A DNA stretch of 64,000 nt from Spinacia oleracea (Eukaryota; Streptophyta; Magnoliopsida; Caryophyllales; Amaranthaceae): NCBI RefSeq assembly GCF_020520425.1, contig NC_079491.1:38471027-38535026 (forward strand), in the 5' to 3' direction. Each line of letters opens with the position of its first letter. Position 1 is the stretch's first letter. The notes beneath the pieces were generated by a model. The model saw only the letters and a list, made by a program, of their open reading frames with translations, did no database searches and was not told the DNA's origin. A program made the position numbers and the translations under genes. This document shows positions 1 through 64,000 of the stretch, one piece after another.

Positions 1-3000
1 TAGAATTAATAAGGACTGAATAATTGGTAGATTATTGGTGCCCTTGATTAATTGCTGCAAATGTTTACGTGATGCATAATGTGTTTTACTAACCAGCTAT
101 GTGGGCCATTCATGATAATGAATGGGTGAATGGTATATATTGTATATGTACTGTTTTGCTGGTTATGAAGTGACTAGTATGGCCCAAATAGGATAGAAAA
201 TATGGTCTGCGTACCATTAATTTGAATGTAATTGGTCTAAAATACCAAAGTTATTTTTCAATTCAAATATGGTCTGCGTACCATCAAATAGTTGTAATTA
301 GTTATAGCTTATCCTATTTGAAGAAAATGGTGCCTCCCACGGAGATTTTCAAGACGGGCTTTGAAGTCAAAGCTTCAAGATGAAGTCGGGCCATACTAGA
401 TCACATTTATCTTATGCATGCTTTAAGTTATTTATTGCTTTAAATATGTCTTAATTATGCGTAAGATTGTGGCTTGATTATGTTGCATGATTAAGGATTT
501 TAGTTCACTTAAAATCTAACCAACATAGTAAGAGCCTTAAGTTCTAAACTTAAAAATTGAGTTAAAAGGTGCCATGCCAAAATATACACTTGCTTGGATA
601 TCCTTTACATCAATCTAGTAATAGTTTTCGCTCAGCGAGGTGTTACTTATTGGTCCTAAAGGGGCAAGGTACACAAATAATTGTGAGTACATGTTAGTTT
701 TGGTGAAACTCAACGATATAAGTAAGGAGTCCTTTTATGTCGTGGAAAAATCGATAGGTTTACCTAATAAGTTCTTAGACGTACCTATCAACCAAGAATA
801 GTTTCTAGACTATTAGCAAAAGGCTTTTGCTTACCTAAGATATTTTAGGATTAAGTCGACAAACTGTGCTTAGTTCTTCAATGATTTTAGGATCTTGGAA
901 TCATTTTATTCACACCTGCCGGAACAATAAACTCGAATAAAATGCTAATGACTTGTTTGAATTGCATGGTTGCTTTAATTTCAAGTTATTATTCATGATA
1001 AATGTTTAGACTTTGCATGCTTCAATGTATGTTTTAATTATTGTTTATAATTAAATATCTTGCACTGCAATAAATCCTTTTAGAAAGGTAACAGTAAATT
1101 TCCTCGATTGGTAGTGAATCCAAGAACGATTCACGGAAAAGAGAGAAAGTGAGCAATTTAAAATGTACGTTTCTTATATCGACTTTTATGGTTGTTTTCG
1201 AATATCAAAATCGAATGGCAAACCAATTGGTGCTTGTGAATTCAAAATACACTGTAGTTTTGAGATCATAAAGCATTGAGCTTAAACGCTCAGCTTTACC
1301 AATGGTTAACAACCTAATATCTTTGTCCATTTAATTCTCGAATGAGTCTAGTCTCTAGACATTCGAATAGATCGATGCTTAGAGAACTTTAGAAGCTTCT
1401 GGTAAGATCATCTAGTTGAAACTTAATATTCAACATAAATTAAATGTTAAGAACCTTGTTGGGGTGACATTGGACATGTCTAACAAAGTATAAAAGTCAA
1501 CACTAAAGAATTCAATTCTTAAGACTATAAGAAAGGGTACAAGAAATAGGAAAACAAGGAACAAATGAAAGGAATTTACGATTCCGTTTCTACCTATAAG
1601 TTTATGTTTAAAGAGAAGTGACCTAGCAATCAAACTTCCTTGGTATCATATACCGCTTGAGGTTCTTACTTCGGTAATAAACTCAAACAATGGAAGCTAG
1701 GATACACTAATGACCTACAAGTGGGAAATGAAGCAGGGCAATGCTACATTAATTGTAGGGTCATCTAAGTTTGTTTTAAGTCCTTTCAAAGGCTGGAACT
1801 TAATGGCTATTTTGTTCCATAATCAGCATACCTAAATTTCTGCTTCAAACACAGAAAGACTCACATTCAAGAAAAACAAAAACAGTTTGTTTGTTTATTT
1901 GAATGAAATGGTCAATTACAGGTTGAGTCAATATGCTTGATTAAAACAAACAACTCTTTAAAGAACTTTACTAGGTTCAAATCAACCCCTTGATTTGAGT
2001 TCCACTAATCTTTGGCATTGTTGCTTAGACCATATCAACAAGTTAACATTCATAAGCTCTATTTTAATAGACTTTTGAAAATTGATTGATTTCTAGATCA
2101 ATTTAAGACAACTAGTCTTACTTGTTGAAAGTAACAAAAGATATGAACTATTGTTAGAACGCCTAGACGATAGAGTTCAAAGCTAAAGAAAGGTTTTATG
2201 ACTTTATTATTTCACATGGATTTGAGTGAATATAGGTTTATTTACTCAAAGTGATATAAGTTTGAATCTGTTTGACTAGTTCAAAGATTCAGAAGTATAA
2301 AATCCACTTGGCAAGAAATCATAAAGATCTAGGTTAGATCATGTTGATGATTACTTGAGACCAAATATGATCATCAATGATTGTGTGTTGTAATTTCACA
2401 ATCTAGGTCCATAAGATATGGCATATCTTAGTTGGAATAATCGAAGTCAATTAGCACTTGATTCGATCAATGATGAATCATAAAGACTTTTCCTATAATT
2501 TCTAAAACAAAATGCTCAACTACCACCAAACTAAACCAAATTCGCCAAAGCTATTGAAAAGTAATTTCAAAATAACTTTTCTAAAATATATCTAGAGAGT
2601 TGCAAAACTCAGTGGGAGCTTAGTGTTTGTCATTCGACAAACTAAGGCCCAAGTATAGATATATGTTTCATTGTGATTTATTCAAATGAGACACAAGGGT
2701 ATTGTTTCTACCACGAATTTTTGAGAACATAATGTTTGTTTGCTCGAAATAATGTCCTTTTGGAGATTCGTTTCCAAAATGACAAGTGGGAGAAAATAGA
2801 CCTCGAAAGTTTTCGAGGCGAACAACAAACATAAACGGACATTCCGGAGGCTTTTCGAAGTGCTTCAGAAAATCCGAACTTATTCTTTAAGGACTTTGGA
2901 AGTGGCTTTTAAAGAATATACATCTCTTAGAAGACTTTACAAGTGCTTCAAGGAGAATAGAATATTCAAAGGACTCTCAAAGTGCCTGTTGATATTCTAT

Positions 3001-3025
3001 TGTTTGATGTTCTATACCCAAGTAG

Positions 3026-3133
3026 GCATAGAGTTCAAGTCACTGGAACTATGAGATTCTTCTATTAGATAGTAAAGAAACATAGAGTTCTGGTCAATGA
3101 AACTATGAGATTCTTCTATTAGATAGTGAAGAA
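3026..3133. repeat. Tandem duplication of about 54 bp inside copia A
   Basis: Two adjacent copies each begin CATAGAGTTC and contain AACTATGAGATTCTTCTATT followed by AGATAGT. They differ at several bases. This is a local duplication within degenerate internal sequence, without coding capacity. Confidence 0.75.
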
Positions 3134-6097
3134 ACCTACAACTTGCAGTCAAACTATTATCATTTAGATTAATGAGTTTGTGACTTGTAAGAAAGCTATG
3201 ACGAAACCTAGATTCCCTAAAATGGTTAGAGGCCATATATAGACTCAAATGTTTTAAATGGTTAGAAGCCATAAAACATACTCAATGTTTTGATGACAAA
3301 ATTGAAATTTTGTTGATTTGCAAGAATAGTTTCACACCTATTGGTTGCAAGTTTGTTTTAAGGATAAAAACCATCAAACATGGAATTGTGTTCACGCACA
3401 AAGCTAGATTAGTTGCTAAAAGGTTACAAGCAAATTCATGGCATGGATTGTGTTGAAACCTCATGCATAATCGTAATGCTCAAGTCTATAATTCAAGCAA
3501 TGATTGCATATCGGTACATATAGCAATTGGATGACAAAACAATTCCTCAATAAAATGTTGGAATAAACTATGTACATGGTATGTCATAGGATTTGTGGAT
3601 CCAAATAAATGCTTGAAAAAGAAAGCTAGCTTATGAAATCTAAGTCCAGATTTAAGCAAGCAATTGGGAATTAGAACTGTATTTTAGTGAAGCTAATAAG
3701 TATTTTAGTTTCATAAAATATACATGATTCTTATAGATATATAAGAAGTTTAGTGGGAGTACTTAAAACTTAATTGGTCCTATGTGTATTACACACATAT
3801 CTCTCTATTGTGAAATAACATTCAAATGCTAATGACTTAGATTTGAAATTATTCATCAATGATGGACCATGGCGAAACTTAGTACATACTGGGTATTAAG
3901 ATCTATTTACAAAGATCTTATGATATTGTTTTGGATTAAGTAATGGCATTTACTAAATCAAACACGAAAGTCTCCATTGGAGATATTCGACCCATGTGAA
4001 TAAATCTAAGTAAAGGATGTTTGAACTATGTATAAGCATTTACTAAGTTAAACATCAAAGGATCTAAATAAGATTCTTAACCTATATTATATGTCAAAGA
4101 ATTTAGCTGAATTTAGTATCTACTGAAACTAGATAAGCTAAAGTTACATGAATAGAATTCAATTGGGAATTATTCTGCAAAAGAATTTATCATGTATGAT
4201 ATAATATGAGGATCGCCAAAAATGTATCGTATGACTTTAGGCATGACGAACATATACCAATCTCTATTGATCTAAGTGAAGATCAACTAGATTGAGATCA
4301 AGAATACTTATGGTACTTGAAAAGGTACATAGGAATAGTTCTTGATTCAAGGAAATAAAGATATGCTAAATATTGATGCTACACGCATAAACACTGGCAA
4401 AGGATCAAGCAAGACCCTTTGGAGTTAATCATTGATAAGGACGAGCTATAGAGCATCGTGTTTTGAAATGGCAACATGGATTGGAGACCATGAGTTGTTG
4501 CGAGGGAAATTAAAATAATAATTTCTATGTTCTAAGATATAGTTGGAGAATCTTCCACATATCTATGAACTGCCTGGATAGGTAAATCCAAACAAAGCAT
4601 CACTAGCAACCTATACAGTTGAAGTAAAAGTACTTATTGCCTAAGAAGCAATAAAAATGCGTAGAACCACTCTTGAAGCAAGAAAAACGTCTGCTAACTT
4701 GATGGTTCTTCATTGAAAAATGAGTAAAACCACCATCGAAGTAAGAAAGACTAGATCACATAATAAACAAACTCGAAAAGATCTTATCATCATATCTCGA
4801 AGAACATTCGATGAAAAGGATATTAAGATTGGCAAAGCATGATAACTAAACCTATGCAACAAGTGAGAAGCAACACTCACGTTGTAGCACTGGAAATCAA
4901 GCATAGCTTTGAATTCCATGAATTGTTTTAGAAGATGGGTTTGAGGCCCATGGTTATAAAACATTGGGGTTGAACATTTATCATATATGAAATGTATTTT
5001 CATATTCCATTTAATCTTGGTTTAGTATTAAATGATGAGTCCCTTCAAATTTGACGATATATTCAAGATAGACTGTCAGGACCAGTCCTGTGACTAAGAA
5101 ATGTCTATCAAGTGAACTTGAAAGTCAAAGGTTGAAAATGGTCCCTATTCGGAGTTTTCTATAAAATTGGACGCATAGAAAACATTAGACGATTAGAATG
5201 CAAGATGACTAGTAGTTCTGTTTCTTGAACTATGTGGACATGGCAATGCCATAATCATTTGCATAGATACTTACTTTGGGAAGACTAGTATCGGACAAGA
5301 CCTATGAAACTTTACTGTAAGAGATGAAAATCTGTCATAAGTAAATTTCATTAAATTATTAGACACTAAATCCTCAATACCTGAGTGATTTGAGATTACT
5401 TGTTTGAGAACTGGTTGCTTTGACGTTGACCAACCGTCGCACCGTAAAAGGAGGCTATAAAGGCAACGCTCAGGTAATCACCTATCAAACGAAGTCTAAT
5501 CTCAAGATCGCAAGATTGGGATTGTCCTCCCATAAATCGGGATGAGATGCTTAAAAGTTGTACAAGGCCACTCGGAGAGCTAGAAACTGTGAAATGCATG
5601 GCCGTGCTCGGATGAATCATAGGCTATGATTATCTGTTTATTTGATCAGTTGAACTCTGAAACCGAGGAACACCTCTGGACATAATAAGGATGACAACTC
5701 TTACCTTATGTTCAAGAGCAAGCATCGAGCGACAAAGGAATTAGGAAATGCACACTTGTCCCTAAGGACAAGTGGGAGACTGAAGGAAATAATGCCCTTG
5801 GTCCAAGTATGCATTCTATGTTAAGTCTAATAAATGCGGTTCAGTATTAATTAACAAGTTAATAATTCAGTGAGATCAAGTGAGCTGAATGCCTAGCTAG
5901 AGGCCGCTTCAGTTCAAGTGGAATTAATGATATTAATCCACAGCTTACTCTTGACTGAACCCGTAGGGTCACACAAATAGTACGTAAACGGATCAAGTAT
6001 TTAATGGCATTAAATACTCTATCTATGGATATTCGGAATCGACGGATCTTGGCTTCAGTGGGAGCTGAGATCGTCACAGGCAAGAAATGAATACTCC

Positions 6098-6420
6098 GGA
6101 AACGATGATATTACCGGAAACGGAAATATGGATCGTATCGGAAATATAAATATTATCCAAGTCGTAGATGTTGCCGGAAACGGAAACATGGTACGTATCG
6201 GAAAATATTATCGGAAATGGAAATATTACCAGAATCGGAAATATTGCCGGAAACGGAAATATTGTCAGAATCGGAAATATTACCGGAATCGGAAAATAAT
6301 TCCGGAAACGGAAATATTAAATATTTGTTCGAAACGGAAATTAATTCCGGAATCGGAAATGTTAAATATTGTTCGTATCGGAAATGAATTCCGGAATCGG
6401 AAATTTAATCGGAAGCGTAT
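6098..6420. repeat. Short-period minisatellite in copia A LTR
   Basis: Repeated imperfect units of roughly 16-18 bp of the form CCGGAAACGGAAATATT or CCGGAATCGGAAATATT, with variants. The array is irregular and interrupted. The open frame across it is rich in N, R, K and Y and is a by-product of the repeat, not a gene. Confidence 0.8.
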
Positions 6421-6844
6421 CGTACGAATAAGCATCGGACGAGGCCTGCCGGACGAGGGCCCAGCACGAAGCCAGGCCATCGCCCAGCAAGCCAAGCGCG
6501 CCACACAAACAGCCACGCTAGGCCCAGCGCAAGGCCAGGCCCAGCAGGCCGTGGCAGCGCGCACAGCGCGCGCAGCGCGCGCGGGTGCTTGCGTGGGCTT
6601 GTGGCTCGCGCAGGCCTCGCTGCGTGGGCTGCTGCTCGCACGCACGCATGGGCGGCCCATCGTGGCTGCCGTGTGTGTGTGCGTAAGTGTTTGTGTTCGT
6701 GCACGTTTCCTAAAACGTGCAGAGTTCGGTTAATGATTAAATTCCTAATTCTATTTGATAAATTAATTAAATTAGAGTTCTTGTAGGATTCTAGGTTTAA
6801 TCAATTTGTATCTGAATAGGATTCCAATTCCCTTTCCATACCCC

Positions 6845-6852
6845 TATAAATA
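6845..6852 (+). promoter_or_regulatory. TATA-like box in copia A LTR
   Basis: TATAAATA follows a CCCC run, about 360 bp before the LTR end and downstream of the GC-rich block. This is where a U3/R boundary promoter is expected in a plant copia LTR. Activity is inference. Confidence 0.45.
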
Positions 6853-7207
6853 TGTGGCCTGGGTTCACAATTTATAACGAGTTTCAAAGTATTCAAAGTG
6901 AGTTTTTGAGAGAAAAAATTCAATCGCACATCTTGCTCAAAAATGCCGAAAATTCTAGTACCTTAAGGGCGATTCTAGTTGGTCAATCTTAAGGCGGATC
7001 CGGACGTGCTGTGGACTATCTACGGAGGGACGACACTTGGAGTCCTAAAGACTTGTTCTTGTTCGGTTCGGGCGCAGCTAGGGAGGGCACGCAACAAAGA
7101 GTATGCATCTAAATTATGCTATATGATTATGTGTAAATAATATGTAATCCTGGGTTAATGGTTGTTTCCGCATGATTTATGTAATATCATATGTATCATA
7201 ACCTAAC

Positions 7208-8072
7208 GGGGGTACAATGGTGGTGGTGTGCTGGCGGGGTCGGGAAAGGGAGAGAGGCAGGGGAGAGAGGCAGGGGAGCGACGAGGAGAAGGGGAGGGAG
7301 GACAACGGGGGTACAATGGTGGTGCTGAGATGGTGGAGGGGATGTTGATTGGTGGTGGTTTCAGTGGCAGCAGCCACTGAGGGTGGTGGTGGTTCGACAG
7401 AGAAGAGAATGGGAGGGATGATTGAAATTGTATTTTGTTTTTTTTGTTGTTGAAATCCCATCTCAATTTTCTGGTTTTTGAAGACATGTAGATTGAAGAA
7501 GAAGCTGTAGTACTTGGAGCCCAAGGAAATGAACTTGGACTGAATTAGGGAGAAAGAGGAGTCAAGAAAGTAAGAAAATTTTCTGCTCATTGACTTGGTT
7601 GACACGTGAAAGAGGAGTAGAAGAGAGTTGTGTATTTTGGCTTTGAGTGTGCATGAGCATTTTCATAATTTTTAGAATAGGTAAAATTTTAGATTTTAGT
7701 TGTTATTTTAAGAAACTACTAAAAATAGAAATGTTTAGCTAAATTAATTCTTTATATAAAAAAAATATATCGTTAACGAAAAATAAATTTAGTTTCCGAA
7801 TAAAAATAAGAACGTTAAATAATTACTTTAGTTTCCGAATAAAATAAATTTAGAAATCCGAAAATAATTAAAATTTAAAAAGTTCGTTAAGCTCGTAAAT
7901 ATGAAAATTAAATTATAAACTGAAAAATAAATCGTGTAGCAATATTAAAAATTCAAGTGAAATAAAACTTTGTTAATTAAAATAAAGTTCGAATTTAGGA
8001 TTTAAAACGATTTAAGCTAAATAAAAATAATTAAGCATAATTAATCGAGTTTTAAAAATTCGGGGTATTACA
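7208..8072 (-). repeat. 3' LTR of element B, outer part missing
   Basis: It aligns to 14500-15364 with an offset of 7292 and ends GGGGTATTACA. By eye only three substitutions are seen (CGG/CGA, GCC/GCT, GAT/GAA). The outer roughly 2 kb is absent because copia A sits at 7207. It should continue upstream of copia A's 5' LTR outside the window. Confidence 0.85.
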
Positions 8073-8496
8073 TTCTTACCCCCTTAGAAAAAGTTTCGTC
8101 CTCGAAACTTGAAAATTAGATTTTAAAAATGTTTGTTGAAAATTGAAAACCCTCGAATAAAAGTATGATGTTTTATTTTAAAACCAAGATCTCAAAATTT
8201 TATTTCAATCTCGACAATGTCTAGCCTTCATTCCGCCATCATCTTTTAGGACTCCGCTTCAACTCAAGACCTAGAATCGAAGAGTAAAGAATGCAAAAGG
8301 GGAAAAATTATATATTGATCCTAAATCGTCATTAGGATCAATTACATTTCGCCATCGTCTTTCGTATCTCCACTTGATTTCATATAATAGGATCGAGGAG
8401 CAAAGAACATAAAAGGGGCAAACTTGTTAGCATAGACTAGGCTCCTATTTTACTTTGCGAGATCCTGTTTGAAAATATTTTCCACCAAAAATAGTA

Positions 8497-9799
8497 CTCC
8501 CTCCATTCCTTTTTGTTGTACCCATAAGGAATGTTGGGGGTATTTTAAGAAAACTGAATCTTGGGTTGTATTGGGATATGGGTAATGATTGGGTGTAAGA
8601 ATAATGATTGTGTGTAAGAAAAAGAATAAAGTAAAGAGAGAGAAAGTATTAAATTAATTGGGGAAAAAGTAGATATTTATTAAAGTATTGAATAAATTGA
8701 GTTACAATTTCTGTCACATGGACAAACCCAGAAAATTCAAACCAAAAAATCGACAAAAAATCAACCAAAAATTCGGAAAAATTCAACCCAAGATTCGACC
8801 AAATATAACCAAAAAATTCGACCAAGATCAAGGCAAAAAATCAACCAAATCAACTCAAAAATTCGACAAGAAATTCGACCAAAATCAACCCAAAAAATTC
8901 AAACAAAAATCAACCCAGAAAATCGATAAAAATCAACCCAAAAATTCGACCACAATCAACCCAAAAAAATAACAAAATTCAACCCAAAATTCGACCAATA
9001 TCAACGAAAATAAATCGACAAAAATCAACCAAAAAACCATACCAAAATCAACCCAAAATTTCAACAAAAAATAACCCAGAAATTCGTAAAAAAATCGACA
9101 AACATCAACCTAAAAAATTCGAAATAAGGCAAAAATAAATTCAAACCAACGTGATCTCAATATCACGATTTTGAGGATTTAGAGGCCAAATTCGACCATG
9201 AAAACTCTAGATCTAGAGTTTTCATGGTCGAATTTCACCATCTAAAGCCATAATACGCATTCTACAGCTTTTTCTGGCGGGTGGTGGTGGCGGAGGTGTG
9301 GTGGTGGTGGCGATCTAAAATTTCACCTCCAGATCTTAAGAACAGAGATATTGTGGAGGAGAGAGAATCTTAGAGTTTTAAGAAATCAGAGATTTTAGAG
9401 GAGAGAGAGAGAGAAAAACGTGAGAGCAAGTATGGAAAATGAAGAACAATTTGGGGTTCTTGAGAGTTGCAGAGGTTTTGGAGGAGAGAGAGATAGAGCA
9501 AAATGAGAGGAGGAAGGAGAGAAATGAAGAGAGAGAGAGAAATGAATTTTGTCATGAATTCATGATAGGGACGGTTCAAATGGGTGGGGAAATGGGGAAG
9601 ATTTAAGAATAAAATAAGAAAAGTGGTGAAATTTAGGTGTGAATAAGAGTAGAATCTTAAGGTTTTTTGGTAAATAGTGGGGAATCTTAGGGTAAATTGG
9701 TAAAAAAACTATGGCCAAAAATAGTAAAGATTCAGTAGGGGAACAACAAAAAGAAACGCCAAAAAAGGAAATGGGAACAACAAAAAGGAATGGAGGGAG
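8497..9799. mobile_element. Stowaway-like element, 1303 bp, in element B
   Basis: The ends are inverted copies (CTCCCTCCATTCCTTTTTG and continuing, about 28 bp with one mismatch), flanked by TA on both sides. Element F holds the empty site at about 61372, where the same flanking words are joined across a single TA. The element is far longer than a usual Stowaway MITE. It contains a G-poor array (8700-9130) of AAAAATCAACC and AAAATTCGAC words, a 48-bp perfect palindrome (9188-9235) and no transposase frame. Confidence 0.88.
9188..9235. repeat. 48-bp perfect palindrome
   Basis: The two 24-bp arms are exact inverted copies with no spacer, centred between 9211 and 9212 at CTCTAGA|TCTAGAG. It lies in the right third of the Stowaway-like element, just right of the G-poor array. 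Confidence 0.95.
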
Positions 9800-11674
9800 T
9801 AGTTTTTAACGAAAAATTATAATTCTGAAAATATATGTATATATAATGAAAATAAATATTTATCTATCAATTGCAATACTCCAATAGTTGTAAAAGTTAT
9901 TTATTATAATAATAATAATCTCGTACTCTGAGCTCGGGAGAACTTCCATTGGAGACGGCTTCCATGTATAACCATTAGTTATTATCAACACAATCATGCC
10001 AGCGTAAACATAATCCATAAAGCATATCATAAAGAAATAATTCTTAATTGAAACGTGCACAATTAACATAAGCATAATATTCATATACTAGTGATGGTAA
10101 CACATCTTAGTTTGAGACTCAATTAGAGCATATCGCTTCCAAAATTTTCATCATTAATTAACCTTATTCATACAACATCGTGATTCGTAAATCATATCGT
10201 TTTTAGGCGAATAATATTTCGTTTCCATTTGCTATTGGCTCCTTTGCTGCAGGAATCTTGTCGTTGGCTTTCTTTATTCGATACGTTTTGATTTCGAACC
10301 CCGATCTTTTCTTCTACGTTGAATAACTTCGTCGACTATGTTCGTTGTAGGGGTTCCATTCCAATCACGTGGCTAGAAATATATCGTTAGACATACGACT
10401 TCGTTACTTATCCTTAATATTTTAAATCAATGAATCTCGTATTATGCAGATAACGCTAAGCCATCAAGTGTGCCTTTATTTAGAAACAATCTAGCTCATA
10501 GAAAACTCAGTTCAGACTACCTGGTCCTATAGACATGTCATTTTGTCGATTCTCTACTCTCAACTCCATTGTATTCCTCAATCATTCATAATCCTTTTCG
10601 AATTTCATAACATTCATTGATATCATCAACCTGATGGACAGAATTCTCGATAACCTATTTCAATACTTTATATGCAACCTCAATTCCATGTTCTCGCCAT
10701 AAATCGTACTTTTCCTCAGAACATTTTTGCAAAACCTTACATTCTCTAGTTCAACTTCCTTTATGGAGATTATCAAGCATCCTTTTAGATAAACACACAA
10801 AAATAATCCCTATTAAAGACGCGGAAAGGTAAACCAAGAATACCATCAACCTCACTGACATACTAATTCCTGATTACTTGTTTTGGTATAATTCTCAGAA
10901 CTTCATGTGTACATTCAATTTTATCTTTTCACCATAAATCATATTCTTTCATAACTTTTAAAAGTTCTAGCTTAGTTTCCTTAACATATATGAATACACA
11001 CTTAGGTACCTACAACCACAAAACAATTATTATGAAGGGTGCGGGAAATTAACTCATAAATCAATTTCAACTTGAATGCTCTAAACCCTGAATAATCTTA
11101 ATTTAATTGGTGATTCTCCACTTATAAAAATACAAACTCATGCTCTTTCGGTACTCTATCCTTTAACCTTATTGACAGACTAATTCTTGATAGCTTATTT
11201 TGGTAAAATCCTCAGGAACTTATTCATGGGTCAACTCAAATGGGTCATTTATTATAACTCATGTTGGGTTCATAAATTTTCTGTATAACTTCTTAGCTTC
11301 CTTACTCAATCATTCTAGATATTAGACTTTAGTACTTATAAACATCAAAATATTCATCGGAAAGGTAACCCAAGAATCACTTTTGTTCATAACTTTAATA
11401 CTTTGAAATTCGAATAATCTTAACTTAATTAGTGATCACCCACAACCTTATGCTCACTTGGTACTCCTAACGTTTATACCATCCTTAAAGATAAAAATTC
11501 CTCAAAACCATTCATATCCACAAAATCTTTGAGTTCGCACCGTGCTTAACTTTAACTTCTTCTAAAATATAATGCTTAAACTTTGCCTGGTCTATCTAGG
11601 GTAGAAAACTCATAACATGACATGTGATGATAAGCATAAAATCAAAGGAAGTTCGATTCTAAAGCGAGAGAGAG

Positions 11675-12232
11675 CTAAATCAAAATAATATCAACGTTGG
11701 CGTCATCTTGTCCTTTATCATGTAATCTCTTACGTATGTTGACGGGCGTGATGGATTTAGCATTGTTGTTGTTTCGTTCATGATTGGTCGAGGTTGTTGT
11801 TCCGGTATTCGTTGGAGGTGGTTTAGGACAATCTTTAACGAAATAATCTTTTCCTTGACATAAATAACAAGTATTCATTTTTTGCACGATATTCGCTTCC
11901 ATTCTTTAGAGCATGTCGAAAGTTTCGAGTAGTTGATCCATATGATTGATCTAGTCTTTTAAATTCCATCGAATTGGCTTGCGATCATAGATTGGTGGAT
12001 TCGAAGGTGAAAACTTCTTAAATAGTGACGCTTTTCCGTTCGTATTAGTAACTTTCGTTTGCCGAGATCTTTGAATAATTCAGTTGACAACGTACGTGCA
12101 GTTTCTTAATCGTTCCATCATCTCCTTGGGGTCTTCAATAGGTTGGTCGTCATAGAAATCATCATAGGAAACATCATTGTGGGAGACGTCATTGTGAATG
12201 TTGCGCTTTGATGTGAGCTTCGTTCGTGGCAT
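11675..12232 (-). pseudogene. Gag remnant of element B (start plus CCHC-like knuckle)
   Basis: On the minus strand an ATG at 12232 opens MPRTKLTSKRNIH, an acidic stretch (SYDDFYDD) and KEMMERL, then breaks at a stop. Further down a frame reads FSPSNPPIYDRKPIRW, which resembles the start of a gypsy Gag core, and then CYLCQGKDYFVKDC, a CX2CX4HX4C knuckle with Tyr in place of His. The usual long Gag core between these is missing. The same start is found in element F (63622-63813), so the shortening is shared by the family and not an accident of this copy. Confidence 0.65.
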
Positions 12233-12471
12233 CGTTGGTAAGTTCGATAATCGATATTTCGCATAACATATTCAATCAAGAAAACATCAATAACATAAGA
12301 AATGAATCCCTTTTATCCCGTGCGTTCCTACGCTCACACTCATTTCATTTTAACTTGACCTGATTTTAACATATTCTTTTTAACTTATTCCTTAAAATTC
12401 TTTGCTTAAAGCCTAATGAATTCTATTTCGTGCGAAACCCGTAAGGTTTAGCTCTTATGGTCCAGAACCTT

Positions 12472-12487
12472 TGCTCTGAATACCAAA
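12472..12487 (-). other. Primer-binding site of element B
   Basis: Read on the minus strand, TTTGGTATTCAGAGC follows the LTR end at 12489. It matches the initiator Met tRNA site used by most plant gypsy and copia elements apart from one extra T, which may reduce priming in this copy. Confidence 0.65.
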
Positions 12488-12488
12488 C

Positions 12489-15364
12489 TGTAACGCCCCG
12501 ACCTCTAAATCACTTATTAAAGCATAATAAGCAGCAGAATTAACCTAATTTGGTCGGGACATTACCTGCCGTAATTCCGTCTTGGAAATTACAAGGCAAC
12601 ATCATACATAAGCCATAAAAACCTCCAATTTAATATAATAATCCTTTATATTCTCAAAATAAAAGTACATAACTTACTAAAAGTCTTTAATTAAACTATT
12701 ATAACTTTAAGCATAAACTAGGTGAATTTTATTAAAGTGAAATTCCTCGCCTCTACTCGTTTCCATCGATCCCCGCAGTACCTAAAATGGAAAACAAAAC
12801 GGTGAGCCGAAGACTCAGTAACGACTACCCTAGCAACGTAAATTCATTTCAACTCATTTTATTTAATAACACAGGGAGAACAGAATAAGTAAAACATTTA
12901 ATAAAACATCATATTCAATTCATTCATAATCTTTTAATGAAAACATCATTCATAAACTTTTAATTAACATGCTAGTTGTCGGCAAGTACGAACCGTGAAG
13001 GAATTCTCCACTGGGCCTGGGCCCTGAGCCTGGGCTCATCATCGTAACATGGGCCTGGGCCCTGAGCCTGGGCTCATAAACCATGGGAGCCTGGGCTCGT
13101 AATCCATGGGTGGACAGGTGTCCGTGGTGCATGCATGACCGGTAGATAGGAAGATGGTAGTTTATATACCGCCAGACAAACCAGGTCTTTCACTTTCATT
13201 TTATCATGTTTTATGTATTTTTACTAAGCCTTGGCTTGTATTTCAGTTCGAAATAACATAACTCATTTAGCTCATAAAACATCATTTTGATCCTGGGATC
13301 AATAAACATATTATTTCTTTCAAAGCATTGCATAAACATAATTTTATGTGAAAACTCAATCAAATCATATTATAATAAACAATTCAAACAAATCATATTT
13401 CATCCCACAATCCATAAAACACATCAAAACATTTAATTCATAAATTCAATCATAACGTCATAATTTCATAAATCATATTTATAAGGGGATTGCGGGTACT
13501 AGCAATAGCCGTTACCTCAATTCCATGATTGCTAGGCCTTTTCCTTGGTTCGTTCGTCCTGAGCTCCTAGTTCGATTTCTTTCAAAGTATCAAATTTTTG
13601 AATTAATATTAAATCGACAAACAATCTAAAATCGATATTTTATAAATATTAAGTTTATAAATAATGAATTTATAAATAACGAATTTTAATTAAAGACATA
13701 ATTTCATAATTTAACGAAAATATTATTAAACGAAATTTCAATCGAAATATTTATATATATTCCATAAATCGATTTTCATGAAAATAATATTTAAATTTCA
13801 CTTTGTTAAATAAGGTAGTAATTAGTAGAATCGATATTCGATAATTAAACCTGAAAAATAATAACAATTTAATTAGTAAATATTTATACCATAAAAATTT
13901 TAAAACATAAAAATTAATAATTAGAAAAATCTGAAATTGACTCTTTAGTTTCCAACTTATCCAAAAGCCCAAATTGAAATGGCCCAACTCTATTATAGGT
14001 TTAAGGAAAACCAAAGTTTCAAAAGGAAACTTGGTTTGGTTTTCTGGAAAGAAAGGCGTCGAACAGGGGAGGGGGTGCTCGAGACAGAAGGGCAAGAAGA
14101 GGAGGAGAGGAGAGGAGGGAGGGCGGTTGAGCTGGGCGGCGCAGCCACGCAAACCCGCGCCAAAGGCGAAGGTGGTGGTGATTGTTTGCGGCGGCGCGAG
14201 GAGAAAGGGGAACGAGTTCGTGAACAGGGGAGGCACGAAGGGGAGGAGAGAGATGGGGGAGGAATAAGGTGGCTGGGCTGGGCGGCGCATCACCGCGAAC
14301 CGCGCCTGGAGGCGACGGTGGTGAACGGTGGTTTGCGGCGACGGAGTTGTGAGAGGAGGGTGGTGAGTGTGGGAAACAGAGAGGGAAAACAGGGGAATTT
14401 GTGGTCGTAACTTGAGGCAGTTCTGGGCGGAGGGAGGGAAGCTCGCCGGGGATTTGAGGCGGAGGTTGGTTGATAGAGTGATGGGGTGGCTGGAGGTGGT
14501 GGTGTGAGATGGTGGTGGTGTGCTGGCGGGGTCGGGAAAGGGAGAGAGGCAGGGGAGAGAGGCAGGGGAGCGACGAGGAGAAGGGGAGGGAGGACAACGA
14601 GGGTACAATGGTGGTGCTGAGATGGTGGAGGGGATGTTGATTGGTGGTGGTTTCAGTGGCAGCAGCTACTGAGGGTGGTGGTGGTTCGACAGAGAAGAGA
14701 ATGGGAGGGATGATTGAAATTGTATTTTGTTTTTTTTGTTGTTGAAATCCCATCTCAATTTTCTGGTTTTTGAAGACATGTAGAATGAAGAAGAAGCTGT
14801 AGTACTTGGAGCCCAAGGAAATGAACTTGGACTGAATTAGGGAGAAAGAGGAGTCAAGAAAGTAAGAAAATTTTCTGCTCATTGACTTGGTTGACACGTG
14901 AAAGAGGAGTAGAAGAGAGTTGTGTATTTTGGCTTTGAGTGTGCATGAGCATTTTCATAATTTTTAGAATAGGTAAAATTTTAGATTTTAGTTGTTATTT
15001 TAAGAAACTACTAAAAATAGAAATGTTTAGCTAAATTAATTCTTTATATAAAAAAAATATATCGTTAACGAAAAATAAATTTAGTTTCCGAATAAAAATA
15101 AGAACGTTAAATAATTACTTTAGTTTCCGAATAAAATAAATTTAGAAATCCGAAAATAATTAAAATTTAAAAAGTTCGTTAAGCTCGTAAATATGAAAAT
15201 TAAATTATAAACTGAAAAATAAATCGTGTAGCAATATTAAAAATTCAAGTGAAATAAAACTTTGTTAATTAAAATAAAGTTCGAATTTAGGATTTAAAAC
15301 GATTTAAGCTAAATAAAAATAATTAAGCATAATTAATCGAGTTTTAAAAATTCGGGGTATTACA
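12489..15364 (-). repeat. 5' LTR of element B (2876 bp)
   Basis: In + orientation it starts TGTAACGCCCCGAC and ends GGGGTATTACA, so it has TG/CA ends and imperfect terminal inverted repeats. It contains a palindrome cluster (13012-13124), a purine-rich stretch on the + strand (14050-14720) that opens long proline-rich frames on the opposite strand, and an AT-rich 3' part. The base after it, GCTAT, is the likely 5-bp target duplication on this side; the partner is hidden by the truncation of the other LTR. Confidence 0.88.
13012..13124. repeat. Palindrome cluster in the LTR of element B
   Basis: GGGCCTGGGCCC (twice), GAGCCTGGGCTC (three times) and GGACAGGTGTCC follow each other, separated by short spacers such as ATCATCGTAACAT. 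The position within the LTR (about 520-640 bp from its + strand start) corresponds to that of the 23-bp array in element F (about 555-785 bp). Confidence 0.85.
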
Positions 15365-17410
15365 GCTATACAACCGAAAATACGTAAGTGGCTTACCTTT
15401 GGCTGATTACCTCTCCATACCTCATATGGGGTTTGATTGAGAACATCCTTTGTAGGTGAAATTTTGAGGATATATACTGTTGTAGCCACTGCTTCTGCCC
15501 AAAATAGCTTCGAAACACCTCTAGCATTCAACATGCTTCTTCCCATCTCAACGATTGTACGGTTTTCCTCTCAGCTACGCCATTTTATTGTGGCGTATAG
15601 GGAGCTGTGAGTTCTCTGTGAATACCATTCTCCTCACAAAAAGTATTAAACTCATCTGAAACAAACTCTCCACCACGATCCGTACGAAGTGTCTTGATCT
15701 GACACCCACTTTATTTCTCCACTAATGACTTAAATTTCTTGAAATAATCAAAGGCTCCAGATTTGTGTTTCAAGAAATAAATCCAATTCATGCGAATACA
15801 ATCATCAACAAATAGCAGAAAATATCGACTTCCTCCTAGAGACTCTGTTGACATAGGACCACACAAATCTGCATGAACAAGCTCTAGACATGTAGACGCT
15901 CTCCAAGCAGTGCCAATAGGAAACGATGGTTTATTTTGTTTTCCATAAACACACCCTTCAGAATTCAAGAGCTTCAATTTTAGGCAAACCAACAACCATA
16001 TTTTTTCTGCCTAGAAATTGTAGTCCTTTAACATTTAAATGACCATACCGCAAATGCCACAAATTTGCTTATGTGTTGCCTTTAACGACAAGTGCACTAC
16101 CAACATCACTTTCTGAGATATTAAGGGGAAACATTTTGTTTTGAGTCATTTGGACTCCTACAATTTTGTGGCCAGATTTTTTTATCATGAATGCTACAAC
16201 TATCATTGTCAAATAAAACAGAATATCCACCCTTAATTAATTGACCAACACTCAAATATTATGAGCAAGGGAGGGTACATACTGAACATCATGAATGAGT
16301 TTTGTATCACCATTTGAGGTCGGGATTGCTACAATACCTTTGCCTTCGACTTTGGTTTTCTTGTCATTCCCGAGCCGCACTTCTGATTTATGCGATTCAT
16401 CAAGTTTCTTGAAAATTGATTTTGCTCCAGACATGTGGTTAGAGCAACCACTATCGATAAACCATATTGCATACAACATTTTTCACCGGATCAAAATTTG
16501 AGTGAGCCATGAACAAGTTGCTCTCCTCTTGAGGGTTCTCTGTGAAGTTTGCCTTTGATTCACCTCTCAGCTTACTCCAACATTCCAACTCTTTGTGGCC
16601 GAATTTCTTGCAATAGTGACATTGTATATTGCTTTTGGATTGACGATGTCCTCCAAACTGACCACGACCACCAGAATAACCACGACCTCTACCTCCTCCG
16701 CGACCTCGTCCACGGAATCCTCCTCTTCCGAACCCTCTGCCACCAGAATATTCAGCCTTCCCCTTAAAAGAAGACTCTCCAGAAACTTGAAAGGCTTTTT
16801 CCTCCACTTTCTCATCATCCTAATTAATCTTGTCTTCATGTGATAATAGGGAACACATGAGTTCATCAAAGGTATAATCTGACATATCCTTTGACTCTTC
16901 AATTCCAGCAACCACATGCTTAAAATCACTATCCATACTCCTCAAGACCTTACAAACTACCCTCTCATTATCAATTGTTTCTCCATAGGATTTCATTTGA
17001 TTGACAATCCCAGAAATCTTAGACAAATAACTCTGCATTGGTTCCTTTTTTTTCTTCTTCAAACCATCAAATTCAGAACGAAGAGATAGTAATTTGACAG
17101 AGATTACCTTTTTATCACAGAGGTACTCGCGCTTGATAATCTCCCATGCCTCCTTCGGAGTCTTCGCGGATGAAGATATCATCATCCACCGCTGATTGAA
17201 TGAAGAACAATGCTTTTGCATCCTTCTTCCGGTTCTCACGCAATTTCTGATCGGGCTCCGCTGGCGACTCCTTCGGTTCTACTTACCCGCTTGCAACCAT
17301 ATCCCACAACTCATAGGATTTAAACATGGTTTGCATTTTAGTACTCCAAAGGTGATATTTTCCCCTTTAAACAGAGGAATAGATGGCTGAGATGAGGAGT
17401 TATTAGCCAT
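15365..17410 (-). pseudogene. gag-pol remnant of copia C
   Basis: The gag start (MANNSSSQPSIPLFKGEN) lies at 17410 and is broken within about 40 residues. The frame resumes at 17239 with a UBN2-type gag, shifts near 16820, and continues through a glycine/arginine-rich segment and a CCHC knuckle (CX2CX4HX4C, intact). The aspartic protease core DSGCSNHMSG lies at about 16430-16460. Integrase resumes at 15995 (HADLCGPMSTES) and at 15546-15365. The frame at 15304-15546 runs past the element B junction into LTR sequence and is an accidental fusion. Not expected to give a functional polyprotein. Confidence 0.85.
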
Positions 17411-17635
17411 GGATAATCTTTCTTGCTCTTAATTTGGGAATTTGATACTCACTGTGTTTCACTCGGAAGTTTGGTGAAGAAGCTCTCAATATCTCTCTGA
17501 TTTTTCTCTCTCCAACTTTACCAAAAATTAAATTGGTATTTTGTTTATTGTCTTTTATATTCCAAGACCCAACCTGGTGAGAAGGACAAAGACTTTGCAC
17601 GTGTCTTCCTTCTACTTGCTCTTGATACCACAATT

Positions 17636-17929
17636 TGTTGGGGAGAACAAGCACTAAGCTTAAAGTAATAGAGAGAAGATAATATTTATTACTTTATGGA
17701 ATTAACTCAATTACATCAAACAACCTTTTTATATAAGCTATATCAAACTAATCTAGCTACAAATAAGCTAACCACCACCTAATTTATGGGAAGTACTTAC
17801 CCACTAACCCACGAATGAAATAACTACTTTAACTAATTAAAAGCAACACCCACTTACTAACTTAATCAGCTAGATTAAAGCAACATAATAGAAAGCAGTA
17901 AACATATACCTGAAGCATATTATTTAACA
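17636..17929 (-). repeat. 5' LTR of copia C (294 bp)
   Basis: It starts TGTTGGGGAGAAC and ends TATTTAACA in + orientation. Next to its inner edge the minus strand reads TGGTATCAAGAGC, an initiator-Met primer-binding site, spaced by five bases. A TATA-like TATATAAAAAGG lies on the minus strand at 17724-17735, the expected promoter. The outer end is judged from the TG...CA rule because no second LTR is available. Confidence 0.7.
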
Positions 17930-20900
17930 GGCGTAGCAAGGCAGAGGGGGTGGTGGTGTTTGTTGCCGCCGGAGAAGCGAGGAGCAAGGAGTGGATTTTA
18001 ATTGAATTTTCTTGGATGAAATTGATTGAATTTGTTTGCAATTTATTTGTGAATTGAATTGCCTGTTTCTTGCACTATTTATGGGTGAATTTGAGTGATT
18101 AATCTGATTGAAAATCAATTTTGATTGGATGATGCTTCTTGTGGAGGAGAAGGTTGGTGATGGTGTTTGGTTTGATGGATTACACGCAGAAGAAGATGAG
18201 TAGTGAGTAAATTGGAGGGAGGTGTAATTTGGGGAGGTAGTTTTCAAGAATGTACCATGGATGCATGATGATGAGCATGGGGATGACGGTGAAAAAGATG
18301 ATGCGTGATTTTGTTGATGGGATGAAGATGGTGTTTTTCTTTTTCCTTTTTCTTTTTGGTCTATTTCTGATTTGGGTAAAACACATAGGTTTGAAAGGAT
18401 TCAATTAATAATAATTGGACTTGAATAGTAATATGGCCTCAGTAACTAAATAGAAAGTTTTAGAAAAATAACCGCTCGTATGACATTAACACGTACTAAG
18501 TTTCAAAATTATAATTTTATAAGTTGATATAGTTTTAGAAAGTTATTAAACATAAATCATAATAACTTTAAAATTAATAATGAATATAAATGAATATAAA
18601 TTTCCGCTTATAAAATGTTAAAATTGCTTTAAAACCATAACTTAGATAATCGATAAATTTTAGTAAAATAATTATAACTTATAATCCAAAGCATTTAAAT
18701 TTCGATGATAATATAATTAAGATAATCGAAAGAATAAATATAAACGAAATTTACTTTACTCATTTTATAAAAATACTAAAAGTTCAATAGCATGAAATTA
18801 GTTTAATAGAACTACTCATATATATCATTGCTTAAGTGTTTGTTTTCGAACATACTCCCCATTTCTAGTCAAACTAGCCCATTGGTCTCAAACACTAACT
18901 CACACTCACACTCACACATTGACCAAAAAAGAATCATATAATAGCATACCACGCGTCAAGGGAGGAGACATAACTACATAATATGTAGATAAGTTAGAGT
19001 TTGCCAAAATAAAATTTAGAGAAGAAACTTTCCTGACATCAGTAGAGCATGTTGGAGCCTCTCATATGGACTTTAATACTCCTCTTCGATGAGCATTATG
19101 TTTTCCATTTATAATCAAAACTTGTTTAATGATATAATGCGTCTTTAGTTATAAGGAGCCCCTGCAAAACTTACCACCAAGGTTAGCATTCACCTCATGA
19201 TATCTCTTACCTCACTTTCTTACTCTTCACCAAACCTTGTTTTTAGAGCACGACCACGCTCCTCTTTTCCGGGTTCGTTCTTTGTCGCACCTCGTCATCT
19301 GCTACCAAATAGAGAGACCATAAAGTATGATATCAATTCAAAAGAAGAATATTCCAAATCACAAGCACCCTATGGCATGAAAAACAAGGTCGCAACGAAG
19401 TCTCGTAATCTATTGATTATTGACTCTCACACGAAGCCCACAACCATTGCATTAGCTCAATACACACAATACTACGTTGTCTGGTTTGCACACCAATATT
19501 GTAGATATATTGGCGCTGCCTACTACCCACACTAGCAACTTCTCACAAGGCTGGACATTAGTTGATGCAAAAGTTCGTACAATACTTAATGGTACGTGGG
19601 TACCATTAAGTATATTAACAATGGTCTCCAAATAAATATCAATAAACAAATTGATCTCCAACAGGACAAAGTCTTACAAAATCACTTCACAAGGCATATA
19701 ATACCAAATTAAGGGAGTAAAATTTAATAGAGGAAACTATACTGGGTATATTTTAAGGGGATAATGCCATATTTCCTAAGTTTGGAATTTGAGAAATAGT
19801 TACTACCCAAATAATTTTATTTCAGCTTTTATTTTTCTTCATTCTATATGATTGTGAAATTCAATGTCTGTAAGCCACCACCATCACCACCCATGGTGGC
19901 GCCGCCATCAAGCCACCACCCATCCGATGTTGTTTTTGGTAGCCGATGACATCAATTGGGGCGGAATTCAACGTCACAGTCAACGGTGTAGATAGTTTTG
20001 TAAATCTTCTTACCGAATTGCACAGATCTACAAAAATCAAATTGAGTGAAAGAGAGAGAAAGTCTTTTTTTTCTTCTGGTGAAGGAGAGATAAAAGAGAG
20101 TAACGAAGAAGATATATGAGAAAGAAAAGAGAATTACATAGGAGAGAGATAGAGAGACAAGTATATTCCTATTCAACAATGGATGTCATCATCTAATAAG
20201 CACCACCATTTATGGTGGTTTAAATTGGTGGCGACCACCACAAAAGAGGCAATTTTGGATGTTTTCATGACATTAACATGTTCGAATTTCATGGCTAAGA
20301 TAAACGGTGACAATTATTTCCCCAATTACCTCACCAAAGTTTGTAAATCTGCAAAAAAAAAAAAGGTTAGTAGAGGGGTGAGAGAAAGTCGTCGGAGTTG
20401 ATGAAGTTTTTCCGATGACGGTGCCTTGATGGAAGAAATTCATGCTGATGAGAGAAAGGAATAATTTTACTAGGGTGATTGTTATCCTAGGGTGGGCTAG
20501 AGTAATAATCTACCCCCTAAATGAGTGGAATAAATTACTACTTGACATTTCTCCCTCATTCCAAACCTTCAAAAATGGCAGAAATTAATTACTCCCTTAT
20601 TCATTTTCCCTCATTTACCCTTGATCCAGGCGGATCCTTAACCTTAATAACTCCAGGCCTTAATCTCGTTACAGGACTACAAGCTTTTCACTCAAAATCA
20701 CAAAAGGTAAAAGATATTTGATTGACTTCATCATTATCAGAGTGTTCCATCTCTTAACTGGTATATTATCTAACCCAAACACTAATGTTCGTAAAGAATT
20801 AGTTTTAGATCACCATCTATTGCTACTTGTGCTAGCCAAAATCAACATATAAAACTCTAACTCCTGTTTTGAAAATTTCACCAAACCCTTGTTTAATAAT

Positions 20901-20948
20901 TAAGACGCATGAGCAATTATCTTTGCCGCAACCAAAATCACATATTAC
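17930..20948. other. Unassigned repeat-like DNA without a supported gene
   Basis: 17930-18400 is a G-rich to AT-rich stretch that looks like part of another large LTR interrupted by copia C, but neither end is visible. 18900-18920 holds a CACTCA/CACACT microsatellite. 19582-19613 is a strong hairpin. 19860-20240 has several CCACCACC/GGTGGTGG words in both orientations. A frame at 19197-19535 begins with ATG but has no recognisable domain. I cannot assign the region to a family. Confidence 0.4.
19582..19613. repeat. 14-bp stem hairpin with 4-nt loop
   Basis: ATACTTAATGGTAC is followed by GTGG and then its exact inverted copy. No poly-T tail suggests a terminator. It may be the core of a small fold-back element. 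Confidence 0.85.
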
Positions 20949-22011
20949 TGAAGGATATGTGTCCTTCACCCAAGGTGCATTAGTCTAATACTAAGGTTCA
21001 GATTAATTACGAACAATTAATTCAGTGAAATCAAGTGACCGGAATAGCTAGCTGGAGCAATGCTTCCGATCAGTGAGTTCTAAGCTTTCAGCGTAGACCC
21101 GGGGACAAATCTTTCACTCACTATCTACATATATTAGGCTCACATCTTACTCTTAACTGAACCTATAAGGTCACACCAATGGCATGTAACAGATCACCGG
21201 ATTAAATGAATCGGAAATTCATTTAATAGCTTTTCGGGAATTAGTTCGGAAAAACATAATATACGATATGACGTTGGATCCAAATCGTATATCGTATCGC
21301 GAATATTCGTAAGCTAGGCGAAACGAATAATCGTATAGTACGACGGTGATTCGTCGTGTACGATACGATAAATAATAGCCGTAAGGCGTTGGTCGCGAAT
21401 ACGAGCCGCAACGAAGTTGTCGGCCCATCGAGCCAAGCGCGCATGCGCGCAAGGCCCAACGAGCCAACAACTCGCATGAAGCAAGCAGCCAGCCCGCAGG
21501 CACGGCGTGTGCGTGCAACATGGGCAGCAGTGCAGCGAGAAAAGCAGCGAGCTGAGGCCCACGGCCCATGGCTGCGATGCTCGGCTGCTGCTGGGCTTCG
21601 GTGAGTGTGAGCATGTGTGGCCGGTTAAGGCCTTGTGCCTTGGCCGGTTACACATAATAACTACCCTAAGGGTTATAATCCACACTCCAACTTATGTTTT
21701 TCCAACCTTAACCTAATTATGAAATTAAGTACGTTCATTTTTTGCCTCTGCTCTAAATTGTTCTTCCCAAAAAGCAAAACACTCTTGAGCATTGTTTAAG
21801 CTACGAATCTCAAGACGGATCTGAACGTGTCGGTGAACCAAATAGAGGAACGACGATTGGAGTTCTTTGTTCATGTTCGTGAATCATAAACTCGGGAAAA
21901 CACGCTTCGAATGTAAGTTTGCTTAATCTGTGCTTTATACATGTTTCATGGCTTTGGGGATTGTTCTGCACATGTTAATATGTTTAAATTGTATATTTAC
22001 ACTAATATAAA
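20949..22011 (+). repeat. LTR of element D, first part
   Basis: It shares with the copia A LTR the TGAAGG start, the words GGTTCAG-TTAATTA and AATTCAGTGA-ATCAAGTGA, a GC-rich AGCC/GCGC block (21370-21660) and a GGATC-GAACGTG segment before the end. It is interrupted at 22012 by a hairpin-ended element; the last roughly 37 bp are taken to be 29541-29577. Confidence 0.65.
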
Positions 22012-22188
22012 CCTGGTCCACGCTAACTTAGCATGGACCAAGACAACGGAGTAATTTGAATGAGAAACTGTCATGTGACAGTTATTTTATGATTTTAAAT
22101 AGTAACTATATGTGTATTACAGTAACTATTTGTTTTAAAGAGTTACTATGTGTTTTGTAGAGTTTTAATGCGATTTGTGTTTATCCCA

Positions 22189-24447
22189 CACTACTACAAA
22201 AAGTAGCTAAGAAACCACTAATAAGAAACCATTTAAGACACTTTAAAGGTATCTTATATATAGAAACCACATAATTTTAAAACATGGTTACTTAGAGAAG
22301 TAATAAGATACGAGACATTAAAGAAATATGGTTTCTTTGGTAAACATAAATGGCTTTTTAATAAAAGTAGACTAAAACATGTGGGGTCTGACCCCTCGGT
22401 TAAGTGGTAAAAAAAGAAATTTTTAAATTTATTTGTTGTTTTAAAAAAGAAGTAAAAAACAACCTAAACCTAAATCTAAACCATCAGGATAGCCGCCATC
22501 CTCTCAGTCTCAATCTCAACTCTCAAACACTCATCTCTCTCTCATCCTCTCTGCTTCACCGGGAAATATCTCTCTCTCAATGTTGCAGTCATTTCCGGCT
22601 TTCTGCTTGATCATCTGAAAAGGTTCATAGTAGTCCATACTAGATAGCATGACAATTATTGGGTTTAAACTTGAAACTAATTGCAGTTTATAGAGATGGC
22701 GGAAGAAAAAAAATGCATTCTTCGTTGTCATAGGAATTTACAAAAGTTTTGAATATTGTCAAGCTCAAGCTGGTTCCTCTTTAATTTCCCCTTTTCTTTT
22801 AATAACCGTTTCAAATTTGCTGAGAAGTTTGGATTTTTTTAACTAGTTAGTAATAAACCACTCTTAGATTCCTTTCTATATTTTAAAATGATTTGTTTTT
22901 AAATTAAATTTAGGAATTGCATTGTAAATTTGGTGATGTAAGATGGATGATCCTTTATTAAAGTGTTAATTTGGTTTGAAAGTAAATTCTTTTGAATCGA
23001 TAATGGGAATTGGAAATAGATGCTGTTGAGTTTTTGGGCTGGGTAAACAAGGTTATACAAATGTAAAATACCAAATTACCAATGAACGCACCAATTTCTA
23101 CTAAGCATTATTATTCTCCAATAGTCCAATAGAATCATACGCCGTAGTAAACAATTTTGGTTTTATACTAATTATTTCTCGATTTCATGTTAAATTTTAT
23201 GTTTAGTTATTTCTTTCGGTGATTAATTTAAGAACTTATTTCTGGACATAAGTTAATTTCTGGTTAAATAATTTACTGGGTAAATGTCATAATAAGCGTG
23301 AGACATTGTGACATAGAGATGTGTGTATTCTTTCCTTCTTCGTTGGTACTTATATCTGATGGATTTTCTGGGTTATCTTTGTTTAAACGTCATGTAGGCC
23401 GGAGAATACAGACACAAGGGGAAGTGCAATGGTGCAACACATACATCAGTTTCATATCCAGCCTCCGAAAGAGAGAGAAAATCAAAGGGACACGATGAGT
23501 CATTAGTTTATGTTCTTTTAATAATTAGTTAAATACTTAAATTAGTGGAGGTTAAGATTATATTGAGCATCATCAAACTCAGATAGTCATATACTTCAGT
23601 ATTTTTGAGATGGATACTCCCTCCGTCCCTTAATACTTGACCTGTTTTCCTTATCGGGCCGTCCCTTAATACTTGACCTGTTTCTAAAAATGGAAATACT
23701 TAACAATATTATATTATTTCTCACTCCCTCCTTATTAACCCACCTACCCCATACTCCATACAAAAAATAATAAAAAATTCAACCCATACTCTACCCCTTT
23801 ACACATTTTCCACTAACATTAAAATAATACCCCACTATCTATTAAACTAATAAGTCAATTCAAGTCCCTTAAACTCTGTGCCGGTCAAACTGGATCTAGT
23901 ATTAAGGGACGGAGGGAGTATATAATGTCTTATTGTATTTTCAATTCAATTACTTGGGTACTCCGTATTAGTTATGTAGATTAAGAACCCTGTATGAAAT
24001 GAATGAAGTTTTTTTTTTTTGGAATTTATGTTTCGGAAGTTTTCTTTTCTTTTTATTATTTTGGCATTTTGTTACAATTAATCTTGCTATGATAGTTTAA
24101 TTGTAGATTATGGGCGGTTTATAAGGAAAATTAACTTCCAAAAAAATATTTTTTTTTAAAAAAAGTTAATGATTAAAGAGACCACACTACTTACATATGA
24201 GATTTCTTTGTTTCCATCAAATAAACCTTTTTACATAAGAAAACTGGTTTCTTTACCTTAATAATTTTGAAAATTAAAGGCTTATAAGAAACCATGTTTC
24301 TTAAAAGTCTGGTTTTTCTGTTGAGTCTAACAAACCACACTAGAAGTATGGTTTCTTATGCAAAGAAACCATTGAGATATAAACCATACTATTTTTGGTT
24401 TCTTAAGCCAATTTAGTGTGGCTTCTTAGCCACTTTTTGTAGTAGTG
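22189..24447. mobile_element. Non-autonomous CACTA (En/Spm) element, 2259 bp
   Basis: The ends are CACTACTACAAAAAGTAGCT at the left and its inverted form with one difference in this stretch at the right, flanked by a 3-bp CCA target duplication (22186-22188 and 24448-24450). Subterminal AAGAAACC and GGTTTCTT words recur at both ends, as usual for CACTA transposase binding. No TNPA- or TNPD-like frame is visible. A MITE (23617-23918) is nested in it. Confidence 0.9.
23617..23918. mobile_element. Stowaway-type MITE inside the CACTA element
   Basis: CTCCCTCCGTCCCTTAATAC at the left and its inverted copy at the right, with TA on both sides; 302 bp. It contains a short direct repeat near its left end (CCCTTAATACTTGACCTGTTT twice). 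It is the same family as the MITE at 24460. Confidence 0.9.
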
Positions 24448-24459
24448 CCACTTTATATA

Positions 24460-24787
24460 CTCCCTCCGTCTCGGAATACTTGACCTGTTTTCCTTATCGG
24501 GCCGTCCCTTAATACTTGGCCTGTTTCTAAAAATAGAAATATTCTAACAATATTATAATATTTCTCACTCCACCCCTATTAACCCACCTACCCCCTACTC
24601 CATACAAAAAATAATTAAAAATTCAACCCTTACTCTCCCCCAACCCCACCTCTTAACACACCTTCCACTAACTACATTAAAATAATACCCCACTATCAAC
24701 TACTACCTATTAAATTAAATAAGTCAATTCAAGTCCCTTAAACTCTGTGCCGGTCAAACCGGGTCGAGTATTCCCGGACGGAGGGAG
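24460..24787. mobile_element. Stowaway-type MITE, second copy of the same family
   Basis: CTCCCTCCGTCTCGGAATAC at the left and an inverted GTATTCCCGGACGGAGGGAG at the right, TA on both sides, 328 bp. The interior matches the copy at 23617-23918 through CTTATCGGGCCGTCCCTTAA and the AACTCTGTGCCGGTCAAAC segment. Confidence 0.9.
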
Positions 24788-25757
24788 TACGTTTTAAACT
24801 TTTTATTTTTCAAAATTTCAGATCTACATTCTGTTCATTTCTCTTTCATTTCTCTCTCTTCATTTTCTCTCTATGCTTTTCTAAATTTAGCCCAAATTTC
24901 TAGGTTTTGTTCGTTTTTCTTCGTAATTATCTTATAATTCTTATAATTGGATCTATTAGATGAGGAAAAATTGGAAGAAGTAGTAGATCGAGAAGGAGGT
25001 TCGTCGTTGCCGAAACCGAATCGAAGAATTTGCGCTCATCTACAAATTTTTGCAAGAATTTTTAGAGATCACATCTCGGTTTGTTGTTTTTTAAAGAATT
25101 TTAAGTCTATTTTTATTTAAAATTGAAAATATTTATTGTTTTCGAGAAATTAATGTTTGTGTTTTACCGAAATATCGTTTTCACTTCGCGAATTCGATCA
25201 GTGACTTCACGATTTCAAATAGTAACTATATGAGTAATACAGTAACTATATGGTTTAGAGAGGTACTATGTAATTTTAATGGTTACTATCTGTGTACAAT
25301 AGTTACTATATTATTTTAATGGTTACTATATGTGTACAATAGTTATTATTTTGTTGAGTGATTTGAAATGTTTGTTGTTTTGTTGAAATTAGGGTTAGTG
25401 TTTCACATAGTTAGTATATATATGATATAGTTACCTTTAATTTATGTTGCAAAATAGTGTTTTTAATAGTCACTGAAATGTTCGTTGTGTTTATGTTAGT
25501 AGTAGTTTTTAGAGTAACTATATTTTTTTAAAAGTTACTATAACTTTAAAACAGTAACTATGTGTTTAAAATAGTTACTATATTTTGTAGAAAGTTATTA
25601 TAAGTTTAAAACAGTAACTATGTGTTTAAGATAGTTATTATGTTGTGAACAGTTTATAGTGACTTTTTGATGAATAATAGTTACTATACGATTACGTTAT
25701 GTACTATGTTATTTAGAGTATGTTTTTTTCCGCTTCTTAGATAGTGACTATATGTTA

Positions 25758-26111
25758 CTCCCTCTGTTCCTAAATAAGTGTAATATTTGGGCTCTGACAC
25801 CGTAAGTAATAAAATTGTAAAGTGTGTAAGAGTTAATGATTGGGAATTTTTTTTTTGGGGAAAGGATAAAGTAGATAATTGTATAATTGAATAAAATACA
25901 AATAAAAGTGTATGTGGGGATTGAAAAGTGGAAAAGTGTAGAATGTGTAAGTAAAAGTAATTATGATTTATAGAAAAGTGGGAAAAGTGTATGAAAAAGT
26001 GTGAAAAATGTATGGAAAAGTGGGAAAAGTACATGTTCAAAAATAGAAATGTGACACTTATAAGGGAACGCCAAAAATGAAAATGTGACACTTATTTAGG
26101 AACGGAGGGAG
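25758..26111. mobile_element. Stowaway-type MITE, a different family
   Basis: CTCCCTCTGTTCCTAAATAA at the left and TTATTTAGGAACGGAGGGAG at the right, TA on both sides, 354 bp. A long frame on the minus strand (FSHF-rich) comes from the AAAAGTG repeats and is not a gene. Confidence 0.88.
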
Positions 26112-26169
26112 TATAATGATTACTATATGTGTAAAATAGTTACTATATTATAATAATAGTCACTATATG

Positions 26170-27760
26170 TAGGGGTGGCAATCAGATCAGGTTGGGTCGG
26201 TTCGTGTTCGGGTTGACTATTTTCGGGTTGACTACCCCCGTACCCGAACCTGATCTGTTTATGAATTCGGGTTGAAAATATAAACCTGAACCTGATCTGT
26301 TTATTATCAGGTCAACCCGAACCTTATCTGTTTTGACCTGCCAATTTTAAAAAATTTAAAACACAAAAAAACTGCTGTTTTCAGGTCGGGTTCGGGTTAA
26401 CCCGAACCTGCTGTTTCCAGGTTAACCCAAACAATAAATTCTGAATTGTGCTCACTCATACAGTGATTTATGCTAAGTTGCTGCTAACCTGTACAAACAG
26501 GGCAATAATAATTTAAAATTTGGCCTGTAAGGGCAGTAGCACACCCTAATAAGTTCGCACAAAGTATTTAATAGTTTTACACTTTTACAGACCAAATAAA
26601 GTTGCTTCAAAGGCACAAATTACACAAACTTGAGTTTTTTAATACAGGAACACAAAATTATATATTTTTGGGGGAGGATAGTCGATGAGCCTCAACCGGT
26701 GACGACATTGGAAACGGAACCTCATCACCTTCTATATTCACTCTCAAATTCATGACGGATCCACATAAAGCCTCTAAGTTACAGCTCCAAAGTCATTGCA
26801 TAAAATAAAACATTCAATAAAATCGAAACATTAGCATAAATCGAAAATACCAAACTATGAACATAACTATAAAATAAAATTGAATTTAGAATCGAATAAA
26901 ACACAATAAAATCGAATAAAACAAAATAAAATGGAAATAAACAAAATAAAACCGAAATAAACAAAATAAAATCAAAAAAACCAAAATCGAAATCCTAAAC
27001 AAAATCGATAAAACCCTAAACCCTAAACAAAATCGAAATTAAAATCAAAAAGTTTAAAAACATTAGCATAATAAAATCGAAAAAAACACAAAATCGAAAA
27101 ATCAGCATATAAAATCGAAAAATCGAAAATATTATCATATAAAAATCGAAATCGAAAAAATAAAAATCGAAAAACCAACATATGAAAAACGAAAAAATCA
27201 AAAAAAAAATTGCATAAATTAGAGACAGAACAACAAAGGAAAAGAATAGAGAGTAACATTACCGAGTGAATGAAGAGGAACCGGAAAATTGAGCAGAGGA
27301 TGAGAGGATCAGACCTCAGAGGAGTGAAGAGCGACACAATTTTTTTAGAGAGAGAGTGAAAGAATGAGAGTGTGAGAGAGGGTAGAAATTTAGGGTTTAG
27401 GTAGTTTTATATTGACTCAAAATTTAGGGTAAAAGAAATGTGGGCTTGGCCCAAGTAAGTTAGTACTCCGTAACTATGAATTGAAGCTCCCCGTAAAATT
27501 TTATTTTTAAAAAAAATATTCAGGCTATCAGGTCGGGTTGACCCGGGTTGATCCAACCTGATTTTGACCCATATAAATAATCGGGTTACACAGGTTGATT
27601 TCGGGTTGAGATTTTCAACCCAAACCTAACCCATTTAACTTCAGGCCGGGTTCGTGTCGACCCAATTAATTAATCGGGTTGAAAATCTCAACCCAAACCC
27701 GCTATTTTCAGGTCGGCTTCGGGTCGGGTTATTAGGCCGGGTCACCTTTTGCCAGCCCTA
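26170..27760. mobile_element. Non-autonomous hAT-like element, 1591 bp
   Basis: The ends are TAGGGGTGGCAA and TTGCCAGCCCTA, flanked by an 8-bp duplication with one mismatch (ACTATATG at 26162-26169, AGTATATG at 27761-27768). The subterminal regions hold many GGGTTGACCCG/CGGGTT words in both orientations. The middle is AT-rich with repeated AAAATCGAAA, which opens phenylalanine-rich frames on the minus strand. No hAT dimerisation or BED zinc-finger sequence is visible. Confidence 0.88.
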
Positions 27761-28677
27761 AGTATATGTTCTATATAGTTACTATATTGTTTGTATAGTT
27801 ACTATGTATTTGAAATAGGTACTATGTTTATTTTATCATGATTTGTTACCATATGTTTATTTTCTTCAATAGTTACTATATTATTTATATAGTTACTATA
27901 TGTTTGAAATAGGTAGTATGTTTATTTTATCATGATCTGTTACCATATGTTTATTTTATTCAATAGTTATTGTATGTTTTATATAGTTACTATATGTTTG
28001 AAATAGGTACTATGTTAGTTTATTATGTTATGTGCATGTTTTTTATGTTTATTCTATATTTTTAGTGATGTAGTTACTATATTATGGATCAAGTTACTAT
28101 ATTATTATCACACCAACTATGTCTGCAACTTTGTGACTAAATGACCATCAATAATATTTATAGGTACTATATCTTGTATTATAGTAACTATATGTTAGGT
28201 ATAGTTTTTTATGTATATTATAATGTTATTTTTATGTTCAGCTTCTTTGTTGTCCTCTATGTTATTAGTAATAAGAGTTACTATGTTATGAACACAATAA
28301 CTATATGATCATAACAATAACTATGTCTGAAACCATGCTCGTATATGACTATCATTTATATTAAGAGATATTATATCATGTATAATAGTAACTATATGTT
28401 TTTAATAGTTACTATGTTATCATTATGTTTTTTTTATGTTCTTTCTTTGTACTCTATGTTATTAGTAATAAAAGTGACTATATTATTATGACAATAACTA
28501 TATGACTATAACAATAACAATAATTATATCTGCAATTTTACGAGTATCTTACCATCGTTAATTCTAAGAGTTACTATATGATGCATAATAGAAATTATAT
28601 GTTTTACATAGTTACTATGTCATTTTTTCATATTTAAATGTTAAATCATTAACTTAGTTTAAATATTATTGATTCAG

Positions 28678-28845
28678 AATTACAAAGATGATGCACCCAA
28701 AATTGAAGTCGTGCAAAAAATAAATTTTGCAAGGAAAACAAAAGCAAGAGAAGAAGAAAATCCTAACAACAATGGAAACCAAGGACGTGGTAGAGGAAGG
28801 AGAGGACGTGCTGGTGGAAAAAAGAGACGTAGCTGTGTCGATTAG
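28678..28845 (+). pseudogene. C-terminal coding remnant with a basic RGRG tail
   Basis: After a splice-acceptor-like ATTGATTCAG a 55-residue frame reads NYKDDAPKIEVVQKINFA, then an acidic patch, NPNNNGNQ, and GRGRGRRGRAGGKKRR before a stop at 28843. It looks like the last exon of a larger gene, perhaps the transposase or an accessory gene of the surrounding 7.5 kb element. A pyrimidine-rich leader-like stretch at 24800-25080 could be its first exon region. I do not recognise the family. RGG-type tails are common in nucleic-acid-binding proteins. Confidence 0.35.
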
Positions 28846-29578
28846 TATTTTTTAGTTCAAAAAATATTTGAGTTTAACCTGGTTTATTTAATAGATGCAA
28901 ATAATTAGAATGTCGTAGCTAAAACAACTAACCAAGTAGTTAATGTTTTCTTTATTACTGTTTAGAAGTTGTAATTACTGTTACTTTTGATATAGTTACT
29001 CTTTTTTATTTCAGTAATTATGTGATATACAATAGTAAATAGAAAAGGTTACTATATGACCTCTAAAACATCTGTATATCATATTGTTTATTTTGTAATA
29101 TAGTAAATGTTTTACAGCTAAAGTTACTTTTCTATATATATATGATATAGTTACTCTTTGGATAGAATAATTATTCTTATCGAAATGACTATAATATTAT
29201 TATTTCATAGTTACTATTTTGAAGATATAGTTACTTTACAGAACCTATAGTTTCTATAATTTACTTTTTTTGTCTGCAAGAATGAATATATAATTATTCT
29301 TATTTTTATAGTAATTGTTTTACAGTTAAAATTACTTTTCTATATGATATAGTTACTCTTTCGATAGAATAATTATTTTTATCGAAATGACTATATTATT
29401 ATTATTTTTTCATAGTTACTATTTCGAAGATATAGTTACTTTACAGAACCTATAGTTTCTATAATATAAGACGTCGATTATCCGGTTCACATTAATTTAC
29501 AAAAACACCCTGGTCCACGGTAATTGTAGCGTGGACCAGGTCCATGCAAGTGGGATTGTTAATTGTATTCCCCTACAG

Positions 29579-29592
29579 TGGTATCATGAGAC
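29579..29592 (+). other. Primer-binding site of element D
   Basis: TGGTATCATGAGAC, one base after the LTR end, is close to the initiator Met tRNA complement used by plant copia elements. It marks the LTR end on the far side of the 7.5 kb insertion. Confidence 0.6.
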
Positions 29593-31835
29593 TTATGTAT
29601 TAAAGTACTTTTTAGCATGAATTATATGTTTTTGTATGCTGTCGAAATTTTTCGGATTTTTTGTTGAATTTACGAAATATTTGGATTATTGGATGACTCT
29701 CTTAATATGTTCTGAATTAAAAAAGTGTCTAAATTTTGATTTTTCTGACCCTAATCTGATTGAAAACGATTTTATAAGATCTTCTAATGAGAACAGAATC
29801 TTAAAAACAGGCCTCGAAGTATGAGTTTTTGGGCATTTTTGTTAATTAACGAATTAAAACTAACAAGTTTGGAAAGTATTTCAATTAATTTCACGACCTA
29901 AACTACTCGGAATTGATTGAAATTATCCCCTACTGTTCTTGGGTATATTTTAAAATTATGGTAAAATTTTCGGTCATAAATATTAAGTATAAACCCTAAT
30001 TTTACTTTCCCCAATTTTGTAATTTTTAGATCGCAAATTGAATTTTTAAAATAATTAAGATCTAGAAATTTGGTTAATTGGGAAAGGGAATATAATTTCA
30101 TATAAAGTGGCAGTTTTTAAAAATTATTGGATTAAAATTTTGATTAGATTCGTTAGTTTTAATCGCCACTTAAACCAAATTGGTAAAAATCTGATATTTA
30201 AATGTTTAGAACGATTTAAAATTTTGGATTCGATTATCAAAATGTTCAAATTTTTGTTGACATTGTTCATTCGTTAAATTTGAATATAGTTAGCCTAGAT
30301 TTAATAAATTTTGCAAAATTGGATTGATGTAAAAATTAATTAAATCACCAACTTGTTATTTTCGAAAATAAAAACGATTAATTTTGTTAATTCGATGAAA
30401 AATAACTAATGCAAATATGATTTCGTGAAATTGATTTTTTTTTAATTAGTTGGTTCGTATGGCACGAACCAAAGGCACGAGACAAGGGGTGTGCGGTGCG
30501 TGTGGCTCGGCGTAGCCCATGCGCACTGCCTCGCCGCAAGCTTGGCGCAACAACGCATGCAGCCAACGACGAGCTGGGCGTGCCAGCGCGCGCTGGCCAA
30601 CAACGAGCAAGGCAGTGCTCCTGCCTTGGCTTGCGAGCTGCGAGCAAGCAAGGCGCATCGCTGCTTTGCCTTGCGCACAACGACAGGGCCAGTGAGCAGC
30701 GATGGCTGCGGTATGTGTGATGGTGCTTTGCGAGTAAGGGGCTTTGCTCCTCGTGGCCTCGTACGGCCACATTGTACTTGGCAGTGTTGGGCCGGGCGCA
30801 AGCCTAGCCCACATTGCACAAAATTTGTTATTTTATTCGTTGGGCTTCAAAATTAATATTTGCATTAAAATGGCTAACGAGGATAATTAATTAATTATTT
30901 TATTTAACTTAGGCCGGGCCGTGAGTTTACTTAAATATTTAAATAAAAATTATCCTCAGCCCGTTAATTCTAAGTCCATGATTAGTATCGATTCGAGAGA
31001 GCATGCTAGTCTAATCAACTGTTTTATTGATTATTATTGATTGTTTATCATCCTGGATTGTTGTTCATTGGTGAACCTATGCCATAGACCTTTTAATATC
31101 TGATTTATTCCGTTTTTATTATCGTTGTAGTTTTAATATACAAATCAACTCATATTCTTGTTTTCCAGTAGTCTAGACCATATGTTTAGTAGGAGAAAGA
31201 ACGCGGTTTCCCTGTGGATTCGATCATGACTTCCCTTGCTATTTAGCTAGTGATTTTAGATTTATCTTTGACTAGGTGATGCAACTTTAGCCTGTCAGAC
31301 ACATACCATTTTAAGATAGATCCGTAGGTCTAACACAATACGGGTAAGATCCCGGACCCGCTGCCATCCTTAATCGCAAGTTCACAATTTGTGTTTACAT
31401 CATGGGTAGAAAGATCCAAAACTATATTTTGCGTCATCTCCCCCTCAGTTAACTTTTTTTTTTCTTTTTAAATCTCATTTTGCATGGATGAGTCGAAAAC
31501 GCCTGTGTGGCTAGCTTGGTGGTGCAACAATTTATTACCAAATGTACACTTTCTCCTGAATTCCGACCCACCTTTTAAACCCAATTAAAATTTAAAACCC
31601 CTTTACTTTCTTTTATTATTCCTTTTCTATTTTCAATTCCTATACAACAACCAAACACAAACCACCTTGTTTCAAACTTCAAACCAACCTCCCTTCAATT
31701 CATCATTTCAGTGTAAACAGTTTATTTTAAAATTAAAAAAACACAAACACACATGCAAAATCATCCTTTTGATAAAAAAACATACCCAAAAACTATGCAT
31801 TAATTAATTTCACCCTTGAAAAAGTGGGAAAAAAA
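29593..31835. other. Element D leader and upstream region of the GT47 gene
   Basis: 29593-30430 is AT-rich and non-coding. 30440-30820 is GC-rich (GGCACGAGAC, GCCGCAAGCTTGG words) and opens frames in all phases. 30830-31330 is mixed, with GTTTCCCTGTGGATTCGATC near 31206, a phrase often found in retroelement leaders. About 31430-31835 is the probable promoter and 5' UTR of the GT47 gene; I see no certain TATA box. Confidence 0.45.
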
Positions 31836-34800
31836 ATGAAACAAGATAACAAAAAAAGGGGTTACTTGAACATATCACCATTATTGAAGCTTATACTTTG
31901 TTTGAGTATACCATTGATTTTGGTATTTGGGTTTGTTTGTTTGAATGGAGGTCCAAATTCTTCTAATTGGGTCGTCTTGAATTCTTCAACTACATCCGGT
32001 GTAAATTCAAGGGAGAAACATCGAGTTTCAGTAAAAGATTTGAGGTCAAAGATTGATGGAGTAGCTGAGGAAACTAGTGTTGCAACAGAGGATTCTGTTT
32101 TATCTCAGCATCTTGAAACTCAAGCTGCTGCTGCTGCTGCTGCTTCCTCTGTTTTTGCACCAGTGAGATTCCTTGCACACTCTTTCTCTCTCCTCTTATT
32201 TTTTTTTTATGTGTTTCTCTCTCTAAGGCTGTTTCTTTCTTTGCATGTCAATGTTTTTGGTGTTGTATCCATAATTGCATGTTCAAAAGTGGAAGTTATA
32301 AGGATTTGGTATAGTTCCACTTTGGTGCCCTGAGATTTCATAGACGTTGTATGTGGTTTCACAACATTTAGTGGTATATGCCTTTATATTAACTCAAGTT
32401 TCCAGAAAACATCTCCAAAACAAAAACATGAAAAATCAATCCCCTTGTATTTCTCTCCGTGTTTTTGTCCAAAATCTCTTGAAAATTAAAAGGAAGTGGA
32501 AAAGAAAAGGGGATTGCTTTATGAAGCGTACTAAAAAAGGCATGAATTTTCATTTGTGTGACTACACGCAATTAAATATTCTTGATAACATCAAATCATC
32601 AATCTACTTACTTAAGAATATAATAATACTATGTACAATTAGATATAAATTATAAAGTGTGTCTTGGCCTAGTAGTTAAAACTGATAACCAGATTCAAAT
32701 CCTTCCATTGTTTGCAATTTAATACTTGTGGATCATTTGCACACGAAAAGAAAAAAAAAAGAATTTATAGAGTGATATATATGTACCAAAACTACCGATT
32801 GGTTGTTGGTTCAGTGGTGATTGGGGCTGAACTTGGTAGGGAGAACCCGTGTTCGATCCCCCGCAACAACAATTGGGAGGGGACTGGAACCTAACCACCC
32901 AGAACTCGCCCCGAATCCGGATTAACCCGAATCCGGATTAACCCTAAGGGTGAACCGGGTGCTAACACCAAAAAAGAAAATATATGTACCAAAACTTGTT
33001 TTCCGGTCTAATAGATCGAATAGATTATGTATATTTCTTCATGTAGAATGACATATGTTAGAAATTGGGTTCTACATTCGGGATTTAGACGTGACATTAC
33101 TAGTTCAAAGTGCACAATTAACATGATTATTTCCAAAATTTTATTTTTTAGAAACTTGGTAGATCGAGATTAATTTTATGAGATGAATTGTTTGGTGAAG
33201 TGACGTTGTTACACTTACACATACATAAAGACTAAGTAGATGAACTGAACAGGCGGCAAATGAGACTTCAAGAATATTGAAGGACATGACTCCAAATTCC
33301 ACCGATACCTTAAATGAAACACATACCCCTGAAACGAGGATATTTAAACTAGAGAAGGTGGCTACTGATTTGGATAAGCTTGAATTTGGACTTCAAAAGG
33401 CTCGGGCCGCTATTAAGGAAGCTCGGTATAAGAATCGTACCTATGATGACCCCGACTTCAATCCCGTCGGTCCCATGTATTGGAATGCCAATGCCTTCCA
33501 CAGGTACTTCAAATTACTTTTTTACAAAGATCTCATATTTCTTTTAAAAGAAATGTCCAAGTAAAATGAGGATGGAGGGAATATATGTATGTTTGTCTTG
33601 AATTTCTATAGTGTAACGCACATATATGATTATACAAATTGAATGTCACTACTTTTGTTATATCATACTACCTCTGTTCTTATATGTTCTTTACGGTTAC
33701 TGTTTTCACCGAATTAAGATAAAGGAGAAGGTGATCAAGTGGGATAGTCATTTGCAAGTAGGTGAAAGACATTTTGTTTAAGTGTGAAAGTAGATGATTA
33801 AAAAAAGTTTCAGAATAAAAGGTACAATTATACGAGTGGGCCAATAAATATTTCAAGTAGATGAATAAAAAACCAGAATAAATGGTATAATTGTAAACAT
33901 TGTATTCCAAAAATAGAATAAAACATACGTGTAAAATACTTTTAGGAATGGACTTAAACGTAAAGCGTAAAGAACTTTCAGAAACGGAGGTAAGTATGAC
34001 ATATGGGATAATTTTGTATTTGTAAATGTGTCATATCTTGATATCGATCGGGGAGTTCGGGACAATGTGACAGCTTATAAGTTTTTCTAAAACTGATACT
34101 TTAGACAAGTGTATGTCCTAGTACAATTTCCGATCTTGGTTCATTTTCATTTGAATTGGCTTGTTGATGGAGAAAGTATACTACTCTTGCCGAGTTGTTG
34201 GTGATACTTCATTAAATATTTTTGTCCGGATTTGTATGAATTTCATCTCAATTATTCTAGGTACATACAACTATTCAAGCAAACATTACTGATTTACTCC
34301 TAATTTGCTGATTTGTACTCTAATTACATTTACTACTTCCACTTAGGAGCTACTCCTTCTAGTAAGTCAGTCTACATTTAGAAATTGAGGGGACCAAGAA
34401 TTATTATGCGTTTCTTCTTTTGGAAGGTCTAAACATTTGTTTTAGTCCAGCTAAATTTCTAATTACGGGTTTCATTGGTCATTGATTCTTCGTAAATCTG
34501 AAGGTCATAAACATGAATGCAAAATAAAGGTCTTTACCCCTATTATTCAAATTTCTATTCCACAAATGTGTGTTACCTTATTACCTAATATGTATGAGAC
34601 ACTATATTTAAGACGAACTAGCTAGAGTAGAAGGCTATTTAAAGAAAGGGGATGAGAAAGATTGGTTGATTGTTGATGAACACAATTAATCTGATCTATA
34701 ATGTGAAATTGGCACGCACCAAATTTAATTATCCGGGTTTGGGCTTTGCCATAAGATTACTTAAGAAAATTAGATTACTGAGGTATTAGAAAATTATTTG

Positions 34801-36120
34801 TTTTGGTAAGTTTAGGATTATTGCGTGTTAGGTTGCATAATTTTGTTTCACTGATCTGGTTGCATTGTTATAGCAAAACAACATTTCATGTTTATGATGA
34901 ACTAGTATATAGAAATAATTGCACGTACGCTTAACATTTTATATCAAAATGACAATGATTATGATTGTGCAGGAGCTACTTGGAAATGGAGAAACGATTC
35001 AAGGTGTTTGTTTACGAGGAAGGAGAATCCCCGTTGTTCCACAATGGCCCGTGTAAAAGTATATATTCAACCGAAGGGAACTTTATACACCTAATGGAGA
35101 TCAATAATCAATTCCGAACTAAGAATCCAGATAAGGCTCAAATTTTCTTCCTCCCCTTAAGTGTCACTATGATGGTACATTATGTTTATCCACGGGATTC
35201 TCGTGACTTGGGTCCTATAAGACGCACTATGAGAGATTATATTAACGTTATTTCCAGTAAATATCCTTACTGGAATCGCAGCCTTGCAGCGGATCATTTT
35301 ATGCTCTCTTGTCATGACTGGGTATGTATATGTGTATGGTAATTTATACTAATTAACCATCTTTGTTAATTAATTTTCATGGTTATTATGTGTATTGTAA
35401 AGTTTTCTAAAATGCCACTTGTTTTTTATTTTTTTCTTGAAGGGTCCAGAAGCATCATTTTCAGTTCCTTATCTAAGGAAGAACTCTATTAGAGTCCTTT
35501 GCAATGCTAACACCTCCGAAGGGTTTCAACCTCGGAAAGATGTATCCCTTCCCGAAATCAACCTGCGCACGGGGGCAATTCATGGTTTTGTTGGTGGTCC
35601 ATCCCCTTCACGGCGCTCCATCTTGGGCTTCTTTGCAGGTGGGCTTCATGGGCCCATTAGACCCATCCTCCTTGAGCAGTGGGGAAACAAGAATGACCAA
35701 GACTTAAAAATCTACAAATATCTGCCAAAAGGAGTATCCTACTATGATATGCTAAGAAATAGCAAATATTGTATTTGCCCAAGTGGTTATGAGGTTGCAA
35801 GCCCTAGGATAGTGGAGGCTATCTATACAGGTTGTATACCAGTTCTTATCTCAGATCATTATGTTCCACCATTTAGCGATGTGTTAAATTGGAAGTCATT
35901 CTCAGTTGAAGTGTCTGTCAAGGATATACCCAAGTTGAAGACAATCTTATCAAGTATTTCAACGAGGCAATATTTGAAGATGTATCGAAGAGTGCTTCAA
36001 GTAAGGACTCATTTTGAAGTGCATTCTCCTCCTAAACGTTATGATTTCTTCCACATGATACTTCATTCAGTTTGGCTTAGGAGATTGAATGTTCACGTAC
36101 ATGATCATCTTGAGTTGTAA
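31836..36120 (+). CDS. GT47 exostosin-family glycosyltransferase, 4 exons, 534 aa
   Basis: The four exons are 31836-32162, 33253-33503, 34973-35321 and 35443-36120. All introns are GT-AG, phases 0, 2, 0. The start is the ATG at 31836; a longer frame begins with GTG and is not credible in a plant. Residues 1-13 are basic, followed by a hydrophobic segment (about 14-36, LLKLILCLSIPLILVFGFVC), which suggests a type II Golgi membrane protein. A Ser/Thr/Ala-rich stem follows, with an Ala run near 100. The exostosin domain shows EMEKRFKVFVYEEGE, HNGPCKSIYSTEGNFI, a family-typical CHDWGP across the exon 3/4 junction, NLRTG, GGLHGPIRP, YYDMLRNSKYCICPSGYEVA and SPRIVEAIYTGCIPV. It resembles the plant group annotated as probable glycosyltransferase At5g03795 or At5g11130; members act on cell-wall polysaccharides, but donor and acceptor cannot be told here. 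Length fits the family. Confidence 0.93.
32656..32740 (+). mobile_element. tRNA-derived SINE head, truncated
   Basis: In GT47 intron 1, TGGCCTAGTAGTT resembles an internal pol III A box and GATTCAAATCC, about 30 bp later, resembles a B box. The body and tail after it are not clear. It could be a 3'-truncated SINE or a chance tRNA-like fragment. Confidence 0.4.
32794..32979 (+). mobile_element. SINE with 17-bp target duplication in GT47 intron 1
   Basis: An A-box-like GGTTCAGTGGTGATTGG and B-box-like GTGTTCGATCCCC are followed by a body with a direct repeat (AATCCGGATTAACCCG) and an A-rich tail. A perfect 17-bp duplication (ATATATGTACCAAAACT) flanks it at 32777-32793 and 32980-32996. This is the full signature of a tRNA-derived SINE inserted in sense with the gene. 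Confidence 0.9.
33668..33994. mobile_element. Stowaway-like MITE in GT47 intron 2
   Basis: CTACCTCTGTTC...TTCTTTACG at the left faces an inverted CGTAAAG...GAAACGGAGGTAAG at the right, with TA on both sides. The ends are more diverged than in the other MITEs, so this is an older copy. A similar terminal pattern is found in the MITE at 53598. Confidence 0.7.
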
Positions 36121-36273
36121 ATCCTGTTAAATCTATATCAGCCTTCCATGTTGTTTGTCATGATAGTTTTCAATTGCACAGATCACGTCATATATATGTG
36201 ATCGTTTTTTTTTTTTAATTCATTTTCGAAGTAAAACATGGAGAAATTTGATATATTTGCAATCGATTCATCA

Positions 36274-36279
36274 AATAAA
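36274..36279 (+). terminator. Possible polyadenylation signal of the GT47 gene
   Basis: AATAAA about 155 bp after the stop codon and 80 bp before copia E. Plant poly(A) signals are loose, so this is only the best match. Confidence 0.4.
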
Positions 36280-36359
36280 TCTTCATATATGTGTTTGATT
36301 CATAAAATTAATGCAACAAATAATCAAATCAACAACCACTTCCTCACTAAATCAATCAA

Positions 36360-36790
36360 TGTTAAAAACTGTATTCATGATCAAATCAAACGCAGAAAAC
36401 TTTGTAGCTCTACTGCAGTATAACAGACTGACAGAGAGAGAGAGATATTATTAGAATTATGAAATCGATTACAGGCTAAGAAGATTATGAGAGTTAGCCC
36501 TATTACAAGTTGCATAACTAACTATATATACTCCTGTGTTGGTGTGCTGTCACAACCAATCATTATGCAGGAAATAATACTCAGCCAATCACAAGGCTTT
36601 AACAATTATGGGAAATAATACAGCTGTCATATAGCTGACAGTGTAACAGAAATAATACAGCTGTCATATAGCTGACAGTGTAACAGAAAACGGTTACTTG
36701 GGTAGCAATCCTCTGTGGGCAAGTCCAGCATTGTAATGCTGATCCAATGTATGCTCCACTGTGTTGTCAACTATTGCAGTATCACCAACA
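36360..36790 (-). repeat. 3' LTR of copia E
   Basis: TGTTAAAAACTG to CACCAACA. It holds two adjacent 37-bp direct repeats (about 36614-36687), each with CTGTCA-TATAGC-TGACAG, a small hairpin. The last part of the polymerase frame and its stop codon (36694) lie inside this LTR. Confidence 0.96.
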
Positions 36791-38832
36791 CCCCCCCTCA
36801 AGCTAGGTGTGGTAGGAGTAACTCCTAGCTTGGATAGTAGATCATGATACTGAGGTGAAGGTAGTGCTTTGGTAAACACATCAGCTAACTGAGATTTGGT
36901 AGGCAAGTAAGTGAGCTGAATCAGACCTTCAAGTACCTTATCCCTAGTGAAATGACAATCTATCTCAATGTGTTTTGTCCTTTCATGGAATACAGGATTT
37001 TTAGCTATGTAAATAGCTGATTGGTTATCACAATGCAAAGTGACTGGTTTTAACTTATTTACACCCATTTCTTCAAGTAACCTGACAAGCCAAGTAACTT
37101 CTGAAGCTGCAGCTGCCATTGCCCTATATTCTGCTTCTGAAGAACTCTTTGAAATAGTCCCTTGCTTCTTTGATTTCCAGGAAACAGGAGAATTTCCCAA
37201 CAAAAGAATGTATCCTGTTATGGACCTTCTAGTATTGGGACAAGCAGCCCAATCACTATCTGAGAAAGCCTGCAGTGTTAAGCAATCTGAAGCTTGCAGC
37301 AAAATGCCTTGACCTTCAGTGTGTGCAACATATCTGAGCACATGATGCAAAGCTTTGACATGTGGTACTCTAGGTTGATGCATGAACTGACTGAGTAATT
37401 GAACAGCATAGCATAAATCTGGCCTTGTGTGTGTGAGAAAGTTCAGTTTGCCCACCAATGTTCTATATTGATCTGGTTGATCATAAAGTTGTCCCTCATC
37501 TGTAAATAATTTAGTGTTAATGGGAAGAGGAGTAGCAGCTGATCTTTTAACATCAAAACCACAGTCAGCTAAAAGAGATTTGGTGAACTTCTTTTGTGTC
37601 AATATCACCCCATTCACCAAATAACCAACTTCAATTCCTAGGAAGTAATGCATCACACCAAGATCCTTGATACTGAAAACAGTATCCATGTGTTTCTTTA
37701 GAGCAGTAATAGTGGGGAGATGATTTCCAGTAAGGAGGATATCATCCACATAGACTGCAGCCAAAGTAATGTGCACATGATCCTTCTTGATGAACAAAGA
37801 GTAGTCGTTTTTTGATTGAACAAACCCCTGTAACTGCAGCTCCCCATGAAGTTTAGCAAACCATTGCCTGGATGCCTGTTTTAGGCCATAAAGTGATTTT
37901 CTGAGTTTGCAAACATGATTGTGAGGATTGGGAATTCCTTCTGGCATTTTCATATAAACTTCCTCATGTAAATCACCATGTAGGAAAGCATTATTGACAT
38001 CAAGCTGATAGATTGTCCACTTCATGCTAGCAGCCAAAGCAACAATGCACCTAACTGTAGCCATTTTCACCACAGGAGAAAAGGTTTCCTCAAAATCAAT
38101 GCCATATTTCTGTGTGTATCCCTGAGCTACTAATCTAGCCTTGCATCTTTCCAAAGAACCATCAGCTTTCAATTTTACCTTAAAAACCCATTTGCACCCA
38201 ATGGCCTTTTTGCCAACTGGTAAAGTAACAACATCCCAAGTGTGATTGTGAAGAAGTGCCTCAATTTCCTTTTCCATAGCTTTAATCCAGTCAGGAGATA
38301 AAGATGCCTCTTTATAATTTCTGGGTTCAGTGAGAGCTTCCAGCTTACTAATGAGGGCTTGATGATGAATTGGCATACAAGTGTAAGAGACCAAATTACA
38401 CCAATGCTGAGAAGAATGACAATGATAATCTTTGAGATATGTGGGGGGTTTGTGAGCTCTAGTTGACTTTCTGAGACCTTGGTCTGATAGGTCAAGAATG
38501 AGATCAGCTTCAACAGTAGGAGAGGAAGAAGCATGAGTAGAAGAAAGAGAAGGAGAATGTGTAGAAGAAGAGGGAGTAACAGAGGGAGAAGAAAGAGGTG
38601 TAGAAAGAGGTGTAGAATGTAAAGAAGAGAATGGAGAAGAAATAGATGTATCAGGAGATTGAGAAGGAGAGGAAAGAAAAGGTAAAACTAGATTGGGATC
38701 AGGAAGAAAAGGTGTGTGGATGGGAAGAAAAATGTAAGGTGGGAAATCTGTAAGAGGAGTATGAGATGAATAATCAGTAACCGAATGGTGAAAGGGAAAA
38801 TGAGTTTCATGGAATGACATCTCTGGAAACAC
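36694..38832 (-). CDS. Reverse transcriptase-RNase H part of copia E, 712 aa
   Basis: It opens in a frame overlapping the gag-integrase frame and passes a low-complexity Ser/Pro/Thr linker (about residues 60-130). RT starts near ALLHNHTWDVV, with KWVFKVKLKADGSLERCKAR, DVNNAFLHGDL, KSLYGLKQASRQWF and the catalytic YVDDILLTGN. RNase H follows, with FSDSDWAACPNTRRSITGY, KSSSEAEYRAMA, LHCDNQSAIYIAKNP and HIEIDCHF. The C-terminus is encoded across the polypurine tract (SLRGGVGDT) and for about 32 codons inside the 3' LTR. No internal stop is seen. Without the upstream frame it has no start of its own in a normal copia context. Confidence 0.92.
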   Translation of the reverse strand: MFPEMSFHETHFPFHHSVTDYSSHTPLTDFPPYIFLPIHTPFLPDPNLVLPFLSSPSQSPDTSISSPFSSLHSTPLSTPLSSPSVTPSSSTHSPSLSSTHASSSPTVEADLILDLSDQGLRKSTRAHKPPTYLKDYHCHSSQHWCNLVSYTCMPIHHQALISKLEALTEPRNYKEASLSPDWIKAMEKEIEALLHNHTWDVVTLPVGKKAIGCKWVFKVKLKADGSLERCKARLVAQGYTQKYGIDFEETFSPVVKMATVRCIVALAASMKWTIYQLDVNNAFLHGDLHEEVYMKMPEGIPNPHNHVCKLRKSLYGLKQASRQWFAKLHGELQLQGFVQSKNDYSLFIKKDHVHITLAAVYVDDILLTGNHLPTITALKKHMDTVFSIKDLGVMHYFLGIEVGYLVNGVILTQKKFTKSLLADCGFDVKRSAATPLPINTKLFTDEGQLYDQPDQYRTLVGKLNFLTHTRPDLCYAVQLLSQFMHQPRVPHVKALHHVLRYVAHTEGQGILLQASDCLTLQAFSDSDWAACPNTRRSITGYILLLGNSPVSWKSKKQGTISKSSSEAEYRAMAAAASEVTWLVRLLEEMGVNKLKPVTLHCDNQSAIYIAKNPVFHERTKHIEIDCHFTRDKVLEGLIQLTYLPTKSQLADVFTKALPSPQYHDLLSKLGVTPTTPSLRGGVGDTAIVDNTVEHTLDQHYNAGLAHRGLLPK

Positions 38833-41278
38833 TGATGATGTTAGTGGCAGGATCTAGAACTTTGTAACCCTTTTGTGTGGGAGAATAACCAATGAAAACA
38901 CAAGATTTTGCTCTTGCATCAAACTTGGATCTGTGTACTTTGGAGGTAGAAACAAAACACAAACAGCCAAAAACCCTTAAATGTTGATATAAAGGTTTGT
39001 CTCCAAATAACTTCTCATAAGGTGTCTGATTCCCAATACTCCTTAAAGGCATTCTATTGACTAAATAAGTAGCACATAGAATGCATTCCCCCCAAAATTT
39101 GATAGGCAACTTGGATTGAAAATGAAGAGCTCTAGCAGTTTCAAGTAAATGTCTATGCTTCCTTTCTACCACCCCATTTTGTTGGGGGGTTCCACTACAA
39201 CTTGTTTGATGCACAATTCCCTTGTTTTGGAAAAGTAATTTCATGTCACCTTCACACAATTCTAGTGCATTATCTGATCTTACACACAAGACTTTTGAAT
39301 CAAACTGTGTTTCCACCATTTTCAGAAAAGAGACAAGTACAGGTACAGCATCAGTTTTGGATTTTAAAAGATATGTCCAAGTAGTTCTTGTAAAATCCTC
39401 CACTATGGTAAGAAACATAGTACAACCATTGTGTGTTTTATTCTTGTAAGGCCCCCAAGTGTCCAAATGAATCATTTGAAACATCTTAGTGGTCTTAATA
39501 CTACTAATGGGAAAGGAATTTCTAGTTTGCTTAGCTGCAGGGCAAATCTGACATATACTATCACCAAGACCAGTAGAAACTAAAGAATCAACAACAAATT
39601 TCATCTTGGAATAAGGCATGTGTCCAAGTCTCAAGTGCCAAACCTTGGAATCTGTGCATGTTGTTGCTGCTAGACATGTAGTGGAAGAAGTTGCAGACTG
39701 ATGTTGTTCTGAATCCACACTGTAAAGACCTGACTTCACACTACCAAGAACCTGTTTCTCTTTCATTAAATGGCCCTGAAGATAACATTTATCAGCAGTA
39801 AATGACACAGTGCATTGATGATCAGTACATAGTTTGTTCACAGATAACAAATTGTACTGAAAATCTGGAACATGCAGAACATCTGTCAGCTGTATGTTTT
39901 CATTTATGGTGACAGTTCCCTTATGAAGAACACTTACTTTCCTTCCATCTGGTATTGTTATGCACTCTCCGGTTCCAATAACAGGTTCATATGAATCAAA
40001 CATGCTTAGACTAGCACACATATGATCTGAAGCTCCACTATCTAACAACCAACTTGAATGAGAGCAAGTAAGAAAGCAATAATTGTTACCTGCCATGAAT
40101 GCATGGCCTGAACTGTCCCCTTCCTCAAACTGAGTATCTGTGACAGCCACTTTCTCAACCTGTTGCTTGCTCAGTAGATTTAGCAATTGTGTACATTGCT
40201 CTGGTGTGAAAAAGTTTGCCTGTGGCTGTTGTGGTTGTTGCTCTCTGTCATTAGGAAAATATTGTTGTTGATATTCAGTCATATCATCATAGTAAGCTTC
40301 ATCAGTATAGACAGCAGAAGCAGCTCTTTTGTCACTCTTGAACCCTGTGAAACCTGGTGGAAAACCATGCAATTTGAAACATCTCTCTGTGCTGTGTCCA
40401 TTAACCTTACAGTGATCACAGTAGTAGCTGGATGGAGGTCTCTTATAGCCAGTTGCTTTGTTCCCTCCAGTTGATTGATAATTGTTCCTAGGATAGCCTG
40501 ATTGCTGCGCTCTGTAATTATTTCTCCCTTGGTAATCATTATACCTTCTTCTGTCTGCTGCAAAAGCATGACTCTCATGCTGTACAGGAGCACTAATTTC
40601 CTTCTGTCTTTCTTCTTGTGCCAGCATCCTATATGCATGTGATAGTGTTGGGAGTGGTTGCATCATGAGTAAGTTGCCTCTAGCTGCAGCTAAATGCTCT
40701 CCTAGTTTCATAAGAAACTGCATCAACCTCTGTTCTTGTTGCATCTTGAAAATCTTTTGTGTCAAATTGCAAGTGCATAAGTTGCAAGTACAAGTTGGAA
40801 GAGGATTTGCTGCACTGATCTTGTCCCATATTGACTTGATCTCAGTAAAGAATTCAGCTACATTCTGTGAACCTTGTGTGATGTCTGATGCTTGCCTTTT
40901 AAGTGCATAAAGTTGTGGACCAGAAACAAATCCAAATCTATCCTCTAGGTCAAGCCATATCTCTCTTGCAGTATTGAAATACAACACACTTTTAGATATC
41001 ACCGAATCCAGGTTAAACAATATCCATGAAATCATCATGTCATTACATCTCAACCATGCTTCATATGTTATATCAGTAGGATCAGGTTTTGGCAATCTAC
41101 CATTCACAAAGCCTAGTTTATTTTTAGAAGACATAGAGATCATCATACTCCTTCTCCAATCTCCATATCCTTCTCCCATGAACTTCACTGAAACCAACTG
41201 ATTTGCAGTGTTATCTGTAGGATGCAGATAAAAAGGACTAGCAGGATCTTGATTAGGTGGTAAGTTCTGTGTTGTCAT
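38807..41278 (-). CDS. Gag-protease-integrase polyprotein of copia E, 823 aa
   Basis: It begins MTTQNLPPNQDPASPFYLHP at the ATG 390 bp inside the 5' LTR. Residues about 25-230 are a plant copia Gag (UBN2-like, WRRSMMISMSSKNKLGFVNG). The zinc knuckle CDHCKVNGHSTERC is at 287-300, the aspartic protease core LLDSGASDHMC at about 411-421, and the integrase HHCC at about 548-579 (H548, H553, C576, C579). The integrase catalytic triad is D606, D669 and E705, a D,D(35)E spacing. The frame stops shortly after SVSRDV, where copia polyproteins normally continue into RT, so a frameshift near 38815-38830 splits this frame from the next. Whether this is a mutation or a programmed shift is not decided; a mutation is likelier because copia elements usually use one frame. 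Confidence 0.93.
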   Translation of the reverse strand: MTTQNLPPNQDPASPFYLHPTDNTANQLVSVKFMGEGYGDWRRSMMISMSSKNKLGFVNGRLPKPDPTDITYEAWLRCNDMMISWILFNLDSVISKSVLYFNTAREIWLDLEDRFGFVSGPQLYALKRQASDITQGSQNVAEFFTEIKSIWDKISAANPLPTCTCNLCTCNLTQKIFKMQQEQRLMQFLMKLGEHLAAARGNLLMMQPLPTLSHAYRMLAQEERQKEISAPVQHESHAFAADRRRYNDYQGRNNYRAQQSGYPRNNYQSTGGNKATGYKRPPSSYYCDHCKVNGHSTERCFKLHGFPPGFTGFKSDKRAASAVYTDEAYYDDMTEYQQQYFPNDREQQPQQPQANFFTPEQCTQLLNLLSKQQVEKVAVTDTQFEEGDSSGHAFMAGNNYCFLTCSHSSWLLDSGASDHMCASLSMFDSYEPVIGTGECITIPDGRKVSVLHKGTVTINENIQLTDVLHVPDFQYNLLSVNKLCTDHQCTVSFTADKCYLQGHLMKEKQVLGSVKSGLYSVDSEQHQSATSSTTCLAATTCTDSKVWHLRLGHMPYSKMKFVVDSLVSTGLGDSICQICPAAKQTRNSFPISSIKTTKMFQMIHLDTWGPYKNKTHNGCTMFLTIVEDFTRTTWTYLLKSKTDAVPVLVSFLKMVETQFDSKVLCVRSDNALELCEGDMKLLFQNKGIVHQTSCSGTPQQNGVVERKHRHLLETARALHFQSKLPIKFWGECILCATYLVNRMPLRSIGNQTPYEKLFGDKPLYQHLRVFGCLCFVSTSKVHRSKFDARAKSCVFIGYSPTQKGYKVLDPATNIISVSRDVIP

Positions 41279-41681
41279 TGGTAAGATTCTATGTTTTTTT
41301 TTGTTTTAGGAATGATTTGAATGTATGAGGAAAAGAAAATCAAAAGAGATTTTTATGTGTTAATCTGATAAACTAGATCAACAATTTTCAGGTTAATAGT
41401 TTGAGCTAAAATCAAGCAAAAAATTGATCCAACAGTTGATCGAACAGTTTCAGGAAGAGAAACAGGTAGAACTATAGTCTAATCACTGATGCAAACACAG
41501 AATCAATCAACTATTGCACTATTCAGAAAGAATCAAGCAGAAACAGGAAATATAGTTGCAGATAATCGAAATCAGATGATCATACCCTCAAGAACAAGAT
41601 ACTGAGTTTCTGGAATCAATTGTATCTACGAATTCAGGAGTTGTCACTGATTCAGGATCTTGAATCACCGCTCTGATACCA

Positions 41682-42112
41682 TGTTAAAAACTGTATTCAT
41701 GATCAAATCAAACGCAGAAAACTTTGTAGCTCTACTGCAGTATAACAGACTGACAGAGAGAGAGAGATATTATTAGAATTATGAAATCGATTACAGGCTA
41801 AGAAGATTATGAGAGTTAGCCCTATTACAAGCTGCATAACTAACTATATATACTCCTGTGTTGGTGTGCTGTCACAACCAATCATTATGCAGGAAATAAT
41901 ACTCAGCCAATCACAAGGCTTTAACAATTATGGGAAATAATACAGCTGTCATATAGCTGACAGTGTAACAGAAATAATACAGCTGTCATATAGCTGACAG
42001 TGTAACAGAAAACGGTTACTTGGGTAGCAATCCTCTGTGGGCAAGTCCAGCATTGTAATGCTGATCCAATGTATGCTCCACTGTGTTGTCAACTATTGCA
42101 GTATCACCAACA
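41682..42112 (-). repeat. 5' LTR of copia E
   Basis: Same length as the other LTR, with the single difference at 41832. The minus-strand promoter for the element must lie here; no clear TATA box was picked out. Confidence 0.96.
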
Positions 42113-42540
42113 ATCAACCAAGCCCGCTAGCTAGAAACACGTTTTTTTTTCGTCTCAATTTCAAACCTCCTCCTTCTATCCCTTTAATTCCAATTATACT
42201 GAAGAAATTGGACGTTCAATTCTAATTTGATAATTTTTTTGAGGGGATCTAATTTGATATATAGGATGTGTTTGGTTGTTAGAGGATTCACCAAAAATTA
42301 GAGGATTTGACCAATTTAGAGTTGACCAATTCAATCATCTAATATAGGTGTTTGGAAGTTAGAGGATTGAGATAGAGGATTGGGATGAATCCTCTAATTC
42401 CAAAAAATTGATGCATGTGGCTTTGTCAATTAGAGAATTATGTTGGGTAAGTTGAAAAGATAATTTAGTCCTCAAGGTGAAATATGGTTGATATACTTTT
42501 TTCTTTTCTTTATTCACTTTAGTACTTTTTTTTTTAAAAG
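42113..42540. other. Gap between copia E and the LINE
   Basis: AT-rich, no gene. 42264-42400 repeats the words GTTAGAGGATT and AATTAGAGGATT and contains GTGTTTGG, typical of a decayed DNA transposon end, but no partner end is visible. Confidence 0.4.
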
Positions 42541-45500
42541 GTAAGAAAAATAATCTTAGGAGACCCTCCGCACGAGGGGAACTCCTAAGATATCGCTATG
42601 AACAATAGAAGCTAACATAGGGCTATTACAAGGGTCGATATACATACGATTATCTACTAGGTGTCCAACATTAACTATCCAGTCAGCCGCCCTATTTGCT
42701 TCCCTGTAAATGTGAGAAATGTCCCAAGAGTCGAAGGAGCCAAGGAGGTTTAGACAGTCGTTGATGATATGTTGAAGCTTTCATGGAGTGGACCACTTTT
42801 TCTTGATGTAGTTAATGACAAGGAGGTTATCACCTTCTATTATAATGTGTCTAATGTTTAGTCTAACAGCTTCCTGTAGCCCTTTGTGAAGTCCAATAGC
42901 TTCTGCCATGAATGATCGAGAAGTATCAAGGTTGAAGGTATAGGAAGAGATACACGTTCCATTTCCGTCACGTAGAATGATTCCTGCTGCTGCCGACTCC
43001 GATTTACTTGATCTGTCGAAATTAAGTTTGAATACTCCAGGGGGAGGTGGAACCCAGTTGACGAGGATAGTTGAGGAGGTAGTGGTGGGGGTAGGAGTGA
43101 GGTTACTAGAAGCGAAGGGGATGCCCAAGGTATGAGCTGTGTCTATTTCAGTTCTCAATTGCCACTCCGAATACATAGAGATAGCTTTCTTAAACACACC
43201 ATACGGGTTGACATTTATGTTTTTGAAAATACTGTTATTTCTTGCTTTCCAAATTTCCCAGCAAAGGAAGATAGTTTTTTCCAAGGAGGTGCTAGTTTTT
43301 CGAAGGGAGGTAAGCAAATCTAAAAGATTTAAGGAATGTAGGCGGTAGTCTAGCCAAGAGGTTGTGGATAGAAGATCCCAAATCGTTCTGACTGTGGGGC
43401 AGTGGATAAAGAGATGGTCTATATTTTCTGAGTACAAATCACATATATAATGGACAAATAATAATAGGCAAAATATGTCTGTGATTGAGCATTTCCCGAA
43501 CTGGCAGGCTATTATGACAAATCTGCCATAGGAAGATTTTAATTTTCGGGGGGATGTTAAGTTTCCAGATCCAATGGTACGGCCATTTTGGCTTGTTCGA
43601 AGGGATATTGTGAGCCAACCATGTAGCTGATTTTACCGAAAAAGTTCCTGAGGATGTGAGTCCCCATATGGGTTGGTCTTCCATGTTAGAGATAGGAATT
43701 GGGATTCCTTTAATCTTTGCAACCATATTCTGGGGGATAATACTAGATAAGAGGTTTGTATTCCATTGGTGAGTGTCTAGTATGAAATGATCAACAGTGA
43801 GTGAATGATCTACTGAATTCGGGTTTTTACCTAGTAAGGAGGCTAGGTTTTCTTGTGATACCCAGTTGTCGAACCAGAAGTTGATTGATTTCCCATTACC
43901 CACTTTCCAGCGGATTCCTTTACGGAGGAGTTCTCTTTGGTTTAGGATGTGGTGCCAGATTTGCGAATCTTGTTGTTTATGCTTACAAAGGAAGAATGAT
44001 GTATTCTTAAGGTATTTAGTCCTAATTAGGGATACCCAAAGATTTTGTGGTTCAGTTAGGATCTTCCAACCAAGTTTTGCAATGAAGGCATTATTAAGAG
44101 GACGGGTCTTACGCAATCCCAGACCGCCCATGTTCTTGGGTTGGCAAATGGTATTCCAAGCGATAAGTGGAGCGGCCATATAAGTGGAAGTTTGTTTCCA
44201 GAAAAAATTCCTATGAACCGAGTCCAATTAACGGCAAGTTTTCTGAGGAAGAAGGAAGGAAGAGCAAACATAAGCTGGTAAGGCTTCTAAATTGCTCTGG
44301 ATCAACGTGAACCTTCCCGCTTTGGAAAGGAAATGTGCATGCCAATTGTTTATTCTATTTACATTTTTTTGCATAATGAATTTGTAGTCATCGTTCGAGG
44401 GTTTGAAGGAAGAAAAGCGAGCTCCAAGGTAGCGTCTTAGAGACATTGATGAATTCATATTAAAAATTCCAGCCAGGTTATCTCTGCGAGTATTATTGAT
44501 AAGCCTGGAGAAAACTATTGAAGACTTGTGGAAGTTAACCAGTTGGCTTGAGAGTTTGCAAAACTCATTAATGACCATCTTAAGGTTATTGCAGGTAGAA
44601 GCAGTACCTTTACAGAAAAGGAGGCTATCATCAGCGAACATTAGGCATTGAATTTTCCTGGTTCTTGGAGCTAAAGAAAACCCTAACCCCTTTTTTGGGT
44701 CATTCCCTGAGGCTGAGAGCATTATAATAAAGACCTCCATACACAAAAGAAAAAGGTAAGGTGATAAAGGATCACCTTGTCTTAAACCTCTGGAGGGAGA
44801 GAAGTGTTCAGTGGTAGACCCATTAATTTTTAAGAGTAAGAAACCGTAGTAACGCAAGCTTTAACCCAATCAATCCATGGAGTCGGAAACCCAAAGGCTT
44901 AAAGAGTTTGCCATAAAAAATCTCATTCTATTCTATCATAGGCTTTTTCCATATCTAGCTTCAGTGCACACCACCCGGTTTTAGATTTTGACTTTTGAAA
45001 GATATTGAGAATTTCCTGAACAATAAGGAGATTATCATGAATAGACCTTTCCGGAGTAAATGCATTTTGGAAAGGGCTTATGTGTTCTTGTAAGATCGGT
45101 CGTAATCGATTAACTAGGAGTTTTGAGATTGCTTTATAGATCGTATTGCATAAGCTGATTGGTCTAAAATGATTAGGGTTTTCAGGTGCCTCTATTTTTG
45201 GGATCAGGGCAATAATTGTGTGGTTAAGCGCTGGTGGAATTTGACCATGGTCAAAGAAGCTTTTGATAACTGTGGTTATTTCGTTTCCTATTATTGGCCA
45301 GTAGGCTTGAAAAAATTTAGGGCCGAACCCGTCAGACCCTGGGGATTTGTTAGGGTTCATTTCAAATAAGACATTCTTGATTTCTTCAGTTGAGAAGGGG
45401 GTAAGAAGGTCTTGTTTTTCTGATTCGGTTAGCATGTCTGGAATAAAGGAAAGGCCAAGATTTCTAGGTTCCGAGTAGTAAGATGCAAATCTTGTGGTGG

Positions 45501-45897
45501 ACGAATTGATAAGCATGCTTTTGATGATCTGCGGGTCATCCTCCCACATATTGAGATCATTCTTAAGTCTATAAATGAGGTTTTTAGAACTTCGGTGATT
45601 CATTCTCTGGTGAAAAAATCTAGAATTCCTGTCACCTTGAGTCAGCCATTCTTTTCTATAGAAGTTATGCCACTTATGTTGACCAAATAGCAAAAGCTTT
45701 TCTCGTTGTTTTTGCATTCGTAAGAGGTGTCTTTGGAAAATTGGATTAAATGGTTGGTCTATTATTTTCTCCTGAAGGGTTTCGATTTTTTCTAAGTTTT
45801 GGAGGAGCTTATTCCTAAGGTGACCGAATTTTGCGTGGGCCCAAGGACGAAGAGCATTCTTAATGTTGCTTAACTTTACTACTTCGCTTACCTTTTT
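42541..45897 (-). mobile_element. 5'-truncated LINE with RT and RNase H (minus strand)
   Basis: The poly(A) end is at about 42530-42541 (T run on the + strand) and the 5' end is lost near 45897, so the endonuclease is missing. The coding remnant has, in order, a linker region, RT and a C-terminal RNase H. Breaks are stops at about 44923, 44228 and 42781 and frame changes near 44830 and 43438. It is the usual plant L1-type with an RNase H domain. No target duplication was recognised. Confidence 0.92.
42572..45897 (-). pseudogene. LINE ORF2 remnant (RT-RNase H)
   Basis: RT blocks are NPNKSPGSDGFGPKFFQAYW and IIALIPKIEAPENPNHFRPI (45717-44923), then GLRQGDPLSPYLFLL and the catalytic FADDSLLF (44857-44228). 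The thumb and C-terminal part follows in 44227-43439 (HRNFFWK, NMGGLGLRK), with a typical C-X-C region near 43440. RNase H lies at 43437-42781 (KLNFDRSSKSESAAAGIILRD) and continues after one stop to about 42572 (YREANRAADW). Two of the stops are TGA where the family expects Trp (TGG). Not functional. Confidence 0.9.
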
Positions 45898-46024
45898 ATT
45901 TTAAATTTTATTTAACTAGACATTTTTCTTAAATAGATGATGTAAAATATAATTAAAAATAAAAATAAAATTTGAGTTTCTTTTATATTATGAATTTGTG
46001 TAAAAAAGTATTTCTTAGTCAATA
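45898..46024. other. Short AT-rich spacer
   Basis: No gene or element end is recognised. Confidence 0.4.
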
Positions 46025-46307
46025 CTCCCTCTGTATTTATTTAAGGGATACACTTGCCTTTTCCGGCCGTATTTATTTAAGAGATACACTTGCCATTTTT
46101 AGTAATTTATCAACCCCACTATCTAATTAAATAATATATTTACACCCTACCCCCACCTCCCACTCCCTAAAATGATATGGTCCCCACTTGTTTTTCTTAT
46201 TAAAATATCTACTCAACCTCACTTGTTTTATTACTTTATTTCATTCAATTCTTTTTCTTAATACACGTGCCCGACCAAGTGTATCTCTTAAATAAATACG
46301 GAGGGAG
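46025..46307. mobile_element. Stowaway-type MITE, 283 bp
   Basis: CTCCCTCTGTATTTATTTAA at the left and TTAAATAAATACGGAGGGAG at the right, with TA on both sides. The left end has a direct repeat of the segment GTATTTATTTAA-GATACACTTGCC. Confidence 0.92.
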
Positions 46308-46407
46308 TACTATTTTGCAAATTAGACACTTAATCATTTATTTTTCGTAAAAGTTGTTAATAGGATTAACAAATTTTCATTTTTTTTGAAGGAAGCCTAA
46401 AAGGCGT

Positions 46408-46600
46408 TTAATTTTCATTGCTTAAAACATCACCACTTAAACACAAAAGAACATTGGACGGAAGATTACTACCCAACAAACGCCAACCATTGGCCCACGG
46501 CAAGCTACGAGCGATCTCGTGGGCAACAATATTACTACTTCTACCAACAAAAGACCAATAAATATTAGAAAAAGAACTCAACAAAAAACCAAGAAATAGG
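46408..46600 (-). pseudogene. LINE RNase H tail fragment
   Basis: On the minus strand a frame reads SSFSNIYWSFVGRSSNIVAH, EIARSLPWANGWRLLGSN and a C-terminus ending at the stop at 46408. The AHEIARS motif is typical of the end of the RNase H domain in plant LINEs. An A-run on that strand follows at about 46381-46390. It is an independent, strongly truncated insertion, diverged from the LINE at 42541. Confidence 0.65.
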
Positions 46601-46619
46601 AGAAGTTCGGGTTTTTTTA

Positions 46620-47830
46620 ATCACGAAAGATTAATTAATGTAGTTTATTCAATTTTCAAATTTTGTGATTGTTGTTTGGGAGCGATTTAAGTATTTTTGG
46701 CAGGATTATATAGAATTTCTCTATTGAGGATTTAATGGCCTCACAAGTGACAATTTTATTATTATATAGGACTTTTAAGGAAGTAGAAATATGGGTGGGT
46801 CTGTTGTTAAGTGATCGAGAGAAATGATATAATATTAGGATAAGTATGTCATTTATAGAAATGGGGCAAGTATTAAGAGACGGATTCACGGAGGGTTATA
46901 TATATTTTCATACTCTATAAACAAATACACCTTATTTTTTCCATACATAAAAGTTAATAAAAAATATTGAAGATAAATAAAATATAGATTTTTAGGGAAA
47001 ATATTTTTGGCTGGAAAAATTTTCACAAAAAATGACAGAAATTGACACGTATCATTCATGGTGTATGTTTGAGTATGATATATATAATGGATGTAAAAGC
47101 ATATAAAAATGAATATTGCACCATTTTATAACATACAACCGTTTATGAATTGCACTATTCATATCTAGTATATGAAAAGTGAAATCATGTAGAATTAGAT
47201 AACACATGTCATTTTCTTCTTTCATCCATCAATTAGGATTTTTTTTTTTTTTTCAATTTTCCCTTTTGTATTATTTGTTATAATTTACAGCTATAGCGCA
47301 TCTTCCACTTCATATTTCATATTCAATATCAATTGATTTAATTCATTATTTAATTCATTCATTCAACCTCCCCCACTATATAAAAATTGTGACGCAGTCG
47401 AAATTACCAAAAAAAAAAACAAGCGCTAATCTTTAGGACGAACGAACAAATTTACGAGCAATAAATCTGTAAAATCTCCGAAATCCACCAGAAAAGAGAT
47501 AAACTCTCAGAATTTATTATCAAAAGAGTAGTTGATTTCTAATGACGAAAATAAAGTGTTTAAATAATTATCACAACACCCTAATACAAAACGGAATAAA
47601 AACAAAAGTCAAAAATAATTAAAAAGCAGTTTTTGAGCACTAAACGAACTCGGATGGCTCGTTTCCTTTCACCTTTAAATAACCAATATATACAAGAACG
47701 GAGTCATGAGTTGGTTATAAAATAAGGAGGGAGTAAATTCTGGAAATAATCCTAAAACGATTTCTTCACCTACACAACTTAGTTTCGATTTTATGCATGG
47801 CATTGACGAGGTGTCATCTCCTCCTCAGTC
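46620..47830. other. Intergenic DNA upstream of the LEA gene
   Basis: AT-rich with no supported gene. T runs lie at about 47240 and A runs at about 47410. A short frame at 46656-46889 has no recognisable domain. Confidence 0.4.
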
Positions 47831-47833
47831 CAT

Positions 47834-47848
47834 CCACGTGACGTGTCC
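47834..47848 (+). promoter_or_regulatory. Tandem ABRE/G-box, LEA promoter
   Basis: CCACGTGACGTGTCC contains two overlapping ACGT cores: a G-box CACGTG followed by ACGTGTC, the classical ABA-response element. It lies about 60 bp upstream of the TATA-like box. Paired ABREs are typical of LEA gene promoters. Confidence 0.7.
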
Positions 47849-47865
47849 ACCTTCTTTCTCCTCTC

Positions 47866-47876
47866 GCCACGCGTCC
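47866..47876 (+). promoter_or_regulatory. CE3-like coupling element, LEA promoter
   Basis: GCCACGCGTCC resembles the ACGCGT-core coupling element that works with an ABRE. It lies 18 bp downstream of the ABRE pair. Confidence 0.5.
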
Positions 47877-47907
47877 TTCTCTCCCTTCGCAACCGTCTTC
47901 TCTCTCA

Positions 47908-47916
47908 CTTTTATAT
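47908..47916 (+). promoter_or_regulatory. TATA-like box of the LEA gene
   Basis: CTTTTATATC about 140 bp upstream of the ATG, which leaves a 5' leader of roughly 110 bases. Confidence 0.5.
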
Positions 47917-48053
47917 CTCTTTCCAGATACAGGAACATCACAATCAATAATCCATAAAGCAAACGAGAGAAAGAAAAAGATCAATAGTTCCTCTAAAAAA
48001 GTTCCTCAAAACTTACGAATTTCAATCAAAATTTCACGAAATTGAAATCAGAA

Positions 48054-50162
48054 ATGGCAAGCAGAAAGGAAGAGAAGGCTGAGGGGGCTGCGAGGTATGC
48101 GGCGGACGAGTTGAAGACTGCAAGGGAGGAGAAGGAGATGCACAAGCAGCAACACCCGGCGCAGCAGTTTGACAAAGAATATTATAGTGGTACCACTACT
48201 GAAGAAACTCATCACCAGCAACAGAACAAGCCCGGGATAATCTCCTCTGTGTTTGGCGCGATCGGAAGCACGTATGAGCACGCCAAGGAAGCTGTCGCGG
48301 GCAAGACCCATGACGCGGCGGAGAAGACTAAGGAGAGTGCTGCTTATACGTCTGCGAAGATGAAGGAGAGTGAGGAGGCTGCTGCTCTGCGTGCTCGTGA
48401 GGATGCGGAGTGGGCGAGGGAGGGGAGGGATAACACGGCGGAGAGCATGAGGCAAACTAAGGATGCTGCTGTTGGAAAGACCAAAGATGCTGCAGGTTAT
48501 GTGGCCGATAAGGCAAAGGGGGCGAAAGATGCGACGGTAGACACGGCCGTACAAGCGAAGGATGTTACCATGGAGAAGACTAAAGATGCTGCGGGTTATG
48601 TGGGTGATAAGGCTAAAGGGGCGAAGGATGTGACAGTAGACACGGCGGTACAGGCGAAGGATGTTACCATGGAGAAGACTAAGGATGCTGCGGGTTATGT
48701 GGGTGATAAGGCTAAAGGGGCGAAGGATATGACTGTAGGGAAAACGAAGGATGCTGCGGGTTATGTTGCTGACAAGTCCAAGGCGGCAAAGGATGTTACA
48801 GTAGATAAAACTAAGGATGCTGCAGGTTATGTGGCTGATTCCACCAAGGCGGCCAAAGATACTGCCGCTGAGAAGGCAAGACAAGCTGCTGATAAGACGG
48901 GTGAGATCAAAGACAGGACAATGGAGACCGCTGGGGAGTACAAGGATTACACTGCTGATAAGGCTGTGGAAGGGAAGGATGTGACTGTTGGTAAGTTGAC
49001 TGAATTGAAGGATTCTGCAGCGGATGTTGCAAAGAGGGCAATGGGTTTCTTGTCATTGAAGAAAGATGAGACTAAGGAGAAGGCGGGTGAAACTATTGAG
49101 GCAGCTGCAGATAAGACTAAGGAGACAGCAGAGGCGGCCAAAGCCAAGGCCAGAGATGCTGCTGAGTCTGCTAAGCAAACCGCGGATGCCACCAAGAACA
49201 AGGCGTGGCAGAAGAAAGAGGAGGCCAAGGTGAGAAATCGGTTCTCCTCTCTCTAATTCATACCTTGGTTTTTTTTCTTACTACTTATCAATAGTCAATA
49301 CTCATAGTGTGTTAATTATGTATATGTTGTGTGTATGTTTTAATTTTGTACTTGTATTATATTAGATGTTGTAGTAGTATCTATTCAACGTTAAATAAAT
49401 TTTGAAGATGGTTTACATCAATAAGATTAGTGATATTTTCTGAATTGCATTCTTGATATTGGAATTTGAACATGGGGTTAATTTTGAAATATTTATGTAC
49501 AAGATGTAAGTGGGGATAAAATCTTAATTGATCGATATTGATGATGTTGAGTTAGTTGTTGGTAGTGCTTACTGATTGCAAAAATTTAAAAGACCTCTGT
49601 TGCATTCTTGATTTGGATTTTATGAATATAGTAATAAAGAAATGGTATGAACGTACAGGATGTGTACAAGGGTACGGAGGAAGAAGGAAGGAGGAAAATG
49701 GAAGAAATGAGGATTGAAAAGCTTAGGGAGAAAGGGTATGATGTTGAAGATGAAGCTTCTGAGAGAGCCAAAGCTGACAGGGAGGCCGCTGCATTAAGGT
49801 AGTATTGTAATCTTAATTAATTAGTAATAAAATGAATACTTGGTATACATTGAAAGTATTTGGTTGTGAATTGGAACAGGGGAGATGCAGCAAAGAACAA
49901 TATATTGGGGGCGATAGGCGGTTTAACAGATGCTATGAAGAGCAAGCTTGCAATGCCGAGTGATGTAGCAGAGGAGAAGAGAAAGAATCAAGGGAAGGTC
50001 GGTGAAGAAAAGATAGTGTCGGTGACTGTGGAGGAGTCTAGACCTGGTGCTGCAGCAGATCTTCTGAAGGCAGCTGACCAGATAACTGGGCAAGGTTATA
50101 CCCCTAATGATGTTGGAAAGATGGGGGAGGAAGGGACCGGCTTCCCTGCCCGCCGCCGTTAA
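48054..50162 (+). CDS. Group 3 LEA protein (LEA_4 repeats), 3 exons, 532 aa
   Basis: Exons are 48054-49229, 49659-49798 and 49880-50162, with GT-AG introns of phases 0 and 2. The start is the ATG at 48054 (MASRKEEKAEGAA); an in-frame TTG further upstream is not credible. The protein is very hydrophilic, rich in Lys, Ala, Asp, Glu and Thr, with no signal peptide or membrane segment. From about residue 80 it is built of 11-residue repeats of the LEA_4 kind (TKDAAGYVADK, AKDVTVD), which form amphipathic helices on drying. A nearly exact 33-residue super-repeat and then 22-residue copies fill the centre. The C-terminal part (GDAAKNNILGAIGGLTDAMK, RPGAAADLLKAADQITGQ) is the conserved tail of seed LEA proteins related to ECP63/SBP65 and D-29. 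Expected role is membrane and protein protection in desiccating seeds. The promoter carries ABREs. Confidence 0.92.
48474..48836 (+). repeat. 99-bp and 66-bp coding tandem repeats in the LEA gene
   Basis: Each 99-bp unit encodes three 11-residue blocks: KTKDAAGYVGD, KAKGAKDVTVD and TAVQAKDVTME. Two to three units are nearly identical at the nucleotide level, followed by 66-bp units that lack the third block. Unequal crossing-over within the exon is the simple explanation. Confidence 0.88.
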
Positions 50163-50637
50163 TTAGCGAGTAGACCTTTGATTACCTACTAGAGTACCAG
50201 ACTAGAAGTGGCTGGGTGGATATAACCAACTTTATAGATGGATATGACCATGGGTGTTCTTGTGGGGCGGTGTGTTAGTTGTTTCTAGGTCCTATCATCT
50301 TTTGCTATACCTTTGCTTGCTTTTGTAACTGATGTTGCAACTTTATTTTGTTGTTGTTTATATATATCATTATCTTCACTTCTTGTATGTCCATGGTTTT
50401 TGACAAGGTATTCAACTGGTTTTTTCTGTTTTTACTTTTTAAGTATCTTGTTCTTTAAAATTCAAGTGAACTGGAATCCATTTTACCTTCCAATTTTGGT
50501 TCAGGTCAGGGTTTACTCTGGGTTTGGGCTTTAGGCCGTTTCAACTCGCAGATGTTTACCAGTGGCTCATGTTTGCCGATTGGGTTTGGTCTTTATTTAG
50601 GCTGGGTTTAGTAACTCAAAATCCCTAAATTAAAATG
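50163..50637. other. LEA 3' flank
   Basis: Probable 3' UTR to about 50380 (T-rich, TATATATCATT). No second gene is supported. A frame at 50313-50534 is hydrophobic and accidental. Confidence 0.4.
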
Positions 50638-51805
50638 GGATTTTTTACCACGATAATTTTATTTACCAAAGCGGCTATTTTATTTTCCAAACTAGTTAAA
50701 ATATATTACCAAATGACTATTTTTATTTTTGACTTTTGAGTCAACAATCTTTTAATCGGTTTGATTTTTTATTTATTTATAGTGAATCGGTTAGGTAACG
50801 TTTGAATATATTTTTTTCGCAGTACAAGCCACAAGCAAGTAGTGGTTTTTAAGCAAGTAGTGGTTTTTATATTTGAGTTCATTTTTTTGGATGAATTATA
50901 TATTTTGATACTAGCTGCGAAGTATACTCAACATAACATCAACACAACACAACGTAAATTACAAACTACTGAACATTTAAAGAGAAAATGACTTGCGAGT
51001 ATATTATGGAGTACTTAAAAAATAAATACATTACAAGCATTAGAATGAACTTTGACAGTGGCAATAGACCAAATAGAGGGAGTTAGAATATGGAGTACTT
51101 AAAAAATAAATACATTACATTAGAATGAACTTTGACAGTGGCAATAGACCAAATAGAGGAAGTTGGCTTTTTTTCAACTTATAGCGGATTAATTCGCAAG
51201 AACAAACGTTAAGTACAGTAATTTTTAATTGTAATGGCATTTTTAAAAATGTGAGCGAGTCAATTTCAGAATTTAAATCAACCCTAAGAGAAATAATATT
51301 AAAAAGTATCGCCGACTTTAAATATGGTTAGCAAATATCATGCTATTTTATATAATTTGTAGCCAGAAATAGATTTGATAAAATCAAAAATGAGAAAATT
51401 GAGTACAGTTGAATAAAATTGAGCGTCAGATATGCATGAAAAATGGGGCTCTGTAAAAGTAAATAAATTACATACTTGTCTATTTTCCTCTTGAATTCTT
51501 CAGTGAAAACATTAGGGTTTAGGAATGTCGATAGTCAACTGGGAGGACTCTGTAGTAGCAATGACATAAGAACTCAAAAAAATATAAAAACAGCAAACCC
51601 AAAACAAAAATAACCCCAACCCGATTTATCATTAAAAAAAATAGAAACCAAACCGGTTCACAACTAAAAAAAAAAACACCCAAACCAAAACCTGTTCATT
51701 GATTTTTGATTAAAAGTCAAAAGTATGGCTAGTTTGGGAATTAAAATGCAACAATAGTATTTTGGTAAATAAAATTGTCAAATTAGCTAATTTGGTAAAA
51801 GATCC
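50638..51805. mobile_element. Non-autonomous MULE-type element, 1168 bp
   Basis: The ends are GGATTTTTTACC and GGTAAAAGATCC, with inverted similarity reaching more than 100 bp inward (ATTTTATTTACCAAA, TTCCAAACTAG, TTTTGACTTTT words at both ends). A 9-bp duplication with one mismatch flanks it (ATTAAAATG at 50629-50637, ATCAAAATG at 51806-51814). Inside is a tandem duplication of 85-90 bp (about 51005-51175). There is no transposase frame. Confidence 0.85.
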
Positions 51806-51849
51806 ATCAAAATGAATTATGTTTTTACGTTCTAAATAAAACCAATTAT

Positions 51850-52196
51850 CAATATTGGTTCAATAATGTATGCTATGATTTGTACACGGTCGGATGTTTC
51901 GTATACACTCAGTGCTACGAGTAGATACTAGTCAGACCCAGAAAAAGGGACATTGAACTGCTGCCAAAAACATTCTTAAGTACCTGAAAAAGGGACAAAG
52001 ACGATTTCCTAGTCTATGGTGGAGATGTTGAATCGATTGTTAAAGGTTATACGGGTGCAAGCTTCCATACCGACAAAGATGATTTTAGATCACAGTCTAC
52101 GTATGTCTTCTGCCCCAACGTAGGAGCAGTAAGCTGGAAAAGTGCTAAGCAAATCTCTATTACGGATTCTACAACTGAAGCGGAGTACATTATTCA
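51850..52196 (+). pseudogene. Copia RNase H fragment
   Basis: In the + strand a broken frame gives ATSRYQSDPEKGHW-like sequence, ILKYLKKG, VYGGDVESIVKGYTGASFHT, DKDDFRSQSTYVF and WKSAKQISITDSTTEAEYI, the RNase H domain of a copia element. It is cut at 52197 by the start of a gypsy-type LTR. RT and LTR are not seen next to it. Confidence 0.85.
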
Positions 52197-53590
52197 TGTA
52201 ACACCCCGCATTTTGGGTGCCTTTAAAAATATTGATATTTTTGAAATTATCCTTCCAAATGTTTTCTAGTTTATATTAATCCAATTATACTTTATTTGAC
52301 ACTTGGTTATTATTGATTTTCATTATTATGTTTTGTACCAACTATTTATTTGTTAATGTAGTTGTCTTTTCATTTAAATTGTTTGATTTAATGATTACTG
52401 ATTACTAATTGAATAACTAAAACTTACATTTTGTTTCTTACTCTTAAAGTTAGCCGAAGTTTATAAGTTTGTGTGGAATTATGAGCATTAACTTTTTTTT
52501 TTACTTCTTTGTTAGTTTTATGGGGCATTCATTTTAAGAGTTACAACTCTTTAGTGTCCCAACCTCTCACATTTTTAAGTCGCGTGTTGCTTAATTAAAC
52601 GTACATACTCACCCTTGGTTTCTTCTTTTGTAACCCATGTTTAATCCTTTAATAGGTAACCTCCAATAAAAGACTCTTGTTATTCTTTAATAAAATTAGA
52701 TAGTCATTCCCCTTAAATTAGCCGTGAATTGCCTCCTTCCTCCATTTTCATCTCTCCTTCACTAAATCAAGAAAAACCAAAATAATCTTAGGCTCCGTTT
52801 GGTAGGGCGTAAAACGTTTTCATGGAAAACGATTTTCCCCTTTTCAATCATTTTACGTTGTTTGGTTGGATAAGGGATGAAAAACAATTTTCCATGACTC
52901 ACTCAAATGTGGAAAACCCTTTTCCATTTGAAAGGGAGGGAAACCACTTTTCCTTCTTTCCTCCTTACCTCCCTCTCCTTTCTTTCCTTCAATCTTCACC
53001 ATCTTTTCCCATTTTCCTTTAAGTTACCAAACAAAAGAAAACTAATTTCGAATTGTGTTTTCCCTTGAAAAATGTTTTTCATGAAAAATCATTTTACAAT
53101 GAAAACGTTTTACGCTCTACCAAACGGAACCTTACTCCCTAATACTATTGTTAGAGGGTCATAATATTTTTGTAAGAATTGCATGTCCGGTCGATCATTT
53201 TGCAAGGCTCGTTTCATCCATTGGTTTTGCTAGGAGGATAAGAGCGTGACGGTCTCGAAGCGTGAATCGTTATTCTAGCACTCTTCTCGTTGGTCACGGT
53301 AACTAGTAGTACTCTTCGTTTAAGTTAGATTAGAGAATTAGAATTAGCAACTTTAATTACTTTAACTAGGAACTTTTATGCGTATGTCTGGATTAGTACT
53401 ATGGTTATGATTATTTTTCTTGTGTGCTGTAAATTTAACGTCACCTTTGTTTCGTATTTGAGTTATATCAAATGAGCTTATTTGAAAAATAGCTAGTACA
53501 TGATCGAGTTACATAGTCTGCTTATTTTTGTTAACTCGATAATCTAGCTATTAATTTTGAATGTTATCTGATCTGTCTCGGATTTAAGAT
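52197..53590. repeat. Gypsy-type LTR beginning with TGTAACACCCCG, right end not found
   Basis: TGTAACACCCCGCATTTTGG starts exactly where the copia RNase H frame breaks, so the left edge is firm. The right part is interrupted by a Harbinger MITE and I see no TTACA end. Probably a truncated or solo LTR of another large gypsy family. Confidence 0.5.
52791..53131. mobile_element. Harbinger/Tourist-like MITE, 341 bp
   Basis: GGCTCCGTTTGGTAGGGCGT at the left and its inverted form with two differences at the right, flanked by a 3-bp TTA duplication (52788-52790 and 53132-53134). The inverted similarity continues through AAAACGTTTTCAT. A frame at 52822-53022 is accidental. Confidence 0.92.
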
Positions 53591-53597
53591 ATTATTA

Positions 53598-53845
53598 CCT
53601 CCGTTTCATTAAGTTTTTTACGCTTTGAAAAATGTCCAACAATCAAAACTTTGACCATAAATTCTCACTATTATATCTATAAAAAAAATATCATGAGAGA
53701 TATTGTTAGAATCGTCTCGAAATGTATTTTATAAATATCAGCTTTTTATAATTTTTATCCAATTTAAAATTGGATACATTAATGGTCAAATATTACACCG
53801 TAGTCCGTGAAAATAGTAAGTGTAAAGAACTTATTGAAACGGATG
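53598..53845. mobile_element. Stowaway-type MITE, 248 bp
   Basis: CCTCCGTTTCATTAAGTT at the left and AACTTATTGAAACGGATG at the right, TA on both sides. The inverted ends run about 30 bp with a few mismatches. Confidence 0.8.
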
Positions 53846-53928
53846 TAGTATTAAGGTTAATCCAAGAGTAGCTGTTTTATTTCATTAGCGAAATAAACCT
53901 TTTCTGTCATCTAGGTGTTTATATAACA

Positions 53929-54301
53929 CTAGTTGTTGGATCGTGCGCTAGCGCGCACGATCCCCCAAGGTATAAAAAAATTATTTTGTAAAGATATTAT
54001 GTAATAAACGAGAATTACAAATTTATGATAAATGCTTGAAAAACAATGCTGATGTTTTATTTGCACGTAGTTGATAATACAAACCTGATTACATGTGTAC
54101 TCATGCTATTATGCCTTGTACTACGTACATTACATTATCCAATAAAATCTTATTGTAATTCTTAAAACAAAAAAAATCGGATTACATTGTTTTTTGGGGT
54201 TTTCCCATTCTGGATAGCCAACCTAGGATTCGAATCCACATTTATAGGCATTTGAACATGCGTTTGTCAGTGCTTCATTTTGTCTCCAAAAGCTTGCAGC
54301 A
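53929..54301 (-). mobile_element. Helitron-like 3' end (minus strand), other end unknown
   Basis: Read on the minus strand, a perfect 11-bp stem (GGATCGTGCGC with a 4-nt loop, 53938-53963) is followed five bases later by CTAG at 53929-53932 and then T. Helitrons end in a hairpin followed by CTRR and insert between A and T. The 5' TC end was not found, so the length is unknown; 54301 is only the point where the next element starts. Confidence 0.5.
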
Positions 54302-55928
54302 TCTATCTATAACTATTACTAAAAGAAATACCGCTGACATCATCCTTCCCTCTAAACTGTACACATGTCTCTCCTTTAATATTTTCCCGCCTAAACTTAA
54401 TCTATACCGAGTTTTTTTTTCCCCCTTTTTGGTGTGTTATATGGATTGTGGAGTATTTGGCTCTCACTGGACAATATTCAAGGAGTAGAACACAGCTGTT
54501 TCTTTCTTTCTTTTGGGAATTGAAGTGACCGCTCATTCCCCTTCTCCCTCTGCAATTCTCCATGTCCATTCTTTTCGCTTCCTTTTCCTCAAATATCTAA
54601 TGAAAATTCAAGCTATAATATAGGATCATATCTTACCACATCAAACTTTTCTAATTTTTTTATTAAATACTTTACAAAATATTTTGCAAATTCAAGAACA
54701 ATATCCAATTTAGGGAATGAACGTAACTGAGATTTTTTTTCATCTGGATAGATCAGGCACAATCTCGCTGCGCCAGAGACTACAGTTCCAACGATCTTAT
54801 TTTGGATATTTTTTTCCTTTTTTCAGTTTCTTGGTATTATTTTTGCTAAATTTTGTTTAAACTTCAATTTGGTGAATATCGCAGGTCGTTGATCCTTGAA
54901 GGTCAATTATTTCTTGACTATAATTTTTCTAGGAAAAGATTGGGTTTTGTGAGAAAATCTCCTCTTTTTTTTTCTAATTTAAATGTATTAGTTTTGAAAT
55001 ACAGAGAAGATGTTTTGTTCCTATAAAATATAATGAGTTTCGTTTTACCTTTTACTTAATTTCAATTTTTACTTCTGTTTGTTTTAGTTTTCTTGGGAAT
55101 TATTTATAGATTTCTATCTCAAATTCTCAATTTGTTATTTTTGTCGGCTGGGCTTTTTCTTTTTAATTTTTGGTTTTCAGAGGGTGATATGAAGTTTCTT
55201 GACATTAAAAAATCTTGATAAGAATAGTTATAATGTTGACAGCGATAAAGAGACATTACGACTTTTCTTCTTTTGTAATCTTTAGCTTGGACTGCCTCTA
55301 AATTTTGTGACTGGATTTTTTTGGCTATTTTCTAATGCCTTGGTACAAATTTGGTTAATGTGAGGGTACAACTTAACCCAGTCAAAAATTATAATTTTGA
55401 AGTTAATTAGCCCAATGAAACAAGATAAACATTGTCTCTTATGGTCTAATTATAATGAACTAATGATAACGATTTTAAGGAACACGATAAAATTAATGAT
55501 TGCTAAGATCAATTTGTACCTATGATTGTGTTAATAAGGTAATACGTTCTCTAACTACCACTCTAACAATATAACTTTTGTCACTCGCATTTTTAGACAA
55601 AAGCTTTGTTTGAAATTTGTGATCAAATAATGATCACATACATGATGTCTTAATTCAAATTTCATTTCATCATCTAAGAAGTATATGTTTTATAAATTGC
55701 TACTATTCTTCTTTAAGTTAGATTAGCATATAGGTTAAATAAATAAAATAATCACAGAGATCATGTCAAACATTTTTTTATCAAGGATTTATAACATCCG
55801 GTTAATCTAACTTCAATAAGAATATTAACAACTAACAATTAACAATGCATGTAGATGATATATCTTTTTATACAAATCTTAACAAAGAATTTTGGTTAAA
55901 ATCGTGCATCGCACGGGAGCTAATCTAG
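54302..55928 (+). mobile_element. Helitron-like element, 1627 bp, non-autonomous
   Basis: It starts TCTATCTATAACTATTAC, close to the usual plant Helitron 5' end, after an A. It ends with a hairpin (CGTGC-ATC-GCACG, 55903-55915), nine bases, and CTAG at 55925-55928, followed by T. There are no terminal inverted repeats and no target duplication, as expected. No Rep/helicase frame is visible. Confidence 0.75.
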
Positions 55929-57659
55929 TATAGGAATACAAGATACAATTATTATCCGGCCAGAAGCACAATAAGTACTCAAGTCTAGTAAAGTGTCTCT
56001 ATCGTGACATTTTGACATGACCGTGGCCGGCAGAAAAAGCATAATATCTTCGCATAGCAAAAATCGCAGCAATAAAGGCACTACGGGTCTTCTTATTCGA
56101 ATACTTAGAGGAAAGAAGGTAATGTCCTTCAATCTTAAACCCGAATAAGAGTACCTGGATGTATCATGATGTTGTTGAATCTCGTGACCAACCTACTACT
56201 ACTGGGATTTGTAGGCGCATGGCAACAACTAAGGTCGGAAGAAAACAAAAAAAAAATTCCTTAAATTAAATACAAAAACTCAAGCTCCCTAAAACACAAA
56301 GAAAGAAACAAACAAATCCTTAAATTGAATAAAAAAAACTCCAGATCCCTAAAACACACATCATAATACTATTGAAGTGCACAAAAACTAATCATATATT
56401 ATATACAGATAAAAGCATTCCATGATTAATTTTCAAAATAAAACAGGAAGAGTTTAATGGAAAATCAGGATTACCGTCTTTAATTGTTATAAAAAATTCC
56501 TAGGAATTAGGTGCAACCTAGCTTCAGGATTATTGAAAATGGAACCTCTCCCCCAAAAAATATTAGCTAAAGGTTGTATAGCTAAAAAAACACCTACTAT
56601 AAGGCTACAATACCAAATTCCTACCGGATTTGAACACGTTTACCCAAACGAATCAAAATAGCACATAAGAAACATACATCACCTGATCATTTGGAAATAG
56701 CTCAAATGAAGGCTCTTGATTAGTAAAGGTAATGATCAGAGAGTTCTAAAAAAATGCAGGACTACAATAATAGAGCTTTACTGAATGACACCCAATAGGT
56801 GAACACCTGAACTGCAAGAACTCTTTACAAGAGAACCGACAAATCATTAACAATAAAAAAATTGATATTACAACAATGTAATATACAAATTTTCTATAGG
56901 ACAATATGCAAATATAACAAACCAAAACGAGCACAGATCATGCACGTTCATGCCAACCTACAACCTATAAAAGCATTTTGAATATGTAAAGTTATACAAG
57001 TGATAAACACACTGAGCTGGAATATTCTAAATCAAAAAATGAGCTAAGTTTCAGCAAGATCGATTTGGAACTCAATCTCGAACTTAAAGACTTAAAAACA
57101 TAACTACGCTAGAAAAGCTTACGCATGAACATAATATACTCGACTCAACTCGCTTACACACCTAGCCCCCCCCCCCCCCCCCCCCCTATAATCACTCATG
57201 ATAAGCGAGATTTGGAGATCAATCTGAAACCCAAACTCAGGCTTAAAGCCTTGTACACACAGCTAAATTGAATAGGCTTAAACATGAACATGATAATACT
57301 CGACTCGACCTATTTACACCCCTAATCTGTAACCGAAGGCTCCCCCTTTACAATCACTAATGTTAATTCTTCCCGATCCCCATAAAATCATCACAAGAAA
57401 GTCTTCTAGTGAAAGAACGAAGCCCAAGTCAACAACTCAACAAGAGGAAACAGAAACAATGTGGATATGTATACCTCGGGCCGAATCTTCAGGAGCTCCA
57501 AAAAATTGGGTATGCATTCTGGACGAGAGCTCATCTCTCCTTTAGACAATTCATAATTCCCCCATCTCCCCAATCTTCTACAGAGTCATGAACAACCAAC
57601 TCAGCCACATCAAGGCTAATCTAGAATTTCAGATGAGCAGAAAAATGGGTGTTAGAGAA

Positions 57660-57757
<98 letters not shown>

Positions 57758-58027
57758 TCCTTTGAAAATTATACAAGGTATATTCCTTTGGAAATTCAAG
57801 TTGAATTGGTTGATTTTTTTTAATATATTTCGACGTTTGTGGTCAAACAAGTTAACTTCAATGAATATTTTGTTGAAATATATATATTTATCCATATTTA
57901 TGGAATAACTATTTTGAGGGAAAGAAAATAATTAAATTTAGTGTACTCCTATACAAAATAAATTATTAGGCAACGGGTTATAATGACATTTACTTTTAAG
58001 GATGGATCGAAATTTTTTCATTGATAG
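55929..58027. other. Intergenic DNA without a supported gene
   Basis: The minus strand near 55930-56150 has a frame with a Lys/Arg-rich and Phe/Tyr-rich sequence I do not recognise. 57040-57340 holds two imperfect copies of a segment of about 190 bp (CATGAACAT-ATAATACTCGACTC near the end of each). A run of 21 C lies at 57166-57186. Frames at 57360-57591 have no recognisable domain. Confidence 0.4.
57663..57752. repeat. (AT)n microsatellite, about 90 bp
   Basis: An uninterrupted alternating AT run of about 45 repeats. The Ile-Tyr frame across it is an artefact. Confidence 0.97.
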
Positions 58028-60946
58028 TGTAACGCCCCGACCTCTAAATCACTTATTAAAGCATAACTAGCAGCGGAATTAACCTAATTCGGTCGGGACA
58101 TTACCCGCCGTAATTCCCTCTTAGGAATTACAAGGCAACCATCATATTAATTACTATTAAACTCCACAATTAGCATAATCATCCTTCTCAATTCCTTAAT
58201 AAAAGTACGAAACTTAATCAAGAATCTTTACTTAAACTTATTACAACTTAACATTAACTTAGGTGAACTTGGTAATATTGAAATCCTCGCCACTACTCGT
58301 TTCCGTGGTCCCCAGCAGTACCTAAAACGGAAAACAAAACGGTGAGCCGAAGACTCAGTAACAAGTTACCCTAGCATCGTAACATCATTTCAATTCATTT
58401 TATTTAATAAACAAGGAGAATAGAATATAGTAAAACATTTAATAAATCAATATTTCAGAAGCATCATTTCAAAAACATAATTTCAGAAATATCATTCCAG
58501 GAACATTAATTCAGGAACGTCATTTCATTACTCTTTTTCCTTTTAACAGTATTTATTCTGGTCGTCATGACTTTACAGGAAAACATGGTAGGACGTCTCC
58601 TACGAACAGGGGAAGCCAGTGCTTCATAACAGGGGGAGTCAATGCTCCATAACAGGGGAAGCCAGTGCTTCATTTCAGGGGGAACCTTGGTTCCATATCA
58701 GGGGAAGCCAGTGCTTCTTATCAGGGGGAACCTTGGTTCCATATCAGGGGAAGCCAGTGCTTCTTATCAGGGGGAGCCTGGGCTCCATATCAGGGGAACT
58801 TGACCAGTTCTTACACTTTTATTTATCATGTTTACATTTCTTTTAATCGAACATTAATCAGGAAAATCTCAATCATTCAGGGTGGTTCAATAAACCATTA
58901 AATCTCGTTATTTCATAAAATCATTTCTTTCAGGAATAATAATAATTCATTAAATTAATACTTTGCATAAAGCTGCATTATCGTAAAACAATTCAATCAA
59001 ATCATACTTGTAATCCCGCAATTCACAAAACATCATTATAAAACATCAATCATTCATAACATCATTCATAAATACATTTCGAAGGGAATGCGGGTACTAG
59101 CAGTAACCGTTACCTCAATTCCACGATTTGCTAAGCCTTTTCGCTGGTTCGTTCTTCCTGAGCTCCGAGTTTGATTTCTTTCAAAGTATCAAATTATTGA
59201 ATTAGTATTAACTTGATATATAAATTTGAAAAATCAATATTTTATAAATCATAATTTTATAAGTAACGAATCTATAATTAACGAATTTTATAAAATATAA
59301 ATTTCGAATTTTAACGAAAATATTATTATTAATCGGACTTTCAATCAAAATATATTTATTTATTTCATAAATCGCTTTTCATGAATTTTATTTAATTTCA
59401 TTTTTAGTAAATAGAGTTAGTAATTTATTTCAGTAAAATCGGTAATTAAATCTGAAAAATAATAAAAAATTTATTAGTAAATAAATTAAAAGAAACAAAA
59501 TTCATTATAACATAAATATTGATTAATTGAAATCTGAAAATTCATAGTTGTCTTACCCAAAGCCCAAATAAAGATGGCCCAATTTAAGTTGGGTTTAGGA
59601 GAATAAATCAAGTTTCAAAATGAAACTTGATATTTGGTTTCCTGGAAAAGGAGGACACGGTCCAGAAAAAGGAAGCAGGGCACGAAGGAGGGAGAAGGAA
59701 AGAGAGGAGGGTGGCTGGCGGCACGGCGGTGCAGCCGACGTGGTTGGTGTATCACAAGAAGGGCGTCGAAGCGCAGCAGCACAATGGTGTTGTGTGGCGG
59801 TGGTTTGCGCGAAGAAGGAGGGGCTGGGCGCAGGTGAGGGAGGAAAGCAGGGGAGATGCGAGGAGGAAAGAGGGGAGGTGGTGATCGGGGTATGGGCGGC
59901 GCTGCGCAGCGCGGAACCGGCGCCCGAGAGGGGCGACGGTGGTGGTGGTTATTCCGCGGCGGCAAAACGACGGGAGAGAGGGAGAGAAATGCACGACTCA
60001 GGTCGAATAACAGGGGAGTTTGGGGGTGTTTTTGGGCGGTGGAAACGGCGGCTCGCCGGGAAGTATGGGCGGAGATTGATTTGAGGAGTGATAAGGTGGT
60101 GGTGGTGTGGTGGCGCAGCGAGGGAAAAAGATGAAATGGAGGTAGAGGAGGGCAGGGGAGTTGCGACAAGGAGGAGGAGAGCAGGGGCAGTGGGTGCGGT
60201 GTTGGTCGACGGTGGTTGGCGGTGAGGATGGGCAGTAGTGGTGGTGGAATACGGTGGTGGCAGTGGTTGATTTCAGTGGCTGATGGTGGTTGTTCGAATG
60301 AAGCAGGAAACAAAAGAAAGGGGAGTGATAATCAGTTTTGATAACTGATTTTGGTTTTTGGGTGAGGAACAAAATGGCAATTGTGTTTATAAAACTAAGA
60401 AGAGTGAAAGAGAAGGTTCAGCCCTTGGAGAGCAAGCAAATGAACCAAGACTGAATTGAGGGAAGGAGAGGAATGAAGAATTTTCTTCCATTCTTGCTTT
60501 GTACGTGGAGAGCAAAGAGAGAGAGATCCAAAAGAATTTTAGCTTTGTAGGGGCATTTTCGTAATTTCACTTAGTTAGGAAAAATTCTGAAATTTCTTTG
60601 CTATATTTAGGGATTGATATAAATAGGAATGTTTAATTAAAATCAGATTTTCAAATAATTTTTATAAAATATTGATAGCAATAAATTAAATTTTCGAATA
60701 AAATAAAAACGTTCCGAAATTATTAAAAATTCGAAATAAACAAGATTTAAAAAGGTAGTTTAAGCTCGTAAAAATTAAATTATAAAGTCTGAAAAATAAA
60801 TAAATCGTGTAACGATATTAAAAACTTAATCGCAATAAAACTTCGTTAATTAAAATAAAGTTTGAAATTAAGATTTAAAACGGTTTTAAGCTAAATAAAA
60901 ATAATTTAGCATAATTAATCAAGCTTTAAAAATTCGGGGTATTACA
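58028..60946 (-). repeat. 3' LTR of element F (2919 bp)
   Basis: It starts TGTAACGCCCCGAC and ends GGGGTATTACA in + orientation, as in element B. It carries a 23-bp hairpin array (58584-58813) and a purine-rich block (59640-60300) that opens proline-rich frames on the other strand. These frames have no recognisable domain and are not called genes. Confidence 0.88.
58584..58813. repeat. Array of ten 23-bp hairpin units in the LTR of element F
   Basis: Nine units begin CAGGGG; the first (58584) is the same length but begins CATGGT. Every unit contains a short perfect or nearly perfect stem: GTAGGA/TCCTAC, GAAGC/GCTTC (four times), GGAGT/GCTCC with a G-T pair, GGAAC/GTTCC (twice), GGAGC/GCTCC and GAACT/AGTTC. 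Most have loops of four bases. Stem sequences differ between units but pairing is kept. Confidence 0.9.
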
Positions 60947-63259
60947 TTCTTACCCCCTTAGAAAAAGTTTCGTCCTCGAAACTTGAAAATTAGATTTATA
61001 AAATATTTGTTGAAAGTTGAAAACGCTCGAATAAAAGTATGATGTTTTATTTTAAAACCAAGATCTCATAATTTAAATCCCGACAATGTCTAGCCTTCAT
61101 TCCGCCATCATCTTTTTAGGACTCCGCTTCAACTCGGGACCTAGAATCGAAGAGTAAAGAGTACAAAAGGGGCAAAATTTATATATTAATCCTTAATCGT
61201 CATTAAGGCCAATTACATTCCGCCATCATCTTTAGTATCTCCACTTTACTTCATAAAATAGGATCGAGGAGCAAAGAACATAAAAGGGGCAAACTTGTTA
61301 GCATAGACTACGCTCCCATGCATTTTACTTTGTGATATCTTGTTTGAAAATATTTTCTACCGAAAATAGTAACTTTTTAATGCAAAATTATAATTCTGAA
61401 AATATACGTATATGTAATGAAAATAATATTTATCTACCAATTTCAATAATCAAATAATTAGTAAAAGTCATTTATTATATCAATCTCGTACTCTGAGCTC
61501 AGGAGAACTTCCATCGGAGGCGGCTTCCATGTATAACAATTATACTATCAGTACAATCATATCAGCATAAGCATAATCCATATCATAGAGACATAATTCA
61601 TATGAAAATTTCAAATTCAACATAAGTGTAACATTCATAATCATTTGATCTAACACACGAGCATGGTTGACCATAACATAATCAATCATAGAAAACACAG
61701 TCATTCATACATCATATCGTTCATGGGCGAATAATTAGAGATATTTCGCTTTCATTTGCTATTGGGTTTCCCTACCGCAGGAATCTTGTCGTTGAATTGA
61801 CTTCCGTTATTCGATTCGTTTCGATTTCGATTTCCGATCTTTTCTTTTGCGTCACACAACTTGTCGACTACGTTCGTTGCGGGGGGGGGGGGGGGTTCGA
61901 GTCCATTCACGTGACAGGAAACTACATCATTAGACGTACGACTTCGTTACTTATCCTTAGTATTTTAAGTCGACAAACACTTGGGTTGTGGCGGTCAATT
62001 CTAAGCCATCACACGTGCCTTTATCAGAAACAACCTAGATTCCAGAAACTTAGTTCATACTACCTGGTTTTACAGACATGTCATTTTGTCGATTTCTTTT
62101 CTTAACTCCATTGCATTCCTCAATCATTCATAATTCTTTTCGAACTTCATAACATTCATTGATATTATCGACCTCATAGACAGACTAATTCTCGATAACT
62201 TATTTTGGTAAGATCCTTGAAACTTATATGCAAAACTCAATCTCATGCTTTCACCATAAATCATATTTTCCACATAACATTTTTGCAAACCTTACATTTC
62301 CTCGCTTAGCTTTCTTTATGGAGATTATCAGGCATCCTTTCAAAAACAATCCTATAAAGGATGAGGAAATGTAGACTAAAAACACCATCAACCTTACTGA
62401 CAGACTAATTCCTGATAACTTCCTCTGGTATAATCCTCATAACTCTATATGTGACCTAAATTTCATATTTTCACCATCAATCATGTTTGGTCTCGATCAC
62501 ATAATATTTTTGCATAACTTTTTTTAAGATTTCTAGCTTAGCTTCCTTAACATATCTGGAAATATACTTAGGTGCTTATAACCACAAAACAATCATTATG
62601 AAAGGTGCGGAATAGTAACTCAAAAATCAATTATACTCACACGCTTTAAACCGTATAACCTTGATTTAATCAGTGACTCGCCACTTAAAATACAAACTTA
62701 TGTTCTTTTGGTACCCTATCATTAAATCTTATCGACAGACTAATTCTTGATAGCTTATTTTGGTAAAATCCTCAAGAACTTATTCATGTGTCAACTCAAA
62801 TGGGTCATTTATCATAACTTATGTTAGGTTCATAACTTTTCTGTATAACTTCTTAGCTTCCTTAATAGAGGCATATCAATCGTTCCCTTGATAATAGACT
62901 TTAGTACTTATAAACATCAATGTATTCGTCATGACTAACACGGGGAGGTAACCCTAGAATCAATATCATTCATAACTTGAACACTTTAAACCCAAAATAA
63001 CCCCAACTTAATTAGTGATCCATCACTCATGAAATACATCCTTGGTTTCGTTTGGTACTATAATATTTATTCTATCCTTAAAGATTTCGTAACCATAAAA
63101 ATTCCTCAAAACAATTCATATCCACAAAATCTTTGAGTTCACACCGTGCTTAATTTAACTTCTTCCAAGGAAATGCTTAAACTTTGCCTAGTCTATCTAG
63201 GATAGAATACTCATAGCATGACATGTGACGATAAACATAAAATCAAGGAAAGTTCGATT
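60947..63259 (-). other. Internal region of element F, no recognisable pol
   Basis: Modules with a GACAGACTAATTCYTGATA word recur at about 62171, 62398 and 62733, each followed after about 30 bp by a WTCCTY-AACTY word and later by CTTAGCTTYCTT. A run of 15 G at 61881-61895 replaces four G in element B. No enzyme domain is visible on either strand. Confidence 0.6.
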
Positions 63260-63813
63260 CTAAAGCGAGAGAGAGCAAATCAAAATAATATCAGCGTTGG
63301 CGTTATCTTTGTCTATGTAATCTCTTACGTATGTTGACGGGCGTGATGGATTTAGCATTGTTGTTGTTTCGTTCATGATTGGTCGAGGTTGATGTTTCGG
63401 TATTCGTTGGAGGTAGTTTAGGACAATCTTTAACGAAATGATCTTTTCCTCGACATCGATAACAAGTATTCGTTTTAGCACGATATTCATTTCCATTCGT
63501 TAGAGCATTTCGAGAGTCTCGAGTAGTTGATCCATATGATTGACCTAGTCTTCAAATTCCATCGAATTGGCTTGCGATCATAGATTGGTGGATTCGAGGG
63601 TGAATAGTGACGCAATTTCATTTACATTAGTGACTTTCGTTTTCGAGAATCTTTGACCACTTCAGTTGATAACGTACTTGCAGTTCTTAATCGTTCCATC
63701 ATCTCCTTGGAGTCTACTATAGATTGTTCGTCATAGAAATCATCATAGGGAACATCATTGTGAGCGACGTTATCGTGAATGTTGCGCTTTATTGTGAGCT
63801 TCGTTCGTGGCAT
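63260..63813 (-). pseudogene. Gag remnant of element F
   Basis: The minus-strand ATG at 63813 opens MPRTKLTIKRNIH, an acidic YDDFYDE stretch and KEMMERL, as in element B, and ends at 63622. The frame at 63496-63260 matches the region around the zinc knuckle of element B, but shifted frames destroy the Cys pattern. The missing Gag core is missing here too. Confidence 0.65.
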
Positions 63814-64000
63814 CGTTGGTAAGTTCGATAATTGATATTTCGCATAACATATTTAATCAAGAAAACATCAATAACATAAGAAATGAATCCCTTTTATCCC
63901 GTGCGTTCCTACGCTCACACTCATTTCATTTTAACTTGACTTGATTTTAACATATTCTTTTTAACTTATTCCTTAAAACTCTTTGCTTAAAGCCTATTGA

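Follow-up and report, generated by a model that had tools for sequence, protein, structure and literature searches.

In spinach (Spinacia oleracea), the LTR of a retrotransposon carries an array of short hairpins whose two arms have changed together. The matched changes are real and occur across many genomic copies and in three LTR classes. This suggests that the element needs the folded shape of the array rather than its letters. The reading we favour from the sequence is that the pairing was selected while the elements were active, probably in the leader RNA. The starting point was a stretch of 64,000 nucleotides, called the window below, to which we added other copies from the genome.

The array occupies positions 58584-58813 and is read on the minus strand. 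The initial annotation described it as ten consecutive 23-bp units, each with a small stem-loop. The hairpins were confirmed, but the array turned out to consist of one leading hairpin (GTAGGA-CGTC-TCCTAC, 58588-58603, minus strand) followed by nine 23-bp units; these have five stem types and are partly arranged as 46-bp dimers. The nine units start with CAGGGG at 58607, 58630, 58653, 58676, 58699, 58722, 58745, 58768 and 58791, and their loops are CAGT, CAAT, CTTG, CTGG or TGACC. TRF detected a period of 23 (8.3 copies) and a period of 46 (4.2 copies, 90% match) over 58607-58798. Because part of the array is a duplication of the period-46 dimer, the ten units cannot be counted as independent stems. 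The stem type GGAGT/GCTCC (58630) has four Watson-Crick pairs plus one combination that reads T.G on the plus strand and A.C on the minus strand. The fold energy of the whole array was only moderately better than that of shuffled sequences, both as minus-strand RNA (z -2.64) and as plus-strand DNA (z -3.22), and the minimum-energy fold of the minus-strand RNA joins different units and does not keep every local hairpin. A search of Rfam gave nothing above threshold, the sub-threshold match being at 58446-58494 (E 0.35). Beside the array, 14-bp direct repeats (ATTTCAGAAACATC-like) lie at 58452-58527 on the minus strand, and by eye their copy number differs between loci.

The array lies in a minus-strand LTR with TG...CA termini (58028-60946), which we read as a 3' LTR with the interior at higher coordinates. 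A purine tract in the minus-strand sense directly adjoins its high end; by this position, AAGGGGGTAAGAA at 60947-60960 was assigned as the polypurine tract. A gag zinc-knuckle fragment of the same element was found at 63303-63551 on the minus strand (PF00098, E 3.9e-5), and the interior runs beyond the window end at 64000. Comparison of the window with itself matched this LTR to a second copy at 12489-15364 on the minus strand, the presumed 5' LTR of a class A element occupying 7217-15364. The class A copy has its own minus-strand hairpin cluster at 13012-13125 (GGGCC-TG-GGCCC, GAGCC-TG-GGCTC and GGACA-GG-TGTCC). Since there is no reading frame longer than 112 residues between its LTRs, this copy looks pol-less. 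TG...CA termini, a polypurine tract and a primer binding site are all present in the window copies, and we take the primer binding site of the class A copy to resemble initiator tRNA-Met. In one class C element, RVT_1, RNase H and Integrase_H2C2 follow each other in Gypsy order within a 2-kb piece. Thus, the hairpins are not confined to apparently pol-less copies but are also present in a class that bears pol. On the pol order of this one class C relative, and not of the window's own copies, the host element of the array is classified as a Ty3/Gypsy-type LTR retrotransposon. Its lineage, which we guess from the letters of the reverse transcriptase, is presumably Tekay/Del chromovirus. Tekay/Del, Ogre/Tat and Athila are given among the common Gypsy lineages of spinach in the accessible part of a repeat survey (PMC6337768), where the terms "palindrom-" and "hairpin" do not occur.

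The window contains several other repeats. A Copia-type element at 36359-42112 has two 432-bp stretches that are 99.8% identical (presumed LTRs), with long open frames between them, and at each end a palindromic 37-bp repeat (CAGCTGTCATATAGCTGACAG) is present twice. At 48042-49256 lies a LEA-like gene of the host that contains tandem repeats of 99 bp and 66 bp. The closest relative of one host gene comes from Bienertia (62% identity), consistent with a host of the amaranth family. A long AT dinucleotide run is located near the flank of the array-bearing element at 57663-57757, next to a C run at 57170. Short hairpins and tandem repeats (CCGGAAACGGAAAT-like) are also clustered in a different repeat at 6128-6600, and a similar sequence is inserted within some fetched LTR copies (L011 and L019).

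The 894-Mb genome was searched for further copies. With up to 3 mismatches, an anchor beside the array occurs at no fewer than 1717 places; at least 1069 places match one unit pattern exactly. Of the at least 1717 anchor places, the 100 listed belong to a single contig, and we fetched 91 of them; variant anchors added 36 others (6 places, and 30 of 43 places). The 132 regions cut comprise 63 of class A, 42 of class B (the type of the window's array), 19 of class C and 8 unclassified. A donor-side match was present in 114 of the 132 regions, and the other 18 were excluded from the counts. The acceptor-side motif had no match in the other collections, which contain viral contigs and genome contigs. 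Between classes, the flanks are alike (about 0.9-1.0), and the likeness of the middle is far lower, down to 0.05-0.5 for class B versus A or C. The class A hairpins are GGGCC-TG-GGCCC and GAGCC-TG-GGCTC. Those of class C are GTGGAA-CGTC-TTCCAC, ATGGAC-CGCT-GTCCAT, GGGCC-TT-GGCCC and GAGCC-TT-GGCTC. The leading hairpin of class B shares flanks and loop with the first of these class C hairpins, and two pairs are changed on both arms. Intermediate stems were also found: GGGC/GCCC replaces GGAC/GTCC in L136-L138 and L115, and GGAA/TTCC replaces GGGC/GCCC in L136. Outside the main cluster, at 13190-13480 and in class C loci, there are more palindromes that covary between classes (TTTCAGTTGAAA versus CTTCAGTTGAAG; GATCCTGGGATC).

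The initial annotation expected that the arms would pair in other copies as well, and they do. Unpaired arms are far from being as frequent as paired ones: in the 36 class B arrays (35 fetched and the window's own), 1657 of 1710 stem cells were Watson-Crick. This scoring covered 342 of 345 units, as three units of other length were dropped. The remaining cells were 42 wobbles on the plus strand, 34 of which fall at one position of one stem type, 6 wobbles on the sense strand and 5 other combinations. In 58 loci of class A and 18 of the 19 of class C, 2893 cells were Watson-Crick versus 103 others (39 plus-strand wobbles, 31 sense-strand wobbles, 33 of the rest). Wobble is thus commoner on the plus strand in class B, mostly through one position, and nearly even in classes A and C, and the G-U counts favour neither strand clearly.

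The hairpins could in principle be due to chance or to plain tandem duplication of a few of them, and the array is indeed partly a 46-bp duplication. The initial annotation argued that simple duplication would not give matched changes in two arms, and shuffles and simulations bore this out. With five stem types of the class B array, 24 of 25 pairs were formed, a number reached by 2 of 120 arm permutations; with eleven types across all classes, 54 of 55 pairs were formed, and none of 200,000 permutations reached this. In a structure-placed alignment of twelve hairpins from this array and the two related LTR classes, 59 of 59 cells were standard pairs, compared with 34-56% in slid-frame controls. 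All 5 pairs of these hairpins were changed on both sides, and 0 of 500 column shuffles were as high. A tree-based simulation with independent sites, which is our own simple model rather than R-scape, covered 15 hairpins. It gave a maximum of 65 Watson-Crick pairs versus 74 of 75 observed and a maximum covariation count of 145 versus 222; none of 4000 simulations reached the observed values. Thus, covariation across copies exceeds this null, and permutation, column shuffles, slid frames and simulation all exclude chance as the source of the joint change of the arms. In addition, classes A and C hold different hairpins at the matching place. Chance or duplication is therefore a refuted explanation, to which we assign almost no probability. 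A genome-wide search with both letters of one hairpin pair unspecified had 40 exact matches: 35 A-T, 3 G-C, 1 A.C and 1 G.T (Fisher p 0.0016, for copies that are related to each other). A pattern for altered letters of the leading hairpin found 3 places, each changed on one arm only; the design of this pattern missed class B.

The hairpins are concentrated in one part of the LTR. In 55 LTRs, with 1.8 kb of LTR examined, the middle segment contained 10.6 (A), 13.2 (B) and 8.1 (C) hairpins per kb versus 1.8, 1.5 and 1.9 in shuffled sequences. The U3 part had 2.2-2.3 versus 1.2-1.4 shuffled, and the other segments 0-0.8. In the hairpin core of classes A and C, shared variants were found in 8 of 300 columns versus 152 of 965 outside, where the control is AT-rich and may contain alignment noise; singleton rates were similar. 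Over the whole middle segment, stems had 5 shared variants versus 46 singletons, and the rest had 154 versus 239. Within the core, stems (2 of 100 columns) did not differ from spacers (6 of 200; p 0.72). Consequently, the comparison of shared variants and singletons does not isolate pairing, and we dropped it as a proof of pairing selection.

The LTR had initially been read as transcribed from the minus strand, with the array in the 3' half of the transcript, possibly as a structured leader. The minus-strand reading held, and the array lies downstream of a TATA-like sequence; its placement in a leader is by position. TATA-like sequences in the minus-strand sense are found at 59222-59292, and in 8 of the 14 class B LTRs the TATAAAA that lies at 59246 in the window precedes a donor-like site by 132-134 nt. 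On the minus strand, the order is TATA-like sequence, donor-like AG^GTAACG (the caret marks the junction), hairpin segment, and T-rich tract ending in AG^GT. The two splice-like sites delimit a putative leader intron of 792 bp at 58322-59113 (sense ...TTGAG^GTAACGG ... GTTTTGTTTTCCGTTTTAG^GTACTGC), and the class A copy has a corresponding putative intron at 12782-13515, also on the minus strand. A short minus-strand hairpin, TGAGTCTTCGGCTCA (58343-58357), which is part of the search anchor, is located just upstream of the T-rich tract in the sense direction. The donor-like site is present in at least 24 of 25 class A, 14 of 14 class B and 15 of 16 class C LTRs, and the acceptor-like AG^GT in 18 of 18 rows among those listed, a conservation that arises partly by construction, as donor-less copies were excluded and the acceptor side adjoins the search anchor. 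In the 16 class C LTRs, where the anchor does not cover the tract, the length of the T-rich tract varies and AG^GT is constant, which is a mark of a 3' splice site. GT-AG ends with a T-rich tract are thus kept in the three classes and point to a candidate spliceosomal intron. A genome search for copies of the spliced junction within 3 mismatches found none; the two matching places were both donor-site variants. The unspliced leader contains 47 ATGs within the LTR, and 7 are left when the segment is removed.

The matched changes could also be produced by mutation instead of selection, and the initial annotation named a copying process that makes palindromes as an alternative. Template switching within a hairpin during reverse transcription would copy a change in one arm to the other. 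Reverse transcription begins by copying the leader, so a local foldback is plausible. Several stems differ at two pairs together (GGGC/GCCC versus GGAA/TTCC in L136), as expected of a single templated event. To follow the arms after insertion, we used 22 presumed pairs of sister LTRs, matched by spacing, strand and class, with one LTR used twice. The length of the array differs in 4 of 10 class B pairs, by 46 bp (L012/L013), 23 bp (L015/L016), 92 bp (L060/L061) and 46 bp (L085/L086). L060/L061 show no substitution, as if the length had changed during reverse transcription or just after it. These length differences would also fit template switching. However, the 22 pairs differ at 87 of 15,172 sites, 18 of them in stems, and all 18 are one-armed: no both-arm change was observed, although only about 0.08 would be expected by chance and the changes are mostly post-insertion. 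Stems were not spared from substitution (18 of 2117 versus 69 of 13,055 elsewhere, p 0.09). Thus, pairing is not restored after insertion, and the process that keeps the two arms matched operates from one insertion to the next rather than on copies resident in the genome. The comparison bears on a copying process only for the stage after insertion; such a process may have acted during reverse transcription. The neighbouring LTR parts are not enriched in hairpins and shared variants are rare in the core, which also argues against template switching, and we consider it quite unlikely.

Another possibility is that the array acts as DNA, the dyad sites of the LTR binding dimeric factors or shaping chromatin. 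The nearest precedent is the palindromic arrays of Sirevirus LTRs. According to the parts of the sources consulted, these Ty1/Copia LTRs carry clustered palindromic motifs with a conserved CGG-CCG core upstream of the TATA box (PMC2829016), and in maize the motifs are linked to small RNAs and called cis-regulatory (PMC10760457, citing Bousios et al. 2016). In both systems, numerous short repeats with dyad symmetry cluster in a plant LTR, so cis-regulatory precedents of this kind favour an action as DNA, as do the G-U counts without a clear strand and the plus-strand DNA fold (z -3.22). Sirevirus is a Copia element with conserved core letters, whereas the array described here belongs to a Gypsy-type element, by the order in the class C relative, and its stems covary. 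The CGG-CCG core is absent from the five stem types of the class B array and from the listed class A and C hairpins. A binding site keeps its letters, whereas here the arms covary and the loops vary. Finally, the Sirevirus cluster is upstream of the TATA box, while our array is, by position, downstream of the TATA-like sequence. An action at the DNA level is therefore unlikely, though it deserves some weight.

The hairpins might instead act in RNA on splicing or translation: they could bring donor and acceptor together, regulate intron retention or help ribosomes past the ATGs. The position of the array between splice-like sites and the 47 ATGs of the unspliced leader are consistent with such a role. 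Leader structures of plant pararetroviruses are reportedly used in shunting, which offers a parallel. However, shunting uses a single long stem, and there is none such here. We regard a role of this kind as improbable.

Other known systems resemble the array in part. In murine leukaemia virus, as an example of retroviruses, packaging regions are located downstream of the splice donor, and their stem-loops are kept in unspliced RNA only. Retroviral packaging regions have few large stem-loops, whereas the LTR analysed here has many 5-6-bp modules. Among plant Gypsy elements, Ogre/Tat and Retand carry noncoding tandem repeats that are hypervariable and lie towards the 3' end of the interior; to our knowledge, these have not been described as covarying hairpins. 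In open-licence literature on hairpin arrays, packaging, introns and covariation in LTR elements, we found no covarying LTR hairpin array. In a paper on plant centromeric retrotransposons (PMC3059260), no mention of splicing or introns was found. The portion of the BARE report consulted describes two separate RNA pools, a spliced one that is translated and an unspliced one that is packaged, and also a parasitic subfamily with shared packaging signals (PMC3735527). Such a division between spliced and packaged RNA is thus on record for a plant LTR element. Unlike the element studied here, BARE is a Copia element with its intron in gag rather than in the LTR, and that portion reports no hairpin array.

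We propose that the array is a modular set of hairpins located where the LTR of a Ty3/Gypsy family is transcribed as leader, and that the form that folds is the unspliced leader RNA. In each module, base pairing would have been under selection during the active life of the element, so that stem and loop letters could drift while the arms changed together, and units could be lost or gained in steps of 23 or 46 bp. Such selection would account for the matched changes, the location and the decay after insertion. The location makes RNA of the unspliced leader the likeliest folded form, although the wobble counts give no confirmation of the strand. Since the array lies between donor-like and acceptor-like sites, only unspliced, genome-length RNA would keep it, an arrangement that would fit a signal by which Gag recognises genomic RNA, in packaging or dimerisation. 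This explanation as a whole is quite possible, although we stop slightly short of calling it probable. Packaging is its weakest step: selection of leader-RNA pairing for some purpose is likelier than packaging specifically, and packaging or dimerisation as the function of the array has modest odds. A bolder form of the proposal is that the putative LTR-borne leader intron is a modular packaging code of rapidly re-lettered but always paired hairpins, retained only by unspliced genomic RNA and common to pol-bearing and pol-less subfamilies. Pol-less elements would then be carried by the machinery of their pol-bearing relatives, and the hairpin letters would be free to diverge between subfamilies. 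We consider this form rather doubtful.

For plant Gypsy elements, little is known about packaging or the structure of the leader. The presence of the array in thousands of copies, in young LTR pairs and in several classes of one genome makes it a natural mutational scan, which allows sequence-based tests of pairing selection, strand and mechanism. It also provides a way into the question of how pol-less elements are recognised. In addition, the array shows that pairing, rather than letters, can be what maintains a palindromic array in an LTR.
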